DNA of 62,246 bases, taken from a virus. Numbering within the stretch: position 1 is the stretch's first letter; every line of letters begins with the position of its first letter. The notes beneath the pieces were generated by a model. The model was given only the letters and a program-made list of their open reading frames with translations. It made no database searches and was not told the DNA's origin. The stretch spans positions 1-62,246 of the IMG/VR virus record IMGVR_UViG_3300033142_001129; one strand, given 5' to 3'. Below are positions 1-62,246 of this stretch, piece by piece. Made by a program: the position numbers and the translations under genes.

Positions 1-28
1 AAGGGCGGTCCTGGGACGAAATCACTTC

Positions 29-763
29 TTGTTAGAAAAAATGTCTCAAATCATGGAAGACGCGAAAATCCCGCATACTTATGTAGGTAAAGAATCAAAG
101 CTGACAAACAGTGAGGATTTCAGGCGCTTCCACGCGTTTTTAAAACTGATCGTTAATCCTTATGATAACTTTGCTTTTTTACTTATCCGGGACATACTTG
201 ATATATCTATTGAAGACCATGCAAAGATCCGTTTTGAAGCAGCTAAAGAGGGCAAGAGTCACTTTCAGGTATGGTCCGCCGGTGGGTGGCAGGACGATTA
301 TTTTAATCAATTTGTCGAATATGATTTCGCTGAAAAGGTAGGGAGCGCTGTTTCTGGTAAATTCGATGCTACTAAAATTGTTAAATTTATCAATGAATCA
401 CCAGCTCTTACAAATAATGATCATCCGGTAGAGTGTATTCGTAAATATTTGGATTGGCTGGCCGTGTATGATCTGCAGGACGAAATAAGAGAAGAAACCA
501 AAGGCTTACAGTTAATGACCATGCACGCATCAAAAGGCCTTGAATTTCCAACTGTTATAATCGCCGGAATGAACCAGGGGATCTTACCGTCAAAACGTGC
601 CACAGATATTGAAGAACTGGAAGCTGAAAGGCGCCTTTTCTTTGTGGCCATCACCAGGGCGGAAGATAAACTTATAATCACCACAAGACCGGAAACAAGC
701 GAGTTTCATGGCAAAGTAAGAGTTGAGCCTGTTTCGATGTTTGTGGGGGAGCTGATGCCATAA
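29..763 (+). CDS. UvrD/PcrA-like helicase, C-terminal part (gene cut by window end)
   Basis: C-terminal portion of a superfamily 1A DNA helicase. Visible are the UvrD motif V region (MTMHASKGLEFP, near residue 165) and motif VI (RRLFFVAITRAED, near residue 205), which form part of the ATP- and DNA-binding cleft. The N-terminal half with the Walker A motif lies at the other end of the window (61257 onward), so this is one gene split by the choice of start point. Across the junction the frame reads VKKGRSWDEI, but the first 40 bases here then change frame twice (DEI, LLVRK and MSQIMED lie in three different frames), one change falling at a run of six A. The enzyme probably supports recombination-dependent replication or repair together with the annealing protein and SMC-like ATPase of the same strand. 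The start at 29 (TTG) is only the first codon of the open frame and not a real start. Confidence 0.85.
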   Translation: MLEKMSQIMEDAKIPHTYVGKESKLTNSEDFRRFHAFLKLIVNPYDNFAFLLIRDILDISIEDHAKIRFEAAKEGKSHFQVWSAGGWQDDYFNQFVEYDFAEKVGSAVSGKFDATKIVKFINESPALTNNDHPVECIRKYLDWLAVYDLQDEIREETKGLQLMTMHASKGLEFPTVIIAGMNQGILPSKRATDIEELEAERRLFFVAITRAEDKLIITTRPETSEFHGKVRVEPVSMFVGELMP

Positions 764-780
764 GGGTTTAAAGGAGGACC

Positions 781-1539
781 ATGAATAAAACAAACATAGA
801 ATATCTTGACTATACCTGGAATCCCCTGGTAATGCGCTGTTCTCCAATTTCTACCGGCTGTGCAAATTGTTGGCATTTGGTCGTGGCGGATCGGTTGGCT
901 GTGAATCCAACAATGTCAAGAAGACGGCAAAACGCATATAAAGGATCTATTCCGTATCTCGCCGAGAAAGAACTAACAGCGCCGGGAAAAAGAAAAAAGC
1001 CGTCCATTGTCGGCGTTCAGTTCATGGGCGATCTGTTCCACCTAACTATCTCTTATAAGCTATTTGAAAAGATTATGTTTGAGATCGGTGAGGCTTATTG
1101 GCACACATTTATTGTTCTTACAAAGCGGCCAAACCGAATGAGGTCATTTATTGAGAGATATTATGGAGCAAAAGGGTTGAGCGAGCCGCTTTCAAACTTA
1201 TGGCTCGGTGTATCCTGCTCAGTCCAGAAAGACGCAATGGATTACATTCCTATACTTGCCAACATTCAAGCTGCTAAAAAATTTGTAAGCTTTGAGCCCC
1301 TGCTTGACAGCATAACCTTTCCTTTCCGGCATGATCTTGATTGGGTTATAGCCGGTTGCGAAAGTGGAAGTGTGCGGCGAAAAACAGTCCTGAGTTGGTT
1401 TCGACACTTAAGAGATCAGTGTGTCGCTTTCGATATACCGTTTTTCTTAAAGCAAAGGGAAGTCAGCGGCAAGGTCGTTAAAATGCCGATATTAGATAGT
1501 AAAGTGTGGGATCAGTGGCCTATTACGAAAGGAATTTAA
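781..1539 (+). CDS. DUF5131 (phage Gp37/Gp68 family) protein
   Basis: Belongs to the phage Gp37/Gp68 (DUF5131) family, recognised from the N-terminal WNP region, the cysteine cluster CSPISTGCANCW (residues about 20-31), a central VQFMGDLFH segment, LTKRPNRM, LGVSC and the C-terminal GCESG and FLKQ blocks in the usual order. The length, 252 residues, is normal for the family. The cysteine cluster resembles metal-cluster ligands and the family is often compared with radical-SAM-like proteins; its biochemical role is not known to me. A strong ribosome binding site (AAAGGAGG) lies 5 bases before the ATG. It follows UvrD by 17 bases and precedes the lipoprotein gene by two bases, so it is in the early rightward operon. 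Family call firm, function open. Confidence 0.85.
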   Translation: MNKTNIEYLDYTWNPLVMRCSPISTGCANCWHLVVADRLAVNPTMSRRRQNAYKGSIPYLAEKELTAPGKRKKPSIVGVQFMGDLFHLTISYKLFEKIMFEIGEAYWHTFIVLTKRPNRMRSFIERYYGAKGLSEPLSNLWLGVSCSVQKDAMDYIPILANIQAAKKFVSFEPLLDSITFPFRHDLDWVIAGCESGSVRRKTVLSWFRHLRDQCVAFDIPFFLKQREVSGKVVKMPILDSKVWDQWPITKGI

Positions 1540-1541
1540 TT

Positions 1542-1913
1542 ATGCCGAAACTCATAACAATCTGTATTCTTTGTATATTTTTTAGCAGCTGCGCAACTTT
1601 TAACCCTGATCCATGGACGAAAGACCAGATCATTATGCAAGGGGTTTTGTCGAGCTTGAATATTGTTGATTGGGGCCAAACCCTCGATATTGCCGATAGG
1701 CCCGATGAATACCGCGAGATCAATCCTATCCTTGGGGATCATCCAGACAGGGGCGACGTAAACATATATTTTGCAAGTACGATGATCTTGAAGGTTTTGG
1801 TAACACACCTGTTGCCTACTGAATATAGAGAATATTGGCTCGGTGGGAATATTGCGCTATCAGGCTATTTTGTGCATCATAACCACCGGATAGGGTTGAG
1901 GGTAAACTTCTAA
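1542..1913 (+). CDS. Small lipoprotein, possible spanin-like envelope protein
   Basis: The 123-residue product starts with a short basic end, a hydrophobic stretch (LITICILCIFF) and a lipobox-like SSC followed by ATF, so it is probably lipidated on Cys15 and tethered to a membrane. The mature part has DWGQTLDIA, a NPILG motif and an aromatic C-terminus (HRIGLRVNF) that recalls small outer-membrane-associated proteins found in phages and proteobacteria. The start is at 1542, two bases after the DUF5131 stop, because an upstream in-frame start would place unrelated residues in front of the signal. The two genes after it encode tiny membrane proteins, so this trio could act in late envelope disruption or superinfection exclusion. 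Lipoprotein call good; role inferred. Confidence 0.75.
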   Translation: MPKLITICILCIFFSSCATFNPDPWTKDQIIMQGVLSSLNIVDWGQTLDIADRPDEYREINPILGDHPDRGDVNIYFASTMILKVLVTHLLPTEYREYWLGGNIALSGYFVHHNHRIGLRVNF

Positions 1914-1914
1914 C

Positions 1915-2004
1915 ATGCGCAACCTTTGGGATTTTATAATACTATTGGCTGTGGTGTTCGTGGCTATTCTTTTAGAAAAACTGTTTCTTTTGCTGGGGGT
2001 GTAA
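1915..2004 (+). CDS. Tiny single-span membrane protein
   Basis: A 29-residue protein, almost entirely hydrophobic (FIILLAVVFVAILLEKLFLLLGV), predicted to span the membrane once. The ATG lies one base after the stop of the lipoprotein gene and the stop lies one base before the next ATG, which is the spacing of a translationally coupled gene. Too short for a family assignment. Could be a holin-like or regulatory membrane peptide; this is inference from size and place. Confidence 0.55.
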   Translation: MRNLWDFIILLAVVFVAILLEKLFLLLGV

Positions 2005-2005
2005 A

Positions 2006-2131
2006 ATGGAAGTATTAAAGGTATATATTATAATGCAAGTCGGCCTTCACATAGCTTTTGTTATCGGTATTACTTGCTATGCAATGTGGATCTCCGTAAT
2101 GGCTCCAATGATCAGGGGGTTATTTCCATGA
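2006..2131 (+). CDS. Small membrane protein
   Basis: A 41-residue product with one hydrophobic segment (residues about 5-30, VYIIMQVGLHIAFVIGITCYAM) and a short C-terminus. Its TGA stop overlaps the ATG of the next gene (ATGA), a typical coupled arrangement. No family recognised. With the preceding 29-residue protein and lipoprotein it forms a small envelope-targeted cluster at the end of the rightward operon. Confidence 0.55.
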   Translation: MEVLKVYIIMQVGLHIAFVIGITCYAMWISVMAPMIRGLFP

Positions 2132-2472
2132 GCGTTGAATTAAAGTATCTGCAATCTTTAGAGTTTAGTATGGGTAATGGGCAATGCCCCGAGTGTAATG
2201 GAGCCTCAAAGTCTTGGCATGGCCACCCTTGTTACCCTGGGCCTGAAACTATTGGCCATGAAGCTGATTGCCCTTTAGCAGCGGCCATTCAAAGCTCCGG
2301 CGGGGCCGTAGTTTTTAAGGGACAATTAGAGGCGCTGCCCCTGGGCGACCGATATAAAAAAGGTTCAATGCTCTATGCAATGCGTCATAGTGCGGAGTAT
2401 AAAGCCTGGAAAAAACGAATGAATGACGAATTTGACGATTTGATAATTAAAATCATAACCGAAAAAGATTAA
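2128..2472 (+). CDS. Cysteine-rich hypothetical protein (putative zinc binding)
   Basis: A 114-residue protein with CPECNG (residues 21-26) and further Cys and His residues (HGHPCYPG, HEADCPLA) that could bind zinc. I do not recognise the family. The start at 2128 is preferred over an upstream in-frame ATG because it overlaps the stop of the previous gene by four bases (ATGA). It is the last rightward gene; its stop is only seven bases from the stop of the converging 10.9-kb leftward gene, so the two operons meet tail to tail without room for a separate terminator. Confidence 0.65.
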   Translation: MSVELKYLQSLEFSMGNGQCPECNGASKSWHGHPCYPGPETIGHEADCPLAAAIQSSGGAVVFKGQLEALPLGDRYKKGSMLYAMRHSAEYKAWKKRMNDEFDDLIIKIITEKD

Positions 2473-2479
2473 TAAGCAG

Positions 2480-5400
2480 CTACTCCCATTGTTTTTGAAT
2501 TTCAAGAGCTTTCCAGCGCTGATTTTCAGGAATATTATTAAACCCTGGCTTCATTCTGGATTCAATCATACCTTCAATGTCAATGATCCTGTGAGGCCTA
2601 TTGACTTTTGCGGCCTTTTCGTTCCATTTCGCAATCTCTTGCATAATGGCCTGCGTTGCCTTGTAATCTTCCCGCCTTAGAGCGTTTACAAATCGATCTG
2701 CAAAGGACCGTCTTTTCTCTGAAATAGAAGTTTGCATCTTCTTTGTTGCTCTATAAGAGGCAAATCCCTTTGATACAGATGTGGGCTGCAGGCCAACAAA
2801 ACTCTTTTGGACAAACTCTTTAGTTGTGATCTTCCTGGGGCCGGCTTTCCCCACTGCGTTAATATCCCGGCCACTTCTGGTCCTGTGGCCTATTGTGTAT
2901 AGTTCAAGGCCCCTCATTGCGTTTCTAACAGATAACGGAGTGAACGGCGTTTCAGCCGCCGCCCGGTAATAGTTGCCTGACTTCAAGCTTTTATACATAT
3001 TTATTGAATCTTCATAGGCCGCGTACGGCACACCGATAATGTCATAAACGTTTTTGGGTACTTCAATTGATAGTGATCCGGAAAAATCCGCACCAACTAC
3101 ACCAGGAAGACCGTAAACGATTAAGTCTTTCATCCATTGATCCGGTACCATCTTTCTTGCCATTGTGAGCGCGTCCTCGTCGTCTTCTCCAATTGCCGCG
3201 AAAAGGATATCAGTAAACACCTTAAAAAACGGTAGAGACGTTAAACCGCCCATTAAGAATAGATTTCTAAGACTCCTGGCAAAAGCTTTCTTTCCGCCTC
3301 GCTGGTTAAAAAACAGATGTCTCATTGCTAAAAGATAGTTATGGCTGAAGGATCTGAACGTATAAGCCGCCCTGGCAATCTTCTGAGCATCCCCGCCTCG
3401 CATACCTGTGGGCATATTTGCCTTGCCATAGAGGAAGTGGCTATCATAAACAACCGTTTTTGCAAACGCTACTGCATCATCATGTGACATGCCCTTTTCT
3501 TTCACACCGACACGATAAGCAGCGAGCCCGGTTGACGCCCGGTTGAACTTCTCAGCCACTTGCATGAAGATACCTGACTTATCAATAACCTTTTTGAAAT
3601 GTTTACCTATCCCGACACCTGGCATGTTCCCTTTAAGTTCTCTTAAAAACAGATCCATGGTTGCGCCGGATTCTACCATTTCATGTAAAGCCTGCTGTTC
3701 GTTTTTAGTTATGTGTTTATAATCAACCTCTTTCCCGAACCATGCGTTTTTGGACGTTAAAGCCCTTCTGGTGTCTACCATGGCCTTGCTCAACTTTCTG
3801 TGGGCTCCTTTTGTGTGAAGTCCCAGCATGGGGGCTGCCATTACAACATTTTGTGTAAGGTTGACCATACCCGACTTAATCACAAAGCCAAGATATTTAA
3901 CAAAGAATATCCCTCGAAGGGTATCAACAGCGCGATCCGTTTTATCCTGGTTAGCCAGCATGTCCTTGACGTACTTAGATAAATGCTTGTACCCGGCTGG
4001 GTATTTTTTCGCGTCCACATTAACAAGGATCTCATGGTGCGCCTTTGTTCTTGTAATTTTTGTTTTAAATCCGGCATATCCGGAAAGATAATCAAACAGT
4101 ATCCCGAATATGTCTTCTTTTTCATGGCCAGGGATATTCTTTCTGTGAATTCCATGCTTACCCCAGCCCCTTGCTTTGAAAGTGTCTGCAACGGCTTTTG
4201 ATAGCGCATCTTCCATGTCTGCCGTTAAACGTCTGCGTGCAAGGTCAAGAGCCTCTTTGCGAGTTTTACCCTCTTTATTGTAAAGTCTATCAGCTTCATA
4301 CTGAACCCTGGACGTTGCAAGATCCTTGCCCGCCGATGAGACAACCTGTTGAATTCCCTCAATTGGTATCTGAAAGAAGACTTCATCCGGCAGTTCTTTC
4401 AGCGGTCCAGGATCGCTTATCCTATAGTCAGACACACTACCCTTAAGCTTCCCTTTTGCGACCGCATCTTTTAACCACTGTTCAGCTCTTGCCGACGCTT
4501 TTCTATTAATAGGCAATATCCTGTCTTTGGTTAAGCTGAAATGCTCCCTGAAAACAACAATTTCCTTTTCTTTATTAAATATCTGAATATAACCGCTGCC
4601 GGTCCGCCGGTGCGGAAAATAATTATTAGCTTTGTTAATGTTCGCCCTGTATTCTCTAATCTTTGACGAGTCAAGATCCTCGATTCTCATGGTCCTGTCA
4701 ATATCGACGAACTTTTCGTCAAGCTTTTTCCTGATAGTTATAAAACCCTGTATAACCGCTGGGTTAACCCGGCTTTTTTCAAGGAAAGCTTTAACTTCCC
4801 GATAGTGTTCAGGATCGATTTCAATGTCTTCGCCCTGCTCTGCAGGCTTGTTCCAATCGGTCGGGACCGCCTTCTTTGGCATCCGTCTATCATCCCATTT
4901 CCATATCAAGTCTTGTAGTTCTTTCTTTTGAGCTTTGGACCATTTCCCATATTCGTCCTGTAGTTCCCCCAGGTCCCCTTCATAATCGTTAAACAGCTCG
5001 GTTGATCGCGTCTCTGCTGCTTTTATTTCAACGCCAACCGCATCTTTCATAAACCAAAACTTTTTGCCTGCCCAATAAGGATTATTGAAAGTTCGATCAT
5101 ACCACTTCATATCCTTATCAACAAAACCCTTTCCGAAACGATCCTGGGCGTATTTAAACAAGCCTTTAGATTCCCGGTGTATTTTCTTGTGTGAAGGATC
5201 TTTGAGTTTCTTTAAACCTTTTTTTGCTTCCGGCATGTGCCTATTAAGCAGGTCTTTGATATCCTGGTCCAAGTCTTCTTCGTCGATCATACTGTCAAGA
5301 TCATCTGCCGCCCATGGGGAGCGACCGCCTTTCTCCATGCCGTAGGCTATGTTCTCTTTCATTTTTTCAGGCCCGGCCTGGTCAATCTTGCTTCGCGCTA

Positions 5401-8400
5401 AATCGATTGCCTGTTTTTTGATCGTGCCATTTGCAAGCTGTTGGCCGGTTGTGGCTTCTGTAACCGTCCACTCTTTATCATCCTCAGCTCTTGATATAAA
5501 AGCTTCTATCGGCTCGCCGGTCCAATCATCAGGCACAACGTCAACCTTTTTAGCATTGTCCGGGGCCGTCTCAAATTCTCCTCGAACATTTACATAGTAT
5601 TGTGATGGTTCAGGTCGGGGAGTCTCGACGGGCGTTTCCATTACGGGCGTTTCAGCTTCTTCAATATCGGTTTCTTTTAAGCCTATCGATTTCAACATAT
5701 TGTCTCTATCGACTTGCCGTTCTGTTGCGACTTCCTCCGTGACGTCCTCTCTTACCCTTGAAAGATCGTTTAATTGGTCTTCAATCTCTGACAACTGCTG
5801 TTCCTTGTCAGCTATTTCCTGGCCTTTACCGAACTTCTTATCTGCAAGCGTTTGATGTTCTGCAAGCTCTATTTCAAGCTCCTTAATATAATCCGTTTCC
5901 TTTTGTGGCTCTGCGAGTCTTTGTTCAATACTGTTATTAATAACAGTAGTTAATCCACCAGGTCCCCTTGTGGTTCTTCTAATAATAAGATCGCCCTCAT
6001 GCCTTAACTCAACCATTGTATCGTCAAGCACATCTTCATTAAGAGTGATAGGTGTACCAGGCTTTTTGAGAACCTCGTTAAGATTATACCACACCAGGGG
6101 CTCAAAGGTGACTTTAAGATCTAAGCCGTGGACCTTGGTATTAAAATAAACTTTATCCTGTCCGGCTTTCTGCCTTGCACGATAATCTGAATAGGAAATA
6201 CCCTTGAAGCTCTTTTCAATTTTACCCTTAATGTTATCCCATTCTTTCCGGAATTCCTTTATAAACTCTTTGCTGGTTAATTCCTCGCCTTTATATGTAT
6301 AGGTTTCAAGTTTTCCGGTCGGGAATATCGATTTAATCGTTTTTGCAACACCTTCTGCTCTAACAAGGTTTTCTTTTTGATTCGGGATATCGATCTCTTT
6401 AAGACTTTTTACACTGCGCCTGGCTGAAGATACCGCCCTTTCGTGGCTTGATTTAAGTATCCGTAAGTTTTTAAGATCAATTTCAAGATCATTCTTTGTA
6501 AACAAAAGAGGATTTCCGGAAAAAGCGGCTTGCATTTCTGCATAAGACACCTGTTCTTCGCCTAAAGGTTCGTCAAAGGTCCTGCCGTCTATATCTCCAT
6601 TAAGCATTTGATCGATAAACTTTTGCTTTTTCATCAATCGATCATACATAACAGAATCAAGAGTATTTTTAACACCATAGTTAAATATCTGCACTTCTGC
6701 GTTTTCGTTCTTTTCTCTTACTATCCTGCCGTTTCTTTGCTCAATATCCATTGGCCGCATGGGTGCGTCAAGATGGTGAGCTGCTATAAGCTTATTCTGG
6801 ATATTAACACCAATGCCAAGTTTGGCCGTCGAACCGATAATAAATCTTATCTTGCCGTCCCGGGCTCTTTGGAAAACAGCTTCCCTTTGAACATCGGTTT
6901 TAAGTTCTCCGATAATAGCAATCTCTTTGGCCTTCATTCCCTTTGCAATCAGCTTGTCTCGGATATCGTGATAGGCATTAAAGGTCTTGTCTGAATTTTG
7001 ATAGATATCAAGAAAGGCTATCTGTACGCTGTTATCTTCTGCCGTATCCTCATAGATCTGATAAATGTTTTCAATAGCGGTATTTAACTTGCTGCCAGGA
7101 TCATCTTTATAATGTTGTGGGTCGATCAGGCGTAAATCAACCGCAGCTTTCCGGGCCTGGCCAAAGAGGACAAGAGGAACGTGCCGCTGTCTCATTTTCT
7201 CCCTGCCTGTCAACTGCTCCCAATGTTCCCGGGTATCCCTTAATATTTCAATAAAGCCTGATAGGGCATTTGTACGCTCAACAACAACCATTTCAGGCTT
7301 GCCGGTTTTAATCTTTGGAAGAACAAGCCCAGCATCCTGGGTTAAAACAACATCAGACGCCGTATGGAACATGGTTAATAGTTCAGGACCGTTTACATAC
7401 TTATTGAATCTTTCGACCGATTTAAACGTCCCGGACTCGGTTTCTTCAAGCGCGACTGTGGTATCTCCAAAGTTTGCCGCGAAATCATCAAATAACGTTG
7501 CGTTATATTCTTCAAGCAGATCTGGTCGGATATATCTGATCATGGTCCAAAGCTCTGCGGTTGTGTTGGATATCGGCGTACCTGTGGCTAATATGATGTT
7601 CTTACCGCCGGTTTTCTGCCTGATATAATCGGCTTTTAAAAGTAAGGACGTACTGCGCTGTGCAGATCCCTGGTCAATCCCCTTAACCTGGCCCATTTTG
7701 GTAAAAAACTCTGAGCGTTTGTAATTATGCGCTTCGTCGATTAAAAGAGCATCAACGCCAAGCTGCTCAAATTTTAGGGCATCGTCAACGCGTCTGTTTA
7801 ATAGTTTTTCTAAATGCGCTTGTTTTCGTTTCTTAAGGGCCTTCATCTGCTTAACCGTTAAAGATCCCTTTCCCTCTGCCGCTTCGAATTCGTCAACGGT
7901 CGCTTCTATCTCGTCAAGTTGTTCCTGGACGAAAGCTGCCTCTCTTTCGGCATCGTCTGCAATACCGTCAAAGAATGAATGAGGCAATATAACAGCATCC
8001 CAATCGCCGGTAGCAATTTGAGAAAGTAACTTCTTACGGTTTTTACCCTTCCTCTGTCCGTCGCTGGGAATAAGGACTCGCGCTTGCGGGTAAAGCTTAT
8101 GAAATGATTTAGCATATTGCTTAATTGTGGCGTTTTGAACTACGATCAAGGGCTTTCTTGCGGTACCTATCCGTCGCATTTCCATGGCCAGGGTAACAAA
8201 AGAACCCGTTTTTCCGGTCCCTACACCATGGGAAAATAAGGTTGACTCCTGCAAACCTCTTGCAACTGCCTTCTTTTGTAACCAGCGCAGTTCCCTTTCG
8301 CGAGAAGCGTTCGGAAAATATTTAACGTCGGGTGGATCAAACGTTCTTAAAACATATCCGTTAAATTCCTCATTATATATTTTTGCTAAATCCGGTCCCC

Positions 8401-11400
8401 ACTTTTCGTGGCTTTTCGACCACTTTAAAAACTCCGCCTGAATTTCTTTCTGTTTCTCTGTGGCTGCGAGCGTGGCTTCTGCATTAAGGACTTTCGACAT
8501 TCCGCCTTCTGGATTCTGAACAGAATCATAAACCTTTGTTCTCTTTAGATTTAAAGCATCCTGAACGAGTACATGCCCTTTTACTCTCCCCGTTCCCCAG
8601 GTATTTACATTCTTTGCGTTATCGTGTCGGGATCTCGGCGAAACTTTCCATGCGGAAGTTTCTCTCGTTCGTGCCTGCTGAACTTCGGTATCAACCTCCA
8701 TGGTTGTTGATATGAATTGTTGGATAAGGTCGTTAGGTAGCCATGAGCTCCCCAGCTTGAAATAAATAAATTCTATGTCTAATTCTTCCGGCTGGACAGC
8801 TTTAAGCGCTTTAACGTTATGCTTATATTCTGGTTTTTCGCTCGCCTGCTGCTCAACAAGAATAAGCTTTTTCTTAACATTCCCGGAAAGATAGTTCTCG
8901 GGAGTCTCGATCATACCGTTTTCAGGGTTTAGATATCCAAGCTCCTGATCAATAACATCTTTATAAACAGCTTCTTTAGTCGATCCTGTAAGATCGGCAA
9001 TGAACTGAGTGTTTACTTTACCTTTATAAATTAAAGAAAGCGCTATCGCGTCTTTTACATTATCTGCTGTTTTAGGTTCTCTAAAAGGAAAAATGGTCCG
9101 CTTCGCGAATATGGCAGACTTTGTAAAAGAAACAATATTTACCTTGCGTTCCTGCCCCTTTTTGGCTCCGCTTTTAAATTTAGTGGTATGCTGCTTGACC
9201 GTTTCATCTTCCAGGGCATCAACCACAGGAAAGTCATTATCTATCTTTTGCAAGAAAGAGTTTGCAGGGGCGCCGACGTTTCCGTTCTTAGAAACGAAAG
9301 CATCGTAATCTTTGTTTAATTGTTTCCGTAATTTTGTGATTTCCGCGTCGGTTGCGTCCTCTTGCTGCATCCGGTCGATAATCTTTATAGTCGTGTCTTT
9401 TAATTTTAAATAATCCCTGGCCCTGCTTTCCCGGCCCTTATTATCGATTGCTTTAACCAGCTTACCTTTTGTGTTGTAAATTTTAGGCTCAACAAGGATA
9501 CCGTCCTCAACAACGCGAAACTTGCCGTCTTTTTCAAGCAGTATATTTTCTTTCGTGCCTATATCGGCATATTCCTTTTCGCCTTCTTCCACGATAGAGC
9601 CTTCACCGGCTATATCTTTTGGCAGGGTTTCTATGGCTTTTTTGATTTGCTCGGCAAGATCCCCTTTGTTTGGCAACAGGGTATACGTTTTTTCACCATA
9701 CATGGTCCCTTTTTTCGAGTGCTTCCCCATGACCATTTCAGGATGATCGACAAAATATTCATTTATAGGGACCGTATCTGATGCAGCACGACCGGACTTG
9801 ACTTCCTTTGTGATCCTGAAGTCTTTTCCCAATCCCTGCAATTCGTTGTCTTTTTTCCGAAAAATAAGAATATCGGTAACAACTTCGGTGCCAGCGTCCT
9901 TCTTAAACGCCGTTTCTGGAAGTCTTATTGCACCGATCAAGTCGGCTTTATTTGCAATATACTCTTTAACGTTACCATTTGTTGTTGAATCTAAGGTATA
10001 TCGTGAAGTAATCGCGATAACGAGGCCACCAGGTCGCACAGAATCAATCGAACGCGCAAAGAAGTAGTTGTGTATGCTCCAATCTGAGTAATCAGGATGC
10101 TTCTTGTCGTAGACCGGATATTTACCAAAAGGGAAGTTACTCACAACCAGGTCCGCGGAATTGTCGGGGATCCCCTTTGCATTTTCAAAGCCGGTTATTT
10201 GAATTCGAGCCTGCGGATATAGCTTTTCAAGTATTTTTCCTGTGATTGTATCTAATTCGACACCTACCAGGGCAGAATTATTGCGCATAGCTTCGGGCAT
10301 TAAACCAAAGAAGTGACCGACACCGGCAGCGGGCTCTAAAACAGTCCCGCCTTTAAAGCCGAAATGTTCGGCAATGTCCCAAATAGAATTGATAACCTTG
10401 CGTGATGTGTAATGAGCGTTTAGGGTGGACTCTGCGGCGCTGTCCCATTCTTCCTGAGTCAATAAGCCGTTAAGCCTGGGATGAAGGTGTCTTCCGTACT
10501 TGCTTTTCCATTCCTCGTATTTTTTAAGATCATCCCCATATCTACTGAAATAGTTTTCAGGCTTTTTGATATCGGAAGAATTCTTTAGGAAGTTGTCGTA
10601 TTTGCGGGTAAAAACCTTTTGAGCGAAAGCGCCCCAGCCAACATACTGAGCCAGGGCCTTCTTTTCTTCAACGGTAGGATTACGATTTTCGGATTCGAGC
10701 TGTTTAACAAGTCGAATTGCTTTTATATTGGTCTTGATTTTAGTTACGTCACCGCGCGGAAACATAAGGTCGCCCGCTTCGATAACGTGGTTTTGATCTT
10801 CTTTCTTTGTTAGGCTGTCATCGTCCCTAAGATTTGCAGTTCCAGCTCGTTCGCCAGGCTCCTGGGTGGATTCTGACCGCTTGCCGGGCCGTCCGACGGC
10901 GCCACTATCTTTGCGTACACCACTTCCTCGATCTGGTCTGGTTCCATCTTCCCCTGCAGGCGCAGTATCGATGTCAGTATCGACGACCTCTGCACTATCC
11001 GGAGCAATATCTGTTTGAGCTGGTCCCGGTCTTCCTGAAACAGCTTCCGGGTGTCCTGCGGGTGGTTTTCCAGTAGCCATTGCAGATGGCTTTCCCACTC
11101 CGGGTAGTTCTCCGGATTCTCTATCTCCAATTCCTCCGGGTTCAGGTTCTTCAATTCCTGTAGTGACAGTTCCGACGCCTTCAACACCTTCAACGATAGA
11201 TCCACCTGTGGCCTCCTTTCCCATTTCTTCTTTTATAAATTTCTCAATATACACCTTTCCCTTTAAGGAAAGAGTATCAATCATAATTTTAACAAATTCA
11301 GATCCACTTTTACCCGCTGCGATAGCTGCTTTCAAGGCTTTGTGTAAATGAGGCTTTATCTGTTCCCATTTATCCGGGTTGAATTCTGTAGAAAATTCAC

Positions 11401-13411
11401 CCTTTTGGCCAAGGATATCGCTAACAGCCTTCAGCTCGTCGGCAAGGACGGTAAGGTTGTCAACAACTTCTTTGCCCTTAATCTCTCTTTCTTGCCTTTT
11501 AAAGTCGGCAAGTAGTTCGGTGGGGGTTGAATCTTCTACAGGTTTGGTTATCTCTCGTATTCCGGGTGATACGGATTCTTGGTCTTCTTCGGTAGGTGAT
11601 TTCCGGGTTTGGTCCACCGGCTTGCGCTGAACAGTCTCTTGCTCATATCCTCGCTGAAGGTCAGATTCGGATCCCGGTTTAATAACCCGGACACGCCCTC
11701 GAATTTTCGGGAGTCTTTCTTCAATTTCTTGCTCAGTTTTTTTAGGTTTTCTTTCATAGCGTATTACCCCCTTAGCTTCAGTCTTAATATAATCCAATTT
11801 TTTGAATTTGTCAAACAAATTCTTGTCTAAAACCTCAGTTTTTCCTTTTTCATGTTTAAATACTTGAATAGAGTCCCGACCGTCCACATTATTATCAGAC
11901 ATTTCAAAGATAACGTTATGATTATCTTTGTATTCCTTAAACAACTGTCGAAACGTAGGAAGTGAATAATTATAGGCCTTTACAGAGGCACTCAATGGAA
12001 CTTTACGGCCAACAACTTCGCGACCTTCTGCCCGGGCTTCTTCTTCCTGGGCCATTTTACGCAATCTTACTCTAACCTGAGAAGTTTCCGCGTCAATGTC
12101 AGTAAAGCCAATGTGAGCTTCCCCACCTTGTTCAAGTACCTTTTCTATATATCCTTTTGCTTTTTCATAATTGCCTAAAAGCGAATCATAAGCTACATGG
12201 TGTCCCTTTTTTATGGCTCTATTTAAGATTACGCCTGAAATCTTTTTTGCTTCTTCGTGATATGCGACAGCTTCTTCGCCCTGGTCGTGGCCTAAATCAA
12301 CTTTTACCTGATCAGCATTAGGATCGACAAAAACTTTCAGGTCTATCCCCATATCAATAGAGCCGCTTGTTTTACCCGCACCAGGGAGCCCACCCGTTAA
12401 AACGATAGTTTGTGTTTCTCCAAGGTCTTTAGCTGTGGGCTTGCCCTTTAAGTGAAGATTAAACAGCCGTCTTTTCTCTTGCCGGGTAATTTTGACCGGT
12501 GCCAACTCGGTTGCAAGCTCTATTTCCTCGATAACAGCGTCAAGGATCTCGTTTAATTCGCCAAGTTTGGTCCGGCCAGTAACCTTTTCTATGGCTTTAA
12601 GGATAATATCTTTAAGCTGGCCCCATAGGGTTTGAGACTCATTTTTAACGCCTTTGGCTCCGATTGAATTCAACCAGTTAGCAAAGGTTTTATTGGTAAG
12701 ACCGTATGTTGCGAGCTCGTCAACTTTTGCTCTGCCGGTATCTATCTCTGTGAATATTTTTTTAACATATGTCGGGGCGGTATCAACGTGTGTTTTTAAT
12801 GTATCGTAAAATTCAACGAGGTCTTTATGGAGCGTTTCATAGGATCCGCTTTGTGTCTTGATAACGTTATTAATAAGAGCATGAATTGCCTCATGCGCGA
12901 GCGGCTGGTCAAATTTGTCGGCGGTTCTTTCTGCCTTTTCGAGTAGGCCCCTGTTAATAAATATTCTGTTCGTCCTGTTACTGTAAACTGCGATAGAAGT
13001 CGGCCTTGCCTTTATATTATTAACAACGCTGATCTTTACGTCGTATTTTTTAATGGCATTAAAAAGCGCTCCGTATTGTGTTGGAACTCCAACCTTGCCA
13101 AAAAAGGCTTCAACAAAATCTCCAACGGGAGATACAGTTTTAACCTCGTCCACCGTTTCATTGAAAGCTGTGAAAAAGTCGGCTTTCTTGACCGGCGCTA
13201 TCGGCTTGTCCGACATGTTCTTTCTGATAAACTCAATAATATCAACACGATCTTTTTGAGCCTCTGCCAGTTTTTCCCCGACAACCTTAAGCGCTGCCTT
13301 CCGATCTTCCATGCCTAATTCGACAAGATCATCGACCAGGCCGTTAATTTCGGTTCGTTCGTCCCTCGATATCTTAGCCAGTTTGAAACATTTATTAGAT
13401 ATCATCGTCAA
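2480..13411 (-). CDS. Giant polyvalent protein (DarB-like: peptidase, kinase, methylase, helicase)
   Basis: A 3643-residue polyvalent protein taking up about a sixth of the window. Modules in order: a zincin-like peptidase (HEAIH near residue 172), a zeta-toxin-like P-loop kinase (GLPGAGKTSG near 340), a low-complexity Pro/Gly/Thr linker (about 560-870), an N6-adenine DNA methylase (LEPAAGVGHFFG near 1022; SNFPFG near 1089, a variant of the NPPY-type motif), an SNF2/DEAH helicase (GVGTGKTGS near 1726, DEAHNYK near 1890, QRNGRIVRE near 2222), coiled linkers, and a C-terminal 1000 residues of the polyvalent-associated type with short hydrophobic stretches. Proteins of this kind (for example P1 DarB) are packaged and injected with DNA to block restriction. 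It ends the leftward virion block, which fits an internal virion protein. Start is TTG at 13411 or ATG at 13405, overlapping the preceding gene by 11-17 bases. Confidence 0.9.
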   Translation of the reverse strand: MTMISNKCFKLAKISRDERTEINGLVDDLVELGMEDRKAALKVVGEKLAEAQKDRVDIIEFIRKNMSDKPIAPVKKADFFTAFNETVDEVKTVSPVGDFVEAFFGKVGVPTQYGALFNAIKKYDVKISVVNNIKARPTSIAVYSNRTNRIFINRGLLEKAERTADKFDQPLAHEAIHALINNVIKTQSGSYETLHKDLVEFYDTLKTHVDTAPTYVKKIFTEIDTGRAKVDELATYGLTNKTFANWLNSIGAKGVKNESQTLWGQLKDIILKAIEKVTGRTKLGELNEILDAVIEEIELATELAPVKITRQEKRRLFNLHLKGKPTAKDLGETQTIVLTGGLPGAGKTSGSIDMGIDLKVFVDPNADQVKVDLGHDQGEEAVAYHEEAKKISGVILNRAIKKGHHVAYDSLLGNYEKAKGYIEKVLEQGGEAHIGFTDIDAETSQVRVRLRKMAQEEEARAEGREVVGRKVPLSASVKAYNYSLPTFRQLFKEYKDNHNVIFEMSDNNVDGRDSIQVFKHEKGKTEVLDKNLFDKFKKLDYIKTEAKGVIRYERKPKKTEQEIEERLPKIRGRVRVIKPGSESDLQRGYEQETVQRKPVDQTRKSPTEEDQESVSPGIREITKPVEDSTPTELLADFKRQEREIKGKEVVDNLTVLADELKAVSDILGQKGEFSTEFNPDKWEQIKPHLHKALKAAIAAGKSGSEFVKIMIDTLSLKGKVYIEKFIKEEMGKEATGGSIVEGVEGVGTVTTGIEEPEPGGIGDRESGELPGVGKPSAMATGKPPAGHPEAVSGRPGPAQTDIAPDSAEVVDTDIDTAPAGEDGTRPDRGSGVRKDSGAVGRPGKRSESTQEPGERAGTANLRDDDSLTKKEDQNHVIEAGDLMFPRGDVTKIKTNIKAIRLVKQLESENRNPTVEEKKALAQYVGWGAFAQKVFTRKYDNFLKNSSDIKKPENYFSRYGDDLKKYEEWKSKYGRHLHPRLNGLLTQEEWDSAAESTLNAHYTSRKVINSIWDIAEHFGFKGGTVLEPAAGVGHFFGLMPEAMRNNSALVGVELDTITGKILEKLYPQARIQITGFENAKGIPDNSADLVVSNFPFGKYPVYDKKHPDYSDWSIHNYFFARSIDSVRPGGLVIAITSRYTLDSTTNGNVKEYIANKADLIGAIRLPETAFKKDAGTEVVTDILIFRKKDNELQGLGKDFRITKEVKSGRAASDTVPINEYFVDHPEMVMGKHSKKGTMYGEKTYTLLPNKGDLAEQIKKAIETLPKDIAGEGSIVEEGEKEYADIGTKENILLEKDGKFRVVEDGILVEPKIYNTKGKLVKAIDNKGRESRARDYLKLKDTTIKIIDRMQQEDATDAEITKLRKQLNKDYDAFVSKNGNVGAPANSFLQKIDNDFPVVDALEDETVKQHTTKFKSGAKKGQERKVNIVSFTKSAIFAKRTIFPFREPKTADNVKDAIALSLIYKGKVNTQFIADLTGSTKEAVYKDVIDQELGYLNPENGMIETPENYLSGNVKKKLILVEQQASEKPEYKHNVKALKAVQPEELDIEFIYFKLGSSWLPNDLIQQFISTTMEVDTEVQQARTRETSAWKVSPRSRHDNAKNVNTWGTGRVKGHVLVQDALNLKRTKVYDSVQNPEGGMSKVLNAEATLAATEKQKEIQAEFLKWSKSHEKWGPDLAKIYNEEFNGYVLRTFDPPDVKYFPNASRERELRWLQKKAVARGLQESTLFSHGVGTGKTGSFVTLAMEMRRIGTARKPLIVVQNATIKQYAKSFHKLYPQARVLIPSDGQRKGKNRKKLLSQIATGDWDAVILPHSFFDGIADDAEREAAFVQEQLDEIEATVDEFEAAEGKGSLTVKQMKALKKRKQAHLEKLLNRRVDDALKFEQLGVDALLIDEAHNYKRSEFFTKMGQVKGIDQGSAQRSTSLLLKADYIRQKTGGKNIILATGTPISNTTAELWTMIRYIRPDLLEEYNATLFDDFAANFGDTTVALEETESGTFKSVERFNKYVNGPELLTMFHTASDVVLTQDAGLVLPKIKTGKPEMVVVERTNALSGFIEILRDTREHWEQLTGREKMRQRHVPLVLFGQARKAAVDLRLIDPQHYKDDPGSKLNTAIENIYQIYEDTAEDNSVQIAFLDIYQNSDKTFNAYHDIRDKLIAKGMKAKEIAIIGELKTDVQREAVFQRARDGKIRFIIGSTAKLGIGVNIQNKLIAAHHLDAPMRPMDIEQRNGRIVREKNENAEVQIFNYGVKNTLDSVMYDRLMKKQKFIDQMLNGDIDGRTFDEPLGEEQVSYAEMQAAFSGNPLLFTKNDLEIDLKNLRILKSSHERAVSSARRSVKSLKEIDIPNQKENLVRAEGVAKTIKSIFPTGKLETYTYKGEELTSKEFIKEFRKEWDNIKGKIEKSFKGISYSDYRARQKAGQDKVYFNTKVHGLDLKVTFEPLVWYNLNEVLKKPGTPITLNEDVLDDTMVELRHEGDLIIRRTTRGPGGLTTVINNSIEQRLAEPQKETDYIKELEIELAEHQTLADKKFGKGQEIADKEQQLSEIEDQLNDLSRVREDVTEEVATERQVDRDNMLKSIGLKETDIEEAETPVMETPVETPRPEPSQYYVNVRGEFETAPDNAKKVDVVPDDWTGEPIEAFISRAEDDKEWTVTEATTGQQLANGTIKKQAIDLARSKIDQAGPEKMKENIAYGMEKGGRSPWAADDLDSMIDEEDLDQDIKDLLNRHMPEAKKGLKKLKDPSHKKIHRESKGLFKYAQDRFGKGFVDKDMKWYDRTFNNPYWAGKKFWFMKDAVGVEIKAAETRSTELFNDYEGDLGELQDEYGKWSKAQKKELQDLIWKWDDRRMPKKAVPTDWNKPAEQGEDIEIDPEHYREVKAFLEKSRVNPAVIQGFITIRKKLDEKFVDIDRTMRIEDLDSSKIREYRANINKANNYFPHRRTGSGYIQIFNKEKEIVVFREHFSLTKDRILPINRKASARAEQWLKDAVAKGKLKGSVSDYRISDPGPLKELPDEVFFQIPIEGIQQVVSSAGKDLATSRVQYEADRLYNKEGKTRKEALDLARRRLTADMEDALSKAVADTFKARGWGKHGIHRKNIPGHEKEDIFGILFDYLSGYAGFKTKITRTKAHHEILVNVDAKKYPAGYKHLSKYVKDMLANQDKTDRAVDTLRGIFFVKYLGFVIKSGMVNLTQNVVMAAPMLGLHTKGAHRKLSKAMVDTRRALTSKNAWFGKEVDYKHITKNEQQALHEMVESGATMDLFLRELKGNMPGVGIGKHFKKVIDKSGIFMQVAEKFNRASTGLAAYRVGVKEKGMSHDDAVAFAKTVVYDSHFLYGKANMPTGMRGGDAQKIARAAYTFRSFSHNYLLAMRHLFFNQRGGKKAFARSLRNLFLMGGLTSLPFFKVFTDILFAAIGEDDEDALTMARKMVPDQWMKDLIVYGLPGVVGADFSGSLSIEVPKNVYDIIGVPYAAYEDSINMYKSLKSGNYYRAAAETPFTPLSVRNAMRGLELYTIGHRTRSGRDINAVGKAGPRKITTKEFVQKSFVGLQPTSVSKGFASYRATKKMQTSISEKRRSFADRFVNALRREDYKATQAIMQEIAKWNEKAAKVNRPHRIIDIEGMIESRMKPGFNNIPENQRWKALEIQKQWE

Positions 13412-13625
13412 ATATTCCCGCGATAAAAGATTGAATTATAGTTTCAAGCATTTCCACATCTTCCCGGAGGATCTTTGCCTTTTCCGCAAGATAGGCCCCG
13501 CCGTCTTTGGCTGTCTTTTTAACGGCCTCAACTATTCCGCCCAACGTTCCAAGGCCAAAGGCCATTTGCTTACTTGCGCTAAAGCCTAAACCCTGGCCGG
13601 GTTGCAAATTAAACACTGTTTGCAA
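13395..13625 (-). CDS. Small virion-block protein, unknown
   Basis: A 76-residue protein with a glycine-rich N-terminal third (LQPGQGLGFSASKQMAFGLGTLGG) and a lysine/glutamate-rich helix likely to form a coiled coil. No family recognised. It overlaps the gene upstream by 17 bases and the giant polyvalent gene downstream by about 17, so it is translationally coupled to both and is probably a minor structural or injected component. Confidence 0.6.
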   Translation of the reverse strand: MQTVFNLQPGQGLGFSASKQMAFGLGTLGGIVEAVKKTAKDGGAYLAEKAKILREDVEMLETIIQSFIAGIFDDDI

Positions 13626-14217
13626 GCTCCTGGGCCAAAATGCCCGCCGTTAAGTCTGAGATATCGGCGCCGTCTTTATCCTTCATTTCTTTGTTTAAAA
13701 TGGGCGTTATATCGTCTGCAGGATCATAAATAATCAGCTCCCATGTAGATCCGTTTTTAACCAGAGCCTTTTTGCCGTCAATTACATCTTTCAGGTAATC
13801 GGTATCTAAAACCATTAGTTGATCATGTTCCTCTGTGGTCAGCCCGCTGCCGACGGAAATAGTCTGCTTACCTACTGAATTGTTGCTTAATATGCTAATC
13901 CCGTTTGACGGGATATAAACATCAATCAAGTTGTTATCGTAGTCAGTTAGAATCACATTATAATTATTGCCTGTAAAATCAAACGTGTATCCGTTTATAA
14001 TTTCCACGGACGGCGTTTTCGCTATCCCGGATAATGTGACAGTCTCGTACCAATTAGCTATTCGTAAGGCCCATAGCCCATCCGTGAACGACCACTCCAA
14101 ACGCCTGAGTTCTTTGTGTACGTCCACCAGGCTAAGGGCATAATTATTACCACTCAAAAAAGCTAAATCGCTTTGAGGAATGGTAAATATCTTAGATACC
14201 CAATCAACTGAGTACAT
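13609..14217 (-). CDS. Tail-associated structural protein, unknown family
   Basis: A 202-residue protein whose N-terminus (VDWVSKIFTIPQSDLAFL) and repeated beta-type segments resemble small tail or appendage proteins that sit next to fibre genes; the C-terminal 70 residues contain TTEEHDQLMVLDTDYLKDVIDGKK, a helical connector-type region. It starts one base inside the stop of the 580-residue gene before it. I assign it to the tail apparatus from position and composition only. Confidence 0.6.
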   Translation of the reverse strand: MYSVDWVSKIFTIPQSDLAFLSGNNYALSLVDVHKELRRLEWSFTDGLWALRIANWYETVTLSGIAKTPSVEIINGYTFDFTGNNYNVILTDYDNNLIDVYIPSNGISILSNNSVGKQTISVGSGLTTEEHDQLMVLDTDYLKDVIDGKKALVKNGSTWELIIYDPADDITPILNKEMKDKDGADISDLTAGILAQELANSV

Positions 14218-15959
14218 TAAACCTCGGCTTCCATCGTGCCAGAGAAGCTAAACCCTCCGGATCCAATCGTTCCAGATATAGCGATAAACTTATCAACCCC
14301 GGAAGCATCACCGTGGCGAATCCAGCCAACAACATCAATATCAGACGAATACACCAGGGAGTTTGAAAGCGATTTTGTGGTCCCGCCGCCTGTCATTGCG
14401 TCATAAAAGATGCAGTGAAAGCCTGGATCGCTTGCGACAATTGCATCATCAGTAACAGTTCCAACTAAATTGAATGTATCGGTACCGGAAGACCATGAAT
14501 CATACTCATAAAACTTATAGGTCGAGGTCCCATCTTTCAGTACGCCGAACCATCCTGTTTGTGGAGTATCCGGCGAAATGGTTTCATTAACCCGAATTAC
14601 TGCCGAGGTAACAATCTCACCGACACAGGTATAAACCGTATAGTCTGGCGCATTAAGAACAGCATCTTTAGGCGCAAGAAGTACATGCAGGGTGTCCGCT
14701 GCGTCCAGAGCCTCAACGGTCCCCTGTATGGCCACATTGTTTGGAGGCGTAACCGTATTACCGTCTAAATCTTTAAATGAATCTACCGAGCCGATCTCGT
14801 TAGAGTCAAAACCGATACCATACGCACCGATCCAGGCACCTGTAAACTGAGCCAGGTGATTAGGGTTGGTAGTAAGTTTAACAGCATCGGCGTCAAGTAC
14901 CGCTGTGGCTGAACCGTTACCGGTGATGGTTAAACCGCTGGCAGGGGGCACCCCTGTATTCAAGTGCAGAATATAACGAGCCGTAGAGCCACCCGCTAAG
15001 GCGTCAACGCCAACTAAGTTGCCAGTACCCGCCGTTGCGCCTGTACCCCAGGAGCATGTTTCATTTTGAACGTGGGTGCCTGCACCCGACACAATCGAAC
15101 AGTCATAAACGCGCCCGGTCCATAAATCTCCATCGACGCCATAGAGTGTGTCAGTGGATCCGTCAACAAGGATAGCTTTAACAAACTCATATAAGGCTTT
15201 TTTAGATGATTGCGGAGAATACGACCACTCGCCCAAAAAGGGCTTGTTCCCGTTTCCGTCAAGATCAAGGAGGTTGTACCCTTCTGATTTAGAAATCCCG
15301 TATGCCTGTACGGTACCTAATACAGTGGTATTTTGTGGATCATCTTCTGTAATAATAGAGGCAACCGATTCACCTAAAGCCAGCCCTGTTTCCCACACTG
15401 CGTAAGTTTCCAGCCAGGTAGAGGCTTTAACATTAATCAATAAATTATCAATATCCACACCCGTATCGCGGCCCTTAACCATGATACGCAATAGAATATT
15501 AGAGGCCGTTTGATTCTTGCCTGTACCCCAATGTGAAGTCAGCTCGACATTATCCTGGATGATTTTCAGCGGGATGGGTGTCGAATTAGAACCGTAAACA
15601 ATTACACCGTAATAGATATCATCGCCGTCATTTTGGGACACTGAGCCGCCGAAATGCTGCTCCATGACCGTATCCGTCACCGTGTAGTTGATACCATAGT
15701 CGGTCGTGTGATCGTTCAGTGTAACAATCTTGCCCAACGCTTCTTCCTTTGACGGGTTAGGGAAAGACAGGTTGACTTCATCATCACCGGAAATTATAAA
15801 ATCCCAAGCCAGCTTTTGCAAAGCTCGGTTGATCCACTTAACGTGAAACGTATGAGTCCCTGTAACAAAGGTTATCGCCCCCGATGCTGCCACTTTGTAT
15901 TGTGCGAGCCAGGCTGCGATTGCTGTTGCGCTGTCAGCATCAGTATCATAAATAGACAT
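14217..15959 (-). CDS. Putative tail fibre or appendage protein
   Basis: A 580-residue beta-rich protein with many Gly, Thr, Asp and Ser and no membrane segment, the composition of a tail fibre or appendage. Its last 45 residues (DVVGWIRHG followed by SGTIGSGGFSFSG) match the C-terminal end of the neighbouring 556-residue protein (DIVGWARE followed by SGEITSSGFSL), so the two share a C-terminal domain on different bodies. That pattern is usual for proteins with a common assembly, attachment or tip module. A good ribosome binding site (AAGGAGAATTAA) precedes the ATG. Role in receptor contact is inferred. Confidence 0.7.
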   Translation of the reverse strand: MSIYDTDADSATAIAAWLAQYKVAASGAITFVTGTHTFHVKWINRALQKLAWDFIISGDDEVNLSFPNPSKEEALGKIVTLNDHTTDYGINYTVTDTVMEQHFGGSVSQNDGDDIYYGVIVYGSNSTPIPLKIIQDNVELTSHWGTGKNQTASNILLRIMVKGRDTGVDIDNLLINVKASTWLETYAVWETGLALGESVASIITEDDPQNTTVLGTVQAYGISKSEGYNLLDLDGNGNKPFLGEWSYSPQSSKKALYEFVKAILVDGSTDTLYGVDGDLWTGRVYDCSIVSGAGTHVQNETCSWGTGATAGTGNLVGVDALAGGSTARYILHLNTGVPPASGLTITGNGSATAVLDADAVKLTTNPNHLAQFTGAWIGAYGIGFDSNEIGSVDSFKDLDGNTVTPPNNVAIQGTVEALDAADTLHVLLAPKDAVLNAPDYTVYTCVGEIVTSAVIRVNETISPDTPQTGWFGVLKDGTSTYKFYEYDSWSSGTDTFNLVGTVTDDAIVASDPGFHCIFYDAMTGGGTTKSLSNSLVYSSDIDVVGWIRHGDASGVDKFIAISGTIGSGGFSFSGTMEAEV

Positions 15960-15973
15960 TTAATTCTCCTTTT

Positions 15974-17644
15974 CTAAATTGGTTTTAATCTTATTGTTAA
16001 ACTGAACCCTGAAGATGTTATCTCGCCACTAAAATTCTGCTGCACAAAATCAGGAGCCGATATATTAAATTCTCTTGCCCATCCGACTATATCAACGGGC
16101 GTCGCGCCGCTGTATGTTGTTGCCGCTATCCCACTGGCATTGCAGGCTATACTTAATATAGGGCTCTTGTCTGAGTCTAACATTACGCGCACTCGACAAG
16201 TTGTGCCAATCGGTAGCCCCGTATCATCATTAAGCACCGTTACGGATACCGGGACAGCTCCGACGAATAAAGTATCTGCATTTGTCCCTGTGTTATTGGC
16301 TGTTGACGGGTTCGATTCGTTGGCTTTATTAAGAACTAACACTTCGGTCGCTGTTCCTGTTCCCCCTGCATCTGTGCCTGTTGCTACGAACTTTGTCCCT
16401 ATATTATTGTCGGCTGCTCCAATCGTGGTGAAATCTGAGCCGCTTACTGTTAAAATCTTATATCCTCGATCAATGACAAAATTGGTATCTGTAATTGTTG
16501 CAGCATTGTCGGAGTTTAAAACGTCATAATCGTTATTGTCAAAAGTGTCACCATCTGAGCCATAAGAACCAACGGCGTCATATTCAATCGCCGCTGGATC
16601 GTTTGTGACGTCGGTATTGTTTACATAGATATTATTTTTAAAGTTGGTTACTACCGCCGGGGCAAGTACAGCCGCTAAGGTCCCGGTATAACCACCAATA
16701 GTATTGTTTTGAAAAATAGATAGTCCTGGTGTTATTTGCCCGCAATTATTAAAGACATTACTTGTTATATTTTCGCCTGCCGCAAATATAGCAGAGCTGG
16801 CCTTTTCGAATTGAACGCCTGTTAAATCAAAACTGTTAAGGTTCGTGTCGCTGGCATCGATGAAGAAGTCCTGCGCTGCTGCTGCTCCATAAGAGCCACC
16901 AGCTATATCGATATTACAGGCACTTCCCTCGAAAGTAACGCCATACAGGGTTGAATTAACAGGCAAATCTTTAAACTGGACTTTTTGCCCGGACGCAAAA
17001 TATGTTGTAGTTGCGCCGTTACCGACTATGACGGCCCCTGCGAAAAAATATATATCGTCTATTCTTGTTACAATCCCAAAGGCATCAACCAAATCAAGAT
17101 CCGCAACATGACTCCAATCAATGTCGTCCCCACTTGTGCCGCCTGTGACAGTGTACCCGTCGCCATAGGTCCACGCATCTAACCATAAATTAGTCGCGTT
17201 TTTGGGCCGGGTATGAACATTCATTCTGATACCGATTCTTGTGATAGTCGAATGAACGGCTCCATTATCTTCTGTGGGTGTCGAGGTAGTATCAACAACA
17301 AATTGTTTCCATCCACCGCCGTAAGTATCTGCGCCGCCCACTGTCCAATAGTCCTCGTTAGTTCCATCAGAGACAAAAATCTGTATCCCGTCAAGAGCTT
17401 CACTCTGTAAATACGCAGTTATGGTGTTGTTCATCCAGAGTCTTAGATGTTCCCCGCCCGACAAATCCCAGGAACCATCAACCCATACCTCTTGTGAGGC
17501 GCTGGGAGTGAAAATGCAGGCAACGGAATTGTCGCCCTGGACCTTATTATCCGCCTCTAAAACGAACGTGTCACCGTCCCACTGTGCGGTTGATTCAGCG
17601 TTATCGATAACCGTAGGCTTATTTGTCAATACTGCTATGGCCAT
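15974..17644 (-). CDS. Putative beta-helical tail protein
   Basis: A 556-residue protein. After an N-terminal jelly-roll-like region (about 1-190) it has short repeated turns rich in Asn, Asp, Gly and Thr (FKNNIYVNN, FDNNDYDVLNS, NNTIGGY) that read like the rungs of a right-handed parallel beta-helix, as in tailspikes. The C-terminal 60 residues share the GWxR...SGxIxSxGFS module of the next gene. It lacks obvious catalytic motifs that I could name. Probable adsorption or depolymerase component; the enzyme activity, if any, cannot be told from sequence alone. Confidence 0.7.
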   Translation of the reverse strand: MAIAVLTNKPTVIDNAESTAQWDGDTFVLEADNKVQGDNSVACIFTPSASQEVWVDGSWDLSGGEHLRLWMNNTITAYLQSEALDGIQIFVSDGTNEDYWTVGGADTYGGGWKQFVVDTTSTPTEDNGAVHSTITRIGIRMNVHTRPKNATNLWLDAWTYGDGYTVTGGTSGDDIDWSHVADLDLVDAFGIVTRIDDIYFFAGAVIVGNGATTTYFASGQKVQFKDLPVNSTLYGVTFEGSACNIDIAGGSYGAAAAQDFFIDASDTNLNSFDLTGVQFEKASSAIFAAGENITSNVFNNCGQITPGLSIFQNNTIGGYTGTLAAVLAPAVVTNFKNNIYVNNTDVTNDPAAIEYDAVGSYGSDGDTFDNNDYDVLNSDNAATITDTNFVIDRGYKILTVSGSDFTTIGAADNNIGTKFVATGTDAGGTGTATEVLVLNKANESNPSTANNTGTNADTLFVGAVPVSVTVLNDDTGLPIGTTCRVRVMLDSDKSPILSIACNASGIAATTYSGATPVDIVGWAREFNISAPDFVQQNFSGEITSSGFSLTIRLKPI

Positions 17645-17648
17645 TTAT

Positions 17649-18053
17649 TTATAATTCCTCAACCACAATCTGTTTAATGTAATTATACCTATCCCTGATT
17701 GTGGTAAATCTCCATTTGCGCTTTTTAGGGTTTCCAACTGCTACCGGCGCCAATTGCGTTACCGGTTCCGGAGTTTTATTTAGATCTTCCTGTATGGCCT
17801 GTACGATCTGTGCAACCGTAGCGGTTGATTCAGACATTTTATCTGCTGAAACTGCGAGGCTTTGGGCCATATCTATTACAACGTTTGCAGACTTCAACAT
17901 AACGCCCGATGTCAGGTCCGGCTTTTTCTCCTGGACTATAACCGGCTTTTTCGGTTTTGTTTTTATGCTGCTCTTATTCCTTGTTACTTCAAGGCCTTTC
18001 TTTTCAACCTTCTTCTTAAGAGCCGCTTGCGACATTCGTTTCATTAAATACAA
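17649..18053 (-). CDS. Small Lys-rich virion-block protein
   Basis: A 134-residue protein with a strongly basic N-terminal third (KKKVEKKGLEV, KTKPKKPV), a central helical region with heptad-like spacing (MAQSLAVSADKMSESTATVAQIVQAI) and a C-terminal RWRFTTIRDRYNYIKQIVVEEL-type segment. Its start overlaps the end of the 1107-residue gene by ten bases. No family recognised; it probably acts as a small adaptor or DNA-contacting component in the virion. Confidence 0.6.
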   Translation of the reverse strand: MYLMKRMSQAALKKKVEKKGLEVTRNKSSIKTKPKKPVIVQEKKPDLTSGVMLKSANVVIDMAQSLAVSADKMSESTATVAQIVQAIQEDLNKTPEPVTQLAPVAVGNPKKRKWRFTTIRDRYNYIKQIVVEEL

Positions 18054-21000
18054 TCCCTTAAGATTTTGAGTGAAAGTATCCTCTCGTCGATATCTTCAAG
18101 AGCTTGCCCGGCATCCTCTTTCACTTTAACAACTTCGCCGGTTTCGGAGATCTGAACTTCTGATTCATACTTTAAGCCCTTGCCATGCTCGGGCGTGATT
18201 TCTATTTGTTCCCGTTTTAGGAGCGCCTTGGCTTCCTGTGGGGCCTTTTCTGCGACCTTTTCCGTTTTAGGTGTCTCGGGTAGGGCCTTTCTTTGTAAAT
18301 CAGGATAATCTTTAAGGACTGATTCTGGAACGGGTTTGCCCTGGTTAATAGCCGTATGCACAGCGTTTTTGTGAAAGGTATTCTCAGTATAGGACGTTGC
18401 CCCCTTCCGTGGCTTTCCGTGTAGCGATTCATATTCAGAAAGTGTCATTTCCCACGTTTCTTTGCCCTTCTCAGAGGCCGGAGGTTGGACGATCTTTTCT
18501 GCCTTAGTTTTCTCCAATTTATCTGTTGGAGATCTCCAACTTTCTGTTGGATATCCAACAGGTTTTTTCTGTTTTCCCCAGGAAAGCCAGTTCTTAAACT
18601 TCTCAACTGACATTTCAGTAATATCACCAAAGCCCTGCCAGCCTTCTTCATAATTGGCAAGATAACCCTCTTTGGCAGCTTCTTCACTTGAAAAGCCGGT
18701 CATTACCTTGTGCTCGTCAAACTTGCCTGTTCCTGGTTCAACCTGATCAACAATATAAACATTAGGACTTTCAGTATCGGGACCGACAAAGGTATCAATC
18801 TGATCACCGTCTTTGCCTTCGGTACGGTTGAAATATCCGTAATGATGTTTCATTTCGATTGACCATTTTTTCCCGTCAGGAGCAACGCCTTTGCGCTGAG
18901 ATCCTTTCGGGTTTTCAATGGCAATCTCCATGCCCTGAATATGGATTGCCCCTTTTAAATAATTTCCTGCTTGCTTTTGTTTTTCAGATGGGTTAATATC
19001 AACCTTAATTTCTTGATCACCAATTTTAGAGGAAGCTATATGTCTACCATCAGGAAGTATGTCTGTTTTAATTGTGGAATCACTTTTAGTAGAAATTGGA
19101 GTTCCAGGAAAGGTCAAGTCCGCTTTTTCTGTTGCGTCTCTTGCAGAAATTCTTTTGATTGTGGAAGAAAGAGAATCAACGAAACTGATTACAGGCTTAG
19201 GTATAGATACGTCACTCGGAATGGAAAGCCTATGGGTGAGCATCGTTTTGTTATGGAGCAAACCATCGGGCGTCCACTGGCTTCCGACGAGGCCGTTCAT
19301 CACATCAACGGGGATAGTCTTGATAATCGCCCTGAGAACTTGCGGATCGTTGAACGAGGATCTCACAGAAGAAAGTATCATCTGCTGTCTGTCCCGCTTG
19401 AGCGAATTAAAACTCTCAGACTGCAGGGTTTTAGTATTAGAGCGATTGCCAAAAAGATTGGAGTTAGCAAGAACACTATCACCAACAGACTCGTCGACCT
19501 TGGATTTCCTCTCTGTAGGCCGTAATTCAATAGTCGTACCCGCACCCGCAAGAGCTACATCAGTCTTTTTGGGTGCGGGCACTTTCGCTACGCGGCGATC
19601 TGCTTCAGAGATTACAGGCGGTTGCCCTTCGTCTCTTTTCTTTTGTTGTTCCTGGATATCAGTTTTAACGGTAGCCCAATATTTCTCATTTGCTTGCCGT
19701 TCTGCTTCCTCTGCAACTTCGACCTGTTGTAATGTCGTTGGTCTTGCTCCATACTTTTTCCGGCCCTTGGCAATCTCGCCTTCTTTTCGCTGCTGTTCAA
19801 TATTAGCTTCAACGCCCTTCCAGTATTTATCTTCCTCGCGCTTTTCTGTAATGAATTCACCGGCTTGTGTTATTTGTTCCTCGATACCGCCCAGCTTTTC
19901 AACCCGCTGATCTTCCTCTTGCTCCGCTTCAAACTCTTTGATTTTCTCTTGATTACGCCTTCTTGTCTGAAAGTCTGTAGTCGTTGGTTCTTCAACCGTC
20001 GGCTTTTCGGCCTTCGTGGGTTTTGTGGTTGAAAGGACCTCGTTTATTGCGTCGTAAAGAATATCATCTTTCGGTAGGTCTTTAAGCTCGCCTTCTAATT
20101 GTTCGCGAGTAATTTGCCCACCGTCAAGAGCCTCTTTTAATTGCTCTGTTTTCCTGGTCAGGTCGGTTTCTTTCTCGTCTTTATTGGCTTTAAGTTCTCT
20201 TTTATAATCGGCAATAACAAAGGGAGATCCTGCAACCTGGACGCCACCGGTAAGCATAGCACCACCAACGGCTCCCACCTTCATAGCCTTCTTTGCTTTT
20301 TTATGAATCGCCGGAAATTCGTTTAAAACTATCTTGGCTATTTCTGCGCCGGTCTTCTCATGGTTAGCTGCATAGAGATTGGCTATTTCATCAGGATATT
20401 GCTGTAAATATTCCTCTAAGCCTTCACCTGTGATATTGGCACCCAAAACACCTATGAACTGTCTGAGGCGTTTTCCAAAACCCATTTTGGCCCCGGTCTT
20501 GGAAAAGATCGTCTTCAACATTTTGATTTGAAAGATAGATCCGGCCTGTTCCAAAGGTGTATTTATTGCAGAGGTAAGCAGGCCAATTTCCCTTGCAAGC
20601 TCTTTATCAATACCAGCATCAACCAGCTCTTTGCGTTTCTGCCCGTATATCTGATTAAACATCGATATCGTGCCAGCGGGGATATTAAGGGCAGTTAAGG
20701 CCATACCAGGACCGAATCTTGACACACCGCCTGCAGCGGTTTCAATTATTCCTGAGCTACCAGGTAGAGGTTCCGGCAATGTTTCTACCCATTTTTCATA
20801 AGTCTCTATGCTCTCGTCCCTGATTTTTACAGAATAATCTCTTTTTAGGTCCTCGCGTTCCCTGGAAGTTAATGGAGATCCCTTGTCTTTTTCTGCTTGC
20901 CGCAGCTCTTTACCAAAAAGAGCTTTTTCGGTATCTGATAAAACGTTAAATGCAATTTCCGGCTTTCTTAATTCATACGCCTGGCTCGGTCCTTCTTTTT

Positions 21001-21367
21001 TCTTGTATGGCTCAGGTTCGCTTTTTGCATAGCTTTTCATGTGTTCCGCTTCACCTATCGCACCCTGGGCCATATCTCCTAACCCCTGGGCCGCATTGCG
21101 AAACATCTGTGTGCCAACTCTTTTAAATGTGAGTTCTGGGACTAATCCTGTAGCTGGGTCAACTTCGGCATAATCGGACTCTCCTTGTTCTTCGCCTTCG
21201 AACAAAGATTCGCCAAATTCCATGAAGGCACCGGCCATTTGTTTGCCAAGGCCCACAGCCTTTTGAGGCTCTTTCGGCTCAGGTTCTTCCCCTTCCCAGG
21301 TTATCTTTGTTGGATCTATTTCAGGGGGTTCGTTGTACCACGTTATTTTCTTTGGATTAATTGACAT
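18044..21367 (-). CDS. Polyvalent internal virion protein with pyrophosphatase-like domain and antisense HNH insertion
   Basis: A 1107-residue protein. Residues about 1-380 have helical and hydrophobic stretches typical of injected virion proteins (VGAVGGAMLTGGVQVAG); residues about 390-600 are charged coiled coil. Residues about 795-950 match the inorganic-pyrophosphatase-like domain of phage polyvalent proteins (KQAGNYLKG, IENPKGS, MKHHYGYF, KDGDQIDTFVGP, VDQVEPGTGKFDEHK). Residues about 614-776 are different: this stretch is the exact complement of an HNH endonuclease gene on the other strand (19040-19525) yet has no stop codon, so the protein apparently carries about 160 residues of 'antisense' sequence just before the pyrophosphatase domain. 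It sits between a 378-residue and a 134-residue virion gene. Function in DNA delivery or nucleotide handling is inferred. Confidence 0.8.
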   Translation of the reverse strand: MSINPKKITWYNEPPEIDPTKITWEGEEPEPKEPQKAVGLGKQMAGAFMEFGESLFEGEEQGESDYAEVDPATGLVPELTFKRVGTQMFRNAAQGLGDMAQGAIGEAEHMKSYAKSEPEPYKKKEGPSQAYELRKPEIAFNVLSDTEKALFGKELRQAEKDKGSPLTSREREDLKRDYSVKIRDESIETYEKWVETLPEPLPGSSGIIETAAGGVSRFGPGMALTALNIPAGTISMFNQIYGQKRKELVDAGIDKELAREIGLLTSAINTPLEQAGSIFQIKMLKTIFSKTGAKMGFGKRLRQFIGVLGANITGEGLEEYLQQYPDEIANLYAANHEKTGAEIAKIVLNEFPAIHKKAKKAMKVGAVGGAMLTGGVQVAGSPFVIADYKRELKANKDEKETDLTRKTEQLKEALDGGQITREQLEGELKDLPKDDILYDAINEVLSTTKPTKAEKPTVEEPTTTDFQTRRRNQEKIKEFEAEQEEDQRVEKLGGIEEQITQAGEFITEKREEDKYWKGVEANIEQQRKEGEIAKGRKKYGARPTTLQQVEVAEEAERQANEKYWATVKTDIQEQQKKRDEGQPPVISEADRRVAKVPAPKKTDVALAGAGTTIELRPTERKSKVDESVGDSVLANSNLFGNRSNTKTLQSESFNSLKRDRQQMILSSVRSSFNDPQVLRAIIKTIPVDVMNGLVGSQWTPDGLLHNKTMLTHRLSIPSDVSIPKPVISFVDSLSSTIKRISARDATEKADLTFPGTPISTKSDSTIKTDILPDGRHIASSKIGDQEIKVDINPSEKQKQAGNYLKGAIHIQGMEIAIENPKGSQRKGVAPDGKKWSIEMKHHYGYFNRTEGKDGDQIDTFVGPDTESPNVYIVDQVEPGTGKFDEHKVMTGFSSEEAAKEGYLANYEEGWQGFGDITEMSVEKFKNWLSWGKQKKPVGYPTESWRSPTDKLEKTKAEKIVQPPASEKGKETWEMTLSEYESLHGKPRKGATSYTENTFHKNAVHTAINQGKPVPESVLKDYPDLQRKALPETPKTEKVAEKAPQEAKALLKREQIEITPEHGKGLKYESEVQISETGEVVKVKEDAGQALEDIDERILSLKILRDCI
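19040..19525 (+). CDS. HNH homing-type endonuclease nested antisense in a virion gene
   Basis: A 161-residue HNH_3-type endonuclease. N-terminal zinc ribbon (C9, C12, C32, C35), HNH core with EHRFVME, VHHINGDSLDNRPENL (His88, Asn96, Asn100) and a C-terminal helix-turn-helix (about 125-155: FSIRAIAKKIGVSKNTI) for DNA binding. A ribosome binding site (AGAGGAAG) ends six bases before the ATG at 19040. The gene lies on the plus strand wholly inside the leftward gene 18044-21367, and its codons are in exact register with those of the host gene. In that register each TTA, CTA or TCA codon would put a stop in the host gene; none of its 24 Leu and Ser codons is one of these. It is the only rightward gene in a 52-kb leftward block. 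Confidence 0.85.
   Translation: MSTIRKYVCFNCGITFSRNWSSRKGQVRFFCCVSCRNSFDCGRKRINETDYRLRYRYVTRNGKPMGEHRFVMEQTIGRPLASDEAVHHINGDSLDNRPENLRIVERGSHRRKYHLLSVPLERIKTLRLQGFSIRAIAKKIGVSKNTITNRLVDLGFPLCRP
19539..19579. repeat. 9-bp inverted repeat beside the nested HNH gene
   Basis: Perfect arms CCCGCACCC (19539-19547) and GGGTGCGGG (19571-19579) separated by 23 bases, starting 13 bases after the HNH stop. In RNA from either strand this would fold into a strong hairpin. It is not followed by a T run, so it is a poor intrinsic terminator. It may mark the edge of the inserted segment or stabilise the HNH transcript. In the host protein it encodes PAPKK and AGAG. Confidence 0.6.
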
Positions 21368-21372
21368 AATTT

Positions 21373-22509
21373 TTAATGTTTTGACTCATGATTTTGTTCT
21401 TTTGCATACCCATAAGTACCATCATCGTACTGGACTACCTCTTTGCCGTTTTCATCTACACCCCGTTTAACAATCGTCTTTTGTTGTGGTTTTAAGCTTG
21501 TCGATATAAACTTATCAATTTGATATACGTCTTTAAGTCTTTTGGTTTCTTCTGCATTTTTGATCGGATCATATTTCTTTGTTGGATCCATCCCATCAAT
21601 TGCTTTTATAAAAGCTGTTACCATATTAGCAGCTTTCTTATCGCCCATAAGCTTTTCCATAGCCTGTTCTTCATTAAGACCAGGAACAATGCTTGCCATG
21701 TATTGAGCGTTCTTCTGTAGTGTCGATCTGGTATCTTTGGCCGATATTGAAGCTTTGATCCGCGCGTTTTTCGTTACCAAGGCCGCTGCTCTCATTTCGG
21801 TTTGTAGCTTTTCAATCCTTGCATTATCTTTTGCAATCCCGGCTTTCCCCCACTTTGTAGCCGCGTATGGATTGAGTGAGGATATTCTTGTTTGCGCCTG
21901 CTGAATAAGTTTTTGAGGATTGTTTGAGTCAGCTTCAATCTGAGCAATGTTTTTATTATATTGAGCTTGATTGATCTGGTTGTCAGCTAAGGCTTCGTCA
22001 AGCTTCTCTATCTTTGCCCTTTTCGCTCTTTTGCCGCTTGTGTTAGCAATCGCCCAGGCCTGCACTTCGGGACCAGCTTCACCATGAATAACAGGCCTAT
22101 TCGTTCCTTTGTGAAAGTATTTATACTTGCCTGGTTCATCTTTATTAACATCATAATTCAAATCAGTAGCAAGCTTGTCGATATTAATAGTGCCGTCTTT
22201 ATTCTTATAGAACATAAATTCAGCGCCTTCGGCTGACCGAACAAGATCTGAAGACGATAATTGCCGATTATAAGCCTGTGAAGCTGCAACATCTTCTTTG
22301 CTTTTCAGCTCGCGCCCTGGTTTTTCCTGTTCGTACATTTCGGATGCTCTATCATCGATCACAGATTGACGGCCTATGTCATACTCTTGCTGTCTTCCCC
22401 TCAATCCAAGGCTCTTTAATGCTATATCCGACCGGCTTTTATCCCTACCTAAACCACGAACTGTACGAGATAAAACATCTAAAGCGTGTACGACTTGTTG
22501 ATTACCCAT
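21373..22509 (-). CDS. Helical virion-block protein, unknown
   Basis: A 378-residue, highly charged, mostly helical protein (long Lys/Glu/Asn/Gln stretches such as IEKLDEALADNQINQAQYNKNI) with no hydrophobic segment. The composition and place, directly before the polyvalent virion proteins, suggest an internal virion or ejection protein, as commonly found in podoviruses after the tail hub genes. No family recognised. It stops six bases before the start of the 1107-residue gene. Confidence 0.6.
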   Translation of the reverse strand: MGNQQVVHALDVLSRTVRGLGRDKSRSDIALKSLGLRGRQQEYDIGRQSVIDDRASEMYEQEKPGRELKSKEDVAASQAYNRQLSSSDLVRSAEGAEFMFYKNKDGTINIDKLATDLNYDVNKDEPGKYKYFHKGTNRPVIHGEAGPEVQAWAIANTSGKRAKRAKIEKLDEALADNQINQAQYNKNIAQIEADSNNPQKLIQQAQTRISSLNPYAATKWGKAGIAKDNARIEKLQTEMRAAALVTKNARIKASISAKDTRSTLQKNAQYMASIVPGLNEEQAMEKLMGDKKAANMVTAFIKAIDGMDPTKKYDPIKNAEETKRLKDVYQIDKFISTSLKPQQKTIVKRGVDENGKEVVQYDDGTYGYAKEQNHESKH

Positions 22510-22518
22510 GATCCACCC

Positions 22519-22923
22519 CTACAATTTTTGTGTTATTATTAGATATTGTTTACCATCGCTGGCTGTTCTAAAGCCTGTGATTAAATAACCTGAAAGAAGC
22601 GCTGTAAACAAGGCTTTTTTATTCTTGTTTTCGATATGGCCCATAAGGTGCTTTGCTCCCATCTTCTTAAACGTTTGGTGAAATTCCTTATTGATTTGTG
22701 CCGCCCGCTTTTTGGTCCTGTATTCTGGAAGCATCCCGGTTGCATTGATATAGATTGTGGTGCTGTTGAAAGAAAATCCCGCCGTAAAACCATATGTTTT
22801 AAACTCGTCTTCGGCTGTAAGCATCACCGGAGGCATTAAAATAGGCGCTTGTTTGTCAAAGCACCCAAAGTATAGCTTAGGATAAATCTCTTTAATCTCG
22901 TTATGATTAAGCCGCTTTATCAT
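22519..22923 (-). CDS. GNAT-fold acetyltransferase-like virion-block protein
   Basis: A 134-residue protein with the secondary-structure pattern of GNAT acetyltransferases: beta strands with FKTYGFTAGFSFNSTTIYINATGMLPEYRTKKRA, where the segment after the central strand would be the acetyl-CoA pyrophosphate-binding turn (YRTKKRAAQI), then GHIENKNKKALFTALLSGYLITG at the C-terminus, typical of the last helix and strand. GNAT-like proteins of this size occur in the internal protein clusters of podoviruses. Start overlaps the stop of the 392-residue gene (ATGA). Fold call moderate; substrate unknown. Confidence 0.55.
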   Translation of the reverse strand: MIKRLNHNEIKEIYPKLYFGCFDKQAPILMPPVMLTAEDEFKTYGFTAGFSFNSTTIYINATGMLPEYRTKKRAAQINKEFHQTFKKMGAKHLMGHIENKNKKALFTALLSGYLITGFRTASDGKQYLIITQKL

Positions 22924-24098
22924 TTCGCGTCACTTTCTCCGCCACCAGACCCGTCAATATCGGCACTGATACCGCTAAAATCGTCGTCAAGGTTTTGTGT
23001 CCCGGGTGCTGTTGTATCTGGACCGTCTTCTCGCCCTCCAACGTTCCAGCTACCATCATCCTTATATCCGCCGTATCTGCTATCAAAGTCCACAACACCT
23101 TCCGCGTCCGTTCCTAAAGCTGACATTTCAGAGGGATCAACATCTGCCGCTGCTTGTCGGTCAGCTTGTCGATCAGACTTTCGATCTCCGAAAACGTCAA
23201 CCCCGGCTTCAATAGCGGCCATTTCGTTTTCTATTCCTATTCCTGCCGCTTCATATCCTGGTGTCCCAGGGCCATGCTTATTGTCCGGTCCCCATGGGTC
23301 ACTAATATTAAAATCAGCGTCCCCTTCTCTTTCGGCTTGATTTCTGACTCGCTTTGACAGTCCAAACTTATCCGCCCAGGTAGGATCGTGAGAAATTGCC
23401 TCCAAAACCCCTGGGTCTAAATGTTCAGAGGGTGGAGCCGTGTATGCGGCCATAACATCAGGATCTTTTGAATATTCATCATAATCTTGTGCTTGCGTTA
23501 TTTGATCTTGAACATAGGTATCACCAAAACCAAAACCCTGTTCTGAAAAAACATTTTCAAGCTGCTTTCCTCTGTGTTGCGCATCTGTTGCGGCGTCTAC
23601 TGCTTTATAAAGACCATATCCAGCGCCATATGTCGGGTTCATCATTGCCGGGACTACTCCGCCAAGTCCTGCATTAAGATATGCTCCACCCGCAGCGGCC
23701 AATAAACCTTTCCCGGCAATTTTTTTACCGAAGCTTTCAAGCTCAGGGTTCATATAGTCCCTGCTCATTCGTGCCTGGATAGGGTTTGAGTCAGGCATAT
23801 CTGGCGAGGTAGGGCCTCTGCCTTCGCCTTGCGGATTTGTATCAATTACAGCCCTATCAGGCCTGGTCGGAGCTTCTACTGTCTCGGCTTCCGGTATAGC
23901 CTCATCCGGTATAGCCTCAGCTTCCGGTCTGGACCTTCGCAACCCCAGGCCAACGCCTAATTGTCTTGGATCGATATCACCAGATAGAAGTCTTCGGCTC
24001 CGTCTTCCAGTTATCCCGCCCTTCTGCCTGTTTAATCCTTGCCTTTGCGCAAGAGCAATTATACGCTTTAACATTTCTTCTTTTGATATTGTCTTCAT
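22920..24098 (-). CDS. Acidic, disordered virion-block protein
   Basis: A 392-residue protein. The N-terminal 60 residues are basic (RQGLNRQKGGITGRRSRR), followed by a Pro/Glu-rich linker, a short glycine/alanine-rich hydrophobic region (GKGLLAAAGGAYLNAGLGGVV, about 130-165) and an acidic, Asp/Gly-rich C-terminal half. It is likely to be largely unfolded. The hydrophobic patch may insert in a membrane during DNA ejection, as proposed for other internal virion proteins; that is inference. Coupled to the GNAT-like gene by a four-base overlap. Confidence 0.6.
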   Translation of the reverse strand: MKTISKEEMLKRIIALAQRQGLNRQKGGITGRRSRRLLSGDIDPRQLGVGLGLRRSRPEAEAIPDEAIPEAETVEAPTRPDRAVIDTNPQGEGRGPTSPDMPDSNPIQARMSRDYMNPELESFGKKIAGKGLLAAAGGAYLNAGLGGVVPAMMNPTYGAGYGLYKAVDAATDAQHRGKQLENVFSEQGFGFGDTYVQDQITQAQDYDEYSKDPDVMAAYTAPPSEHLDPGVLEAISHDPTWADKFGLSKRVRNQAEREGDADFNISDPWGPDNKHGPGTPGYEAAGIGIENEMAAIEAGVDVFGDRKSDRQADRQAAADVDPSEMSALGTDAEGVVDFDSRYGGYKDDGSWNVGGREDGPDTTAPGTQNLDDDFSGISADIDGSGGGESDAK

Positions 24099-24107
24099 AA
24101 TTTTTTC

Positions 24108-24440
24108 CTAAAAAAAGTCCATTATTGCATCATAGATATCGCCCATAGCCCCGGTTTCACTTAAAATATTAAGCCCGAGGTTGGCATATCCGAGATTGTT
24201 TGCCCTGTTCTGGTGCTTTCTTGCATCGTGAGCTGTCTCGTCGTCTATAGCAAGTTGCTTCTCACCTAAAGCAAAGTCCCTATCAGCTTGCGCTTCGCTG
24301 GCTATAAAAGCTTTTTCGGCAAACTCTTTATCTTTCTTTGCTTGCACCCTGGCAGGAAGATAAGGCGTTTGGGCGTTTATAATATCTTCAGCGCTTGACC
24401 TTCTTCTCAACCCCGTAACTGCTCCTATTTGATCGTACAT
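24108..24440 (-). CDS. Helical virion-block protein, unknown
   Basis: A 110-residue protein, mostly alpha-helical and rich in Ala, Glu, Gln and Lys (AEKAFIASEAQADRDFALGEKQLAIDDETAHDARKHQNR), ending in a short hydrophobic region (LGYANLGLNILSETGAMGDIYDAI). The C-terminal end resembles that of the next gene upstream (LGNLGLSSYG), so the two may be distant paralogues. Probably a small internal or tail-assembly protein. No family recognised. Confidence 0.6.
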   Translation of the reverse strand: MYDQIGAVTGLRRRSSAEDIINAQTPYLPARVQAKKDKEFAEKAFIASEAQADRDFALGEKQLAIDDETAHDARKHQNRANNLGYANLGLNILSETGAMGDIYDAIMDFF

Positions 24441-24451
24441 GGCTTGATCTC

Positions 24452-24967
24452 CTATTGTTCCATATCGAGGTAATCAGGAATATCGCCCCTATAATTTTTA
24501 AACCGATGAATTCCCAACGTCCCCAGCCTGTCCATGTCTCTAATACCACGGTTAAGACCGGCATTATCATAGCGGTCATTCATTGTTTCCAGTTCTTCCA
24601 GGATCTTATCGTCCCTTCCCTTCTGTTTGTGTGCCCCATATGACGACAAACCAAGATTGCCTAAGCCAATAGCAAAGGCCTTTTTTCCCTGGCCTTTACC
24701 ATAAGACAAGTCTCTATCAGCCATAGCGACGCGTTTGTCGGACAGGATATTACGCCTTTTTCTTTCTTTTTGCAGAGACTTAAACCCTCTTTCTCTGTTG
24801 GTATTCTGTGTGTTTAGGATCATGCTTTGAATACCTTTCCTCATGTTTTCGGCTGCGAATTCCGGATCTGCCGACACGGTGCTTAAAATCGCCCTGTGCT
24901 CAGGCCTTAAAGTCATAATCTTTTGTCGTGCTCTCTGGTATCTTGGATTGTTGGCCCAGGATCTCAT
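24452..24967 (-). CDS. Helical virion-block protein, unknown
   Basis: A 171-residue basic, helical protein (RERGFKSLQKERKRRNILSDKRVAMADRD) with a short hydrophobic segment (AFAIGLGNLGLSSYG, about 95-110) like that of the 110-residue protein downstream. The order of paired small helical genes followed by GNAT-like and giant proteins looks like an ejectosome-type cluster. Function unassigned. Confidence 0.6.
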   Translation of the reverse strand: MRSWANNPRYQRARQKIMTLRPEHRAILSTVSADPEFAAENMRKGIQSMILNTQNTNRERGFKSLQKERKRRNILSDKRVAMADRDLSYGKGQGKKAFAIGLGNLGLSSYGAHKQKGRDDKILEELETMNDRYDNAGLNRGIRDMDRLGTLGIHRFKNYRGDIPDYLDMEQ

Positions 24968-24970
24968 TGT

Positions 24971-25285
24971 TTAGCTCCCTTTTTGAAGTTGGATATTTCT
25001 TATTTGTTCAAGCGCTTTTTCAACAGCCTTTAAGGTGTCTTTAAGATCTCGATATCTTTTCCTTATTATTTCAGGCATTTTCGTTTCGTCTGTGCCGTAT
25101 TGCTTTTCTATATCATATATTTGAGTTGCCGTATCGTTCCGAATATCCCTGTTGATTTTATAATCAAGCCTTAAGTTGGTGGCATGAAGTTCGGAGGCTT
25201 TCGCAAGATATTTTTCAGCGCCAACAACAGCGGTTACGATACTGATAAGAATAACGACTGAGCCTAAAACAGTTTTAATATTCAT
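24971..25285 (-). CDS. Membrane-anchored small protein (possible spanin or lysis accessory)
   Basis: A 104-residue protein starting MNIKTVLGSVVILISIVTAVVGAEKYLAKA: an N-terminal transmembrane anchor followed by a helical, charged periplasmic region (DYKINRDIRNDTATQIYDIEKQYG, YRDLKDTLKAVEKALEQI). This is the layout of an inner-membrane spanin (Rz-like), although the family is not recognised. The start at 25285 is chosen because AAGAAGGGAAACAAG gives a ribosome binding site there; an upstream in-frame start would put charged residues before the anchor. Confidence 0.6.
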   Translation of the reverse strand: MNIKTVLGSVVILISIVTAVVGAEKYLAKASELHATNLRLDYKINRDIRNDTATQIYDIEKQYGTDETKMPEIIRKRYRDLKDTLKAVEKALEQIRNIQLQKGS

Positions 25286-25298
25286 CTTGTTTCCCTTC

Positions 25299-25619
25299 TT
25301 AGGTATGATTTTCCAACATGCCCTCAATCCTACCTAAAGCCCGGCTCATCTTCTCTTTCCATATCGAATCTTCCCTCCGGGCTAACTCTCGTTTACCGTC
25401 CATTTCTTTCATATCTTTTCTAAAACCGTCGAATTTATCGCATATAGATTTATCAAGTTTAACGTGCGAATCTTTACACTCACCTTTAGTAACGTACACT
25501 GAAATACCATCCTTTTTATATAAAGCTGTTCTTAAACTGCCCTGGTTTTTGCGAACTTGCCACCACACAAAAGCCATCATTCCTGCCAAGACTAATCCTA
25601 TTATGTCAGTTCCACTCAT
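25299..25619 (-). CDS. Membrane-anchored coiled-coil protein
   Basis: A 106-residue protein with a single N-terminal transmembrane segment (IIGLVLAGMMAFVWWQV, residues 6-22) and a charged, probably coiled-coil cytoplasmic or periplasmic part (KFDGFRKDMKEMDGKRELARREDSIWKEKMSRALGRIEGML). Proteins of this shape are common beside tail and lysis genes, and it could pair with the anchored protein encoded next. The ATG overlaps the stop of the preceding zinc-finger gene (ATGA). Confidence 0.6.
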   Translation of the reverse strand: MSGTDIIGLVLAGMMAFVWWQVRKNQGSLRTALYKKDGISVYVTKGECKDSHVKLDKSICDKFDGFRKDMKEMDGKRELARREDSIWKEKMSRALGRIEGMLENHT

Positions 25620-25789
25620 TTCGAATTCCCCAATTTTTCTTTTGTGACAACCCCGCTGCCATTACAAAATTCACATGGTTCTTTTATTGCTGTTATTCTA
25701 TCCGCATAGTAGCAAATTTTACCATTTAAGATTTTCTCTACGATATGTTCCCCTTCGCAGACAGGGCAAGTTTCCAGTTCTGTTTCCAC
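25616..25789 (-). CDS. Small zinc-finger protein with GTG start
   Basis: A 57-residue protein read from a GTG at 25789. It has two cysteine pairs, TCPVCEG (residues 7-13) and CEFCNGSGVV (near 40-49), the second of the CxxCxGxG type seen in DnaJ zinc fingers, so it probably folds around one zinc ion. The start is six bases downstream of the tail-gene stop, and its TGA overlaps the next ATG by four bases, which supports translation even though no ATG is present. Small zinc-ribbon proteins of this type are common in phages, without known role. Confidence 0.7.
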   Translation of the reverse strand: METELETCPVCEGEHIVEKILNGKICYYADRITAIKEPCEFCNGSGVVTKEKLGNSK

Positions 25790-25794
25790 TCAAT

Positions 25795-28767
25795 TCAATT
25801 CTCCAGATCATCCCTGACGTACTGCCATTGTAATCCCCACACAATCGGCTCAAAGGCTCTCTCAACAGTATTGCCTGAAAGTTGAAACTTAAACCTGTAC
25901 GACCATCCATATATATTTAAGGGAGCTGTAACCTTCGCCAACCTGAGATTGTCCGTGGCAAGGCTTATGTCGTTAAACACCGCACCCCCTGACGTGTTAG
26001 CCGTGTCTTGATAATTATAAACATCAAGGGTGTCCTCACTGTTCGCCCTGGTAATAATCTTTATCTGTCGGAGAAGTGTTTTGTCCCATATATTTTTGGA
26101 TGGCAAGAAATCACCTGTAGTGAAGCTATAAAGCATTGTCGATCCAAAGCTGTCGCCATATTCTAACCGCATCATATAGCCTGTATCTATTCCGGCATAC
26201 ACATATTTATTACCCTCGCCGTCGGCAACCTGGAACGCAGCTTGTGGCGTTTCCGCTACCCCTGTATATTTTTTAAACCATTTTTTCTTTACTATATCGT
26301 AAGCCAGCCAAAGATTATTAGCGACCTGGGACGAACCGGAGGGGAGGAGGATATTGTATTCTCGATAAGTGGTGTCATACCAGCCCCTTGCATTTTCTAA
26401 ATATTCAAAGTTGACACACACAGACTCGGCGGGATCAAAGTATTTATCAACCCCAGGAATAGGGAATAAAACAGATCCATCAAACATAACCGGCCCTGAA
26501 TGAGAAACCCAAAAGGCAACGTTTCTTTGAATACCCTGGACAGCTTCAAATCCAACCTCTGCCGTGGCCAAAGTTAAGGGAGCTGGACAACCAACCGTAA
26601 ATGATACCGGAAACACCTTAAAATCTTCGGGAGTATCACCGGTTAAAATGTATGTGCTGGTTTCCTTAAGTGCCAGCCATATAGCAAAAACATTTGAACC
26701 GTATCTATTATAAAGTTGAGTGCCTGCTGTAAGAGTGTCAGAGTTGCCAAAATATAGAGACTGAAGACCGTCCATACTCGAATCAAACCCGTTAAAAACA
26801 TCTGGTGCGTTCGAGGATGAATAATCAACCCTATTTCCCTCCTTTCCTTCGGTAAAAGCGCACAAAAGCACTCGGTTTTTATATACAGATGGAAACTTAA
26901 AGGGTTTTACGACTTTCTGTGCAGGTATTCCGGTGACAAGATCGACAAGAACCTCTGGATCTTCCGTTAAAGGAACGCCCTTTGTCCCGGATAAAGTCGC
27001 GCTGAAAGTGAATTGATAGGCATAACCGGTCACACCAAACAACGTTATGGGGTGTTCATCTTCTATGTCAGGCGGACTCCAAGAAATTAAGCCTGTCTTT
27101 CCAATGGTATCGCCTGCGTTGTCTGTTTCATCTATTAATGATGCACCTACGGTTGCCCAATCTGATCCGGTATGATATTTAACAGTAGCGTCCGCCGCGT
27201 TTTCATTAATTAACCCCGCAAGCATTTGAAAACGAATACCAGCCATCCGGTCGCTGAACATAACCACAACGTTATCTGTGCTTAAAAGGCCGTCTAAAAC
27301 GCCACCGATAGGAATTTCGATATCTGATTGATAATTAACTGCGAGCGTATAATCTTCGAACTGAGAAGCAGACTCAACCTGGAACTGTATTGGTTGTCTT
27401 AAAACGCCGTCCCATACATCTACAACTGGTTGCCATGGTGCATCGGCTGAAACGTGGGAAATTTCAGCGCTACCGTCAGAAAGTATAAATAAATAAGCAT
27501 AAAGGTAAATACCTTCCAAGTGGTACGGTTTGGCTATACTAACCGTTGAATCAAACGTCATTGAGCCGCTTTGCCCTAATGAATATGAAGTTACCCCTTT
27601 CGTGCCGTCGTCGAAGTTTGAAACTCCGGTAAATGCGTCTCCCGTCCATACAGCGCAAAGTGTTTGTGATCCAGCTGTGTTGACTGTTTTAATTGTATAA
27701 TTAAAGCCCTGCACTGGCCGAGTAGTGAATATCATCCACAGCTTTCGGGTTCCAATAGGAATGATATTGCCTGCAGTATCAAGAGAATTATTAGCCTGTT
27801 CGGTATAGTCTATTGGATTATTAAAAGGGTAGCCAATGCTTTTAACCGAAAAGTTGTCAAAGTCACCCTCCGCCCCAAAAATACCAGATTTAAAAGAAAG
27901 TCCTCCGGTGCCTTGGGCAAGATAAGGAAGTGAGTATGCCCCGTTAGAATTAACAGAGCCTATTCTATAAGTATATGCTTCTTCAAAAGTCCAATAATCT
28001 TCAATGTTTGCAGCATCAAAGGCAATGCGGTATAGATGCCCGGTTGTCATGGGTACATATGTGCTTGAAATGCCGCCTTCCAGACCAGATGTGCTTGCTG
28101 TTATGCTAAGATCGTCGGTTTCGTCCCATGAGGTAAGGTTGAAATTCTCCCAATTTGACGGCGACGAAAAGTCTCGATTTTCCTGGGCGGGTATTAGTTC
28201 GGAGCCCAACTGTTCTTCTACGGTAAACAGAGCCCCAATCCTGATTTCCTCGCCGCCGTAGATATAAGACTCTTTTCCATTACAATATGCCACGTTGCCT
28301 TGCGGAGCGTCTGAAAACCGGCCCAACCCTGCGCCTGCTGCGTCGATATGTATCGGCGCAGTTTCAAAGTTTCCCTGAGCTGGGACTACAGCTAAGTTTT
28401 GGAAGACTCTGCCGTTTCCTGAGCTGTCTTGTGAGTTAACAAGAACGTATGACTTTTGCGCTCCGTCTGTCCTGAGCTGGTGTCCATTTCTAATATCTGT
28501 GTACGTTGTAATGATAGATGTTGAAATTTCCGTATAGCCCAGCACTCCAACAGGATGGTTTGCGCCATACCGCAGATTTACAATATCTGAAAAGTTTGAA
28601 GGTCCTATTTCCGCCGGGTCGTGATCAGGTAGCCATGCACCATCAAGCTTGAATTGCTCTTTGTGCAGCTTATCATCTGGAATTTGAGACTGTTTTTGCT
28701 GTTCTTGTGCCAAAGCTCCTGAAAACAGAAAGAAAAACAGCGATATGTATATAAGTAATTTTTTCAT
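25795..28767 (-). CDS. Large tail/virion protein with a Sec signal peptide
   Basis: A 990-residue, beta-rich protein. The opening residues form a textbook Sec signal peptide: basic MKK, hydrophobic LLIYISLFFFLFSG, then a signal peptidase site ALA/Q. The mature part starts with WLPDHDPAEIGPSNFSDIVNLRYG and GVLGYTEI, a pattern I associate with podovirus-type tail or stabilisation proteins that form part of the tail tube or hub. It directly follows two paralogous connector-type genes that also carry signal peptides. Virion proteins assembled in the cytoplasm should not be exported, so either these are exported and serve another purpose or the hydrophobic end is used inside the particle. Tail role moderate; signal peptide clear. 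Confidence 0.75.
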   Translation of the reverse strand: MKKLLIYISLFFFLFSGALAQEQQKQSQIPDDKLHKEQFKLDGAWLPDHDPAEIGPSNFSDIVNLRYGANHPVGVLGYTEISTSIITTYTDIRNGHQLRTDGAQKSYVLVNSQDSSGNGRVFQNLAVVPAQGNFETAPIHIDAAGAGLGRFSDAPQGNVAYCNGKESYIYGGEEIRIGALFTVEEQLGSELIPAQENRDFSSPSNWENFNLTSWDETDDLSITASTSGLEGGISSTYVPMTTGHLYRIAFDAANIEDYWTFEEAYTYRIGSVNSNGAYSLPYLAQGTGGLSFKSGIFGAEGDFDNFSVKSIGYPFNNPIDYTEQANNSLDTAGNIIPIGTRKLWMIFTTRPVQGFNYTIKTVNTAGSQTLCAVWTGDAFTGVSNFDDGTKGVTSYSLGQSGSMTFDSTVSIAKPYHLEGIYLYAYLFILSDGSAEISHVSADAPWQPVVDVWDGVLRQPIQFQVESASQFEDYTLAVNYQSDIEIPIGGVLDGLLSTDNVVVMFSDRMAGIRFQMLAGLINENAADATVKYHTGSDWATVGASLIDETDNAGDTIGKTGLISWSPPDIEDEHPITLFGVTGYAYQFTFSATLSGTKGVPLTEDPEVLVDLVTGIPAQKVVKPFKFPSVYKNRVLLCAFTEGKEGNRVDYSSSNAPDVFNGFDSSMDGLQSLYFGNSDTLTAGTQLYNRYGSNVFAIWLALKETSTYILTGDTPEDFKVFPVSFTVGCPAPLTLATAEVGFEAVQGIQRNVAFWVSHSGPVMFDGSVLFPIPGVDKYFDPAESVCVNFEYLENARGWYDTTYREYNILLPSGSSQVANNLWLAYDIVKKKWFKKYTGVAETPQAAFQVADGEGNKYVYAGIDTGYMMRLEYGDSFGSTMLYSFTTGDFLPSKNIWDKTLLRQIKIITRANSEDTLDVYNYQDTANTSGGAVFNDISLATDNLRLAKVTAPLNIYGWSYRFKFQLSGNTVERAFEPIVWGLQWQYVRDDLEN

Positions 28768-29444
28768 TATTGCGTGGGCTCCTTCGGCATAGTAAGAAAG
28801 TCTTGCCTACTTCTATCAAGCTCCGCCTGGTACAGCGCCATGATCTTGGCAGATTTTTCCATCTGGTTGCTTTTGGCCCAGGCCTGGGCAACAACATACA
28901 TAACAAGTGCTTTATCGTATATTGCTGGAATCGGAATTGAAGCGCTTATAATAATAGCCTCGGGCCTGGTTACTAAATAAACAGTAATTTTTTCAGTGGT
29001 TACGCCGGTCAATGCAGGATAAGCGCCAAGTTTCCCGGCCCAATCGTACCAATAAGCAGGCTCTCCTATGTTGCTTACAAGGCCGACACTTTCCGGAGCA
29101 CCCCTGATAAGAGCTTTCGATACACCTGTTGCCGAAACATAATGAACCGCTTTTACAACAATATAGGTTGATGTAATTGCATATTCGGTTTGATTTGCAA
29201 TCAGGCTGATATCTTCTGTATTTTCGAGGCAGTGGCTTCTACTAACCAGGTCCACAAGACCGTCATTGAGCCAACGCAACAGCCTTTCATCATTCCAAAA
29301 TACATCTGAACCTGTGCCGCTAAGATACGATCTTGCGTTTTCGATTATTGTTTCGGCTGTCGTTGAGGACGTTTGCTGAGATCCTGCAAAAGCTGAAACC
29401 GTTATAAATAAAGCGATAATTATTATAGATATTTTTTTCAGCAT
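28767..29444 (-). CDS. Connector/tail-tube-like protein with signal peptide (paralogue 2)
   Basis: A 225-residue protein. After a signal peptide (MLKKISIIIIALFITVSAFA/GSQQ) comes a helical N-terminal region with NARSYLSG, FWNDERLLRWLNDGLVDL, typical of phage head-tail adaptor proteins, then beta strands (YWYDWAGKLGAYPALT) and a C-terminal helix. It is clearly paralogous over its whole length to the gene just upstream (29463-30137): both share SHCLE.TEDI, WYDWAG and YLVTRP. The stop overlaps the start of the 990-residue gene by one base. Adaptor role is inferred from the WLNDGL motif and place. Confidence 0.7.
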   Translation of the reverse strand: MLKKISIIIIALFITVSAFAGSQQTSSTTAETIIENARSYLSGTGSDVFWNDERLLRWLNDGLVDLVSRSHCLENTEDISLIANQTEYAITSTYIVVKAVHYVSATGVSKALIRGAPESVGLVSNIGEPAYWYDWAGKLGAYPALTGVTTEKITVYLVTRPEAIIISASIPIPAIYDKALVMYVVAQAWAKSNQMEKSAKIMALYQAELDRSRQDFLTMPKEPTQ

Positions 29445-29462
29445 AATAAACCTCTTTTGAAT

Positions 29463-30137
29463 TTATTGTTTCGGCTTTTCCGTTGTTACAAGAAGATCCT
29501 GCCGGTACCGATCAAGTTCAGCATGATATCGGCCTATCGCCTGGCCATATTTACTCATTTGCCTATCCTTCGCCCAGGCCTGAGCAACAATGTATAAAGT
29601 AAGCGCTTTGTCATATATTGCCGGAGTCGGCACAGCGACACCGGAAGCTATGGCCGTAGGTCTTGTTACGAGGTAAAGAGTAACCTTTTCGCTCGTAACG
29701 CTGCTAAGAGTAGGATAAACCCCTATTTCCCCGGCCCAATCATACCAATGCACAGGCACCTGCACGTTTTCAATCCAGCCAACTTCCGCCGGTTTTCCTG
29801 TTTTCAACCCTCTTTCTATATCGTTAGAGTCAACATATCGTACTGCTTTCACGACAAGATAGGTTGATGTAATGGAATATTCCACCTGGTTCGCGACAAG
29901 ATTGATATCTTCTGTATCTTCGAGGCAATGACTCCGGCCTACTAAATCAACAAGACCATCGTTAAGCCACTGTAACATTTCAACATCGGTCCAAAACGTA
30001 GCCGTTGCTTCGTTTAGATATGCCCTGGCATTTACAATGATTGCTGATGCAAGAGTTGAAGACGCTTGCTGAGATCCCGCGTGAGCAAAACTCACAGCCA
30101 TAAAAACGATTAAAATTGCATGAATGATTTTTTTCAT
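29463..30137 (-). CDS. Connector/tail-tube-like protein with signal peptide (paralogue 1)
   Basis: A 224-residue protein, tandem paralogue of 28767-29444. It has a signal peptide (MKKIIHAILIVFMAVSFAHA/GSQQ), the adaptor-like FWTDVEMLQWLNDGLVDLVG segment and the WYDWAGEIGVYPTL core. The start at 30137 has a good ribosome binding site (AGAAGGTAAT) and gives a proper signal peptide; a longer in-frame start at 30155 would add six residues. The two copies keep the signal peptide while diverging elsewhere, which argues that export or membrane insertion is used. Confidence 0.7.
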   Translation of the reverse strand: MKKIIHAILIVFMAVSFAHAGSQQASSTLASAIIVNARAYLNEATATFWTDVEMLQWLNDGLVDLVGRSHCLEDTEDINLVANQVEYSITSTYLVVKAVRYVDSNDIERGLKTGKPAEVGWIENVQVPVHWYDWAGEIGVYPTLSSVTSEKVTLYLVTRPTAIASGVAVPTPAIYDKALTLYIVAQAWAKDRQMSKYGQAIGRYHAELDRYRQDLLVTTEKPKQ

Positions 30138-30138
30138 A

Positions 30139-30474
30139 TTACCTTCTTTCGGCAAGCTCTATAACAACCTTAGCCCCGGCTGTATAAACACCATCGCCAA
30201 AATCTAAGAAAGGGTGTTTCTTTTTGCCATGAAAATACTTTATTTTTGAATCGTAAACGTCTGCACAAAGCGGATTGAAGATTTCGGGACCGTCTTCATC
30301 CCCTTCTTTTATAACACATTTATCACCTGTTGCCGCTGGTGAGAACTGTATTGACATAATTTTCAACCCGCGGTCGTTAGGATCGTCGGCATAGCTCCAA
30401 TCCGAATCAATCGCACCTGCACCCACACCGGCGATTTCAATGGTCAAGTTGTTTTCAGTGACTTCGTTTGCCAT
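30139..30474 (-). CDS. Small structural protein, unknown
   Basis: A 111-residue protein with alternating beta-type segments (LTIEIAGVGAGAI, LKIMSIQFSPAATGDKCVIKEG, AGAKVVIELAE). The size and beta-rich nature fit a decoration or tail-tube subunit. It is preceded by the 196-residue gene and followed within two bases by the adaptor paralogue. No family recognised. Confidence 0.6.
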   Translation of the reverse strand: MANEVTENNLTIEIAGVGAGAIDSDWSYADDPNDRGLKIMSIQFSPAATGDKCVIKEGDEDGPEIFNPLCADVYDSKIKYFHGKKKHPFLDFGDGVYTAGAKVVIELAERR

Positions 30475-30485
30475 GATATTCCCTT

Positions 30486-31076
30486 TTAAGCTGCTGTGTC
30501 GCCTTCGATCCTGATCGTGAAGTCAACCGCTGCCGCTGCCGGAGCCGCCGCACCTATAATCCGCTTAATCCATACGAATATAAGTTCATTAACACCCAGG
30601 TTAACGTCATGCGCACCAAGATCAATCGAAACGCCTGTTGCATATGATGTGGCCGTTGACCAATCACTTATACCTGAACCGGTCCCGTTATGATTCGTAG
30701 TGTCAATATCAGACGGCTCGGTAGATTCGTCTACTATTGATTGAGCATCCCCGTCTGTAAGGCCTGTCGTCTCGGGCACTTCCACTGCAAACTCTATGGA
30801 ATTACCGCCTCCAACGTCGCCCTCTTGTATAAAAACCTTCGCGTTTTGGAGCTCCAAAGAACCGTGTTTATTCTGAATACAAAAACATCGATACTCGGTA
30901 TCTCCCGGTTCTGATTCGGCCCCTTCAACATCGTCAAACAGGTTTTCATCTGTATCATCAACAATCTCTGAAGATGATCTATAGCTCCCAAGGGAAGCGT
31001 CAGGGTCAGCCTGTACGCCGCCGTCAGACCCGGCACCTGTCAAAAATTTATCTAAGTCGCCCGCTACAATAGCCAT
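30486..31076 (-). CDS. Structural beta-sandwich protein, unknown
   Basis: A 196-residue acidic protein rich in Asp, Gly, Ser, Thr and Ala, with strands such as IEFAVEVPETTG and LIFVWIKRIIG and a final DFTIRIEGD. It resembles small beta-sandwich phage structural proteins found near the tail genes. Role not known; assigned to the virion from composition and neighbours. Confidence 0.6.
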   Translation of the reverse strand: MAIVAGDLDKFLTGAGSDGGVQADPDASLGSYRSSSEIVDDTDENLFDDVEGAESEPGDTEYRCFCIQNKHGSLELQNAKVFIQEGDVGGGNSIEFAVEVPETTGLTDGDAQSIVDESTEPSDIDTTNHNGTGSGISDWSTATSYATGVSIDLGAHDVNLGVNELIFVWIKRIIGAAAPAAAAVDFTIRIEGDTAA

Positions 31077-31078
31077 GG

Positions 31079-31315
31079 TTAATCTCCTTTATGAAAGTAA
31101 TTTTTAATATGGTAAAGCGCCCTTCTAAGCTTCCATCGTATTCCCGGAAATAAAATCGTTTTAACAATCTTGCCATTTTTCAGCTTTGCAAAAGATCCCG
31201 GCCATACCGCCTTTTCATCTTTAAAGTCTTTATATCTGAAGGCTATCTTTCTACCATTGCTTATTTGATAGAACCCCTTGCCTGTTTGTGGATCGTATCT
31301 GTCAATTTTTATCAT
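31079..31315 (-). CDS. Small basic protein, unknown
   Basis: A 78-residue, Lys/Arg-rich protein (RRALYHIKNYFHKGD at the end) with an N-terminal YDPQTGKGFYQISNGRKIAFRYKDF beta segment. It shares one base with the stop of the 789-residue gene upstream. Unassigned; a small adaptor or chaperone in the virion block is possible. Confidence 0.5.
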   Translation of the reverse strand: MIKIDRYDPQTGKGFYQISNGRKIAFRYKDFKDEKAVWPGSFAKLKNGKIVKTILFPGIRWKLRRALYHIKNYFHKGD

Positions 31316-33684
31316 TAGTCCAACCTCGTTGATAAGCCTAATCTATTTAAGCCCTTTCCAGCCCCAGCATCCGAAAAGACATCATAAACAATATTGGCGT
31401 CCGAAAGAGCTTTGGTTGATTCTATATCAAAGACGAGTTCCAGGTCGCTTAGAGTCTTTATATTAATGTCAAAAACATGCTCCGAGTCAGAATTCATTTT
31501 ATTAAGAACATCGAATAGCGCTTCCAGATCCGAATTAACTTTGTTGTATATATCGTAAACAGCTTCAAGATCCGAATCCATCTTTTCGAATTGATCATAA
31601 ACAAGTTCCAGGTCACTTAGAATCCTATGATAAACGTCATATTTAAGAACAGAGTCGGCATTTATCTTATTTAGAACGTCGAAAACAAACTCAATGGACG
31701 AATCGATTCTGCCGATCATGTCATAAACAAGCTCTGAGTCCGACGTTACCTTGCCCACTACATCAAAAACGGCCTCAATATCGCTTGATATCTTTTCGAA
31801 TTGATCATATTTAAGGGTAATATCAGCATAAATTGAATTTAAAACGTCAAAAACTCCCTCAATATCAGAGGAAATAATATTTTTAACGTCATATACGAGC
31901 TCTGAGTCGGACGAGACTTGCCCGGCCTGGTCATAAACCGCCTCCATATCGCTTGATACACTCTCGCGCTGATCATAAACGATAATCGAGTCTGCCCTGA
32001 CTGTGTTGATAATATCAAATACCATCTCAACATCAGATCTTGCCACGCTAAATATATCAAAGACCGCTTCAATGTCAGATATAACCCAGCCCCAAGTATC
32101 ATAGACAAGCTCTAAATCAGAGGATACCTTGTTAAATATATCAAAGACCGCTTCAGCATCGGAAGATATCTTGTTGCGCACATCATAAACCGTCTCAATG
32201 TCGGAATTTATCTTGTTAAATATGTCAAACACTGACTCTGAGTCAGAGGTTGTCCTCCCGGACTGATCATAAACAAGCTCAACGTCTGATGTTATTTTAT
32301 TATAAACGTCAAAGACCAACTCGACATCGGAAGCAAGCTTATTGTAAACATCAAAAAGCGATTCTGAATCCGACGTTATCCTGGAATAACCGTCATATAC
32401 AAGTTCGAGGTCGGAAGTAACTTTCGTCGTGCCAGAGGCAGGCGTAAAAACAATAGTAAGATCTGCATCACCTTCAAGCCACCAAATCCTTTGATTATAT
32501 GCGCTGTTAACATCTTCCCAAACAAATGCCAACTTGTCGCCACTTTCAAAAGGATCTGCACCATCATCGCCATCAATTCTTTGCTGAATAAACAAATTTA
32601 ACTCTGGACTGTCTTGGCTTCCAGTGCTTCCTTCATCCCAATCTACCGTCACAGAAGTATGTTTCGTTAACTGAGAAGGTCTGTTGCTTGAGCCCCACGT
32701 TCCGGGAGATCTGTTATCAATCAACTTAAGAATAGCGTCGCAACCAGAGCCATCAACTCCGGTTACATCGATATTTATCTTTGTTCCGGTGTTTATTGTT
32801 GCTCCCGGCAAATCAGTGTCGGTAACTGTCCACATAAGACCGGAGTCAAGCACAGAGTCTTCGAAATCACCACAAACAATATAGCCGACGTTATCATCGT
32901 ACCAGGTAGTATCATCTTGTTCGAAACCGTCGTCAGCATCCGTTACAGTAGTTGGTCCCCAAGTATCAGGGCTTACAACTATATCGTCATTATCCGAAAG
33001 ACTAAAAGCACCTATAAAAATATCAAGCTTCTTGCCGCCTGCCTGATCCTCAACGGTGTAGTTCGAATGTATATCTATTTCGTCAGAGTCCCATTGAAAC
33101 TTAATATTATCAAAAAGCAGCTTATAAATCCCAAGATTGTCGCCGCTTAAAGTTGTGGTCGGAACTTCAACCATATCACCGGCAATACCTGAATTTTGAA
33201 ACCTGATCCGATAGAGATTCGCGTTAACCACATGAAGGCGGAAAGTATTTTTGACTTTCTCGAACGGTCTGAAAAGAAACTCAACGTCAAGAGTGTTGCC
33301 GTCGCCATCAGAAAGATTACGGGTAATTACGCAATGCTCGTCTTGCTGGTCTACCGTCAACCCTATCTGCCACAAATCAAGTGTGCGCCATTGTGGAGCA
33401 TCCCAATACTGGACCTCAAACCTTTGATCATCTATAAGAGTCTCAATAGAACCAAACTCCCGAATGATCTGATAGCCTGCTGAATAAAACTCACAAGACA
33501 GCTCTCCGTAACGGATAGACTGACTTGGTTCATCCCATACATAGGGAGCGAAAACACCATCACCAAGATCAACGTTTTTCCGGCCCATAAAGGTTTTAAG
33601 CACCCTCTGGCCTGTGTCCTGGCCGTCCTGAGTAACCTTAAACTTACGGCAATCTGGCGTATATGTTAGGTGTTCCAGTGGCAT
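31315..33684 (-). CDS. Structural protein with 24 heptad-pair repeats
   Basis: A 789-residue protein with two parts. Residues about 1-420 form a globular, beta-rich region (YAPYVWDEPSQSIRYG-type strands; DYDDG/DSxx turns). Residues about 424-760 are 24 tandem 14-residue repeats of the form SDxExVFDVxNKIx. Two turns of a heptad per repeat, with hydrophobic residues at regular places and conserved Asp and Glu, fit a long rod or coiled coil of constant length; a beta-type rod cannot be excluded. The rod ends in a short tail (DAGAGKGLNRLGLSTRLD). The position between connector and tail genes suggests a fibre, whisker or rod-like tail protein. Confidence 0.75.
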   Translation of the reverse strand: MPLEHLTYTPDCRKFKVTQDGQDTGQRVLKTFMGRKNVDLGDGVFAPYVWDEPSQSIRYGELSCEFYSAGYQIIREFGSIETLIDDQRFEVQYWDAPQWRTLDLWQIGLTVDQQDEHCVITRNLSDGDGNTLDVEFLFRPFEKVKNTFRLHVVNANLYRIRFQNSGIAGDMVEVPTTTLSGDNLGIYKLLFDNIKFQWDSDEIDIHSNYTVEDQAGGKKLDIFIGAFSLSDNDDIVVSPDTWGPTTVTDADDGFEQDDTTWYDDNVGYIVCGDFEDSVLDSGLMWTVTDTDLPGATINTGTKINIDVTGVDGSGCDAILKLIDNRSPGTWGSSNRPSQLTKHTSVTVDWDEGSTGSQDSPELNLFIQQRIDGDDGADPFESGDKLAFVWEDVNSAYNQRIWWLEGDADLTIVFTPASGTTKVTSDLELVYDGYSRITSDSESLFDVYNKLASDVELVFDVYNKITSDVELVYDQSGRTTSDSESVFDIFNKINSDIETVYDVRNKISSDAEAVFDIFNKVSSDLELVYDTWGWVISDIEAVFDIFSVARSDVEMVFDIINTVRADSIIVYDQRESVSSDMEAVYDQAGQVSSDSELVYDVKNIISSDIEGVFDVLNSIYADITLKYDQFEKISSDIEAVFDVVGKVTSDSELVYDMIGRIDSSIEFVFDVLNKINADSVLKYDVYHRILSDLELVYDQFEKMDSDLEAVYDIYNKVNSDLEALFDVLNKMNSDSEHVFDINIKTLSDLELVFDIESTKALSDANIVYDVFSDAGAGKGLNRLGLSTRLD
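31408..32415 (-). repeat. 24 tandem 42-bp repeats encoding SDxExVFDVxNKIx
   Basis: Protein-coding repeat array inside the 789-residue gene; 24 units of 42 bp (14 residues) plus one degenerate copy at the 3' end. The DNA copies have diverged well beyond the protein consensus, so this is an old array held by selection on the protein, not a recent slippage product. Unit length has stayed constant, with no partial repeats inside. Confidence 0.85.
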
Positions 33685-34532
33685 TAGATCCGCGTTTTAA
33701 TCCTTTTCACATCGCTTAAATTGTTTGATTCAGCACTTGACCTGAAATCCCCCGCAGACTCAATACAGTTGGCCCATAAGGCTTTGTGATTTTTGTTCAC
33801 CAGGTACTTATCAGGATAGTGCTGAGTGCCGAATTTGGGTAGTTTAATGAGGCCGATCACACCGTAAGACACAATTCCGTAATGAAATCGATCTGGAATA
33901 TCTGTAATTGCGATGGGCAACGTGATATATTCGATTATGATATCATTTTCAAAGGTAACATCGTCTATAACAAGGTTTCTAACCCTGGTATAATATGTAT
34001 CAAAATCATAATTGCTTGATTCTCCCAGCGGTTTACGGACTATTTTTGAGAAATTCGCTGTTTCCCTGAAAGCTTTTCCTCCTGAAGTATAGGTGTTTTC
34101 AAACACCGAGCCGTCAAGCGTATAGTTCAGGGTATCAATAACAGTGATTGCAAAGGTGTCGTTAGCTTCGACCGTCCCGCCAATGTCGTGATGTGTGACA
34201 ATGTGGCCAGTTTCCCAGGGATGAACAGAATTAAGAGTAATCTTTATCCCGCCCGAACCATCATCAACCGCACCACTCACAACCAAAGCATTGTCACCCA
34301 TATCTTTAACATCTGAGAATTCATATATACTTGAAGGTAGGATAAAGATATTAGTGAGGGATGAAAGGGATTTTCGGACATTGAAATAGGTGGGGTTAGC
34401 TCCGACAAGCTTCAAGCCGAGGAGGTTAACGGCATCAGCTATTACTCGCGTAAAATCGTCGGAGCCAACCCTGACGGCTCCGATTTCCCTTATATCTCTG
34501 CGTATTAACCGTTCAATTTCAATAGCATCCAT
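33684..34532 (-). CDS. Head-tail connector-like protein
   Basis: A 282-residue protein. The N-terminal helices (IEIERLIRRDIREIGAVRVGSDDFTRVIADAVNLLGLKLVG) resemble connector proteins that pack against the portal, followed by a beta domain (VSGAVDDGSGGIKITL, THHDIGGTVEANDTF) inserted before the C-terminal helices (WANCIESAGDFRSSAESNN). Place after the capsid and before the tail genes fits a neck or adaptor role. Stop overlaps the next ATG by one base. Confidence 0.6.
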   Translation of the reverse strand: MDAIEIERLIRRDIREIGAVRVGSDDFTRVIADAVNLLGLKLVGANPTYFNVRKSLSSLTNIFILPSSIYEFSDVKDMGDNALVVSGAVDDGSGGIKITLNSVHPWETGHIVTHHDIGGTVEANDTFAITVIDTLNYTLDGSVFENTYTSGGKAFRETANFSKIVRKPLGESSNYDFDTYYTRVRNLVIDDVTFENDIIIEYITLPIAITDIPDRFHYGIVSYGVIGLIKLPKFGTQHYPDKYLVNKNHKALWANCIESAGDFRSSAESNNLSDVKRIKTRI

Positions 34533-34544
34533 GGCAGGATCCTT

Positions 34545-34949
34545 TTAAGCTGCTGCTGCGATTACAAGGGTGTCGGAAATAACAGCTTCTTTGTTTTTGG
34601 TCACATTAAGTTCAATCCCAAACTTTTCAAGGACCATTTCACCGATTTCGGCCTTTGTCAGTTCGTCAAGGGTTTCCCTGGTGATTGCATCAGGACCAAG
34701 ATCCGGATCGGATTTTTTATCATTATCGATTGGTTTCAAATCTGGTACTTCTTTTTCTTCTTCAACAAAAACAAACCCACCCTGATCACCGAGGACTTTC
34801 AGCATGTTAGGATTTTCCGCAAGCATCTTTTTGGCGTCACCGGTTTTAACATGAATCGGATCTTTATTGTTTTTAAATAGATAGTGTTTGCTCAAATAAC
34901 CCATTTTAAATGTTATCGGAGCTTTCTTGCCGACATATAGTATTTTCAT
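34545..34949 (-). CDS. Small virion-block protein with acidic linker
   Basis: A 134-residue protein with an N-terminal beta-rich domain (MKILYVGKKAPITFKMGYLSKHYLF), an acidic linker (EEEKEVPDLKPIDNDKKSDPDLG) and a C-terminal helical LEM/SAP-like segment (TRETLDELTKAEIGEMVLEKFG). The last part resembles the short helix-extended-loop-helix found in many phage proteins beside the major capsid gene. Function unknown. Confidence 0.6.
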   Translation of the reverse strand: MKILYVGKKAPITFKMGYLSKHYLFKNNKDPIHVKTGDAKKMLAENPNMLKVLGDQGGFVFVEEEKEVPDLKPIDNDKKSDPDLGPDAITRETLDELTKAEIGEMVLEKFGIELNVTKNKEAVISDTLVIAAAA

Positions 34950-34974
34950 TGCGCGTTCCTCCTTGTTTGATAAC

Positions 34975-34993
34975 GGGGCGGAATACCCGCCCC
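34975..34993 (-). terminator. GC-rich hairpin between decoration and downstream gene
   Basis: Perfect 7-bp stem GGGGCGG/CCGCCCC with a 5-base loop, in the 70-base gap after the 146-residue gene. No T run follows, so it is more likely a partial terminator or an mRNA 3'-end stabiliser that keeps the upstream (capsid) message abundant. Confidence 0.5.
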
Positions 34994-35019
34994 GGTTAGA
35001 ATATTATAAAAACAAATAC

Positions 35020-35460
35020 TTAACCTTCGTCACCAATAACGCCGGTCATTTTGTAATACACGTTCATTTTGAGTGTAACGGTAATCGGCCACACCCCGCC
35101 CGCAAGCACAATGTCAATCGTGTCCTCGCCAGTATACTCGTAATTAAAACCTTCAACATGATCGCCATCTGCGAGCATTGTTTTTGCCGCTGCAGCCGCA
35201 ACGTCCAAAGCTGCAAAGAATCGATCAGCATTGCCGCCGTCACCGATATTAAGAGTCCTGGAAGCGCCAAAAGCTTGATATGACAAGTCAATACCAAGAA
35301 TCTTCATATTATCGAAAACAGGGCACATCTGCACACTATCGGCTATCGCCAATTCTGTGCCTGGTGTAAATTCTATTGTGCGGCACAGGACCACACCCGC
35401 TAACGAATGATCGGGCATAATTCCTGCTACAACCGCATCAGACTGATAAACTATAGCCAT
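35020..35460 (-). CDS. Capsid-proximal structural (decoration-like) protein
   Basis: A 146-residue beta-rich protein without charged repeats (MAIVYQSDAVVAGIMPDHSLAGVVLCRTIEF, LAGGVWPITVTLKMNVYYKM). It directly follows the major capsid gene, sits between two hairpins and has its own good ribosome binding site (AAGGAGAAATTATC before the ATG). That position and size fit a decoration or head-completion protein. No named family. Confidence 0.65.
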   Translation of the reverse strand: MAIVYQSDAVVAGIMPDHSLAGVVLCRTIEFTPGTELAIADSVQMCPVFDNMKILGIDLSYQAFGASRTLNIGDGGNADRFFAALDVAAAAAKTMLADGDHVEGFNYEYTGEDTIDIVLAGGVWPITVTLKMNVYYKMTGVIGDEG

Positions 35461-35493
35461 GATAATTTCTCCTTATATGGTTTTCAAGGTTAA

Positions 35494-35516
35494 TCCCCGG
35501 TCCTCTATTCCGGGGA
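35494..35516 (-). terminator. Hairpin after the major capsid gene
   Basis: Seven-base-pair stem TCCCCGG/CCGGGGA with a 9-base loop, 18 bases after the capsid stop on the leftward transcript. There is no clear U tract. It may partially end transcription or protect the capsid mRNA; a similar hairpin follows the next gene. Confidence 0.5.
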
Positions 35517-35533
35517 ATTGAGGTTTTTATGGT

Positions 35534-36619
35534 CTATGCGTTCGGATCTGCGATATAAGTATCAACTGCTATTACACCGAAATCCAAGCTGTTAAACCTG
35601 GCCTTGGAACAACCGAACATAGCCCCTGCGGTAATGACAAGAGCGTTACCACGGTCGTCTGTTTCCTCATTCCAGGAGTAACGGCCAAAGGCTCCGCCTC
35701 CGCCCCATGCGATTACAGCCGCCTGTGCGCCTAAGAAAAGCGCTCTTGCAGCATCAACGTCGCTACCTGAACCATAATCATCAAAACGAATTACATTTCG
35801 GTGTTTATGCAGGATAACGTCGGCGTATTCGCCCAAAGCGTTATGATACAGGTGATTTCCGTCACCGCGCAGGCCTGCGTTCTTCTGAATATCAACCCAA
35901 TCATTCTCAGAGGTTGACGTTCTTAGTGAGTAAGCCTGGAAGGTGTGCATAAGGAAGACAAACTTATTCTCTCCCTGTACGCGGAAAGGCTGGATCATTG
36001 GATCGAGAGTTTCAGCTTTTGCGACCAGCTTTTCAACAATTCCCAAAGCCAGGCCATCAGCCGAATCAAGATCGCCCTTACCGGTAGCAGCGCCGCCATA
36101 AATCTGATGTGCTGCGTCCGGGGCTCTTAAACTGTTGTTTGCTCGCCCTGCCCATGAAAGCCCAACATGGAAGGAAGTATCAACACCACGAGCCCCAGCC
36201 AGGTACATCATAAGCTGTTGGTCGTAATCTTCTGCCCACCATGTAGAAAGAGCGTTACGGCCTTCAAGCCGCATATTGTAGGGCACTCTCTGCTCTGACA
36301 TTTTGCCCTTTGATTTCGTGCCTTTACGTCTTTGGCTGATGAAAACAAAATCATTAAAGAATTCCAGCGCTTCCTCTGCGCTCGTTCCTTCAATTTGATC
36401 ATCATCCTCAGCACCGTCTCCGCCGAGTTTCATACGCAGGGCAAAGATGATTTTCTCACCAGCCTGCTTATTGAGCTCAGTTTTGACTTTAATAAGGGCA
36501 TCGTCGCCCGTACCCATAAACTTGCGGAAATATTGCTTTACTTCCGCTTCTTTGGCAAGGCTGGTTGACCAGCGCTGAACTGCCAAAGGATCATTTAATG
36601 CAAATTCTGTTGCAGCCAT
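35534..36619 (-). CDS. Major capsid protein (N4-gp56 family)
   Basis: A 361-residue protein that matches the N4-gp56 major capsid family: N-terminal NDPLAVQRWSTSLAKEAEVKQYFRKFMG, then VKTELNKQAGEKIIFALRMKL, EEALEFFNDFVFISQRRKG, VPYNMRLEGRNALSTWWAEDYDQQL and the C-terminal region (FGRYSWNEETDDRGNALVI). This subunit builds the HK97-fold icosahedral shell. Normal length. It follows the scaffold gene by 23 bases with a strong ribosome binding site (AAAGGAGAAATATT) and is followed by a hairpin, consistent with high expression. Family call firm. Confidence 0.9.
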   Translation of the reverse strand: MAATEFALNDPLAVQRWSTSLAKEAEVKQYFRKFMGTGDDALIKVKTELNKQAGEKIIFALRMKLGGDGAEDDDQIEGTSAEEALEFFNDFVFISQRRKGTKSKGKMSEQRVPYNMRLEGRNALSTWWAEDYDQQLMMYLAGARGVDTSFHVGLSWAGRANNSLRAPDAAHQIYGGAATGKGDLDSADGLALGIVEKLVAKAETLDPMIQPFRVQGENKFVFLMHTFQAYSLRTSTSENDWVDIQKNAGLRGDGNHLYHNALGEYADVILHKHRNVIRFDDYGSGSDVDAARALFLGAQAAVIAWGGGGAFGRYSWNEETDDRGNALVITAGAMFGCSKARFNSLDFGVIAVDTYIADPNA

Positions 36620-36642
36620 AATATTTCTCCTTTACGCCGCAG

Positions 36643-37782
36643 CTATCCGCCTAAAGCTTTACGTTCCGCATCGGGAGACATTTTGTGGAAATCCCCTTCC
36701 GAAAGGTTTGTCTTGTCGTCAATTTCCCCACCTTCTCCCGGTATATTGCCTATAAAGCGGCCATCACCGCGTGCGGTTTCTTGAAATTTCTGTAAGAACT
36801 CCTTGTTTTCTTCTTTTACCTCTGCCTCAACTTCTTTCCTTATTGTGGCTCGCAGAGTAGCACTTTCATTCTTCGCGACCATAGACTTGTTGATAAATGT
36901 CACAAGAGAAGCTGCACCTTCACCCATAAGAAAGGCTTTTTTGCTTCCTGGGAGTATAAATTTCGTGGCAGGGTTGGTCATGGCATTGAGATATGCAGCG
37001 TTAAAACCACTTTCCTCTGCATACTCTACAAGATTATTCATAACCTCTTTGCCTTCATCATATATTCCCGGAACGGCTGTTTCAATTTCAGCAACAACTT
37101 TATTAATATTTCCAATCTCGGCTTGTTCTGCCTTGGTTCGATTGTCTTTCGTTGTTTTATCAGCACGGTCCTTGCCTTCCTGTTGCCTGAGCTTTCGCTC
37201 ATAGAGTGTTGCAGCGTCAGGATCTTCCTCTAAAAGTTCCTCAAATTCATCATCAGACAAATCTTTTAGGTCCTCTTTCTCAATTTCATCACCTTCAGGC
37301 TTGAGTTCCCCTGTGCCTTCTTCAATTAGTGCCTGAAGTGTCTCGATTTCACCTTTCAGCTCTAAAACTGTCCGTCGCTCCTTTTGAAGCGCAGGTAATG
37401 CGACAAAGCCTTTTGGCGGAGGTTTGGAATAGTCGGGCGGTTCCTCTTCCTCTGCGGGCTTGCCTTCGCCTTCAATCGGTTTTGCTTCCCCTTCTATTAC
37501 AGGGGCCTTAACCTCTCCGGCTTCACCTGGCTTTGCTTCGTCAGGTTTTTTTGCTTCTGCGCCTTCCTCTTTGGGTTTGGCTTTGTCGTCTATCGACTTG
37601 GAGCTGGCCGGTTTTTCCTCCGGTGACGGTTCCTCTCCCTTAAGTTCAGACTCGGACACTGATTCATTGTCGAAAAGTGAGTCAAACTTAATCGGCTTAC
37701 CTTGATCTGTTGGTAAATCGGTTATGTTTGTCGGACTTGCCTCTGCCTCTTTTACGATTACTGCTGCTTCTGCGTCTGCCAT
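36643..37782 (-). CDS. Scaffolding protein
   Basis: A 379-residue, very acidic protein. The first 180 residues are rich in Glu, Pro, Lys and Ala (KPKEEGAEAKKPDEAKPGE) and probably disordered; the C-terminal half is helical (YERKLRQQEGKDRADKTTKDNRTK, EVEAEVKEENKEFLQKFQETARGDGRFIGNIPGEGG). This composition, the length and the place directly before the major capsid gene are typical for scaffolding proteins that guide procapsid assembly and bind the capsid through a helical C-terminus. A possible promoter and terminator precede it, so it may start the main late transcript. Confidence 0.75.
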   Translation of the reverse strand: MADAEAAVIVKEAEASPTNITDLPTDQGKPIKFDSLFDNESVSESELKGEEPSPEEKPASSKSIDDKAKPKEEGAEAKKPDEAKPGEAGEVKAPVIEGEAKPIEGEGKPAEEEEPPDYSKPPPKGFVALPALQKERRTVLELKGEIETLQALIEEGTGELKPEGDEIEKEDLKDLSDDEFEELLEEDPDAATLYERKLRQQEGKDRADKTTKDNRTKAEQAEIGNINKVVAEIETAVPGIYDEGKEVMNNLVEYAEESGFNAAYLNAMTNPATKFILPGSKKAFLMGEGAASLVTFINKSMVAKNESATLRATIRKEVEAEVKEENKEFLQKFQETARGDGRFIGNIPGEGGEIDDKTNLSEGDFHKMSPDAERKALGG

Positions 37783-37846
37783 TACATCCTCCTGTTTAGG
37801 TCATTGGACGAGTGACCCCTGCCGTTATCGATGGACAGGTCAACGA

Positions 37847-37852
37847 ATTATA
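37847..37852 (-). promoter_or_regulatory. Possible promoter for the capsid operon
   Basis: On the leftward strand a TATAAT (with upstream TATA, giving TATATAAT) lies 65 bases before the scaffold ATG in the 250-base gap after the polynucleotide kinase gene. The -35 region is weak (GTAACG at 17-bp spacing). It follows a terminator-like hairpin, which is where a new transcript is expected. Confidence 0.35.
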
Positions 37853-37890
37853 TACTTCAGACCGTTTTTCGTTACGGCCAACGATGCAAA

Positions 37891-37943
37891 ATAAAAAAGC
37901 CCCATCAAATAAAAATCGTTAGAATTTTATCCGAGGAGGCTTT
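37891..37943 (-). terminator. Possible terminator after the polynucleotide kinase gene
   Basis: On the leftward strand AAAGCC pairs with GGCTTT over a 36-base loop and is followed by TTTTTTATTTT. The stem is short and the loop long, so termination may be partial. The rest of the 37783-38034 gap holds no open frame I trust; the promoter-like TATAAT lies in it. Confidence 0.4.
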
Positions 37944-38034
37944 ATGCGTTTTCGGCTTGGCCCGTAGTGCTCAACCTAATGCGATCCATGTTAATAAGGT
38001 TCGAGGTTACAGGTGTTATGTGTTTATTTTTAAG

Positions 38035-38787
38035 TCATGAGTTCCTATCGTCAAAGTATTTGTGTGCAAATATCTTCCTTCCGCCAACATCAAACAGCGG
38101 GTTTTCGTTTATATAGTTAAACGGAATTTTATTCTTTAGTAAAAAAGCCCTGGCTTCGTTCTCGAAGTTCCCGCTTCTACAGGTCCATATTATAATAATG
38201 TTTTCCTGGTTTTGCCATAAGAGCTTGATCTTATTCACCGTTTCCGGGATAACCGGCCCAATCGTAGGAAAGTCGTTTTCAACAATGGTACCGTCAAAGT
38301 CAAACGCGTAAAACTTATATCTTTCTGGTCCTGTGTAGATTACGTCAAAACCTTCATCAAGAGACGGCTTTTCATAGTTGTTAGACATAGTATGGAATAC
38401 AGTCTCCCAGGTTGCTGCGGGGATCCCGTTAGAATCATCCTGTCTGCGTTCTAAGCACTCTGGATAGCCTGGTCCCCAATCATAAGCTATAATCTTACAA
38501 CCGAATCGGTTGCCATACTCAACATACCTGGCTCGCCTTGCTTTATCCATATTGGTACGATCAACGACAACATCATTCCCGGTCCTTAGCGCCGTTAAAA
38601 TGGCCGTCGCTTCTATATTTTGGTAAATCTCCTTCTTTTTATAATCATATAGCCCATATTCGCCACCCCCGACCATTTGTTGAATCGAATCCATATTGAC
38701 TATAACGTCTCCATCTTTGGCGAATCTGTTTGCCAGTACTGATTTACCGCTGCCTATATTACCAATAAAGACATTTAATGTACTCAA
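38035..38787 (-). CDS. Polynucleotide kinase/phosphatase-like protein
   Basis: A 250-residue two-domain enzyme like T4 polynucleotide kinase. The N-terminal kinase has a P-loop (GNIGSGKS, residues 9-16) and a DRTNMDKARRARY region; the C-terminal HAD-type phosphatase has DFDGTIVEN (near residue 170) and the expected IIIWTCRSG motif. Such enzymes repair 5'-OH/3'-phosphate ends left by anticodon nucleases or other host nucleases, usually together with an RNA ligase, but no ligase is visible in this window. Start is TTG at 38787, overlapping the stop of the 32-residue gene. Placement among structural genes is unusual. Confidence 0.85.
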   Translation of the reverse strand: MSTLNVFIGNIGSGKSVLANRFAKDGDVIVNMDSIQQMVGGGEYGLYDYKKKEIYQNIEATAILTALRTGNDVVVDRTNMDKARRARYVEYGNRFGCKIIAYDWGPGYPECLERRQDDSNGIPAATWETVFHTMSNNYEKPSLDEGFDVIYTGPERYKFYAFDFDGTIVENDFPTIGPVIPETVNKIKLLWQNQENIIIIWTCRSGNFENEARAFLLKNKIPFNYINENPLFDVGGRKIFAHKYFDDRNS

Positions 38788-38882
38788 ACTTTCTCCCCTT
38801 TTTCAAACTTTTCAAGCAGCTTCACAAGGTGTAAGGCTATTCTTTTTAATATCTTAACGATTGTTTTTGTTTCTTCAGTCAT
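38784..38882 (-). CDS. 32-residue helical peptide
   Basis: A 32-residue product (MTEETKTIVKILKRIALHLVKLLEKFEKGEKV), an amphipathic, basic helix. The ATG overlaps the TAA of the Tat-signal gene (TAATG) and its TGA overlaps the TTG start of the kinase, so it fits tightly in the operon. Function unknown; amphipathic helices of this kind can act on membranes or as coupling peptides. Confidence 0.55.
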   Translation of the reverse strand: MTEETKTIVKILKRIALHLVKLLEKFEKGEKV

Positions 38883-39163
38883 TATATTACCCGAATTAGG
38901 TGCTTTTTATCTTTTCCCATAATTGCGTCAAAGTATGAATTGGACTTCGCTTCTTTATAAAAAGATTTAGACCAGACTTTCGCTGCGAGCTTGTTATTAA
39001 CCGCTACGACTCCATAATCTTTATTGTTGAACCTGACCTTCCCGGGACCTGTGATTACACCTCCGGCAATAACAGGCTTAGGAGCTGCAAGCAACGCCTT
39101 TGGAGCGACCAGGGCGAGCCCGGCTAAAACTCCAAGTTTTTTAAGAAAGATTCGTCTATTCAT
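38882..39163 (-). CDS. Small protein with a twin-arginine (Tat) signal
   Basis: A 93-residue protein starting MNRRIFLKKLGVLAGLALVAPKALLA: NRRIFLK matches the Tat consensus (S/T/N-R-R-x-F-L-K), followed by a moderately hydrophobic stretch and an AxA-like cleavage site (LLA/AP). The mature 65 residues (VRFNNKDYGVVAVNNKLAAKVWSKSF, YFDAIMGKDKKHLIRVI) are unknown. Tat export is for folded proteins, and a Tat signal on a phage protein in the structural block is rare. It overlaps the upstream gene by four bases. Confidence 0.65.
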   Translation of the reverse strand: MNRRIFLKKLGVLAGLALVAPKALLAAPKPVIAGGVITGPGKVRFNNKDYGVVAVNNKLAAKVWSKSFYKEAKSNSYFDAIMGKDKKHLIRVI

Positions 39164-39456
39164 TTACTTACAACCTTGATATCAGGTTTCTTTTCTTCCT
39201 CTTTCTTTTTAATGTTCACATCAACCAGGGTAGCCGTGAATCTCAACCGTGAAACGTTCGTAACTGAAACTTCATAGACGAACGGGCCGATGGTAAGTTG
39301 TAATCCAACCGGAGGAACGAAAGCCTGCTTTTCCTTTAAGGGAAGGCTTAGAAGCTCCTTTATTCGCAGTTTAGCGTTCAAAGGTACATTGTCGGCCTCT
39401 TTGATCTTTAACGATTCCTGCTTACCGCTGCCTATGATCTTATTCTCTGGTTCCAT
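39160..39456 (-). CDS. Small protein, unknown
   Basis: A 98-residue protein with a helical N-terminus (LKIKEADNVPLNAKLRIKELLSLPLKEKQAF), a beta region (GLQLTIGPFVYEVSVTNVSRLRFTATLVDV) and a lysine-rich end. The arrangement suggests a small structural or assembly protein. Overlaps the Tat-signal gene by four bases, so the two are likely co-translated. Confidence 0.55.
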   Translation of the reverse strand: MEPENKIIGSGKQESLKIKEADNVPLNAKLRIKELLSLPLKEKQAFVPPVGLQLTIGPFVYEVSVTNVSRLRFTATLVDVNIKKKEEEKKPDIKVVSK

Positions 39457-39465
39457 TATCTAACC

Positions 39466-39621
39466 TCATTTTGGAATAACTATGTGGTATTCCTTGTGGA
39501 TTGGATTATACCACGCATCTGCCTTATAGAAGGTCGGCATGTCTGCAATATACATAAGAACGTATGCAGACCCGCAAAAGACAATGATGAATAGTGTGTA
39601 TTTAATAAATTTACTAACCAT
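39466..39621 (-). CDS. Single-span membrane protein
   Basis: A 51-residue protein with one transmembrane segment (YTLFIIVFCGSAYVLMYIADM) and a short tail ending EYHIVIPK. The ATG at 39621 overlaps the TAG of the upstream gene by eight bases. A longer frame exists upstream but runs antisense-like through the 74-residue gene and is not used. Possible holin- or spanin-type protein; weak assignment. Confidence 0.5.
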   Translation of the reverse strand: MVSKFIKYTLFIIVFCGSAYVLMYIADMPTFYKADAWYNPIHKEYHIVIPK

Positions 39622-39838
39622 TCTTTTTCCCAAACCTCTGATCAAACCATTCAGGGGATCCGGGCGAGGCCGGGAAGGTATCATCGTACTTATCCCGGAA
39701 AGATCCTGTATTGTCAGATCTGAATCTTTCAGAAAAGCACCTGAAATCCCTGCCGTTTGGAAATATTCTTTGACTGCGCATTTCCTTGTCGGCCTGTTTC
39801 TCAAAAGCCACATCTTCTGCCGCTGTTAATTGTCTCAT
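39614..39838 (-). CDS. Small basic Arg/Phe-rich protein
   Basis: A 74-residue hydrophilic protein (RQLTAAEDVAFEKQADKEMRSQRIF, ending WFDQRFGKKNG). It is preceded by a 31-residue membrane peptide whose stop overlaps its ATG (TAATG). Unassigned. Confidence 0.5.
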   Translation of the reverse strand: MRQLTAAEDVAFEKQADKEMRSQRIFPNGRDFRCFSERFRSDNTGSFRDKYDDTFPASPGSPEWFDQRFGKKNG

Positions 39839-39933
39839 TAAATTCCTCCCCTAAATACAAGCTGCGCGATACCAAACAGTATCAATGCAAACAAAAAGCC
39901 CACTGCAAAGTCTATCAATTTGGTCCAGCTCAT
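39838..39933 (-). CDS. 31-residue membrane peptide
   Basis: Peptide MSWTKLIDFAVGFLFALILFGIAQLVFRGGI with one transmembrane span. The ATG lies inside the end of the portal gene and the TAA overlaps the next ATG. Such peptides after portal genes are common in podovirus genomes. Function unknown. Confidence 0.5.
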   Translation of the reverse strand: MSWTKLIDFAVGFLFALILFGIAQLVFRGGI

Positions 39934-41984
39934 TGAATAGCCCCCTGGGGTTTAGATATGTGCTCTAATGCTTTCTGTGTCATTTCAAAGCCTTTCGCGA
40001 TTGCATCCACCCTGAATTGATCACCTTTGAGCTTCGCTTCTTCCATATCTATTTTGGCATCTATTAATATTTTCTGTATTTTGGCCTTAAGCTCAATATT
40101 TTCAAGTTGTTTTTGGTTCAGTTCCAGGTGGATACCAGCCTTCTGAAGTTGCTCGGCTTCCTGTTGTTTCTTTTGAGCCGCCTCCATTTGTTTCTGATTT
40201 CTATCCTTAATTTCTTCTGGCGTCAAGTCTTCATCCTCATACTTCTCACCTAACAATGGTTTAATCTTAGCAAGTAGCATATCTTTGTTTGGAATATTAG
40301 ACATTTCGAACGCCATGGACATCAATTGAGGGATGATTTCCGGGGGAGATTTCTTGACCCACTCAATAATCAAGTTCATGTTTTGTTCACGGACAGTATC
40401 GCTCTGTGGTTGATCTGATATGACCGTATCATACTTGCCCTGAGTGATATCATTCCGAATTGTAATCTGTTTATTCTCGCCAATAACCTTTTGATTAAGC
40501 TGAACAAATCTTTCAGCGCCACTTAATCTATCGGTTATCCTCAACACCTTTGGAGCAGACCAAAATCCTTGAACATTGGCCACTACCTGCTCACCAATCA
40601 TGTGTAAGGATCTGCGCTTATTATCAAATAAAGTAGCTGTTGTGGTTGCGCCCTGGGTAATTTTCTTTTCAAGGGCTATACCGGAAAGTGCAGGCGTTTT
40701 AAATCCAGAGCTTTCACTGTTGGCCCCGGACATTTCCTGGATCTCTCGTTCATCCTGCTGTAAGATTGCGGTCTGTGAGGGTGCAAGTTCAGCTTGTTCG
40801 TGAATCTTTATTTTATCTATCATTCCTTTTTTAACAACAACAAAGCCGTCTAACTTGTTTGCTTCTTCATAAACTCGCTGCAGGCCGTCTTTATCCTTTG
40901 CAACACCTTCCTCTACCGTTACTCTCCTGGATTTTAGGAAAGCAAGCGCCATGGACCGTCTTTTATTAACTTCTTCATCCTGGCCCATTATTTGTTTTGG
41001 CACTCCGTATGGAGTATTAAACCTGTCAATATATCCAAGGAAGGGAATAAACGGATATTCATCATGCGGGAACGGTGAGCGCTGTTGCATTAATATTAAA
41101 TCATCAATGAAGGTACAGACATACATTTTCTTAACTGTTGCCATAACGACCTGTTGCGCCTGTTGAACGATTTGGAATTGTTCGTTCAGATCTAATTCAT
41201 CCAACTCGATCACGGTACCGTCCAAGAAGGATGCAAACGTCCGCGTTTCGTCCATAGGATACCACATTTCTACAGGCCTTACCCTTTTCCTCTCTGCCTC
41301 AACCCAACCGGATCCGGCCATTTGTCGCCTGTTTTCTTCGATATAGCTTGCTTCATCATCAAAAAAAGAGCTGTATGTGTCTGACTGTGCGCCTGATAGC
41401 TCGTCAAACTTGGCTTGAAGCGCTTGTGACTTCTCTTTAAACATCGCCTTAACAGAGGAAAGGTCAACCCAACGCTGTTGAAAGACATATTTTGTGGAAT
41501 CAGGGCTCCACCATGGCGGAGAAAAAGGATCTCCCCACATTTCTTTCCAATCACGGTACTTAAGGGTAATCTTTTCCTTGCGAGGATCACGGTTAAGAGT
41601 TGGAGACAGACAGCCAAAGCCAGGTATAATCTGATCTTTAAAGGCCTGGGATATAAGATATGTGCCGCTGCATTGATCCATTATAAACTTAATGCTCTCG
41701 GTCATTATCTGAGATACTTCGGAATCTTTGATCGTCCTGGCCTTCGCCGTGATATCATATTTATTGATAGCTTCATATCCCAACAATAGATTGACCGCAG
41801 GAAATGTTCTATTAATGGTGACAGGATCGATCCCAGCATCAATGGCAGCGTCATAATCCTCTTGCGTCCATTGAGCCTTACCACCATCATACATTTCTGA
41901 ACAACGCCATGCTTGCGCTCTCCAATCCCTTGCCGCCCATTGAGCTTCTTGGACCCATGTATTTAATGTTGCTATTTCAATCAT
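39930..41984 (-). CDS. Portal protein (P22-like)
   Basis: A 684-residue portal subunit, which forms the twelve-fold ring through which DNA is packaged and ejected. Recognisable features are the N-terminal helix (WAARDWRAQAWRCSEMYDG), AIDAGIDPVTINRTFPAVNLLLGYEA, the wing region (RDWKEMWGDPFSPPWWSPDSTKY), VNKRRSMALAFLKSRRVTVEEG, and the helical barrel at the C-terminus with long Gln/Glu-rich helices (RNQKQMEAAQKKQQEAEQLQKAGI). Length fits P22/podovirus portals. It starts one base inside the terminase stop, as is usual. Confidence 0.9.
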   Translation of the reverse strand: MIEIATLNTWVQEAQWAARDWRAQAWRCSEMYDGGKAQWTQEDYDAAIDAGIDPVTINRTFPAVNLLLGYEAINKYDITAKARTIKDSEVSQIMTESIKFIMDQCSGTYLISQAFKDQIIPGFGCLSPTLNRDPRKEKITLKYRDWKEMWGDPFSPPWWSPDSTKYVFQQRWVDLSSVKAMFKEKSQALQAKFDELSGAQSDTYSSFFDDEASYIEENRRQMAGSGWVEAERKRVRPVEMWYPMDETRTFASFLDGTVIELDELDLNEQFQIVQQAQQVVMATVKKMYVCTFIDDLILMQQRSPFPHDEYPFIPFLGYIDRFNTPYGVPKQIMGQDEEVNKRRSMALAFLKSRRVTVEEGVAKDKDGLQRVYEEANKLDGFVVVKKGMIDKIKIHEQAELAPSQTAILQQDEREIQEMSGANSESSGFKTPALSGIALEKKITQGATTTATLFDNKRRSLHMIGEQVVANVQGFWSAPKVLRITDRLSGAERFVQLNQKVIGENKQITIRNDITQGKYDTVISDQPQSDTVREQNMNLIIEWVKKSPPEIIPQLMSMAFEMSNIPNKDMLLAKIKPLLGEKYEDEDLTPEEIKDRNQKQMEAAQKKQQEAEQLQKAGIHLELNQKQLENIELKAKIQKILIDAKIDMEEAKLKGDQFRVDAIAKGFEMTQKALEHISKPQGAIQ

Positions 41985-43489
41985 TATGCTGCTCTTTTTC
42001 TTTTAGGTGAAAAGTCTGCCGCAGTATTTGCAAACTCATGTGCTACTGCCATGGTTATAAACGCATCAGCCGGGTTACTGGCCCAATTGTGATAAGGTTT
42101 GTCTCGATATGTGCCGCGCTTATCGTCCCATTCTCTGCGATAGTTCTCTAAAGCCTTAATTCCGGCTGCGCAGTTCTTCTCATGGAAGATACAGTGAGGC
42201 AGGATAGACCTGGCAGCGGATATCTGGTCCGCATCGTCTTGAATATCCTTTCTCAACTTTGGAGCCACTTCGAAATCTATCCCCAATTCCAAAGCTCTTT
42301 CAACGCGAGTCTTGCCTGTTCCCCATTCTGTGTTGTTAATATCGTGCGGTCCGGTATGTTTCCCGAACTTATAGCCGGTGTCTCTTAAAATATCCTTATA
42401 GAAGGGTAGGCCTTCGTTGTAATTCTCATAGAAATCAATAAGGTGTATCATATTGCCGATTGTTTGCGAAAACCATATAGCCGTTGTATCGCTGGCTCTT
42501 AACCCCAGGTCCCACCAGGTATCAATCGGATATCCTTCTTCGGTCGGAAAGATGGTAATTCGTTTCTCTTTATAGATCCTCTGGAATTGACTTGTAAAGT
42601 ATGCACCTTCAATCCTGGCCTCGAAAGCTTCCTCGGGTGTCGAGGGATGCTCTCGCTTCATTTCGTCGCCCTGGGTTTCCCACTTCTTCGAGTACCATGC
42701 TTGCTGCTTTCCATCCAGGGCGATACTATGTTTATCTTTAAGGGATTTAAAATAAGCCTCAAGAGGTTTCGGGATAACAACCTGAGCGTCCAGGGTATTA
42801 CGGGGATCTTGCCACCATGGGAAGAAAAAGAACTTGAAGTCGAGCATGGTTAATTTAACCTTGCCTTCTTTCTTCTTCTTCGCAGCCTGGCAATAATCAA
42901 AGAAATATCCTTCGTTACCTTCTGCGGTTGATTCAATGGCTATAAACTGCCCGGCGTGAACAGTGTTTAATGCACCGGTGACGATCTCTTTTGCTTTATC
43001 CGGAAACTTCTTACATAGCTTTCCGAACTCAGAGATATGTAAATACTGTAAAGTGCCTGATCTAAGGCTTGTACCTACCCTAATGGCAGAGTTATTGTTG
43101 AATAGAAGCTCTCTGGCGGAGTCGGTTTTCGCCGTAATGACGTCTTTTATCTCTTTTGGGAGGTTATCATAGGCAAACTTAACTTTATCTTTAAAGAAAG
43201 CCTCGGCATCTTCCCTGTTATGAGCGATTATACCGGCCCTCATGTTGGAGTTGAATAGGCAGATGTCAAGAAAGAGGATACAAAAGAAGGTTGTGACGCC
43301 ATGCTGTCTTGATTTCAGGATGATGGAAAGGAACCATAAGAACTTGTATAGAATCTGCTGGACCATATTCGGACGGAACTTAACCTTCTCGCCCTTTTCG
43401 TTGACGATCCAATACAGATTGTTGAGCCGCCACTTTTGGTTGGCCATGTTATTCTTAAACTGTTTAAGTTCTTTTGTTTCTTTTTTCAT
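41984..43489 (-). CDS. Terminase large subunit
   Basis: A large terminase, the ATPase/nuclease that drives DNA packaging. The ATPase centre has the deviant Walker A of this group (KSRQHGVTTFFC), a Walker B-like AIESTAEGNEGYFFDY with the coupling region LQYLHISEFGK, and the RNase H-type nuclease domain with WWDLGLRASDTTAIWFSQ (DLG) and DFEV acidic residues. The start at 43489 (ATG) is preferred because it removes overlap with the upstream gene and keeps a conserved KKETKELKQFKNNMANQKWRL start; a GTG at 43519 is the alternative. About 500 residues, the usual length. Confidence 0.9.
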   Translation of the reverse strand: MKKETKELKQFKNNMANQKWRLNNLYWIVNEKGEKVKFRPNMVQQILYKFLWFLSIILKSRQHGVTTFFCILFLDICLFNSNMRAGIIAHNREDAEAFFKDKVKFAYDNLPKEIKDVITAKTDSARELLFNNNSAIRVGTSLRSGTLQYLHISEFGKLCKKFPDKAKEIVTGALNTVHAGQFIAIESTAEGNEGYFFDYCQAAKKKKEGKVKLTMLDFKFFFFPWWQDPRNTLDAQVVIPKPLEAYFKSLKDKHSIALDGKQQAWYSKKWETQGDEMKREHPSTPEEAFEARIEGAYFTSQFQRIYKEKRITIFPTEEGYPIDTWWDLGLRASDTTAIWFSQTIGNMIHLIDFYENYNEGLPFYKDILRDTGYKFGKHTGPHDINNTEWGTGKTRVERALELGIDFEVAPKLRKDIQDDADQISAARSILPHCIFHEKNCAAGIKALENYRREWDDKRGTYRDKPYHNWASNPADAFITMAVAHEFANTAADFSPKRKRAA

Positions 43490-43805
43490 TTCGTTCGGTT
43501 CTCTTAAAGAGTACCCCACCTTTAATGAAAATCAGCTCTATCGACGGATCGTTTAATAGTGCTTGATACTCACGAGGAAATACGTTTTTATATGTATCCC
43601 ATATAACATCGCTCATTCCACCGTAACAACCATTTAAACTTTCAAGTCTCTCGCCCGTGGGGCACCCATCATTTTCCCTAATGATTATAGGCCTTTCTGA
43701 GACTGCCATTTTTTGGGGAATTGCGAAAAATTGCCATTTCCGAGGGCCTCGTCTCTGGTTTAAGACCAGTGTGTCGTTATACGGTATGAGATTATCTTCA
43801 TTCAT
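43464..43805 (-). CDS. Unknown protein between terminase subunits
   Basis: A 113-residue protein (NEDNLIPYNDTLVLNQRRGPRKWQFFAIPQKMAVSERPIIIREN, GGMSDVIWDTYKNVFPREYQALLNDPS). No known family. It overlaps the start of the large terminase gene and the end of the 61-residue gene by eight bases. Perhaps a terminase accessory protein. Confidence 0.55.
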   Translation of the reverse strand: MNEDNLIPYNDTLVLNQRRGPRKWQFFAIPQKMAVSERPIIIRENDGCPTGERLESLNGCYGGMSDVIWDTYKNVFPREYQALLNDPSIELIFIKGGVLFKRTERNEKRNKRT

Positions 43806-43983
43806 TCTGGTTTACCCTGGCTGTCTTTCCGCGTTCAGCATTGCGAAACTTATTCTTTTTTTGGGCTATTATTACTACCCCATAGTTTACAGGATCATAT
43901 ATAATCGGCGTTCCGTCCAGTGTATGATCAGGAGCGTTTTCCCCAAAGTCTTCTTTGCTCATTCCTATTATTAAGGGCTTCAT
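43798..43983 (-). CDS. 61-residue protein, unknown
   Basis: A 61-residue protein (MKPLIIGMSKEDFGENAPDHTLDG, ending ERGKTARVNQNE). The last residues GKTARVNQ resemble the end of the small terminase (GKTARINQK), and the DNA around the two stops is similar, so the junction may have arisen by a short duplication. Unassigned. Coupled at both ends. Confidence 0.5.
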   Translation of the reverse strand: MKPLIIGMSKEDFGENAPDHTLDGTPIIYDPVNYGVVIIAQKKNKFRNAERGKTARVNQNE

Positions 43984-44525
43984 TTTTGGTTTATCCGAGC
44001 TGTTTTGCCGTCAATTTCATCAAGAAGGTTGCTGAAAGTCTCTGCAAACCCTTCACCCTTCTGCTTATTATCCTTTTCGAACAACCCCTCAAACTTTGCC
44101 AGATATTCAAGAGCCTTAAGCTTATCAGACATTTTAATCTTTTTAGTGAACTGGCCATAGATAATGCTTTCTTGAACATCAACACCGACGAGCGCTGCTG
44201 CTGTATTCTTGTCAATCTCATGAAGTTTCTTAAGAGTACCGTCCCTGTTATAGATCTTCCTAATATCAAAGAACGCGATCTGAGCAATGCCTTTTATGAT
44301 ATTGGCTGCGTTAACATCTGCTAATTTCGTAGCGCGGGCCTTCCTGATTGCTAATTCCTTGACAATGTTATCATTTGTCATCAGCCGGGAAGCATTTTTT
44401 CTTGCGGCTTTTGGCGCGTAACCAGCTTTAATATAAGCCTTTTCCTGAGTCATACCTTTGATAAGGTTATGAATAAACTTGTCCTGCATGGGGGAAAGCT
44501 TTGCTTTTTTCTTTTTTTTAACCAT
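43980..44525 (-). CDS. Terminase small subunit
   Basis: A 181-residue protein of the Terminase_2 type: basic start (VKKKKKAKLSPMQDKFIHNLIKG), helix-turn-helix-like MTQEKAYIKAGYAPKAARKNASRLMTNDNIVKEL, then NAANIIKGIAQIAFFDIRKIYNRDGTLKKLHEI and KMSDKLKALEYLAKFEGLFEKD. It binds the packaging site and recruits the large subunit. Usual length. It follows the HNH-AP2 gene by 12 bases. Confidence 0.9.
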   Translation of the reverse strand: MVKKKKKAKLSPMQDKFIHNLIKGMTQEKAYIKAGYAPKAARKNASRLMTNDNIVKELAIRKARATKLADVNAANIIKGIAQIAFFDIRKIYNRDGTLKKLHEIDKNTAAALVGVDVQESIIYGQFTKKIKMSDKLKALEYLAKFEGLFEKDNKQKGEGFAETFSNLLDEIDGKTARINQK

Positions 44526-44537
44526 AATTATTTCTTC

Positions 44538-45071
44538 TTATATTTGGTTCAAGCTGGCAAACTCTCCATGATACTTTAGGGCTGCTTTATTATAGACAAT
44601 AGCCGCTTCAGTCCTGTCTTTAAAACAACCGAGATAAATGGGTTTTTTGTTTGCAGTTATTCTCACCATCCATTGTTTTATATCCTTAAGCCAAAATACG
44701 CCCTTAAATCCCGATGTGTTATTTTTACTAAGACCGGTATTCCTATTATTTTCCGCCCTTATACAAACCCTGAGGTTAGACTTTCTGTTATTTAAAGGAT
44801 TTCTGTCTTTATGGTCTATCATTCTCTCCTTGCTGGATTTAAACCCCATTATTACGTTTGATATCGTCTCGTGACTCCTGTCCCTTTTTGTTTGTACGCA
44901 ATCGATCTTCCCCTTTCTCGAACAAAGACACCACTTAAAGCCTTTAACTTTCTCAGTGTCTTCGGCATCAATTATCGCTCGGGCTCGTTCTTTGCCTTTA
45001 GTATCATACAGGACGAGTTCAGCTATATTACCCTTGATGATTATTTCGTTTGGATTATATATGGTTCTCAT
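44538..45071 (-). CDS. HNH endonuclease with AP2 DNA-binding domain
   Basis: A 177-residue HNH-AP2 homing-type endonuclease. The HNH core reads MIDHKDRNPLNNRKSNLRV (His, Asn, Asn), and the C-terminal AP2 domain starts NNTSGFKGVFWLKDIKQWMVRITANKKPIYLGCF. The protein is a clear paralogue of 59376-59996 (shared PNEIIIKGNIAE and KYHGEFA), which lies on the other strand. HNH genes next to terminase genes often act as homing endonucleases or packaging co-factors; here it lies directly before the small terminase gene. Confidence 0.85.
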   Translation of the reverse strand: MRTIYNPNEIIIKGNIAELVLYDTKGKERARAIIDAEDTEKVKGFKWCLCSRKGKIDCVQTKRDRSHETISNVIMGFKSSKERMIDHKDRNPLNNRKSNLRVCIRAENNRNTGLSKNNTSGFKGVFWLKDIKQWMVRITANKKPIYLGCFKDRTEAAIVYNKAALKYHGEFASLNQI

Positions 45072-45263
45072 TTAGTCATTTTTCTTCCGTCTCAACCCAA
45101 AGTCAAAGATCTTCTGCATCCGTTTTCGCCTTGGTTCCGGATCCGAATATCCACCTGCAGGATAACTTGTTTGCGGTTTTACTGGCGGTTTCGGTTTCGG
45201 TTTTCTCTCCCTGATCCCTATTTTCTTTCTCAGCCTTGCGAGTACTCCGCGCTTTTTCTTCAA
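45072..45263 (-). CDS. Small Lys/Arg/Pro-rich protein
   Basis: A 63-residue strongly basic protein (RKKIGIRERKPKPKPPVKPQTSYP, then PRRKRMQKIFDFGLRRKKND). TTG start with a strong ribosome binding site (GGGAGGGG). It is adjacent to the HNH-AP2 gene. Could bind nucleic acid or the envelope; family unknown and coding status moderate. Confidence 0.5.
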   Translation of the reverse strand: MKKKRGVLARLRKKIGIRERKPKPKPPVKPQTSYPAGGYSDPEPRRKRMQKIFDFGLRRKKND

Positions 45264-45285
45264 ATGCCCCTCCCTGACTGTTTGA

Positions 45286-45678
45286 TTACATAAAATTAAT
45301 TTCTCTACAGCTTATATCCAAGGCCCGGTTATAATCTCCGAAACGATGAACCATGAAATGATAAAAATCGGCCTGTGAGATCCTGAGACTTTTTAACCAC
45401 TGCCACCTGGTACAACTGTAAATGATTATTATCATATTTCCGTGAAATTTTGTATCTGTGATTACTTTAGGGACGCCCGCGTCCACTTCAAAGTCATGGA
45501 TCCGTCAGGCCCGCTTAATGCTTAATCCGCCCCATACTGTGTCAGGGACAATCCAGTCCCCTACTTTTCCAGGACCTCAGCCCCCTGCACAACGATCTAT
45601 TTCCTCTTTAGTTGCTCGCCAAAAAGCTTCAATCGCGTGTAAGGGGACCTCGGGACCTTCGTACTTGATACCTAACAT
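45286..45678 (-). CDS. Phospholipase-A2-like protein with two in-frame TGA (putative selenoprotein)
   Basis: A 131-codon gene with in-frame TGA at codons 34 and 58, otherwise open. Start: the ATG at 45678 overlaps the stop of the membrane-protein gene (TAATG). Read-through gives DRCAGG-x-GPGKVGDWIVPDTVWG and IKRA-x-RIHDFEV. The glycine loop followed by xxxHD resembles the calcium loop and catalytic His-Asp of phospholipase A2-like proteins, where the two TGA positions are cysteines that form a conserved disulfide; related phage proteins I remember have Cys there. Ordinary TGT codons encode three other Cys in the gene, so TGA is not simply Cys. Each TGA is followed by a hairpin with loop 22 and 26 bases downstream and a G in the first two loop bases, as bacterial SECIS elements require. 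Sits in the lysis region, where membrane-lipid hydrolysis would make sense. Alternatives: pseudogene or sequencing error. Confidence 0.7.
45471..45484 (-). promoter_or_regulatory. Candidate bacterial SECIS hairpin after TGA codon 58
   Basis: On the coding strand GGACG, loop CGGG, CGTCC: a 5-bp perfect stem that begins 20 bases after the TGA (45505-45507), so the loop starts at base 26, with G as its second base. It fits the same spacing and loop rules as the first hairpin. Confidence 0.45.
45544..45561 (-). promoter_or_regulatory. Candidate bacterial SECIS hairpin after TGA codon 34
   Basis: On the coding strand GGGGAC, loop TGGATT, GTCCCT: a 5-bp perfect stem plus one G-U pair. It begins 15 bases after the TGA (45577-45579), so the loop starts at base 22. 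A loop of 3-14 bases with a G in its first two positions and 16-37 bases from the UGA is the accepted bSECIS form. Confidence 0.5.
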
Positions 45679-45863
45679 TATTTCTTAGCGGCCTTTTCGA
45701 CCTTGTGACCGATTCCAAGAGCTGTAAGAGCGCTAAAACAAACCATAGCGCCCTGATACATCTTGTCTGGATTAACGGGCTCACCGACAAATCCTGCAAT
45801 TATCATTGCAACGCCGGTACAAAGAACACCTCCTGAACCAAGTTTTGTTTTCCATCCTGTCAT
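45678..45863 (-). CDS. Small membrane protein, holin-like
   Basis: A 61-residue protein with two hydrophobic segments (GVLCTGVAMIIAGFVG and MVCFSALTALGIGHKV) separated by a short polar loop, and a basic C-terminus. This size and topology fit a small holin. Strong ribosome binding site (CAGGAGAAAAATAAA). It is read directly before the phospholipase-like gene, in the same region as amidase and lipoprotein genes. Holin call is inferred. Confidence 0.6.
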   Translation of the reverse strand: MTGWKTKLGSGGVLCTGVAMIIAGFVGEPVNPDKMYQGAMVCFSALTALGIGHKVEKAAKK

Positions 45864-45925
45864 TTTATTTTTCTCCTGTTTTATTGGTTAACGTAAACCC
45901 TTCGGTTAAAATGATATGTGATGGA

Positions 45926-46018
45926 TTAAAACGGCTGCGCTACCGTCAAGGTAAGTGGCGCTTTGCCTCTTAGCCCCGTCCACCACATATAGCCCATGAA
46001 ACGAAACCTAAGTAACAT
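45926..46018 (-). CDS. Possible 30-residue peptide in a 167-base gap
   Basis: The gap 45864-46030 contains one short frame with ATG at 46018: MLLRFRFMGYMWWTGLRGKAPLTLTVAQPF. Aromatic-ended beta-like sequence, no clear ribosome binding site. Elsewhere in the gap AACC-GAAG-GGTT forms a small hairpin upstream of the holin-like gene. Weak evidence for translation. Confidence 0.25.
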   Translation of the reverse strand: MLLRFRFMGYMWWTGLRGKAPLTLTVAQPF

Positions 46019-46030
46019 GGGGATGATAGC

Positions 46031-46480
46031 CTATCTCCGAATAAATTTAGTCTGTCTCGGTGTTGCCATAGCTATACCGTTACGGAAAGAAAAGACGAAC
46101 TTACCCAATAATACCGAATTATAATTGTCAAGAAAGCCAAGCGTTCCGTCAGTTTTGAGAAAGACACCTACCAGCTTTTGAACTTCTGCCATGAGTACCA
46201 TGTTTTGCGTAGTCTGCCCGTAATTTTTAAAGATATACGTTGCAGCGTACTCTAATGCAGCTTGACTTACGGTTTCATTGTCTGCTTTCAGATAAGCATC
46301 GCAAATCTCAACCACTTCGTCGATCTTATCCAGGTTGTTGGAGCCCACCATCACCCCGGCAATGATTCCACCATGGTCTATGACGGCTTGCCCTGATTCT
46401 GATTCCAGAAATGCGTTCATGCCCGTACAGCCTGTAAATAAAAAAACTATTGCAATTATTATAAATAGAGATTTTCTCAT
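46031..46480 (-). CDS. Lipoprotein of the lysis region
   Basis: A 149-residue protein with a lipoprotein signal (MRKSLFIIIAIVFLFTGC, Cys18 in the lipobox FTGC). The mature part is helical (VIDHGGIIAGVMVGSNNLDKIDEVVEICDAYLKADNETVSQAALEYAATY). A lipoprotein next to a holin-like and a membrane-anchored gene fits an outer spanin, although it is longer than most. The ATG overlaps the stop of the 35-residue basic gene. Confidence 0.65.
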   Translation of the reverse strand: MRKSLFIIIAIVFLFTGCTGMNAFLESESGQAVIDHGGIIAGVMVGSNNLDKIDEVVEICDAYLKADNETVSQAALEYAATYIFKNYGQTTQNMVLMAEVQKLVGVFLKTDGTLGFLDNYNSVLLGKFVFSFRNGIAMATPRQTKFIRR

Positions 46481-46584
46481 TTTCTGCCTTTGCCTCCTTT
46501 TTGTGGGGTTTTACAGCCGCCCCTGCCTTTATTGGCCCTCTTGCCCTTACCCGATCCGTCTCTCTTGGGTACTCCTTTTGCCAT
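46477..46584 (-). CDS. 35-residue basic glycine-rich protein
   Basis: Sequence MAKGVPKRDGSGKGKRANKGRGGC and then KTPQKGGKGRK: a very basic glycine-rich peptide with one Cys. I recall near-identical small proteins in many phages and prophages, so it is probably real. Four-base overlap with the lipoprotein gene and a good ribosome binding site (AGGAGGTTGTG). Function unknown. Confidence 0.65.
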   Translation of the reverse strand: MAKGVPKRDGSGKGKRANKGRGGCKTPQKGGKGRK

Positions 46585-46601
46585 CACAACCTCCTTTAAT
46601 G

Positions 46602-47459
46602 TTATATGCCTCCAAAGATCAGCCTTTCATTAATAGCTTTTCCGTTGAATTGAGGAATTTGCGTAAATCCACCCGCTTCAACATCGAGTAAAACATCTGA
46701 ATAAATATCGTTCCATGATTTTGCCGGGTGAATATGTTTAATGAGGTTGTGTGTAAATGCGCCCTGCCAGGTGTCGTTTATATAAGCGTCTGCTGATGTT
46801 TGATTATCCCTACAGCCGGATAGCAAAACATGGTTTAGTTCTATCGCTCTGGTTCCTATTTTCCTGTTTTGTAGTTCTCTCCCGGCGCTCCGCATCTGTA
46901 TGTCCCTGGGGGGTGCTAAAAATCTTGGCTGTTGCTTTGTTGGATTGTTGATGTCCCGGGTCATGCTTCCGGAATGGCAAGCATCAATTATGCAAGTAAG
47001 GGATGAATTTTGAGGAATTTCCTTGAATATTTCGGATAAATAATCATCGGTAAGTGGTAAATCCCAATTTATATCGTGGGGACATAAGATTTCGTCTAAA
47101 CCGTCGTTTAGCTCGTCTCCGTCTCTATCCCTTACCTGTGAGCCGTGTCCCGAGTATTGAAACACAAGCTCACTGTTCTCATGGTCCACCAACCATATCA
47201 GCCGGTCTATAATATTATTATGCGTTGCTCTTTCGTCTGTAACTACTCGAATATTATCCGCATCGAAATTGAACTGCTCAATTAAGACGGTTCTTAGGTG
47301 TTCCACATCGTTACAGCACCCGCGTAAATCACAATTAAGATCAGGTCTGTACTTATTAATCCCAACAAGCAGGGCGTATTTATATCTGTCGCCCACCTCT
47401 ACGTTTGGTTGACTCACGCTGGGCGGTTTATTAAATAAATTGCTTAAAAATTTACACAT
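46602..47459 (-). CDS. Metacaspase (peptidase C14, caspase-like)
   Basis: A 285-residue metacaspase. The p20-like fold is visible: YALLVGINKY, LRGCCNDVEHL, the catalytic His in YSGHGSQ (His105) followed by DRDGDELNDGLDEILCPHD, and the catalytic Cys in CIIDACHSG (Cys161). The C-terminal half has LLSGCRDNQTSADAYINDTWQGAFTHNL as in type I metacaspases. These proteases cut after Arg or Lys and are calcium dependent in most cases. The gene starts at the stop of the endolysin gene (one-base overlap), so it is in the lysis operon. Roles could be lysis timing, processing of a virion protein or defeat of a host caspase-like defence; none is proven. Confidence 0.9.
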   Translation of the reverse strand: MCKFLSNLFNKPPSVSQPNVEVGDRYKYALLVGINKYRPDLNCDLRGCCNDVEHLRTVLIEQFNFDADNIRVVTDERATHNNIIDRLIWLVDHENSELVFQYSGHGSQVRDRDGDELNDGLDEILCPHDINWDLPLTDDYLSEIFKEIPQNSSLTCIIDACHSGSMTRDINNPTKQQPRFLAPPRDIQMRSAGRELQNRKIGTRAIELNHVLLSGCRDNQTSADAYINDTWQGAFTHNLIKHIHPAKSWNDIYSDVLLDVEAGGFTQIPQFNGKAINERLIFGGI

Positions 47460-47902
47460 TATTTTCCCCTAAAGGCTTCAATGTTAAATCGTTTACCAGG
47501 GCAGGTCTTCCAGGGTGCCAGCTCTGTGTGTCCAAATACCTTTGCCGCTGGTATTTCGAATGTCTGCCTTAACGCCATAACCAGCTTTAAACCGCAGGCA
47601 AGCATTGCAACTGGCAGTGGATCATTGTCATAATTACCAATAAAACAAATACCCAGGCTGCGGCTATTCATATTATTCTGTTTACAGTGGGCTCCGTTTT
47701 CGTTCCACAATCTGCCGATAATGATCTCGTAACGGTCCCTAACCAATTCAATCATAAAGTGGTATCCGATATCTCGCATGGGTTTGTTACGATATGGACT
47801 ATCTGGATGAAGGCCGGTGTGCCATTTTCTGATGGCAGAGGTATTGTAGGATTTTCCGTCGGTGCTTAGGCTATGATGAAGGGTTATAAATTCTGGTGTC
47901 AT
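47459..47902 (-). CDS. N-acetylmuramoyl-L-alanine amidase (endolysin)
   Basis: A 147-residue Amidase_2-type endolysin that cuts the bond between muramic acid and the peptide stem. Zinc and active-site residues: HHS near residue 9, GYHFMIE, GNYDNDPL, GHTELAPWKTCPGKRF (His near residue 124, Cys at 133). No signal peptide, so a holin is needed for release. It lies directly upstream of the metacaspase gene with overlapping stop and start. Confidence 0.9.
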   Translation of the reverse strand: MTPEFITLHHSLSTDGKSYNTSAIRKWHTGLHPDSPYRNKPMRDIGYHFMIELVRDRYEIIIGRLWNENGAHCKQNNMNSRSLGICFIGNYDNDPLPVAMLACGLKLVMALRQTFEIPAAKVFGHTELAPWKTCPGKRFNIEAFRGK

Positions 47903-48009
47903 ATAGCCCCTTATTGAAGTTTAGGCGCGAGGTGGACGGCCCCGCGCCCAATGGAGGGTAATTATGAAAAGAAACGTAAAGGGAAATTTAAAATAGCAAA
48001 AACCTAATG

Positions 48010-48348
48010 TCAACTCTTTTTTCTGTTTTTTATTATTTCGGGGAAATTTAAGCATAAGATCTTATCTTCAACAAGTCTGTGGCACGCAGGGCATAAAGTT
48101 ACACCATTTTCTGATATATCCAGCCTGAGCCTTCCCCTGGGAACGATGTGATGGAAGTGTAGCTCCGATCTGCGATAGATCTCTGAGCAATTAGGATTAA
48201 CACAGTGCCAGCCGTCCAGGGCGTGAACCCTTTGTTTAAGTTTAGAGTATTCGTAAGGAGAAAGTTTAACGGCCAGCTTTGGATAAGCAAAACCCGTCCA
48301 ATCAACCGGCTTTTTCTTTTTATGTTTATTTTTCGGATCTGGTTTCAT
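48010..48348 (-). CDS. HNH endonuclease
   Basis: A 112-residue HNH nuclease. Zinc-binding cysteines (CVNPNC, CPAC) surround the HNH core LHFHHIVPRGRLRLDISENGVTLCPACH; the first His pair and the later Asn/His complete the motif. Basic N-terminus (KNKHKKKKPVDW). The start at 48348 is within the end of the upstream gene; a longer start at 48378 is possible. May act as homing endonuclease or in packaging with the terminase. The 107 bases after it (47903-48009) contain a GGCGCG/CGCGCC hairpin and no gene. Confidence 0.8.
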   Translation of the reverse strand: MKPDPKNKHKKKKPVDWTGFAYPKLAVKLSPYEYSKLKQRVHALDGWHCVNPNCSEIYRRSELHFHHIVPRGRLRLDISENGVTLCPACHRLVEDKILCLNFPEIIKNRKKS

Positions 48349-48805
48349 GGATAAGTTTATCCAATATCGGTGTTTCAACCACAGGTAGTAGCCGGCCCAG
48401 GCTTTTTAAAAACATGCGGTACCTGTATTTGTCCATGCTTTTTTCTTTTTTTAAGGCGAGGAGTCTTTGAGCTATCGGCACGAGGACCTTTTTGTTTTTC
48501 TTGCCGTGTTTTTCCTGCCACATCTTTTGGTTGTATTGCTTTAAATAGTCCTTTGCGCAGGCAACGCACCATTTTTGACGATATCCAGCTCGCGGAATTA
48601 CCCTTAAAGCAACGCCACAGGCATCACACCACAACAACATATATTTTTTCCCTACTTCATGATCCGGGCAGAAAGAGTGATTCTCTAATATCCGATTTTC
48701 TTTATCTGTAATGTAAATATATTTGCATCCACATAGATACACCACGACTTTATATGGAATATGGCACTTCCTGTACTCTTGTATTAACAATTCAACGTCA
48801 GTCAT
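48326..48805 (-). CDS. Zinc-finger protein, unknown
   Basis: A 159-residue basic protein with two cysteine pairs (LWCDACGVALRVI and QKWCVACAKDYL) that form a zinc ribbon, plus Cys in YLCGCKYI. It ends in a basic helical region (KKNKKVLVPIAQRLLALKKEKSMDKYRYRMFLKSLGRL). The start at 48805 overlaps the stop of the upstream gene (TAATG). DNA or RNA binding likely; family not recognised. Confidence 0.6.
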   Translation of the reverse strand: MTDVELLIQEYRKCHIPYKVVVYLCGCKYIYITDKENRILENHSFCPDHEVGKKYMLLWCDACGVALRVIPRAGYRQKWCVACAKDYLKQYNQKMWQEKHGKKNKKVLVPIAQRLLALKKEKSMDKYRYRMFLKSLGRLLPVVETPILDKLIHETRSEK

Positions 48806-49008
48806 TAAATTATCCCTATTTTTTTGGCCAGCCATGGTTTAATAAACACCGAGTAGTCATTGTCTCTTAAGTGTTCGCGGGTGTGATATCTTCTTGATAC
48901 CCAAAAATCGTTTTCCCCATCCGTATAGAGAATTGATTTATATTTTTCGTCGTCAATTTTCTCTGTAAGGCCGACTACAATATCTTTTTCGTTTCCGTAA
49001 ATTGACAT
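48805..49008 (-). CDS. 67-residue protein, unknown
   Basis: A small hydrophilic protein (MSIYGNEKDIVVGLTEKIDDEKYKSILYTDGENDFWVSRRYHTREHL). Ribosome binding site AAAGGTGGGG before the ATG, stop overlapping the next gene. No family recognised. Confidence 0.5.
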   Translation of the reverse strand: MSIYGNEKDIVVGLTEKIDDEKYKSILYTDGENDFWVSRRYHTREHLRDNDYSVFIKPWLAKKIGII

Positions 49009-49034
49009 ACCCCACCTTTACGTTTCTATTGTTA

Positions 49035-49862
49035 TTACTGTAATCTCCGGCTTTCCAGAGGCGATTTTTGTCTGTTTTTCCCTGATTTCTTCGACTTTTT
49101 TCCGTGTTCCCAAAACGGGATAATGTATTTAAAATCCTTGTTTATTTTTTTATAGCGGTTTTCATCTAATATTTCTATTTTAATGTTTGGGTAATACTTA
49201 GCCATTCTTTTTAATTTTGTTTTGCTTTTGTCGTCCATATACCCCTTAACCTCTATATAATACTCATTATTTATTTTAAAATCAGGGGTGTATGACCTTA
49301 CTCCTCTTTTTATTTTCTCAAACCAGAAGGTGTCCGGCTCATATTCCCAGGATTTAATTTCGTCTATTGTTAATAGAAAGTTCAAATATCTTGCAATATT
49401 GGCTTCCCATGCAGAACGAAAATATTGACTGTTTAAGTCTTTTCTTTTCCCGCCCCTTGCATTACTATATGGATTTTGTTTATGGTTTTTAGGTCCACTG
49501 AAACGATCACTTAGTTGTTGCCTATATTTGTCTTGATTATATAGAGATTTTGGGTTTCTCCAATTTTGTTTCTTTTTTAAGCTGATGTTTTTTTTTGCTT
49601 CCGGTGTGTGTTGTTTGCCGGTAAACCTCTTTATTTGTTCACCATTGGCAATCCTCTTTTTCATTGATTTTGCTGCGCGCCCCTTCTCTTTTATATTATC
49701 CTTTCTTTTCGGATTTGTTATATTTAGGCGCGTCGCCTTGTGTGATGTGGCACCCTTTGATCTACCTAAAAGAAGAGATAGCTCTTTTAGATTAAAAAAA
49801 TCGCTGTGGGTGTTTAAATAATAGTTTTTTAATTTTATTAATTCTTGTTCGGTCCACTTCAT
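49035..49862 (-). CDS. Homing-type endonuclease with PD-(D/E)XK-like core
   Basis: A 275-residue protein. N-terminal MKWTEQELIKLKNYY and LLLGRSKGATSHKATRL is a helix-turn-helix/SANT-like segment; GKQHTPEAKKNISLKKKQNW is a NUMOD3-like DNA-binding motif. The catalytic region is SAWEANIARYLNFL, WEYEPDTFWFE, RSYTPDFKINNEYYIEVKGYMDDKS, typical of the Vsr-like/PD-(D/E)XK homing endonucleases with E-x-n-DFK-x-n-EVKG. It is AT-richer than its neighbours, as expected for a mobile gene. The start at 49862 has AGAGG eight bases upstream; a longer form from 49886 is possible. Confidence 0.75.
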   Translation of the reverse strand: MKWTEQELIKLKNYYLNTHSDFFNLKELSLLLGRSKGATSHKATRLNITNPKRKDNIKEKGRAAKSMKKRIANGEQIKRFTGKQHTPEAKKNISLKKKQNWRNPKSLYNQDKYRQQLSDRFSGPKNHKQNPYSNARGGKRKDLNSQYFRSAWEANIARYLNFLLTIDEIKSWEYEPDTFWFEKIKRGVRSYTPDFKINNEYYIEVKGYMDDKSKTKLKRMAKYYPNIKIEILDENRYKKINKDFKYIIPFWEHGKKSKKSGKNRQKSPLESRRLQ

Positions 49863-49950
49863 TTGATCAACCTCTTTCTCTCCCACCTGGTCATGGTTAA
49901 TATTCGGTTCCAGGTTGGGAGAGGATAGGGTAAAATTATTTTATATTTCA

Positions 49951-50691
49951 TTAGGCAATTACCGGAACGCCCGCTGTATTTCTTTCCAGCCATTCTTTAA
50001 TGTTTTGAATTGCTGCCAGCGTCCAGGCTTCGCCGTCGGCTTCATAAAGCACCGCTGTGGGCTTTCCGTCGTTTCCTTTGTGCATCCTGAATATAAAGTT
50101 TGATTCCGGCTGATCGACTTCTCTGAAAGTTCGGTATGGTTTTAATAAAAGCGGTCCCGCGGGAACAGATACCGGCGCCGTTTCGTCTGATCCAGAGGTA
50201 AGTCCGGCTTTAATATGAAGCGTTTTGCTTACTCCATCATCAACGTATTTTTTAATTTCTGAAGAATTGATGGTTGTTAAAAAGTCTAAAATCCTTTCTT
50301 TTGCGTCCAGAGGTTGAATATCTTTAAACTGAGATTGTAAATTTATAATAAAAGTTTCGGGGTCAAATTGAACTCCAAACTTAAACGCGGCTAAATCCAT
50401 CCTTGCCTCTATATAAATTTCCCGCCGCTTGTCGTTGTCCAGGTGGCTTATAAGCTGAACCACTGTGTGATTGAGAATACAAAAAACCGGGTCCTTGGTT
50501 TTGTCTATTTTTTCCTCAACATAATCGGCAAGGCCGGTCAGCGTATTAATATAAAGCGTTTCCGGTTGATATGGAAGTGGTAGTAAAATTGGAAACAGCT
50601 TTTTTGTTGAATATTCTTGTTCTCCGAGTGAAAACCTTTCAGCCTTGTTGATATCTAAAATTTTATCAATAGTTTCTGGTGTTAATGCCAT
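49951..50691 (-). CDS. Conserved phage protein of the early/replication block
   Basis: A 246-residue protein with MALTPETIDKILDINKAERFSLGEQEYSTKKLFPI, INTLTGLADYVEEK, ILNHTVVQLISHLDNDKRREIYIEARMDLAAFKFGVQFDPE and the C-terminal LLKPYRTFREVDQPESNFIFRMHK, AVLYEADGEAWTLAAIQNIKEWLER. I recognise this as a protein that occurs widely in phages and prophages paired with the next gene (50716-51063), without assigned function. Good ribosome binding site (AGGAGGAAAAGGCA). Confidence 0.7.
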   Translation of the reverse strand: MALTPETIDKILDINKAERFSLGEQEYSTKKLFPILLPLPYQPETLYINTLTGLADYVEEKIDKTKDPVFCILNHTVVQLISHLDNDKRREIYIEARMDLAAFKFGVQFDPETFIINLQSQFKDIQPLDAKERILDFLTTINSSEIKKYVDDGVSKTLHIKAGLTSGSDETAPVSVPAGPLLLKPYRTFREVDQPESNFIFRMHKGNDGKPTAVLYEADGEAWTLAAIQNIKEWLERNTAGVPVIA

Positions 50692-50715
50692 TGCCTTTTC
50701 CTCCTGTTTTAGTTG

Positions 50716-51063
50716 TTATTGTTTGTCGAAATCGATAACCTTTGGTTTAAGTGGAAGCGGGGTTTGCTGTGGTTGCAGCTCCCTGGCAACAACCTTCCCT
50801 TTTTCATCCGTTTCAAGCATTGCCGCTGTGACAAAAGGCTTGCTTTTCGGGTTCTTAATGTCGGTTCCCACTTCAATCCCGACGATGTTCCTCGAATCGT
50901 TTGTTGGGGCGATTTTCATCTGGACCGTAATTGTCCTGACTTTATCAGACGAATTGTGGTCGTAAATGTCAGTTATAACTTCGCTAACTGCATCGTCAAA
51001 CTTTTGAACAACCATACCCCTGCCAATATTCAATAAACTCATTATCTCGCTTTCAGTAATCAT
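50716..51063 (-). CDS. Conserved phage protein, 'replication terminator'-type family
   Basis: A 115-residue protein with MSLLNIGRGMVVQKFDDAVSEVITDIYDHNSSDKVRTITVQMKIAPTNDSRNIVGIEVGTDI. The LNIGRG...F...L..V...I and RTIT[VL] patterns match small proteins often annotated as replication terminator-like in phages, always beside the 246-residue type above. The annotation name is historical and does not prove function. Overlaps the upstream gene by four bases. Confidence 0.65.
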   Translation of the reverse strand: MITESEIMSLLNIGRGMVVQKFDDAVSEVITDIYDHNSSDKVRTITVQMKIAPTNDSRNIVGIEVGTDIKNPKSKPFVTAAMLETDEKGKVVARELQPQQTPLPLKPKVIDFDKQ

Positions 51064-51365
51064 TCTACCCCCTTTAAGTTATATTTAATGCTTTCCCCTG
51101 TATTTAGGTCTGTCTTGTGAAAGTTATATTTAATTCTTTTGCCTGTTTTTAGGTGTATCCTGTCAAAACTTATTCCAAGCAACCTACAAGCCTCTATCCC
51201 GATTGGACCGCCGAACACCCCAGGGTTGCCCCTGGTGTCTTTTAAGCAGCGCCAACACCATACAAGGCCCTGGAATTCAGACCACTCGACCTCGCCATTG
51301 CATAAGTCGCAGGACATTTCGTAAGCCGATGGTGACATAACATATACCCATTCACGCCTTTTCAT
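51060..51365 (-). CDS. Zinc-ribbon protein, conserved in phages
   Basis: A 101-residue protein with YVMSPSAYEMSCDLCNGE and VWCWRC, a four-Cys zinc ribbon, followed by GVFGGPIGIEACRLLGISFDRIHLKTGKRIKY. I have seen the pattern SPSAYEMSCDLC...WSEFEGLIWC in phages, where the role is unknown. Overlaps the genes on both sides by four bases. Confidence 0.65.
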   Translation of the reverse strand: MKRREWVYVMSPSAYEMSCDLCNGEVEWSEFQGLVWCWRCLKDTRGNPGVFGGPIGIEACRLLGISFDRIHLKTGKRIKYNFHKTDLNTGESIKYNLKGVE

Positions 51366-51658
51366 TGTTTTGTTATCCCTTTCGGTGGAACGGTTAAAAT
51401 TTTCTTAGCCATTTTTTCAATATTTGCGGCCATCTGGATAGCTGCGTGCGGTGAAATGGTAAAAGAATCAATTTTCGTTGAAAATGCAATATTAACCTGA
51501 TTTAAAAATTCTGATATTTTAACCTGGATCTGTTTGGTTCCCGAGGGCATACCTGTGGGATTTACGGGCAGAGGATGTTTGAGCATTTCCTCTTTTTTTA
51601 ACGCTGCACCTTCCCTCATTGTAAAATCATTAATTATATCTTCAGAGCTCCTATCCAT
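51362..51658 (-). CDS. 98-residue protein, unknown
   Basis: A 98-residue protein with SGTKQIQVKISEFLNQVNIAFSTKIDSFTISPHAAIQMAANIEKMAKKIL. Helical with a beta strand. No family recognised. Coupled to both neighbours by short overlaps. Confidence 0.5.
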   Translation of the reverse strand: MDRSSEDIINDFTMREGAALKKEEMLKHPLPVNPTGMPSGTKQIQVKISEFLNQVNIAFSTKIDSFTISPHAAIQMAANIEKMAKKILTVPPKGITKQ

Positions 51659-51881
51659 TATTCATCCCCTTTTCTTTTTTATAGTTTTCAATAGCTTCCA
51701 TATGAGCCTCGTTTATTTTTTTCAGCCTGTTCCTTTCAATATCCTGGGCCTCCATTAAAGCCTCAATTATATGTTTTCGCTCTCTAATCATGCGCTTTTC
51801 AGTTACTTCAACTCCAACAAAAGGCCCAAATATAGCGAGCGTAACAAAAGAAATAACAATCAGCATGTAGTTTATATTCAT
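51651..51881 (-). CDS. Membrane-anchored coiled-coil protein
   Basis: A 76-residue protein with an N-terminal transmembrane segment (YMLIVISFVTLAIFGPFVG) and a charged helix (EKRMIRERKHIIEALMEAQDIERNRLKKINEAHMEAIENYKKE). The stop overlaps the next gene. Could anchor or regulate replication at the membrane; unassigned. Confidence 0.55.
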   Translation of the reverse strand: MNINYMLIVISFVTLAIFGPFVGVEVTEKRMIRERKHIIEALMEAQDIERNRLKKINEAHMEAIENYKKEKGMNNG

Positions 51882-52087
51882 TACCCCTCCTTTTCTTCCA
51901 GCGGATATTCACACATTCCCTCTTTAAAATATCTGCAATAAAATATATTATAATGATCTTGCGGACATAAACATTCTTGTTTAGCCTTCTGATCTCTTTT
52001 GAAAATTATGTAATATCCGTAAGTAACCAGGATAATTAACAGACAGAGGAAAATTCCTACAACTATGCCTTTTTGGTATGGGTCCAT
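51881..52087 (-). CDS. Membrane protein with cysteine-rich tail
   Basis: A 68-residue protein with one transmembrane segment (GIVVGIFLCLLIILVTYGYYII) and a cytoplasmic or periplasmic cysteine-rich end (CLCPQDHYNIFYCRYFKEGMCEYP). Shares one base with the next start. Unassigned. Confidence 0.55.
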   Translation of the reverse strand: MDPYQKGIVVGIFLCLLIILVTYGYYIIFKRDQKAKQECLCPQDHYNIFYCRYFKEGMCEYPLEEKEG

Positions 52088-52623
52088 CCTATTTCCTTTT
52101 CGGTGTCTTTAAAGAGATTGTTGGTTATTTGCGTTAATTTTTCTGGTGAGTCTGTAATTAATAAATCTGTTTTATTATTACTAACAACCCGATAAGCTTC
52201 TATAAAATCCTTAACAAACCACTTTTCCTCAGATTCCTTCATATTACTACATAGAGCTGACCATGGGAATCTTTTTTCCATTAGCCATGTTGTTATTTTA
52301 TCGTCAAAATTTGGTTGCCAGGAAGCTCCCCGCTGCCGGATCTGACATAAAACCTCTGTTGCTTGTATTGCTGCCAAGGCTTCTATTGCTGGTTGTTGCG
52401 ACTCAATTGCTTTAACAAAGACGCCTACCGCTGGCATCCTGTTATAAATCCAATCATACATAACTTTTGTAAAAGCTTTCGCAACTTCTTCCATTGGAAA
52501 TTGTTTTAAAACTGTAAAATAAAGATTAAGTTGATCTTTTGTTATTTCTGGAACACTACAATTAATCTCAAAAGCTTTCATAAAAGTTGCGAACTTAGCT
52601 ACATCATTCTTTGATTGTCTCAT
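52063..52623 (-). CDS. Putative replication accessory (helicase-loader-like) protein
   Basis: A 186-residue protein (DVAKFATFMKAFEINCSVPEITKDQLNLYFTVLKQFPMEEVAKAFTKVMYDWIYNRMPAVGVFVKAI, EEKWFVKDFIEAYRVVS). The order initiator then this gene is the lambda O-P type layout, and the helical N-terminal part resembles small loader-type proteins, though I cannot name a family. The start at 52623 lies inside the end of the initiator frame once that frame is restored, giving coupled translation, with GAGG nine bases upstream. Confidence 0.55.
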   Translation of the reverse strand: MRQSKNDVAKFATFMKAFEINCSVPEITKDQLNLYFTVLKQFPMEEVAKAFTKVMYDWIYNRMPAVGVFVKAIESQQPAIEALAAIQATEVLCQIRQRGASWQPNFDDKITTWLMEKRFPWSALCSNMKESEEKWFVKDFIEAYRVVSNNKTDLLITDSPEKLTQITNNLFKDTEKEIGWTHTKKA

Positions 52624-53417
52624 TAATAAAATCCTCATATGGGTTTCTAATATTACCTTTTTTGTCGTTATATTTACCGCTTAATACTTTTGCAAAATTA
52701 GTCGGGCGCACCAACCAGAATAGATCAGCCGTCCAGCCGGTGTCGTTGTCACCCATTAAAAATTTACTCTTACCAACATATATAAAAAACTTTTCCCAAT
52801 TTTCTATAATCTGCCTTTTAGGATCTTCTCGCCAGCGCCCAATTTTCTATAATCTGCCTTTTAGGATCTTCTCGCCAGCGTGTCCTTAAGTGATTTTCAG
52901 AAGCGTCCGGCCATGATTCAATATGCGGAAGACTCGGTAATATTTTATGATAAAGTCCAATTATTTTTTTTTGTGGACAGGGAGGGGGCTTATACCCCTT
53001 TCCCTTAAGGGGTATATCTTCTTCTGCTTCTTCTTCTGCTTCTTCTTCTGTCTTGAGGATTTTCGGAGCGTCTGCGGAGGGACTACGGAGTTTACGCCTC
53101 GTCCACTCCCCTATTATTTCCGTGAATTTAGGAATAAAAACAATAACTTGTTCGTCATTAAAGGTTATTTCCCACTTGCCCGACTTTTGAATGTGTTTCA
53201 AACACTTCATAACGAGTGTGGATTGTCTTTTGTTTAACTTTCGACTGAGATATGATCGTGTTACGTTTAACTTCCAATCGTGTTTTGTTTTAAACTCCCG
53301 ACTGTAGATTTCTAAAACCCCAAAAAACACTAAATATCCATCAGCTCCAAACCTATCCATCAGGTCAAATATAAAAGGATCATCAAGGCTATCTGAGATA
53401 TGTTTAAACCACTTGAT
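52604..53417 (-). pseudogene. Phage replication initiator, frameshifted by a 43-bp tandem duplication
   Basis: The first 195 or so codons encode a typical phage replisome-organiser/DUF4373-like domain: KWFKHISDSLDDPFIFDLMDRFGADGYLVFFGVLEIYSRE, then a winged-helix region, an acidic linker (TEEEAEEEAEED) and a C-terminal domain. In the present sequence the frame ends at 52818 after IIENWALARRS. Removing one copy of the 43-bp repeat (52795-52880) restores the normal ending: NWEKFFIYVGKSKFL, then TGWTADLFWLVRPTNFAKVLSGKY, stop at 52604. So the gene is either broken, switchable, or mis-assembled. The only sensible start is ATC at 53417, six bases after GGAGG. Confidence 0.75.
52795..52880. repeat. 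Exact 43-bp tandem duplication in the replication initiator
   Basis: Two identical adjacent 43-bp copies (52795-52837 and 52838-52880), starting CCCAATTTTC and ending CGCCAGCG. 43 is not a multiple of three, so the frame shifts. The flanks differ on both sides. Natural slippage, a phase-variable switch or an assembly join error could each produce this. Confidence 0.95.
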
Positions 53418-53556
53418 TTGACACCTCCAAAAAACAGAAGCTCTCAGGAACATGATCGGTTGCGATACCGCTCTTAACATTACTGTTAAAAGATTCCTGA
53501 GAGCTTCTCTGTCTTGCAAGTTTTATTAGTTTTACGCATTTCATCATTAGTTTCAT
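53404..53556 (-). CDS. Possible 50-residue leader peptide over the attenuator
   Basis: A frame from ATG 53556 (MKLMMKCVKLIKLARQRS) runs through the whole terminator hairpin and stops at 53404, 14 bases past the ATC start of the initiator, so translation of one could feed the other. Shine-Dalgarno sequence is weak (GGGGGAAT). Low confidence that it is translated. Confidence 0.3.
   Translation of the reverse strand: MKLMMKCVKLIKLARQRSSQESFNSNVKSGIATDHVPESFCFLEVSNQVV
53436..53508 (-). terminator. Intrinsic terminator/attenuator just before the replication initiator
   Basis: Perfect 15-bp stem: AGAAGCTCTCAGGAA (53508-53494 on the leftward strand) pairs with TTCCTGAGAGCTTCT (53450-53436), with a 43-base loop that has its own 6-bp hairpin (TTAACA/TGTTAA), and a GTTTTTT tract directly after. 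The GGAGG of the initiator starts right after the T run. This is a complete rho-independent terminator inside the leader, so it can only make sense if read-through is controlled. Confidence 0.75.
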
Positions 53557-53594
53557 ATTCCCCCACTACTAAAACATTTTAAAAAAGTCAACAA

Positions 53595-53726
53595 CTAAAA
53601 CCACATGGCGCAAAATAAAAAACCGAGTACAAATCCTATAAACAAACTAATACCCATAATCCATAAGTCTCTGCTTAACTCAGGGCTTATTCTTTGTTCG
53701 TAAAGTTTTGGTTTGTATTCTGTCAT
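53595..53726 (-). CDS. Small membrane protein
   Basis: A 43-residue protein with a polar start (MTEYKPKLYEQRISPELSRDL) and one transmembrane segment (WIMGISLFIGFVLGFLFCAMWF). It is the gene before the initiator leader. Unassigned. Confidence 0.55.
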   Translation of the reverse strand: MTEYKPKLYEQRISPELSRDLWIMGISLFIGFVLGFLFCAMWF

Positions 53727-53730
53727 TGAT

Positions 53731-53937
53731 TTAATCTCCATATAATATTTCCCTGGTGTTGTCTTTTAGTTCTTGCCAGACTGTAAATCCATTTCCAGGT
53801 TGCGCTTGCAGACGCTTAAACAATTCTTTTCCTTTTGGCGGACATTGTTTAATTAAAAATTCTACCATATAAAGCAAATCACCAACAGACTCTGCTTCAA
53901 GCATAATTAAATTACGCCCTTGCGTTACATGGTTCAT
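53731..53937 (-). CDS. Small protein, unknown
   Basis: A 68-residue protein (MNHVTQGRNLIMLEAESVGDLLYMVEFLIKQCPPKGKELFKRL). The start at 53937 is chosen because AGGAGG lies eight bases upstream; an in-frame start at 53961 lacks such a site. Helical. It follows the regulator gene. Confidence 0.55.
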   Translation of the reverse strand: MNHVTQGRNLIMLEAESVGDLLYMVEFLIKQCPPKGKELFKRLQAQPGNGFTVWQELKDNTREILYGD

Positions 53938-53977
53938 GGCTTTACCTCCTGTTTTAGCCACTCCAGGACATAGCTCC

Positions 53978-54175
53978 TTAGAACAGCTCTTTCTGCGCCG
54001 TCCTCAAAAATTTACTTATTTTTTGCCGTTCTTCTTGAGTTGGGTCGTATAGGCCGGTGATTATCCGGCTGAAGCGGGCATGTTCTATGCCTGTCCCCTT
54101 AACTAAATCTTTGTTTCTCCAGCCATTTTTCCTAATGGCGCTTAATAGTTTGTGTCTATAATTTCTTACTTTCAA
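53978..54175 (-). CDS. Cro/C1-type helix-turn-helix regulator
   Basis: A 65-residue protein with a Cro/C1-like HTH: LLSAIRKNGWRNKDLVKGTGIEHARFSRIITGLYDPTQEERQKISKFL. It starts with TTG at 54175, preceded by AGGAGGG. The gene is the first leftward gene and lies beside the operator-like inverted repeats at 54203-54256, so it probably controls both divergent promoters. There is no integrase, so it is more likely an early/late switch than a lysogeny repressor. Confidence 0.75.
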   Translation of the reverse strand: MKVRNYRHKLLSAIRKNGWRNKDLVKGTGIEHARFSRIITGLYDPTQEERQKISKFLRTAQKELF

Positions 54176-54202
54176 AGGTTGCCCTCCTGTAATTTAAAAT
54201 CA

Positions 54203-54222
54203 ATGGTATCAATAAGTACCAT
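54203..54222. promoter_or_regulatory. Operator-like inverted repeat ATGGTA-N8-TACCAT
   Basis: Perfect 6-bp half-sites with 8-base spacing, 28 bases upstream of the regulator start and overlapping the expected -10 of the leftward promoter. The size and symmetry fit a dimeric HTH regulator. Confidence 0.55.
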
Positions 54223-54241
54223 AAGGGTTGGCTAATGTCAA
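54213..54241 (-). promoter_or_regulatory. Leftward promoter for the regulator operon
   Basis: On the minus strand TTGACA (54241-54236), 17-base spacer, then a weak -10 TACTTA (54218-54213), which coincides with the operator half-site. The perfect -35 is the main evidence. Confidence 0.4.
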
Positions 54242-54256
54242 GAACTATTATTCTTG
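54239..54256. promoter_or_regulatory. Second inverted repeat CAAGAA-N6-TTCTTG
   Basis: Perfect 6-bp arms in the divergent region between the two promoters, overlapping the leftward -35. It could be a second operator or a site for a host regulator. Confidence 0.45.
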
Positions 54257-54296
54257 TCTGGAATGGAATAAAATGAATAATAATTCAAAATAACTC

Positions 54297-54326
54297 TTGA
54301 CACCGTTTTTGGTTTGTGCCTATAAT
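54297..54326 (+). promoter_or_regulatory. Consensus sigma70 promoter for the early rightward operon
   Basis: TTGACA (54297-54302), an 18-base spacer and TATAAT (54321-54326), both perfect consensus hexamers; the start of transcription would be near 54333 with a leader of about 40 bases and a strong ribosome binding site (AAAGGAGG) before the first gene. Confidence 0.8.
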
Positions 54327-54373
54327 AAGCCAAAGTCGAAAAGGATTAGCCTAAATCAAAAAGGAGGTTTAAA

Positions 54374-54571
54374 ATGTATTTTGCAATAGATGAAAGCACC
54401 AAAGAGGTGGTTGACCAAAACGGTGTAAGGTTTACAGCCGGCCAGTTTCAGGAAATAAGAGAAAGGTACGACAGGCTTAATAAACCGCTTGATATGACCC
54501 TGAGTTGCCAAAGGCTTGTACGTTATAGATATGATTGGGGAAAGCTCGCTAAATTTTATAACGAAAACTAA
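54374..54571 (+). CDS. First early protein, unknown
   Basis: A 65-residue protein (YFAIDESTKEVVDQNGVRFTAGQFQEIRERYDRLNKPLDMTLSCQRLVRYRYDWGKLAKFYNEN). No family recognised. It is the first gene after the strong early promoter, so it may be an early host-takeover protein. Strong ribosome binding site. Confidence 0.6.
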   Translation: MYFAIDESTKEVVDQNGVRFTAGQFQEIRERYDRLNKPLDMTLSCQRLVRYRYDWGKLAKFYNEN

Positions 54572-54746
54572 AAATCCCAACCACCAACCCAGCCAGACAC
54601 ACCTTCGGGAATGTGAAAACCCGGGAAGGCGAAAGGGTTTAAAGTCCATCCATCAGACCTCACAGGCTCAAGCCGTGATAGCGTGATGGGTGAAGAAAGG
54701 AAAGCGGGAGGCTACGAACCAACATTAATTTTTAAAGGAGATTAAA
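54572..54746 (+). ncRNA. Structured RNA region in the early operon
   Basis: No open frame. Two folds are visible. First, CCTTC-GGG (54602-54609) pairs with CCC-GAAGG (54620-54629), and the same CCC can instead pair in AAACCC/GGGTTT (54617-54622 with 54635-54640), so the two hairpins exclude each other, as in a switch. Second, CCATCA (54650-54655) pairs with TGATGG (54684-54689) and encloses CAC/GTG and GGC/GCC with a TCAA loop. The region ends with AGGCTACGAA (54709-54718), complementary to the 3' end of the next RNA region. Could be a riboregulator, processed small RNA or leader; unidentified. Confidence 0.5.
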
Positions 54747-55013
54747 ATGCTATACGATTCAGATGGAAGAGACTCTATATCTACAGAAAGATTACCTGAA
54801 AGATGTGAACCTGACTATGAAAGCATGGTTGAAAGAATTAACAAAAAGATTGCAAAAACTTCGGCTTTTAAGGACGCAGCTTTGGACTATTTTGATGGGA
54901 AAAGAGCAAGCGGGAAAATGGCAGAGCTTATTGGCGAGTTGGTAACTGAAGAACGTCAGCTTTCGCAAGAACGATATAGCCTTATTAAACGCCAAGAAGC
55001 AGCTAAAAGCTAA
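54747..55013 (+). CDS. Early protein, unknown, helical
   Basis: An 88-residue helical, charged protein (YESMVERINKKIAKTSAFKDAALDYFDGKRASGKMAELIGELVTEERQLSQERYSLIKRQEA). Good ribosome binding site (AAAGGAG). It lies between two structured RNA regions. Unassigned. Confidence 0.6.
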   Translation: MLYDSDGRDSISTERLPERCEPDYESMVERINKKIAKTSAFKDAALDYFDGKRASGKMAELIGELVTEERQLSQERYSLIKRQEAAKS

Positions 55014-55028
55014 AAGCAATAAGTAAAG

Positions 55029-55325
55029 AGGCTACAAGAACAGTGTGCGCCCCTCAGTGAGGGCAGCTATAGCAGGGACGGCACAGCCAGCGCGCAATGC
55101 ATGCGCCGTTAATATAATTGCTTGCGAAACTGAGCGACCTGGCGGGGGCGCATATCCATCTTGGCTGCGGGAATTAAAGCCACTACAGGGCGTAGGTAAG
55201 TAGCAGTAGTCTGGAACCTGACAAAAACGCTGCAAATTTAATTCCCGTAGCCATTAACAAGCAGGCTGCGGAGGCCGCCGCCGAGTGAGGTCGGCGAAAC
55301 CGCTGTGAAACGGTCTTCGTAGCCT
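55029..55325 (+). ncRNA. Large structured RNA, about 300 bases, unknown class
   Basis: No gene in this stretch. The ends close on each other: AGGCTAC (55029-55035) with GTAGCCT (55319-55325). Inside are a 16-bp helix (55163-55178 with 55237-55252, one G-U pair), hairpins CCCTC/GAGGG, GCGCA/TGCGC, CTAC/GTAG, a 6-bp CGCCGA/TCGGCG and ACCG/CGGT. The region is more GC-rich than its flanks. This looks like a folded RNA rather than a spacer. I do not recognise it as tmRNA, RNase P, group I intron or a known phage RNA (GOLLD, ROOL), though I cannot exclude a distant relative. Confidence 0.6.
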
Positions 55326-55347
55326 AACTATTAAGAGAGAAATCACA

Positions 55348-55452
55348 ATGGATGAAATCAGAGTAAAACTTGTCATTTATTATTTACAGACACGCACAAA
55401 AAGCTTTAAGGAAGCTTTAAGATTAGCTAAAGAGTTTATGGGAGAAACATAA
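55348..55452 (+). CDS. 34-residue early peptide
   Basis: A 34-residue peptide (MDEIRVKLVIYYLQTRTKSFKEALRLAKEFMGET), helical. The ribosome binding site is weak (AGAGAGAAA); the start lies 23 bases after the structured RNA. Stop is 13 bases before the next ATG. Confidence 0.5.
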   Translation: MDEIRVKLVIYYLQTRTKSFKEALRLAKEFMGET

Positions 55453-55465
55453 AAAAGGAGGAATA

Positions 55466-56638
55466 ATGGGAATTCAAGCATTAGAGAAAATCAAGGAGTT
55501 GATACCGGCTGAGGATTATAACGCTCTGTCTGGTATTGTTGGGAAAGACGTCATTTTTTTGGGCGAAAACGAGGCTTTTGCCTTAAAGGATAACGAGGGT
55601 GAAATTAGAGCCTTTAAACAGCGAGTGACGCTTTCCCACAAAGAAGGAACATTGATTCAACCCGTAAAGGGCGGGCCTTTCGTTATAAGCGCACAGGGTT
55701 ATGAAGTTTGGGCGGAAGCTGCTGGGGCTTGTGTAATCTTTCCTAAAGAGGTTCTTGTCGGGGGGCAATGGCAACCAAACCCCCATGTAGAACGGGACGA
55801 GACAAACAGACGAATACTCGCAGTACACGCAAGGGCTGTAGCCTTTCGGTTTTCTTCTAAGGGTATTCCCCAGGTGTCGGACTGGTCCACAATTTTTGAT
55901 ACTCCATCTTATCGCATGATAGACCTGTTGGCCAAAGCTAAAAGCACACCCCAGGCGTTCAGGTTGCTTCCTACAGGCGATAACCCAGATGGAAAGGGTA
56001 CATGGGCAGCATATCCGTTCGACGAAAGCATAACGCTGTGGATCAACACTTCTCACGATGAAGCGTTAAAGTGGTTTTCTCAGATCCTTAACAGAGAAAA
56101 GAAAGCCCTTGACTTCGCTCAGACATTTGCAAAAAGAAACGCCCTGAAACACCTTTCCGGCCTTCAAAAAGCACAATCAAACGTCTGGACTCTTTCTGTT
56201 CTTTGTTGGCGTCCCACCTCCGGAAACATAATTAAATGGGATGCTACTCAGTATATCAAACTTCAAGACAAGGTTGGCTCGCTGATTACCGGCAATGGTG
56301 ACGATTTTGCGCCCAATGTAAAGCAAATCGAATCGCAATCAGGACAGGAAAGAGTATCTGACGAGGAAGGCTTTGAAGGGATTGAAAAAGAGATCGATCC
56401 TGAAGACCAAGAGCCTGCCGAGACTAAAAAAGACGAACCAGAAACAAACAAGACTAATGCAGTATCATCCGAAGAGCAAAAGGTTATAAAAAATTATGAG
56501 GTAGCAAGGGACTCGTTTCCGGACGAATACGCCGCCGCTACAAAAAAATTAGGATTAATAGGGAAAACCCTGGCCATTGAAGACATGAACGCTATTTATA
56601 AAAGGGTTACGGACAGACTGAACGAACAGGCGGTATAA
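55466..56638 (+). CDS. Putative RecT/Sak-type single-strand annealing protein
   Basis: A 390-residue protein. The core (about 1-270) has IQALEKIKELIPAEDYNAL, QRVTLSHKEGTLIQPVKGG, YEVWAEAAGACVIFPKEVLVGG and a helix FAQTFAKRNALKHLSGLQKAQ, which recalls the RecT-like annealing proteins; the acidic linker (EEGFEGIEKEIDPEDQEPAETKKDEPE) and a C-terminal helical end follow. The gene is upstream of the SMC-like ATPase, a frequent pairing of annealing protein and nuclease/ATPase in phages. Function is inferred and a DNA-binding role is more secure than the exact family. Ribosome binding site AAAGGAGG. Confidence 0.55.
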   Translation: MGIQALEKIKELIPAEDYNALSGIVGKDVIFLGENEAFALKDNEGEIRAFKQRVTLSHKEGTLIQPVKGGPFVISAQGYEVWAEAAGACVIFPKEVLVGGQWQPNPHVERDETNRRILAVHARAVAFRFSSKGIPQVSDWSTIFDTPSYRMIDLLAKAKSTPQAFRLLPTGDNPDGKGTWAAYPFDESITLWINTSHDEALKWFSQILNREKKALDFAQTFAKRNALKHLSGLQKAQSNVWTLSVLCWRPTSGNIIKWDATQYIKLQDKVGSLITGNGDDFAPNVKQIESQSGQERVSDEEGFEGIEKEIDPEDQEPAETKKDEPETNKTNAVSSEEQKVIKNYEVARDSFPDEYAAATKKLGLIGKTLAIEDMNAIYKRVTDRLNEQAV

Positions 56639-56650
56639 AAGGGGGTAGCC

Positions 56651-57637
56651 ATGATAACAAGAGTTTCAGTGGTAGGGTTTAAGGGGTTAGAATTCACCCA
56701 CCGCTTAAAAAAGCGTAATCTCATTATAGGGCCTAACGGATCGGGCAAAAGCGCCATATCGGACACGATAGCGCTCACGGTTAATGGCAGGATTCCAGGA
56801 GCCGGAAAAACAAATCAAGCAATCATGGACGCCTTTGCGTCAAATAGTAAGATGTTTGTCGGCGTAGGCGTTGGAGATGAAGCACTATTCGAACGCCGGT
56901 TTATCCGGAATAGCAAAGGCAAGGTTACCCAAAAGTTCCAGGCGGGAAGCGGTCTGGTCACAAAAGAAAAGTTTATATCTGACTTTTCAGTGGCAGGCAA
57001 GCCGACAATTATTGATCTTTCCGCTTTTATTGGTCTTTCCGACCAAAAGAAAATCGATAATGTTTTTGAGTTGTATCCGCCAAAGGGCGACGTTATGGGC
57101 CTGCACGATCAGATTGAAGCTGCTACAGAGAGCCTAAACGAACTAACCACCACAATAAAACAAACAGAAGGGGTTATCGAAAAACTCACCGCTGATCAGG
57201 CAGAAATAGAACTACCTGCAGGGACCCTGGCCGAAGTTAATCAAGAGATAGAGAGAACCACCGCAGAAGTGAAGCTCGCCAGGAAAAACCTTTACACAGC
57301 ACAACAAAAAGAGGCTGAAAAAAAGGCAGCAGAAAAAGCCGAGGCAGCAGCCGCCGAGAATGCCAGAAGTGAAAAAGAAATTCTCGCCATGGCGGAAAGT
57401 GAAGAAAGTCCGGTGGAACCACCCGCAAATAGACCACAGCTCGGTGGAGATCCGGGTTATACGGCAAGAAACAGTGAAGACTTCCAGGATAGAGTTCACC
57501 CAGGCCCCAAGCCGGTCGAACCATCAGAAAACCCCGCAAGAATCAGCATATGGGCTATTATTAAAACCATAGAAAAAGCTGGGTGTACGTCATGCGCCGC
57601 ATTACTTCAGTGCAAAAAGGAATTGCGGAAATATTAA
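56651..57637 (+). CDS. SMC/Rad50-like ATPase, N-terminal half (split gene)
   Basis: A 328-residue N-terminal half of an SMC/Rad50/SbcC-like ATPase: Walker A GPNGSGKS (27-34), a coiled-coil arm from about 155 to 240 (LNELTTTIKQTEGVIEKLTAD, ENARSEKEI), a Pro-rich linker and a short CTSC...C end (near 312-321) that resembles the zinc hook at the tip of the coiled coil. It lacks the LSGGQ signature and Walker B, which are encoded separately at 58791-59363. Between the halves lie two inserted gene cassettes. The two polypeptides would have to assemble through their coiled coils and hook. Two paralogue types (RecF-like and Rad50-like) are possible. Confidence 0.7.
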   Translation: MITRVSVVGFKGLEFTHRLKKRNLIIGPNGSGKSAISDTIALTVNGRIPGAGKTNQAIMDAFASNSKMFVGVGVGDEALFERRFIRNSKGKVTQKFQAGSGLVTKEKFISDFSVAGKPTIIDLSAFIGLSDQKKIDNVFELYPPKGDVMGLHDQIEAATESLNELTTTIKQTEGVIEKLTADQAEIELPAGTLAEVNQEIERTTAEVKLARKNLYTAQQKEAEKKAAEKAEAAAAENARSEKEILAMAESEESPVEPPANRPQLGGDPGYTARNSEDFQDRVHPGPKPVEPSENPARISIWAIIKTIEKAGCTSCAALLQCKKELRKY

Positions 57638-57688
57638 AAGTTTTATGTCATGACGTATAATCTTATGTTATAAGCTGGTTCTTAAATT

Positions 57689-62246: not shown

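Follow-up and report, generated by a model that had tools for sequence, protein, structure and literature searches.

A type I-like metacaspase encoded in a phage lysis cassette with changing endolysins

Results

Genes at the locus

The window, by which we mean the whole stretch of DNA analysed here, is a 62,246-base virus record with a P22-like portal protein (E 1.3e-104) and a Phage_capsid_3 capsid protein. It also encodes a small terminase and a 511-aa large-terminase-like protein. The metacaspase gene lies on the minus strand in one block with the following genes, given here in the direction of transcription; L numbers denote the records compared with the window.

47459..47902, minus strand: N-acetylmuramoyl-L-alanine amidase, the endolysin (Amidase_2 PF01510, E 2.8e-16; PHROGs phrog_1493 endolysin, E 4.5e-17)
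46602..47459, minus strand: metacaspase of family C14, 285 aa, ATG at 47459 (Pfam, PDB, residue conservation, structure model with Foldseek)
46477..46584, minus strand: Lys/Arg/Gly-rich peptide of 35 aa, MAKGVPKRDGSG..., between metacaspase and lipoprotein (sequence, pattern scan)
46031..46480, minus strand: predicted lipoprotein of 149 aa with lipobox LFTGC; companion in L001, L006, L007 and L102
45678..45863, minus strand: small membrane protein of 61 aa with a basic C-terminal tail; holin-like by size and position only
45286..45678, minus strand: gene of 130 aa whose frame contains TGA twice, at 45577-45579 and 45505-45507 (TGA/TGC swap, Cys in phage homologues, alignment)

Elsewhere on the minus strand, two long open reading frames stand out. 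The one at 2480-13411 encodes 3643 aa with SNF2-related, helicase C and Zeta_toxin domains and may be a large protein delivered alongside the injected DNA. The other, at 18044-21367, encodes 1107 aa including an inorganic pyrophosphatase domain (PF18823, E 7.6e-57).

Identity of the metacaspase

Residues 27-275 match Pfam Peptidase_C14 (PF00656) with an E-value of 1.9e-30 and 106.7 bits at a cut-off of 21.4. The best sequence match in the PDB is Metacaspase-1, with an E-value of 9.5e-29 that falls to 2.2e-55 when a 13-row profile is used. An AlphaFold2 model built from a 29-row alignment reaches a mean pLDDT of 79.8, and its top Foldseek matches in the PDB are metacaspases. The assignment is far beyond chance. 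The single continuous domain at 27-275, with no long linker between p20 and p10, is a type I feature, while the type II enzyme AtMC4 aligns to the protein in two stretches plus an insert. We file the protein as a metacaspase (C14B) of the type I-like or orthocaspase kind. PHROGs hold no family for the metacaspase itself, and a more specific protease name was not obtained from PHROGs, NCBIfam or PADLOC. The PADLOC 'caspase' defence model matches it with an E-value of 5.5e-21.

Rarity and phylogeny

The preliminary description of this DNA, made from the sequence alone, had called metacaspases rare in phages, and the searches agree. At E 1e-5 a homologue is found in 1 of 50,697 named phage records, the 485-kb LR745208 (36%), and raising the E-value to 10 adds two weak matches. 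Pattern-limited scans of 2.9 million IMG/VR contigs, the counts of which are lower bounds, gave 12 and 16 loci and led to 17 records besides the window. Among these records, L102 and L103 are identical across the 6,438 bases compared, and L011 carries the same metacaspase gene as LR745208. Bacterial genomes yielded 103 candidate stretches coding for relatives (80 were kept), and 90 of 72,556 plasmid records match. The nearest non-phage relatives are bacterial caspase-family proteins.

Ten of the viral proteins form a phage-only clade (window, L001, L006, L007, L102, L115, L008, L009, L010 and L016). The careful tree, with 46 rows, supports it at 98/93; a quick tree of 60 rows recovers the same ten members with a support of 96. 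Both trees omit L029, L030 and L058, which are broken or partial reading frames, and 34 of the 80 bacterial loci kept; the careful tree additionally omits 14 long or distant rows. The remaining seven viral proteins are placed elsewhere in the tree, which suggests that phages probably acquired genes of this kind on more than one occasion. Outside the clade, two loci (L020 1184-3775 and L031 from 6034 onwards) encode Planctomycetota metacaspases of ~870 aa with a large extra C-terminal part. In L013, the gene that immediately follows a metacaspase of a different clade encodes a Peptidase_C92 protein (6885-7475; YiiX-like permuted papain amidase).

Active site, substrate pocket and selection

The catalytic dyad consists of His105 within QYSGHGSQ and Cys161 within DACHSGS, and the acidic loop reads RDRDGDELNDGLDE. 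The preliminary description had pointed out these elements, and its observation holds. That description had also staked its reading on relatives keeping the catalytic residues; both are retained in all 17 viral proteins and in 43 of 43 bacterial rows of the alignment.

The putative S1 pocket is formed by Cys48, Asp51, Ser103 and Asp159, invariant in 17/17 viral rows. These residues fit the S1 residues Cys92, Asp95, Ser156 and Asp211 of TbMCA2, as given in the excerpt of PMC4357240 used here, and we infer an Arg/Lys cleavage specificity. The same excerpt places the Ca2+ site of TbMCA2 at Asp173, 189, 190 and 220. The putative Ca2+ ligands of the phage clade are Asp122, Asp138 and Asp139, all three found in 10/10 members; their assignment relies on spacing and on an alignment with yeast-type metacaspases rather than on a residue-by-residue one with TbMCA2. 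Ca2+ dependence is plausible, since these aspartates fit three of the four TbMCA2 ligands and the fourth is replaced by Arg or Lys in the clade. Taken one by one, Cys48, Asp51, Ser103, His105, Asp122, Asp138, Asp139, Asp159 and Cys161 are each present in all ten clade members, and across the 17 viral rows only Asp139 of these nine varies.

Between the window and its nearest relative L001, the metacaspase genes share 86% nucleotide identity, with 24/17/80 changes at the three codon positions. The gene is under purifying selection, as dN is 0.062 and dS is 0.690 for this pair (dN/dS about 0.09). A further observation comes from L016, where the homologue (4450-6594) is a single 714-aa reading frame containing an intein splicing domain (Pfam E 7.1e-21) and an HNH nuclease. 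The intein sits between the catalytic His-Gly and the next Ser. Inteins typically occupy conserved sites of proteins that matter, and the position of this one supports a functional protease in phages.

N-terminal extension

In the window the extension comprises residues 1-28. The stretch before the first core strand measures 26-91 residues in all ten clade members, compared with 3-5 residues in 6 of the 7 other viral rows and 3-6 in 15 of the 17 bacterial rows shown, with exceptions that depend on the choice of start codon. In a wider set of 46 bacterial rows, signal-peptide-like starts occur in cyanobacterial and some other proteins. A clear N-terminal transmembrane stretch, followed by Lys/Arg, is found in L008 and L009 (19-residue hydropathy 3.14 and 3.07). 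According to the positive-inside rule, positively charged residues flank a membrane anchor on its cytoplasmic side, which would place the catalytic domain of these two proteins in the cytoplasm. The N-termini of L115 and L010 are moderately hydrophobic (1.38 and 1.13). The segment of the window protein is short, weakly hydrophobic and modelled with low confidence; the short MCK starts common to the window, L001, L006, L007 and L102 are a weak hint that these proteins could bind the membrane. An anchor of this kind is not a new trait, because the excerpt of PMC3501461 used here gives an N-terminal transmembrane helix for some bacterial metacaspases (46 sequences).

The lysis cassette and its companions

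The stop codon of the amidase and the start codon of the metacaspase share one base (TAATG), just as initially described. The gene directly upstream of the metacaspase is an endolysin of another kind in two relatives. For L001, whose metacaspase is 90% identical, it belongs to endolysin family phrog_465 (E 1.3e-15), and in L102, with its 61% identical metacaspase, a T4-type lysozyme holds this place (phrog_7, E 7.5e-17; Pfam Phage_lysozyme, E 4.4e-12). The endolysins of the window, L001 and L102 show no mutual BLASTP match at a useful E-value. The metacaspase gene overlaps that of the endolysin in the window and in L102; in L001 about 40 bases separate the two.

Downstream of the metacaspase, the lipoprotein, a small membrane protein and the in-frame-TGA gene follow in the window, L001 and L102. 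In L006 and L007 this lipoprotein comes first in the block, which likewise contains the metacaspase and the TGA gene. Lipoprotein and TGA gene thus accompany the metacaspase in five phages, four of which also have a small membrane protein, none being called in L006. The lipoproteins are 38-89% identical to that of the window in the alignment and match no Pfam or PHROGs family. By BLASTP the 61-aa membrane protein is related to proteins of L001 and of L098, the latter encoded next to an amidase, and it also has no family match in Pfam or PHROGs; in L007 and L102 small membrane proteins of another family fill its place. The 35-aa peptide follows the pattern MAKG(V/T)PKRDGSGKG... and occurs in L001 at about 5950-6060, after the terminase. 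Since it is found elsewhere in L001, it is not a fixed part of the cassette, and we dropped it as a candidate inhibitor or substrate.

The large terminases of the window, L001 and L102 show no mutual BLASTP match. By this comparison the cassette moves between phage backbones. The proposal of a metacaspase in a phage lysis operon is thereby supported, as relatives keep the protease in a lysis cassette with non-homologous endolysins. That the metacaspase belongs to a mobile lysis cassette goes beyond what had been proposed.

In L009 an endolysin lies about 6 kb from the metacaspase; apparent stops within this endolysin match turned out to lie outside the gene. Searches with three endolysin families found none in L006, L007, L008, L010, L016 and L115, records that may be fragments, and none is evident beside the homologues in L011, L012, L015 and L120, the neighbours of which were partly scanned. 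The stretches read around the amidase relatives L097-L099 contain no metacaspase. L131, a portal relative (49%), has neither metacaspase nor cassette in the 8 kb upstream of its portal gene, which indicates that phages of that type can do without the gene; L128-L130 (55%) are uninformative, their sequence upstream of the portal being shorter than 4 kb. Two observations concern the neighbours of other homologues. In L115, a protein with an MscS-type mechanosensitive channel beta-domain (4000-4350; PF00924, E 3.7e-5) is encoded two genes upstream of the metacaspase. In L010, L012 and L016, several unrelated-looking neighbours of the metacaspase begin with a motif resembling RLAxELLKLAKxL, which has the look of a shared tag for targeting or packaging.

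A candidate selenoprotein gene

Relatives of the TGA gene are found in L001 (2402-2803), L006 (5287-5688), L007 (5305-5697) and L102 (2989-3474). Both positions are TGA in the window, L006, L007 and L102, while L001 has TGC (Cys) at the first and TGA at the second. Possible homologues in Vibrio phage 1.097.O and Thiohalocapsa phage MD03 carry Cys at or next to both places, as judged by eye from a weak BLAST match (E 0.7); the Vibrio phage protein is annotated as 'phospholipase A2 domain protein'. Global recoding of TGA was rejected, because TGA otherwise serves as a normal stop codon in the window, ending 10 of 58 non-overlapping reading frames of at least 100 aa, including those of the portal and the small terminase. 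Each of the five sequences is predicted to form a hairpin behind the first TGA position. The stem-loops covary little: changes on both sides of the stem are seen in 0 of 13 pairs behind the first UGA and in 2 of 7 behind the second. A structure prediction for the protein from the five sequences did not succeed (mean pLDDT 49.7). When 46 genomes from the class to which a Syntrophus genome belongs were searched with profiles of this protein and of the lipoprotein, no match appeared, a result of little weight given that the set held no positive control. The simplest reading is that UGA stands for selenocysteine, so that the gene looks like a candidate phage selenoprotein of a phospholipase A2-like family, possibly with a diselenide replacing a disulfide. 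A paper on a phage selenoprotein was not found in the literature searched.

Discussion

Proposed role in lysis

An intact protease gene under purifying selection lies in a lysis block, and this much is established directly. That otherwise different phages keep the protease in this place suggests that a death-type protease helps to burst the host, and we infer a role in triggering or finishing lysis. Our main reading, to which we give a probability of roughly one half, is that an active Arg/Lys-specific metacaspase is a working part of the mobile lysis cassette and that, membrane-held and switched by Ca2+, it makes lysis abrupt. As its gene overlaps or closely neighbours that of the endolysin, the protease would probably be made late, together with the endolysin. 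Its catalytic domain would most likely lie in the cytoplasm, tethered to the inner membrane by the N-terminal segment, an arrangement that is clear for L008 and L009 only. Low cytosolic Ca2+ would most likely keep the protease quiet until Ca2+ enters at the first membrane lesions. The activated protease may then cut basic, cytosol-facing segments of the small membrane protein, of host envelope proteins, or of both, and this cleavage would render lysis abrupt and complete.

A more elaborate version is conceivable and we regard it as doubtful. It proposes a caspase-type lysis circuit, in which the membrane-tethered, Ca2+-activated metacaspase cleaves the small membrane protein of the phage and perhaps host envelope proteins. 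Membrane failure would then amplify itself, and the endolysin, the lipoprotein and the selenocysteine-containing phospholipase-like protein would finish off wall and membranes. If true, it would amount to a viral equivalent of death by caspase and gasdermin.

Other explanations of the protease

The preliminary description had suggested three functions: processing of a virion or lysis protein, host death, or action against a host defence. Genomic evidence favours the lysis role, renders virion processing unlikely and leaves a role against host defence neither supported nor excluded. Such a counter-defence role, in which the protease would cleave or displace a host caspase-like protein, gasdermin or other defence component and so prevent cell death from coming too early, is in our estimate an unlikely explanation that still deserves attention. 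The kinship with bacterial caspase-family proteins and the PADLOC 'caspase' match point in this direction. Counter-defence genes are often patchy and mobile between phages, and the metacaspase gene is both. However, its position and overlap tie it to the lysis genes and not to an early region, and its companions resemble envelope proteins.

A little further down the scale of likelihood is late degradation of host proteins, for instance envelope or stress proteins, with no control of lysis timing. A cytosolic Arg/Lys protease could do this, and the partly scanned loci with no evident endolysin beside the homologue (L011, L012, L015 and L120) would fit, but a stable block with lysis genes in several phages is then left unexplained. 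We consider it improbable that the gene is a passenger (moron) hitchhiking beside lysis genes. Its mobility and its absence upstream of the L131 portal would agree with a passenger, while purifying selection, the invariant active site and the same companions in five phages speak against one. Quite improbable, too, is a trigger of host suicide pores, where the phage protease cuts a host gasdermin and the host pore serves phage release, as it requires a host with a matching gasdermin. Least probable of all is a virion maturation protease: the fold is that of a protease and phage proteases often act on capsids, but the gene lies next to the amidase and outside the head module (portal 39930-41984, capsid 35534-36619), and the same protease occurs with unlike terminases.

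Comparison with known systems

We return to the metacaspase as part of the lysis cassette. With type I metacaspases and bacterial orthocaspases (C14; 4f6o, 7qp0, 4afr, 3bij) it shares the full p20-p10 fold, the dyad, an acidic S1 pocket and three of the four aspartates of a putative Ca2+ site. It differs in being phage-encoded within a lysis cassette and in having Arg or Lys in place of the fourth Ca2+ ligand. The nearest bacterial relatives, of ~270 aa, are without the 26-91-aa N-terminal extension of the phage clade. Among viruses, Medusavirus reportedly carries a metacaspase. Compared with this and other giant viruses, where the metacaspase belongs to a virus of eukaryotes, the protein described here is encoded by a phage, and we know of no lysis cassette around giant-virus metacaspases.

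Phage lysis has been described in terms of holins, endolysins and spanins. Cassettes of this type share with the present one an endolysin, a small membrane protein and a lipoprotein in one block. What the present cassette has in addition is a death-type protease and a phospholipase-like gene that contains UGA; the holin and spanin roles are putative. A death-type protease as a standing part of a phage lysis block is, to our knowledge, not described. Among the matches listed in our search of open-licence PMC papers, none reports a phage-encoded metacaspase in a lysis block and the one on a viral metacaspase concerns Medusavirus, and we believe the cassette to be a variant of phage lysis cassettes not found described before. 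It is compact and testable in bacteria.

There is also a likeness in gene content with bacterial gasdermin systems. Caspase-like proteases stand there beside membrane-active genes and, in some operons, endolysin-like genes, as stated in the excerpt of PMC9612521 used here, whereas in our case the whole gene set belongs to a phage. No gasdermin was recognised among the cassette proteins scanned, and PADLOC has no match for the amidase, the lipoprotein or the 61-aa membrane protein. The likeness to caspase-gasdermin pairs, in which a protease activates a pore, would be one of logic in the mechanism proposed. The cassette would connect the lysis of phages to caspase-gasdermin death, a resemblance that, as far as the excerpt of PMC9612521 goes, has until now been remarked on from the side of defence.
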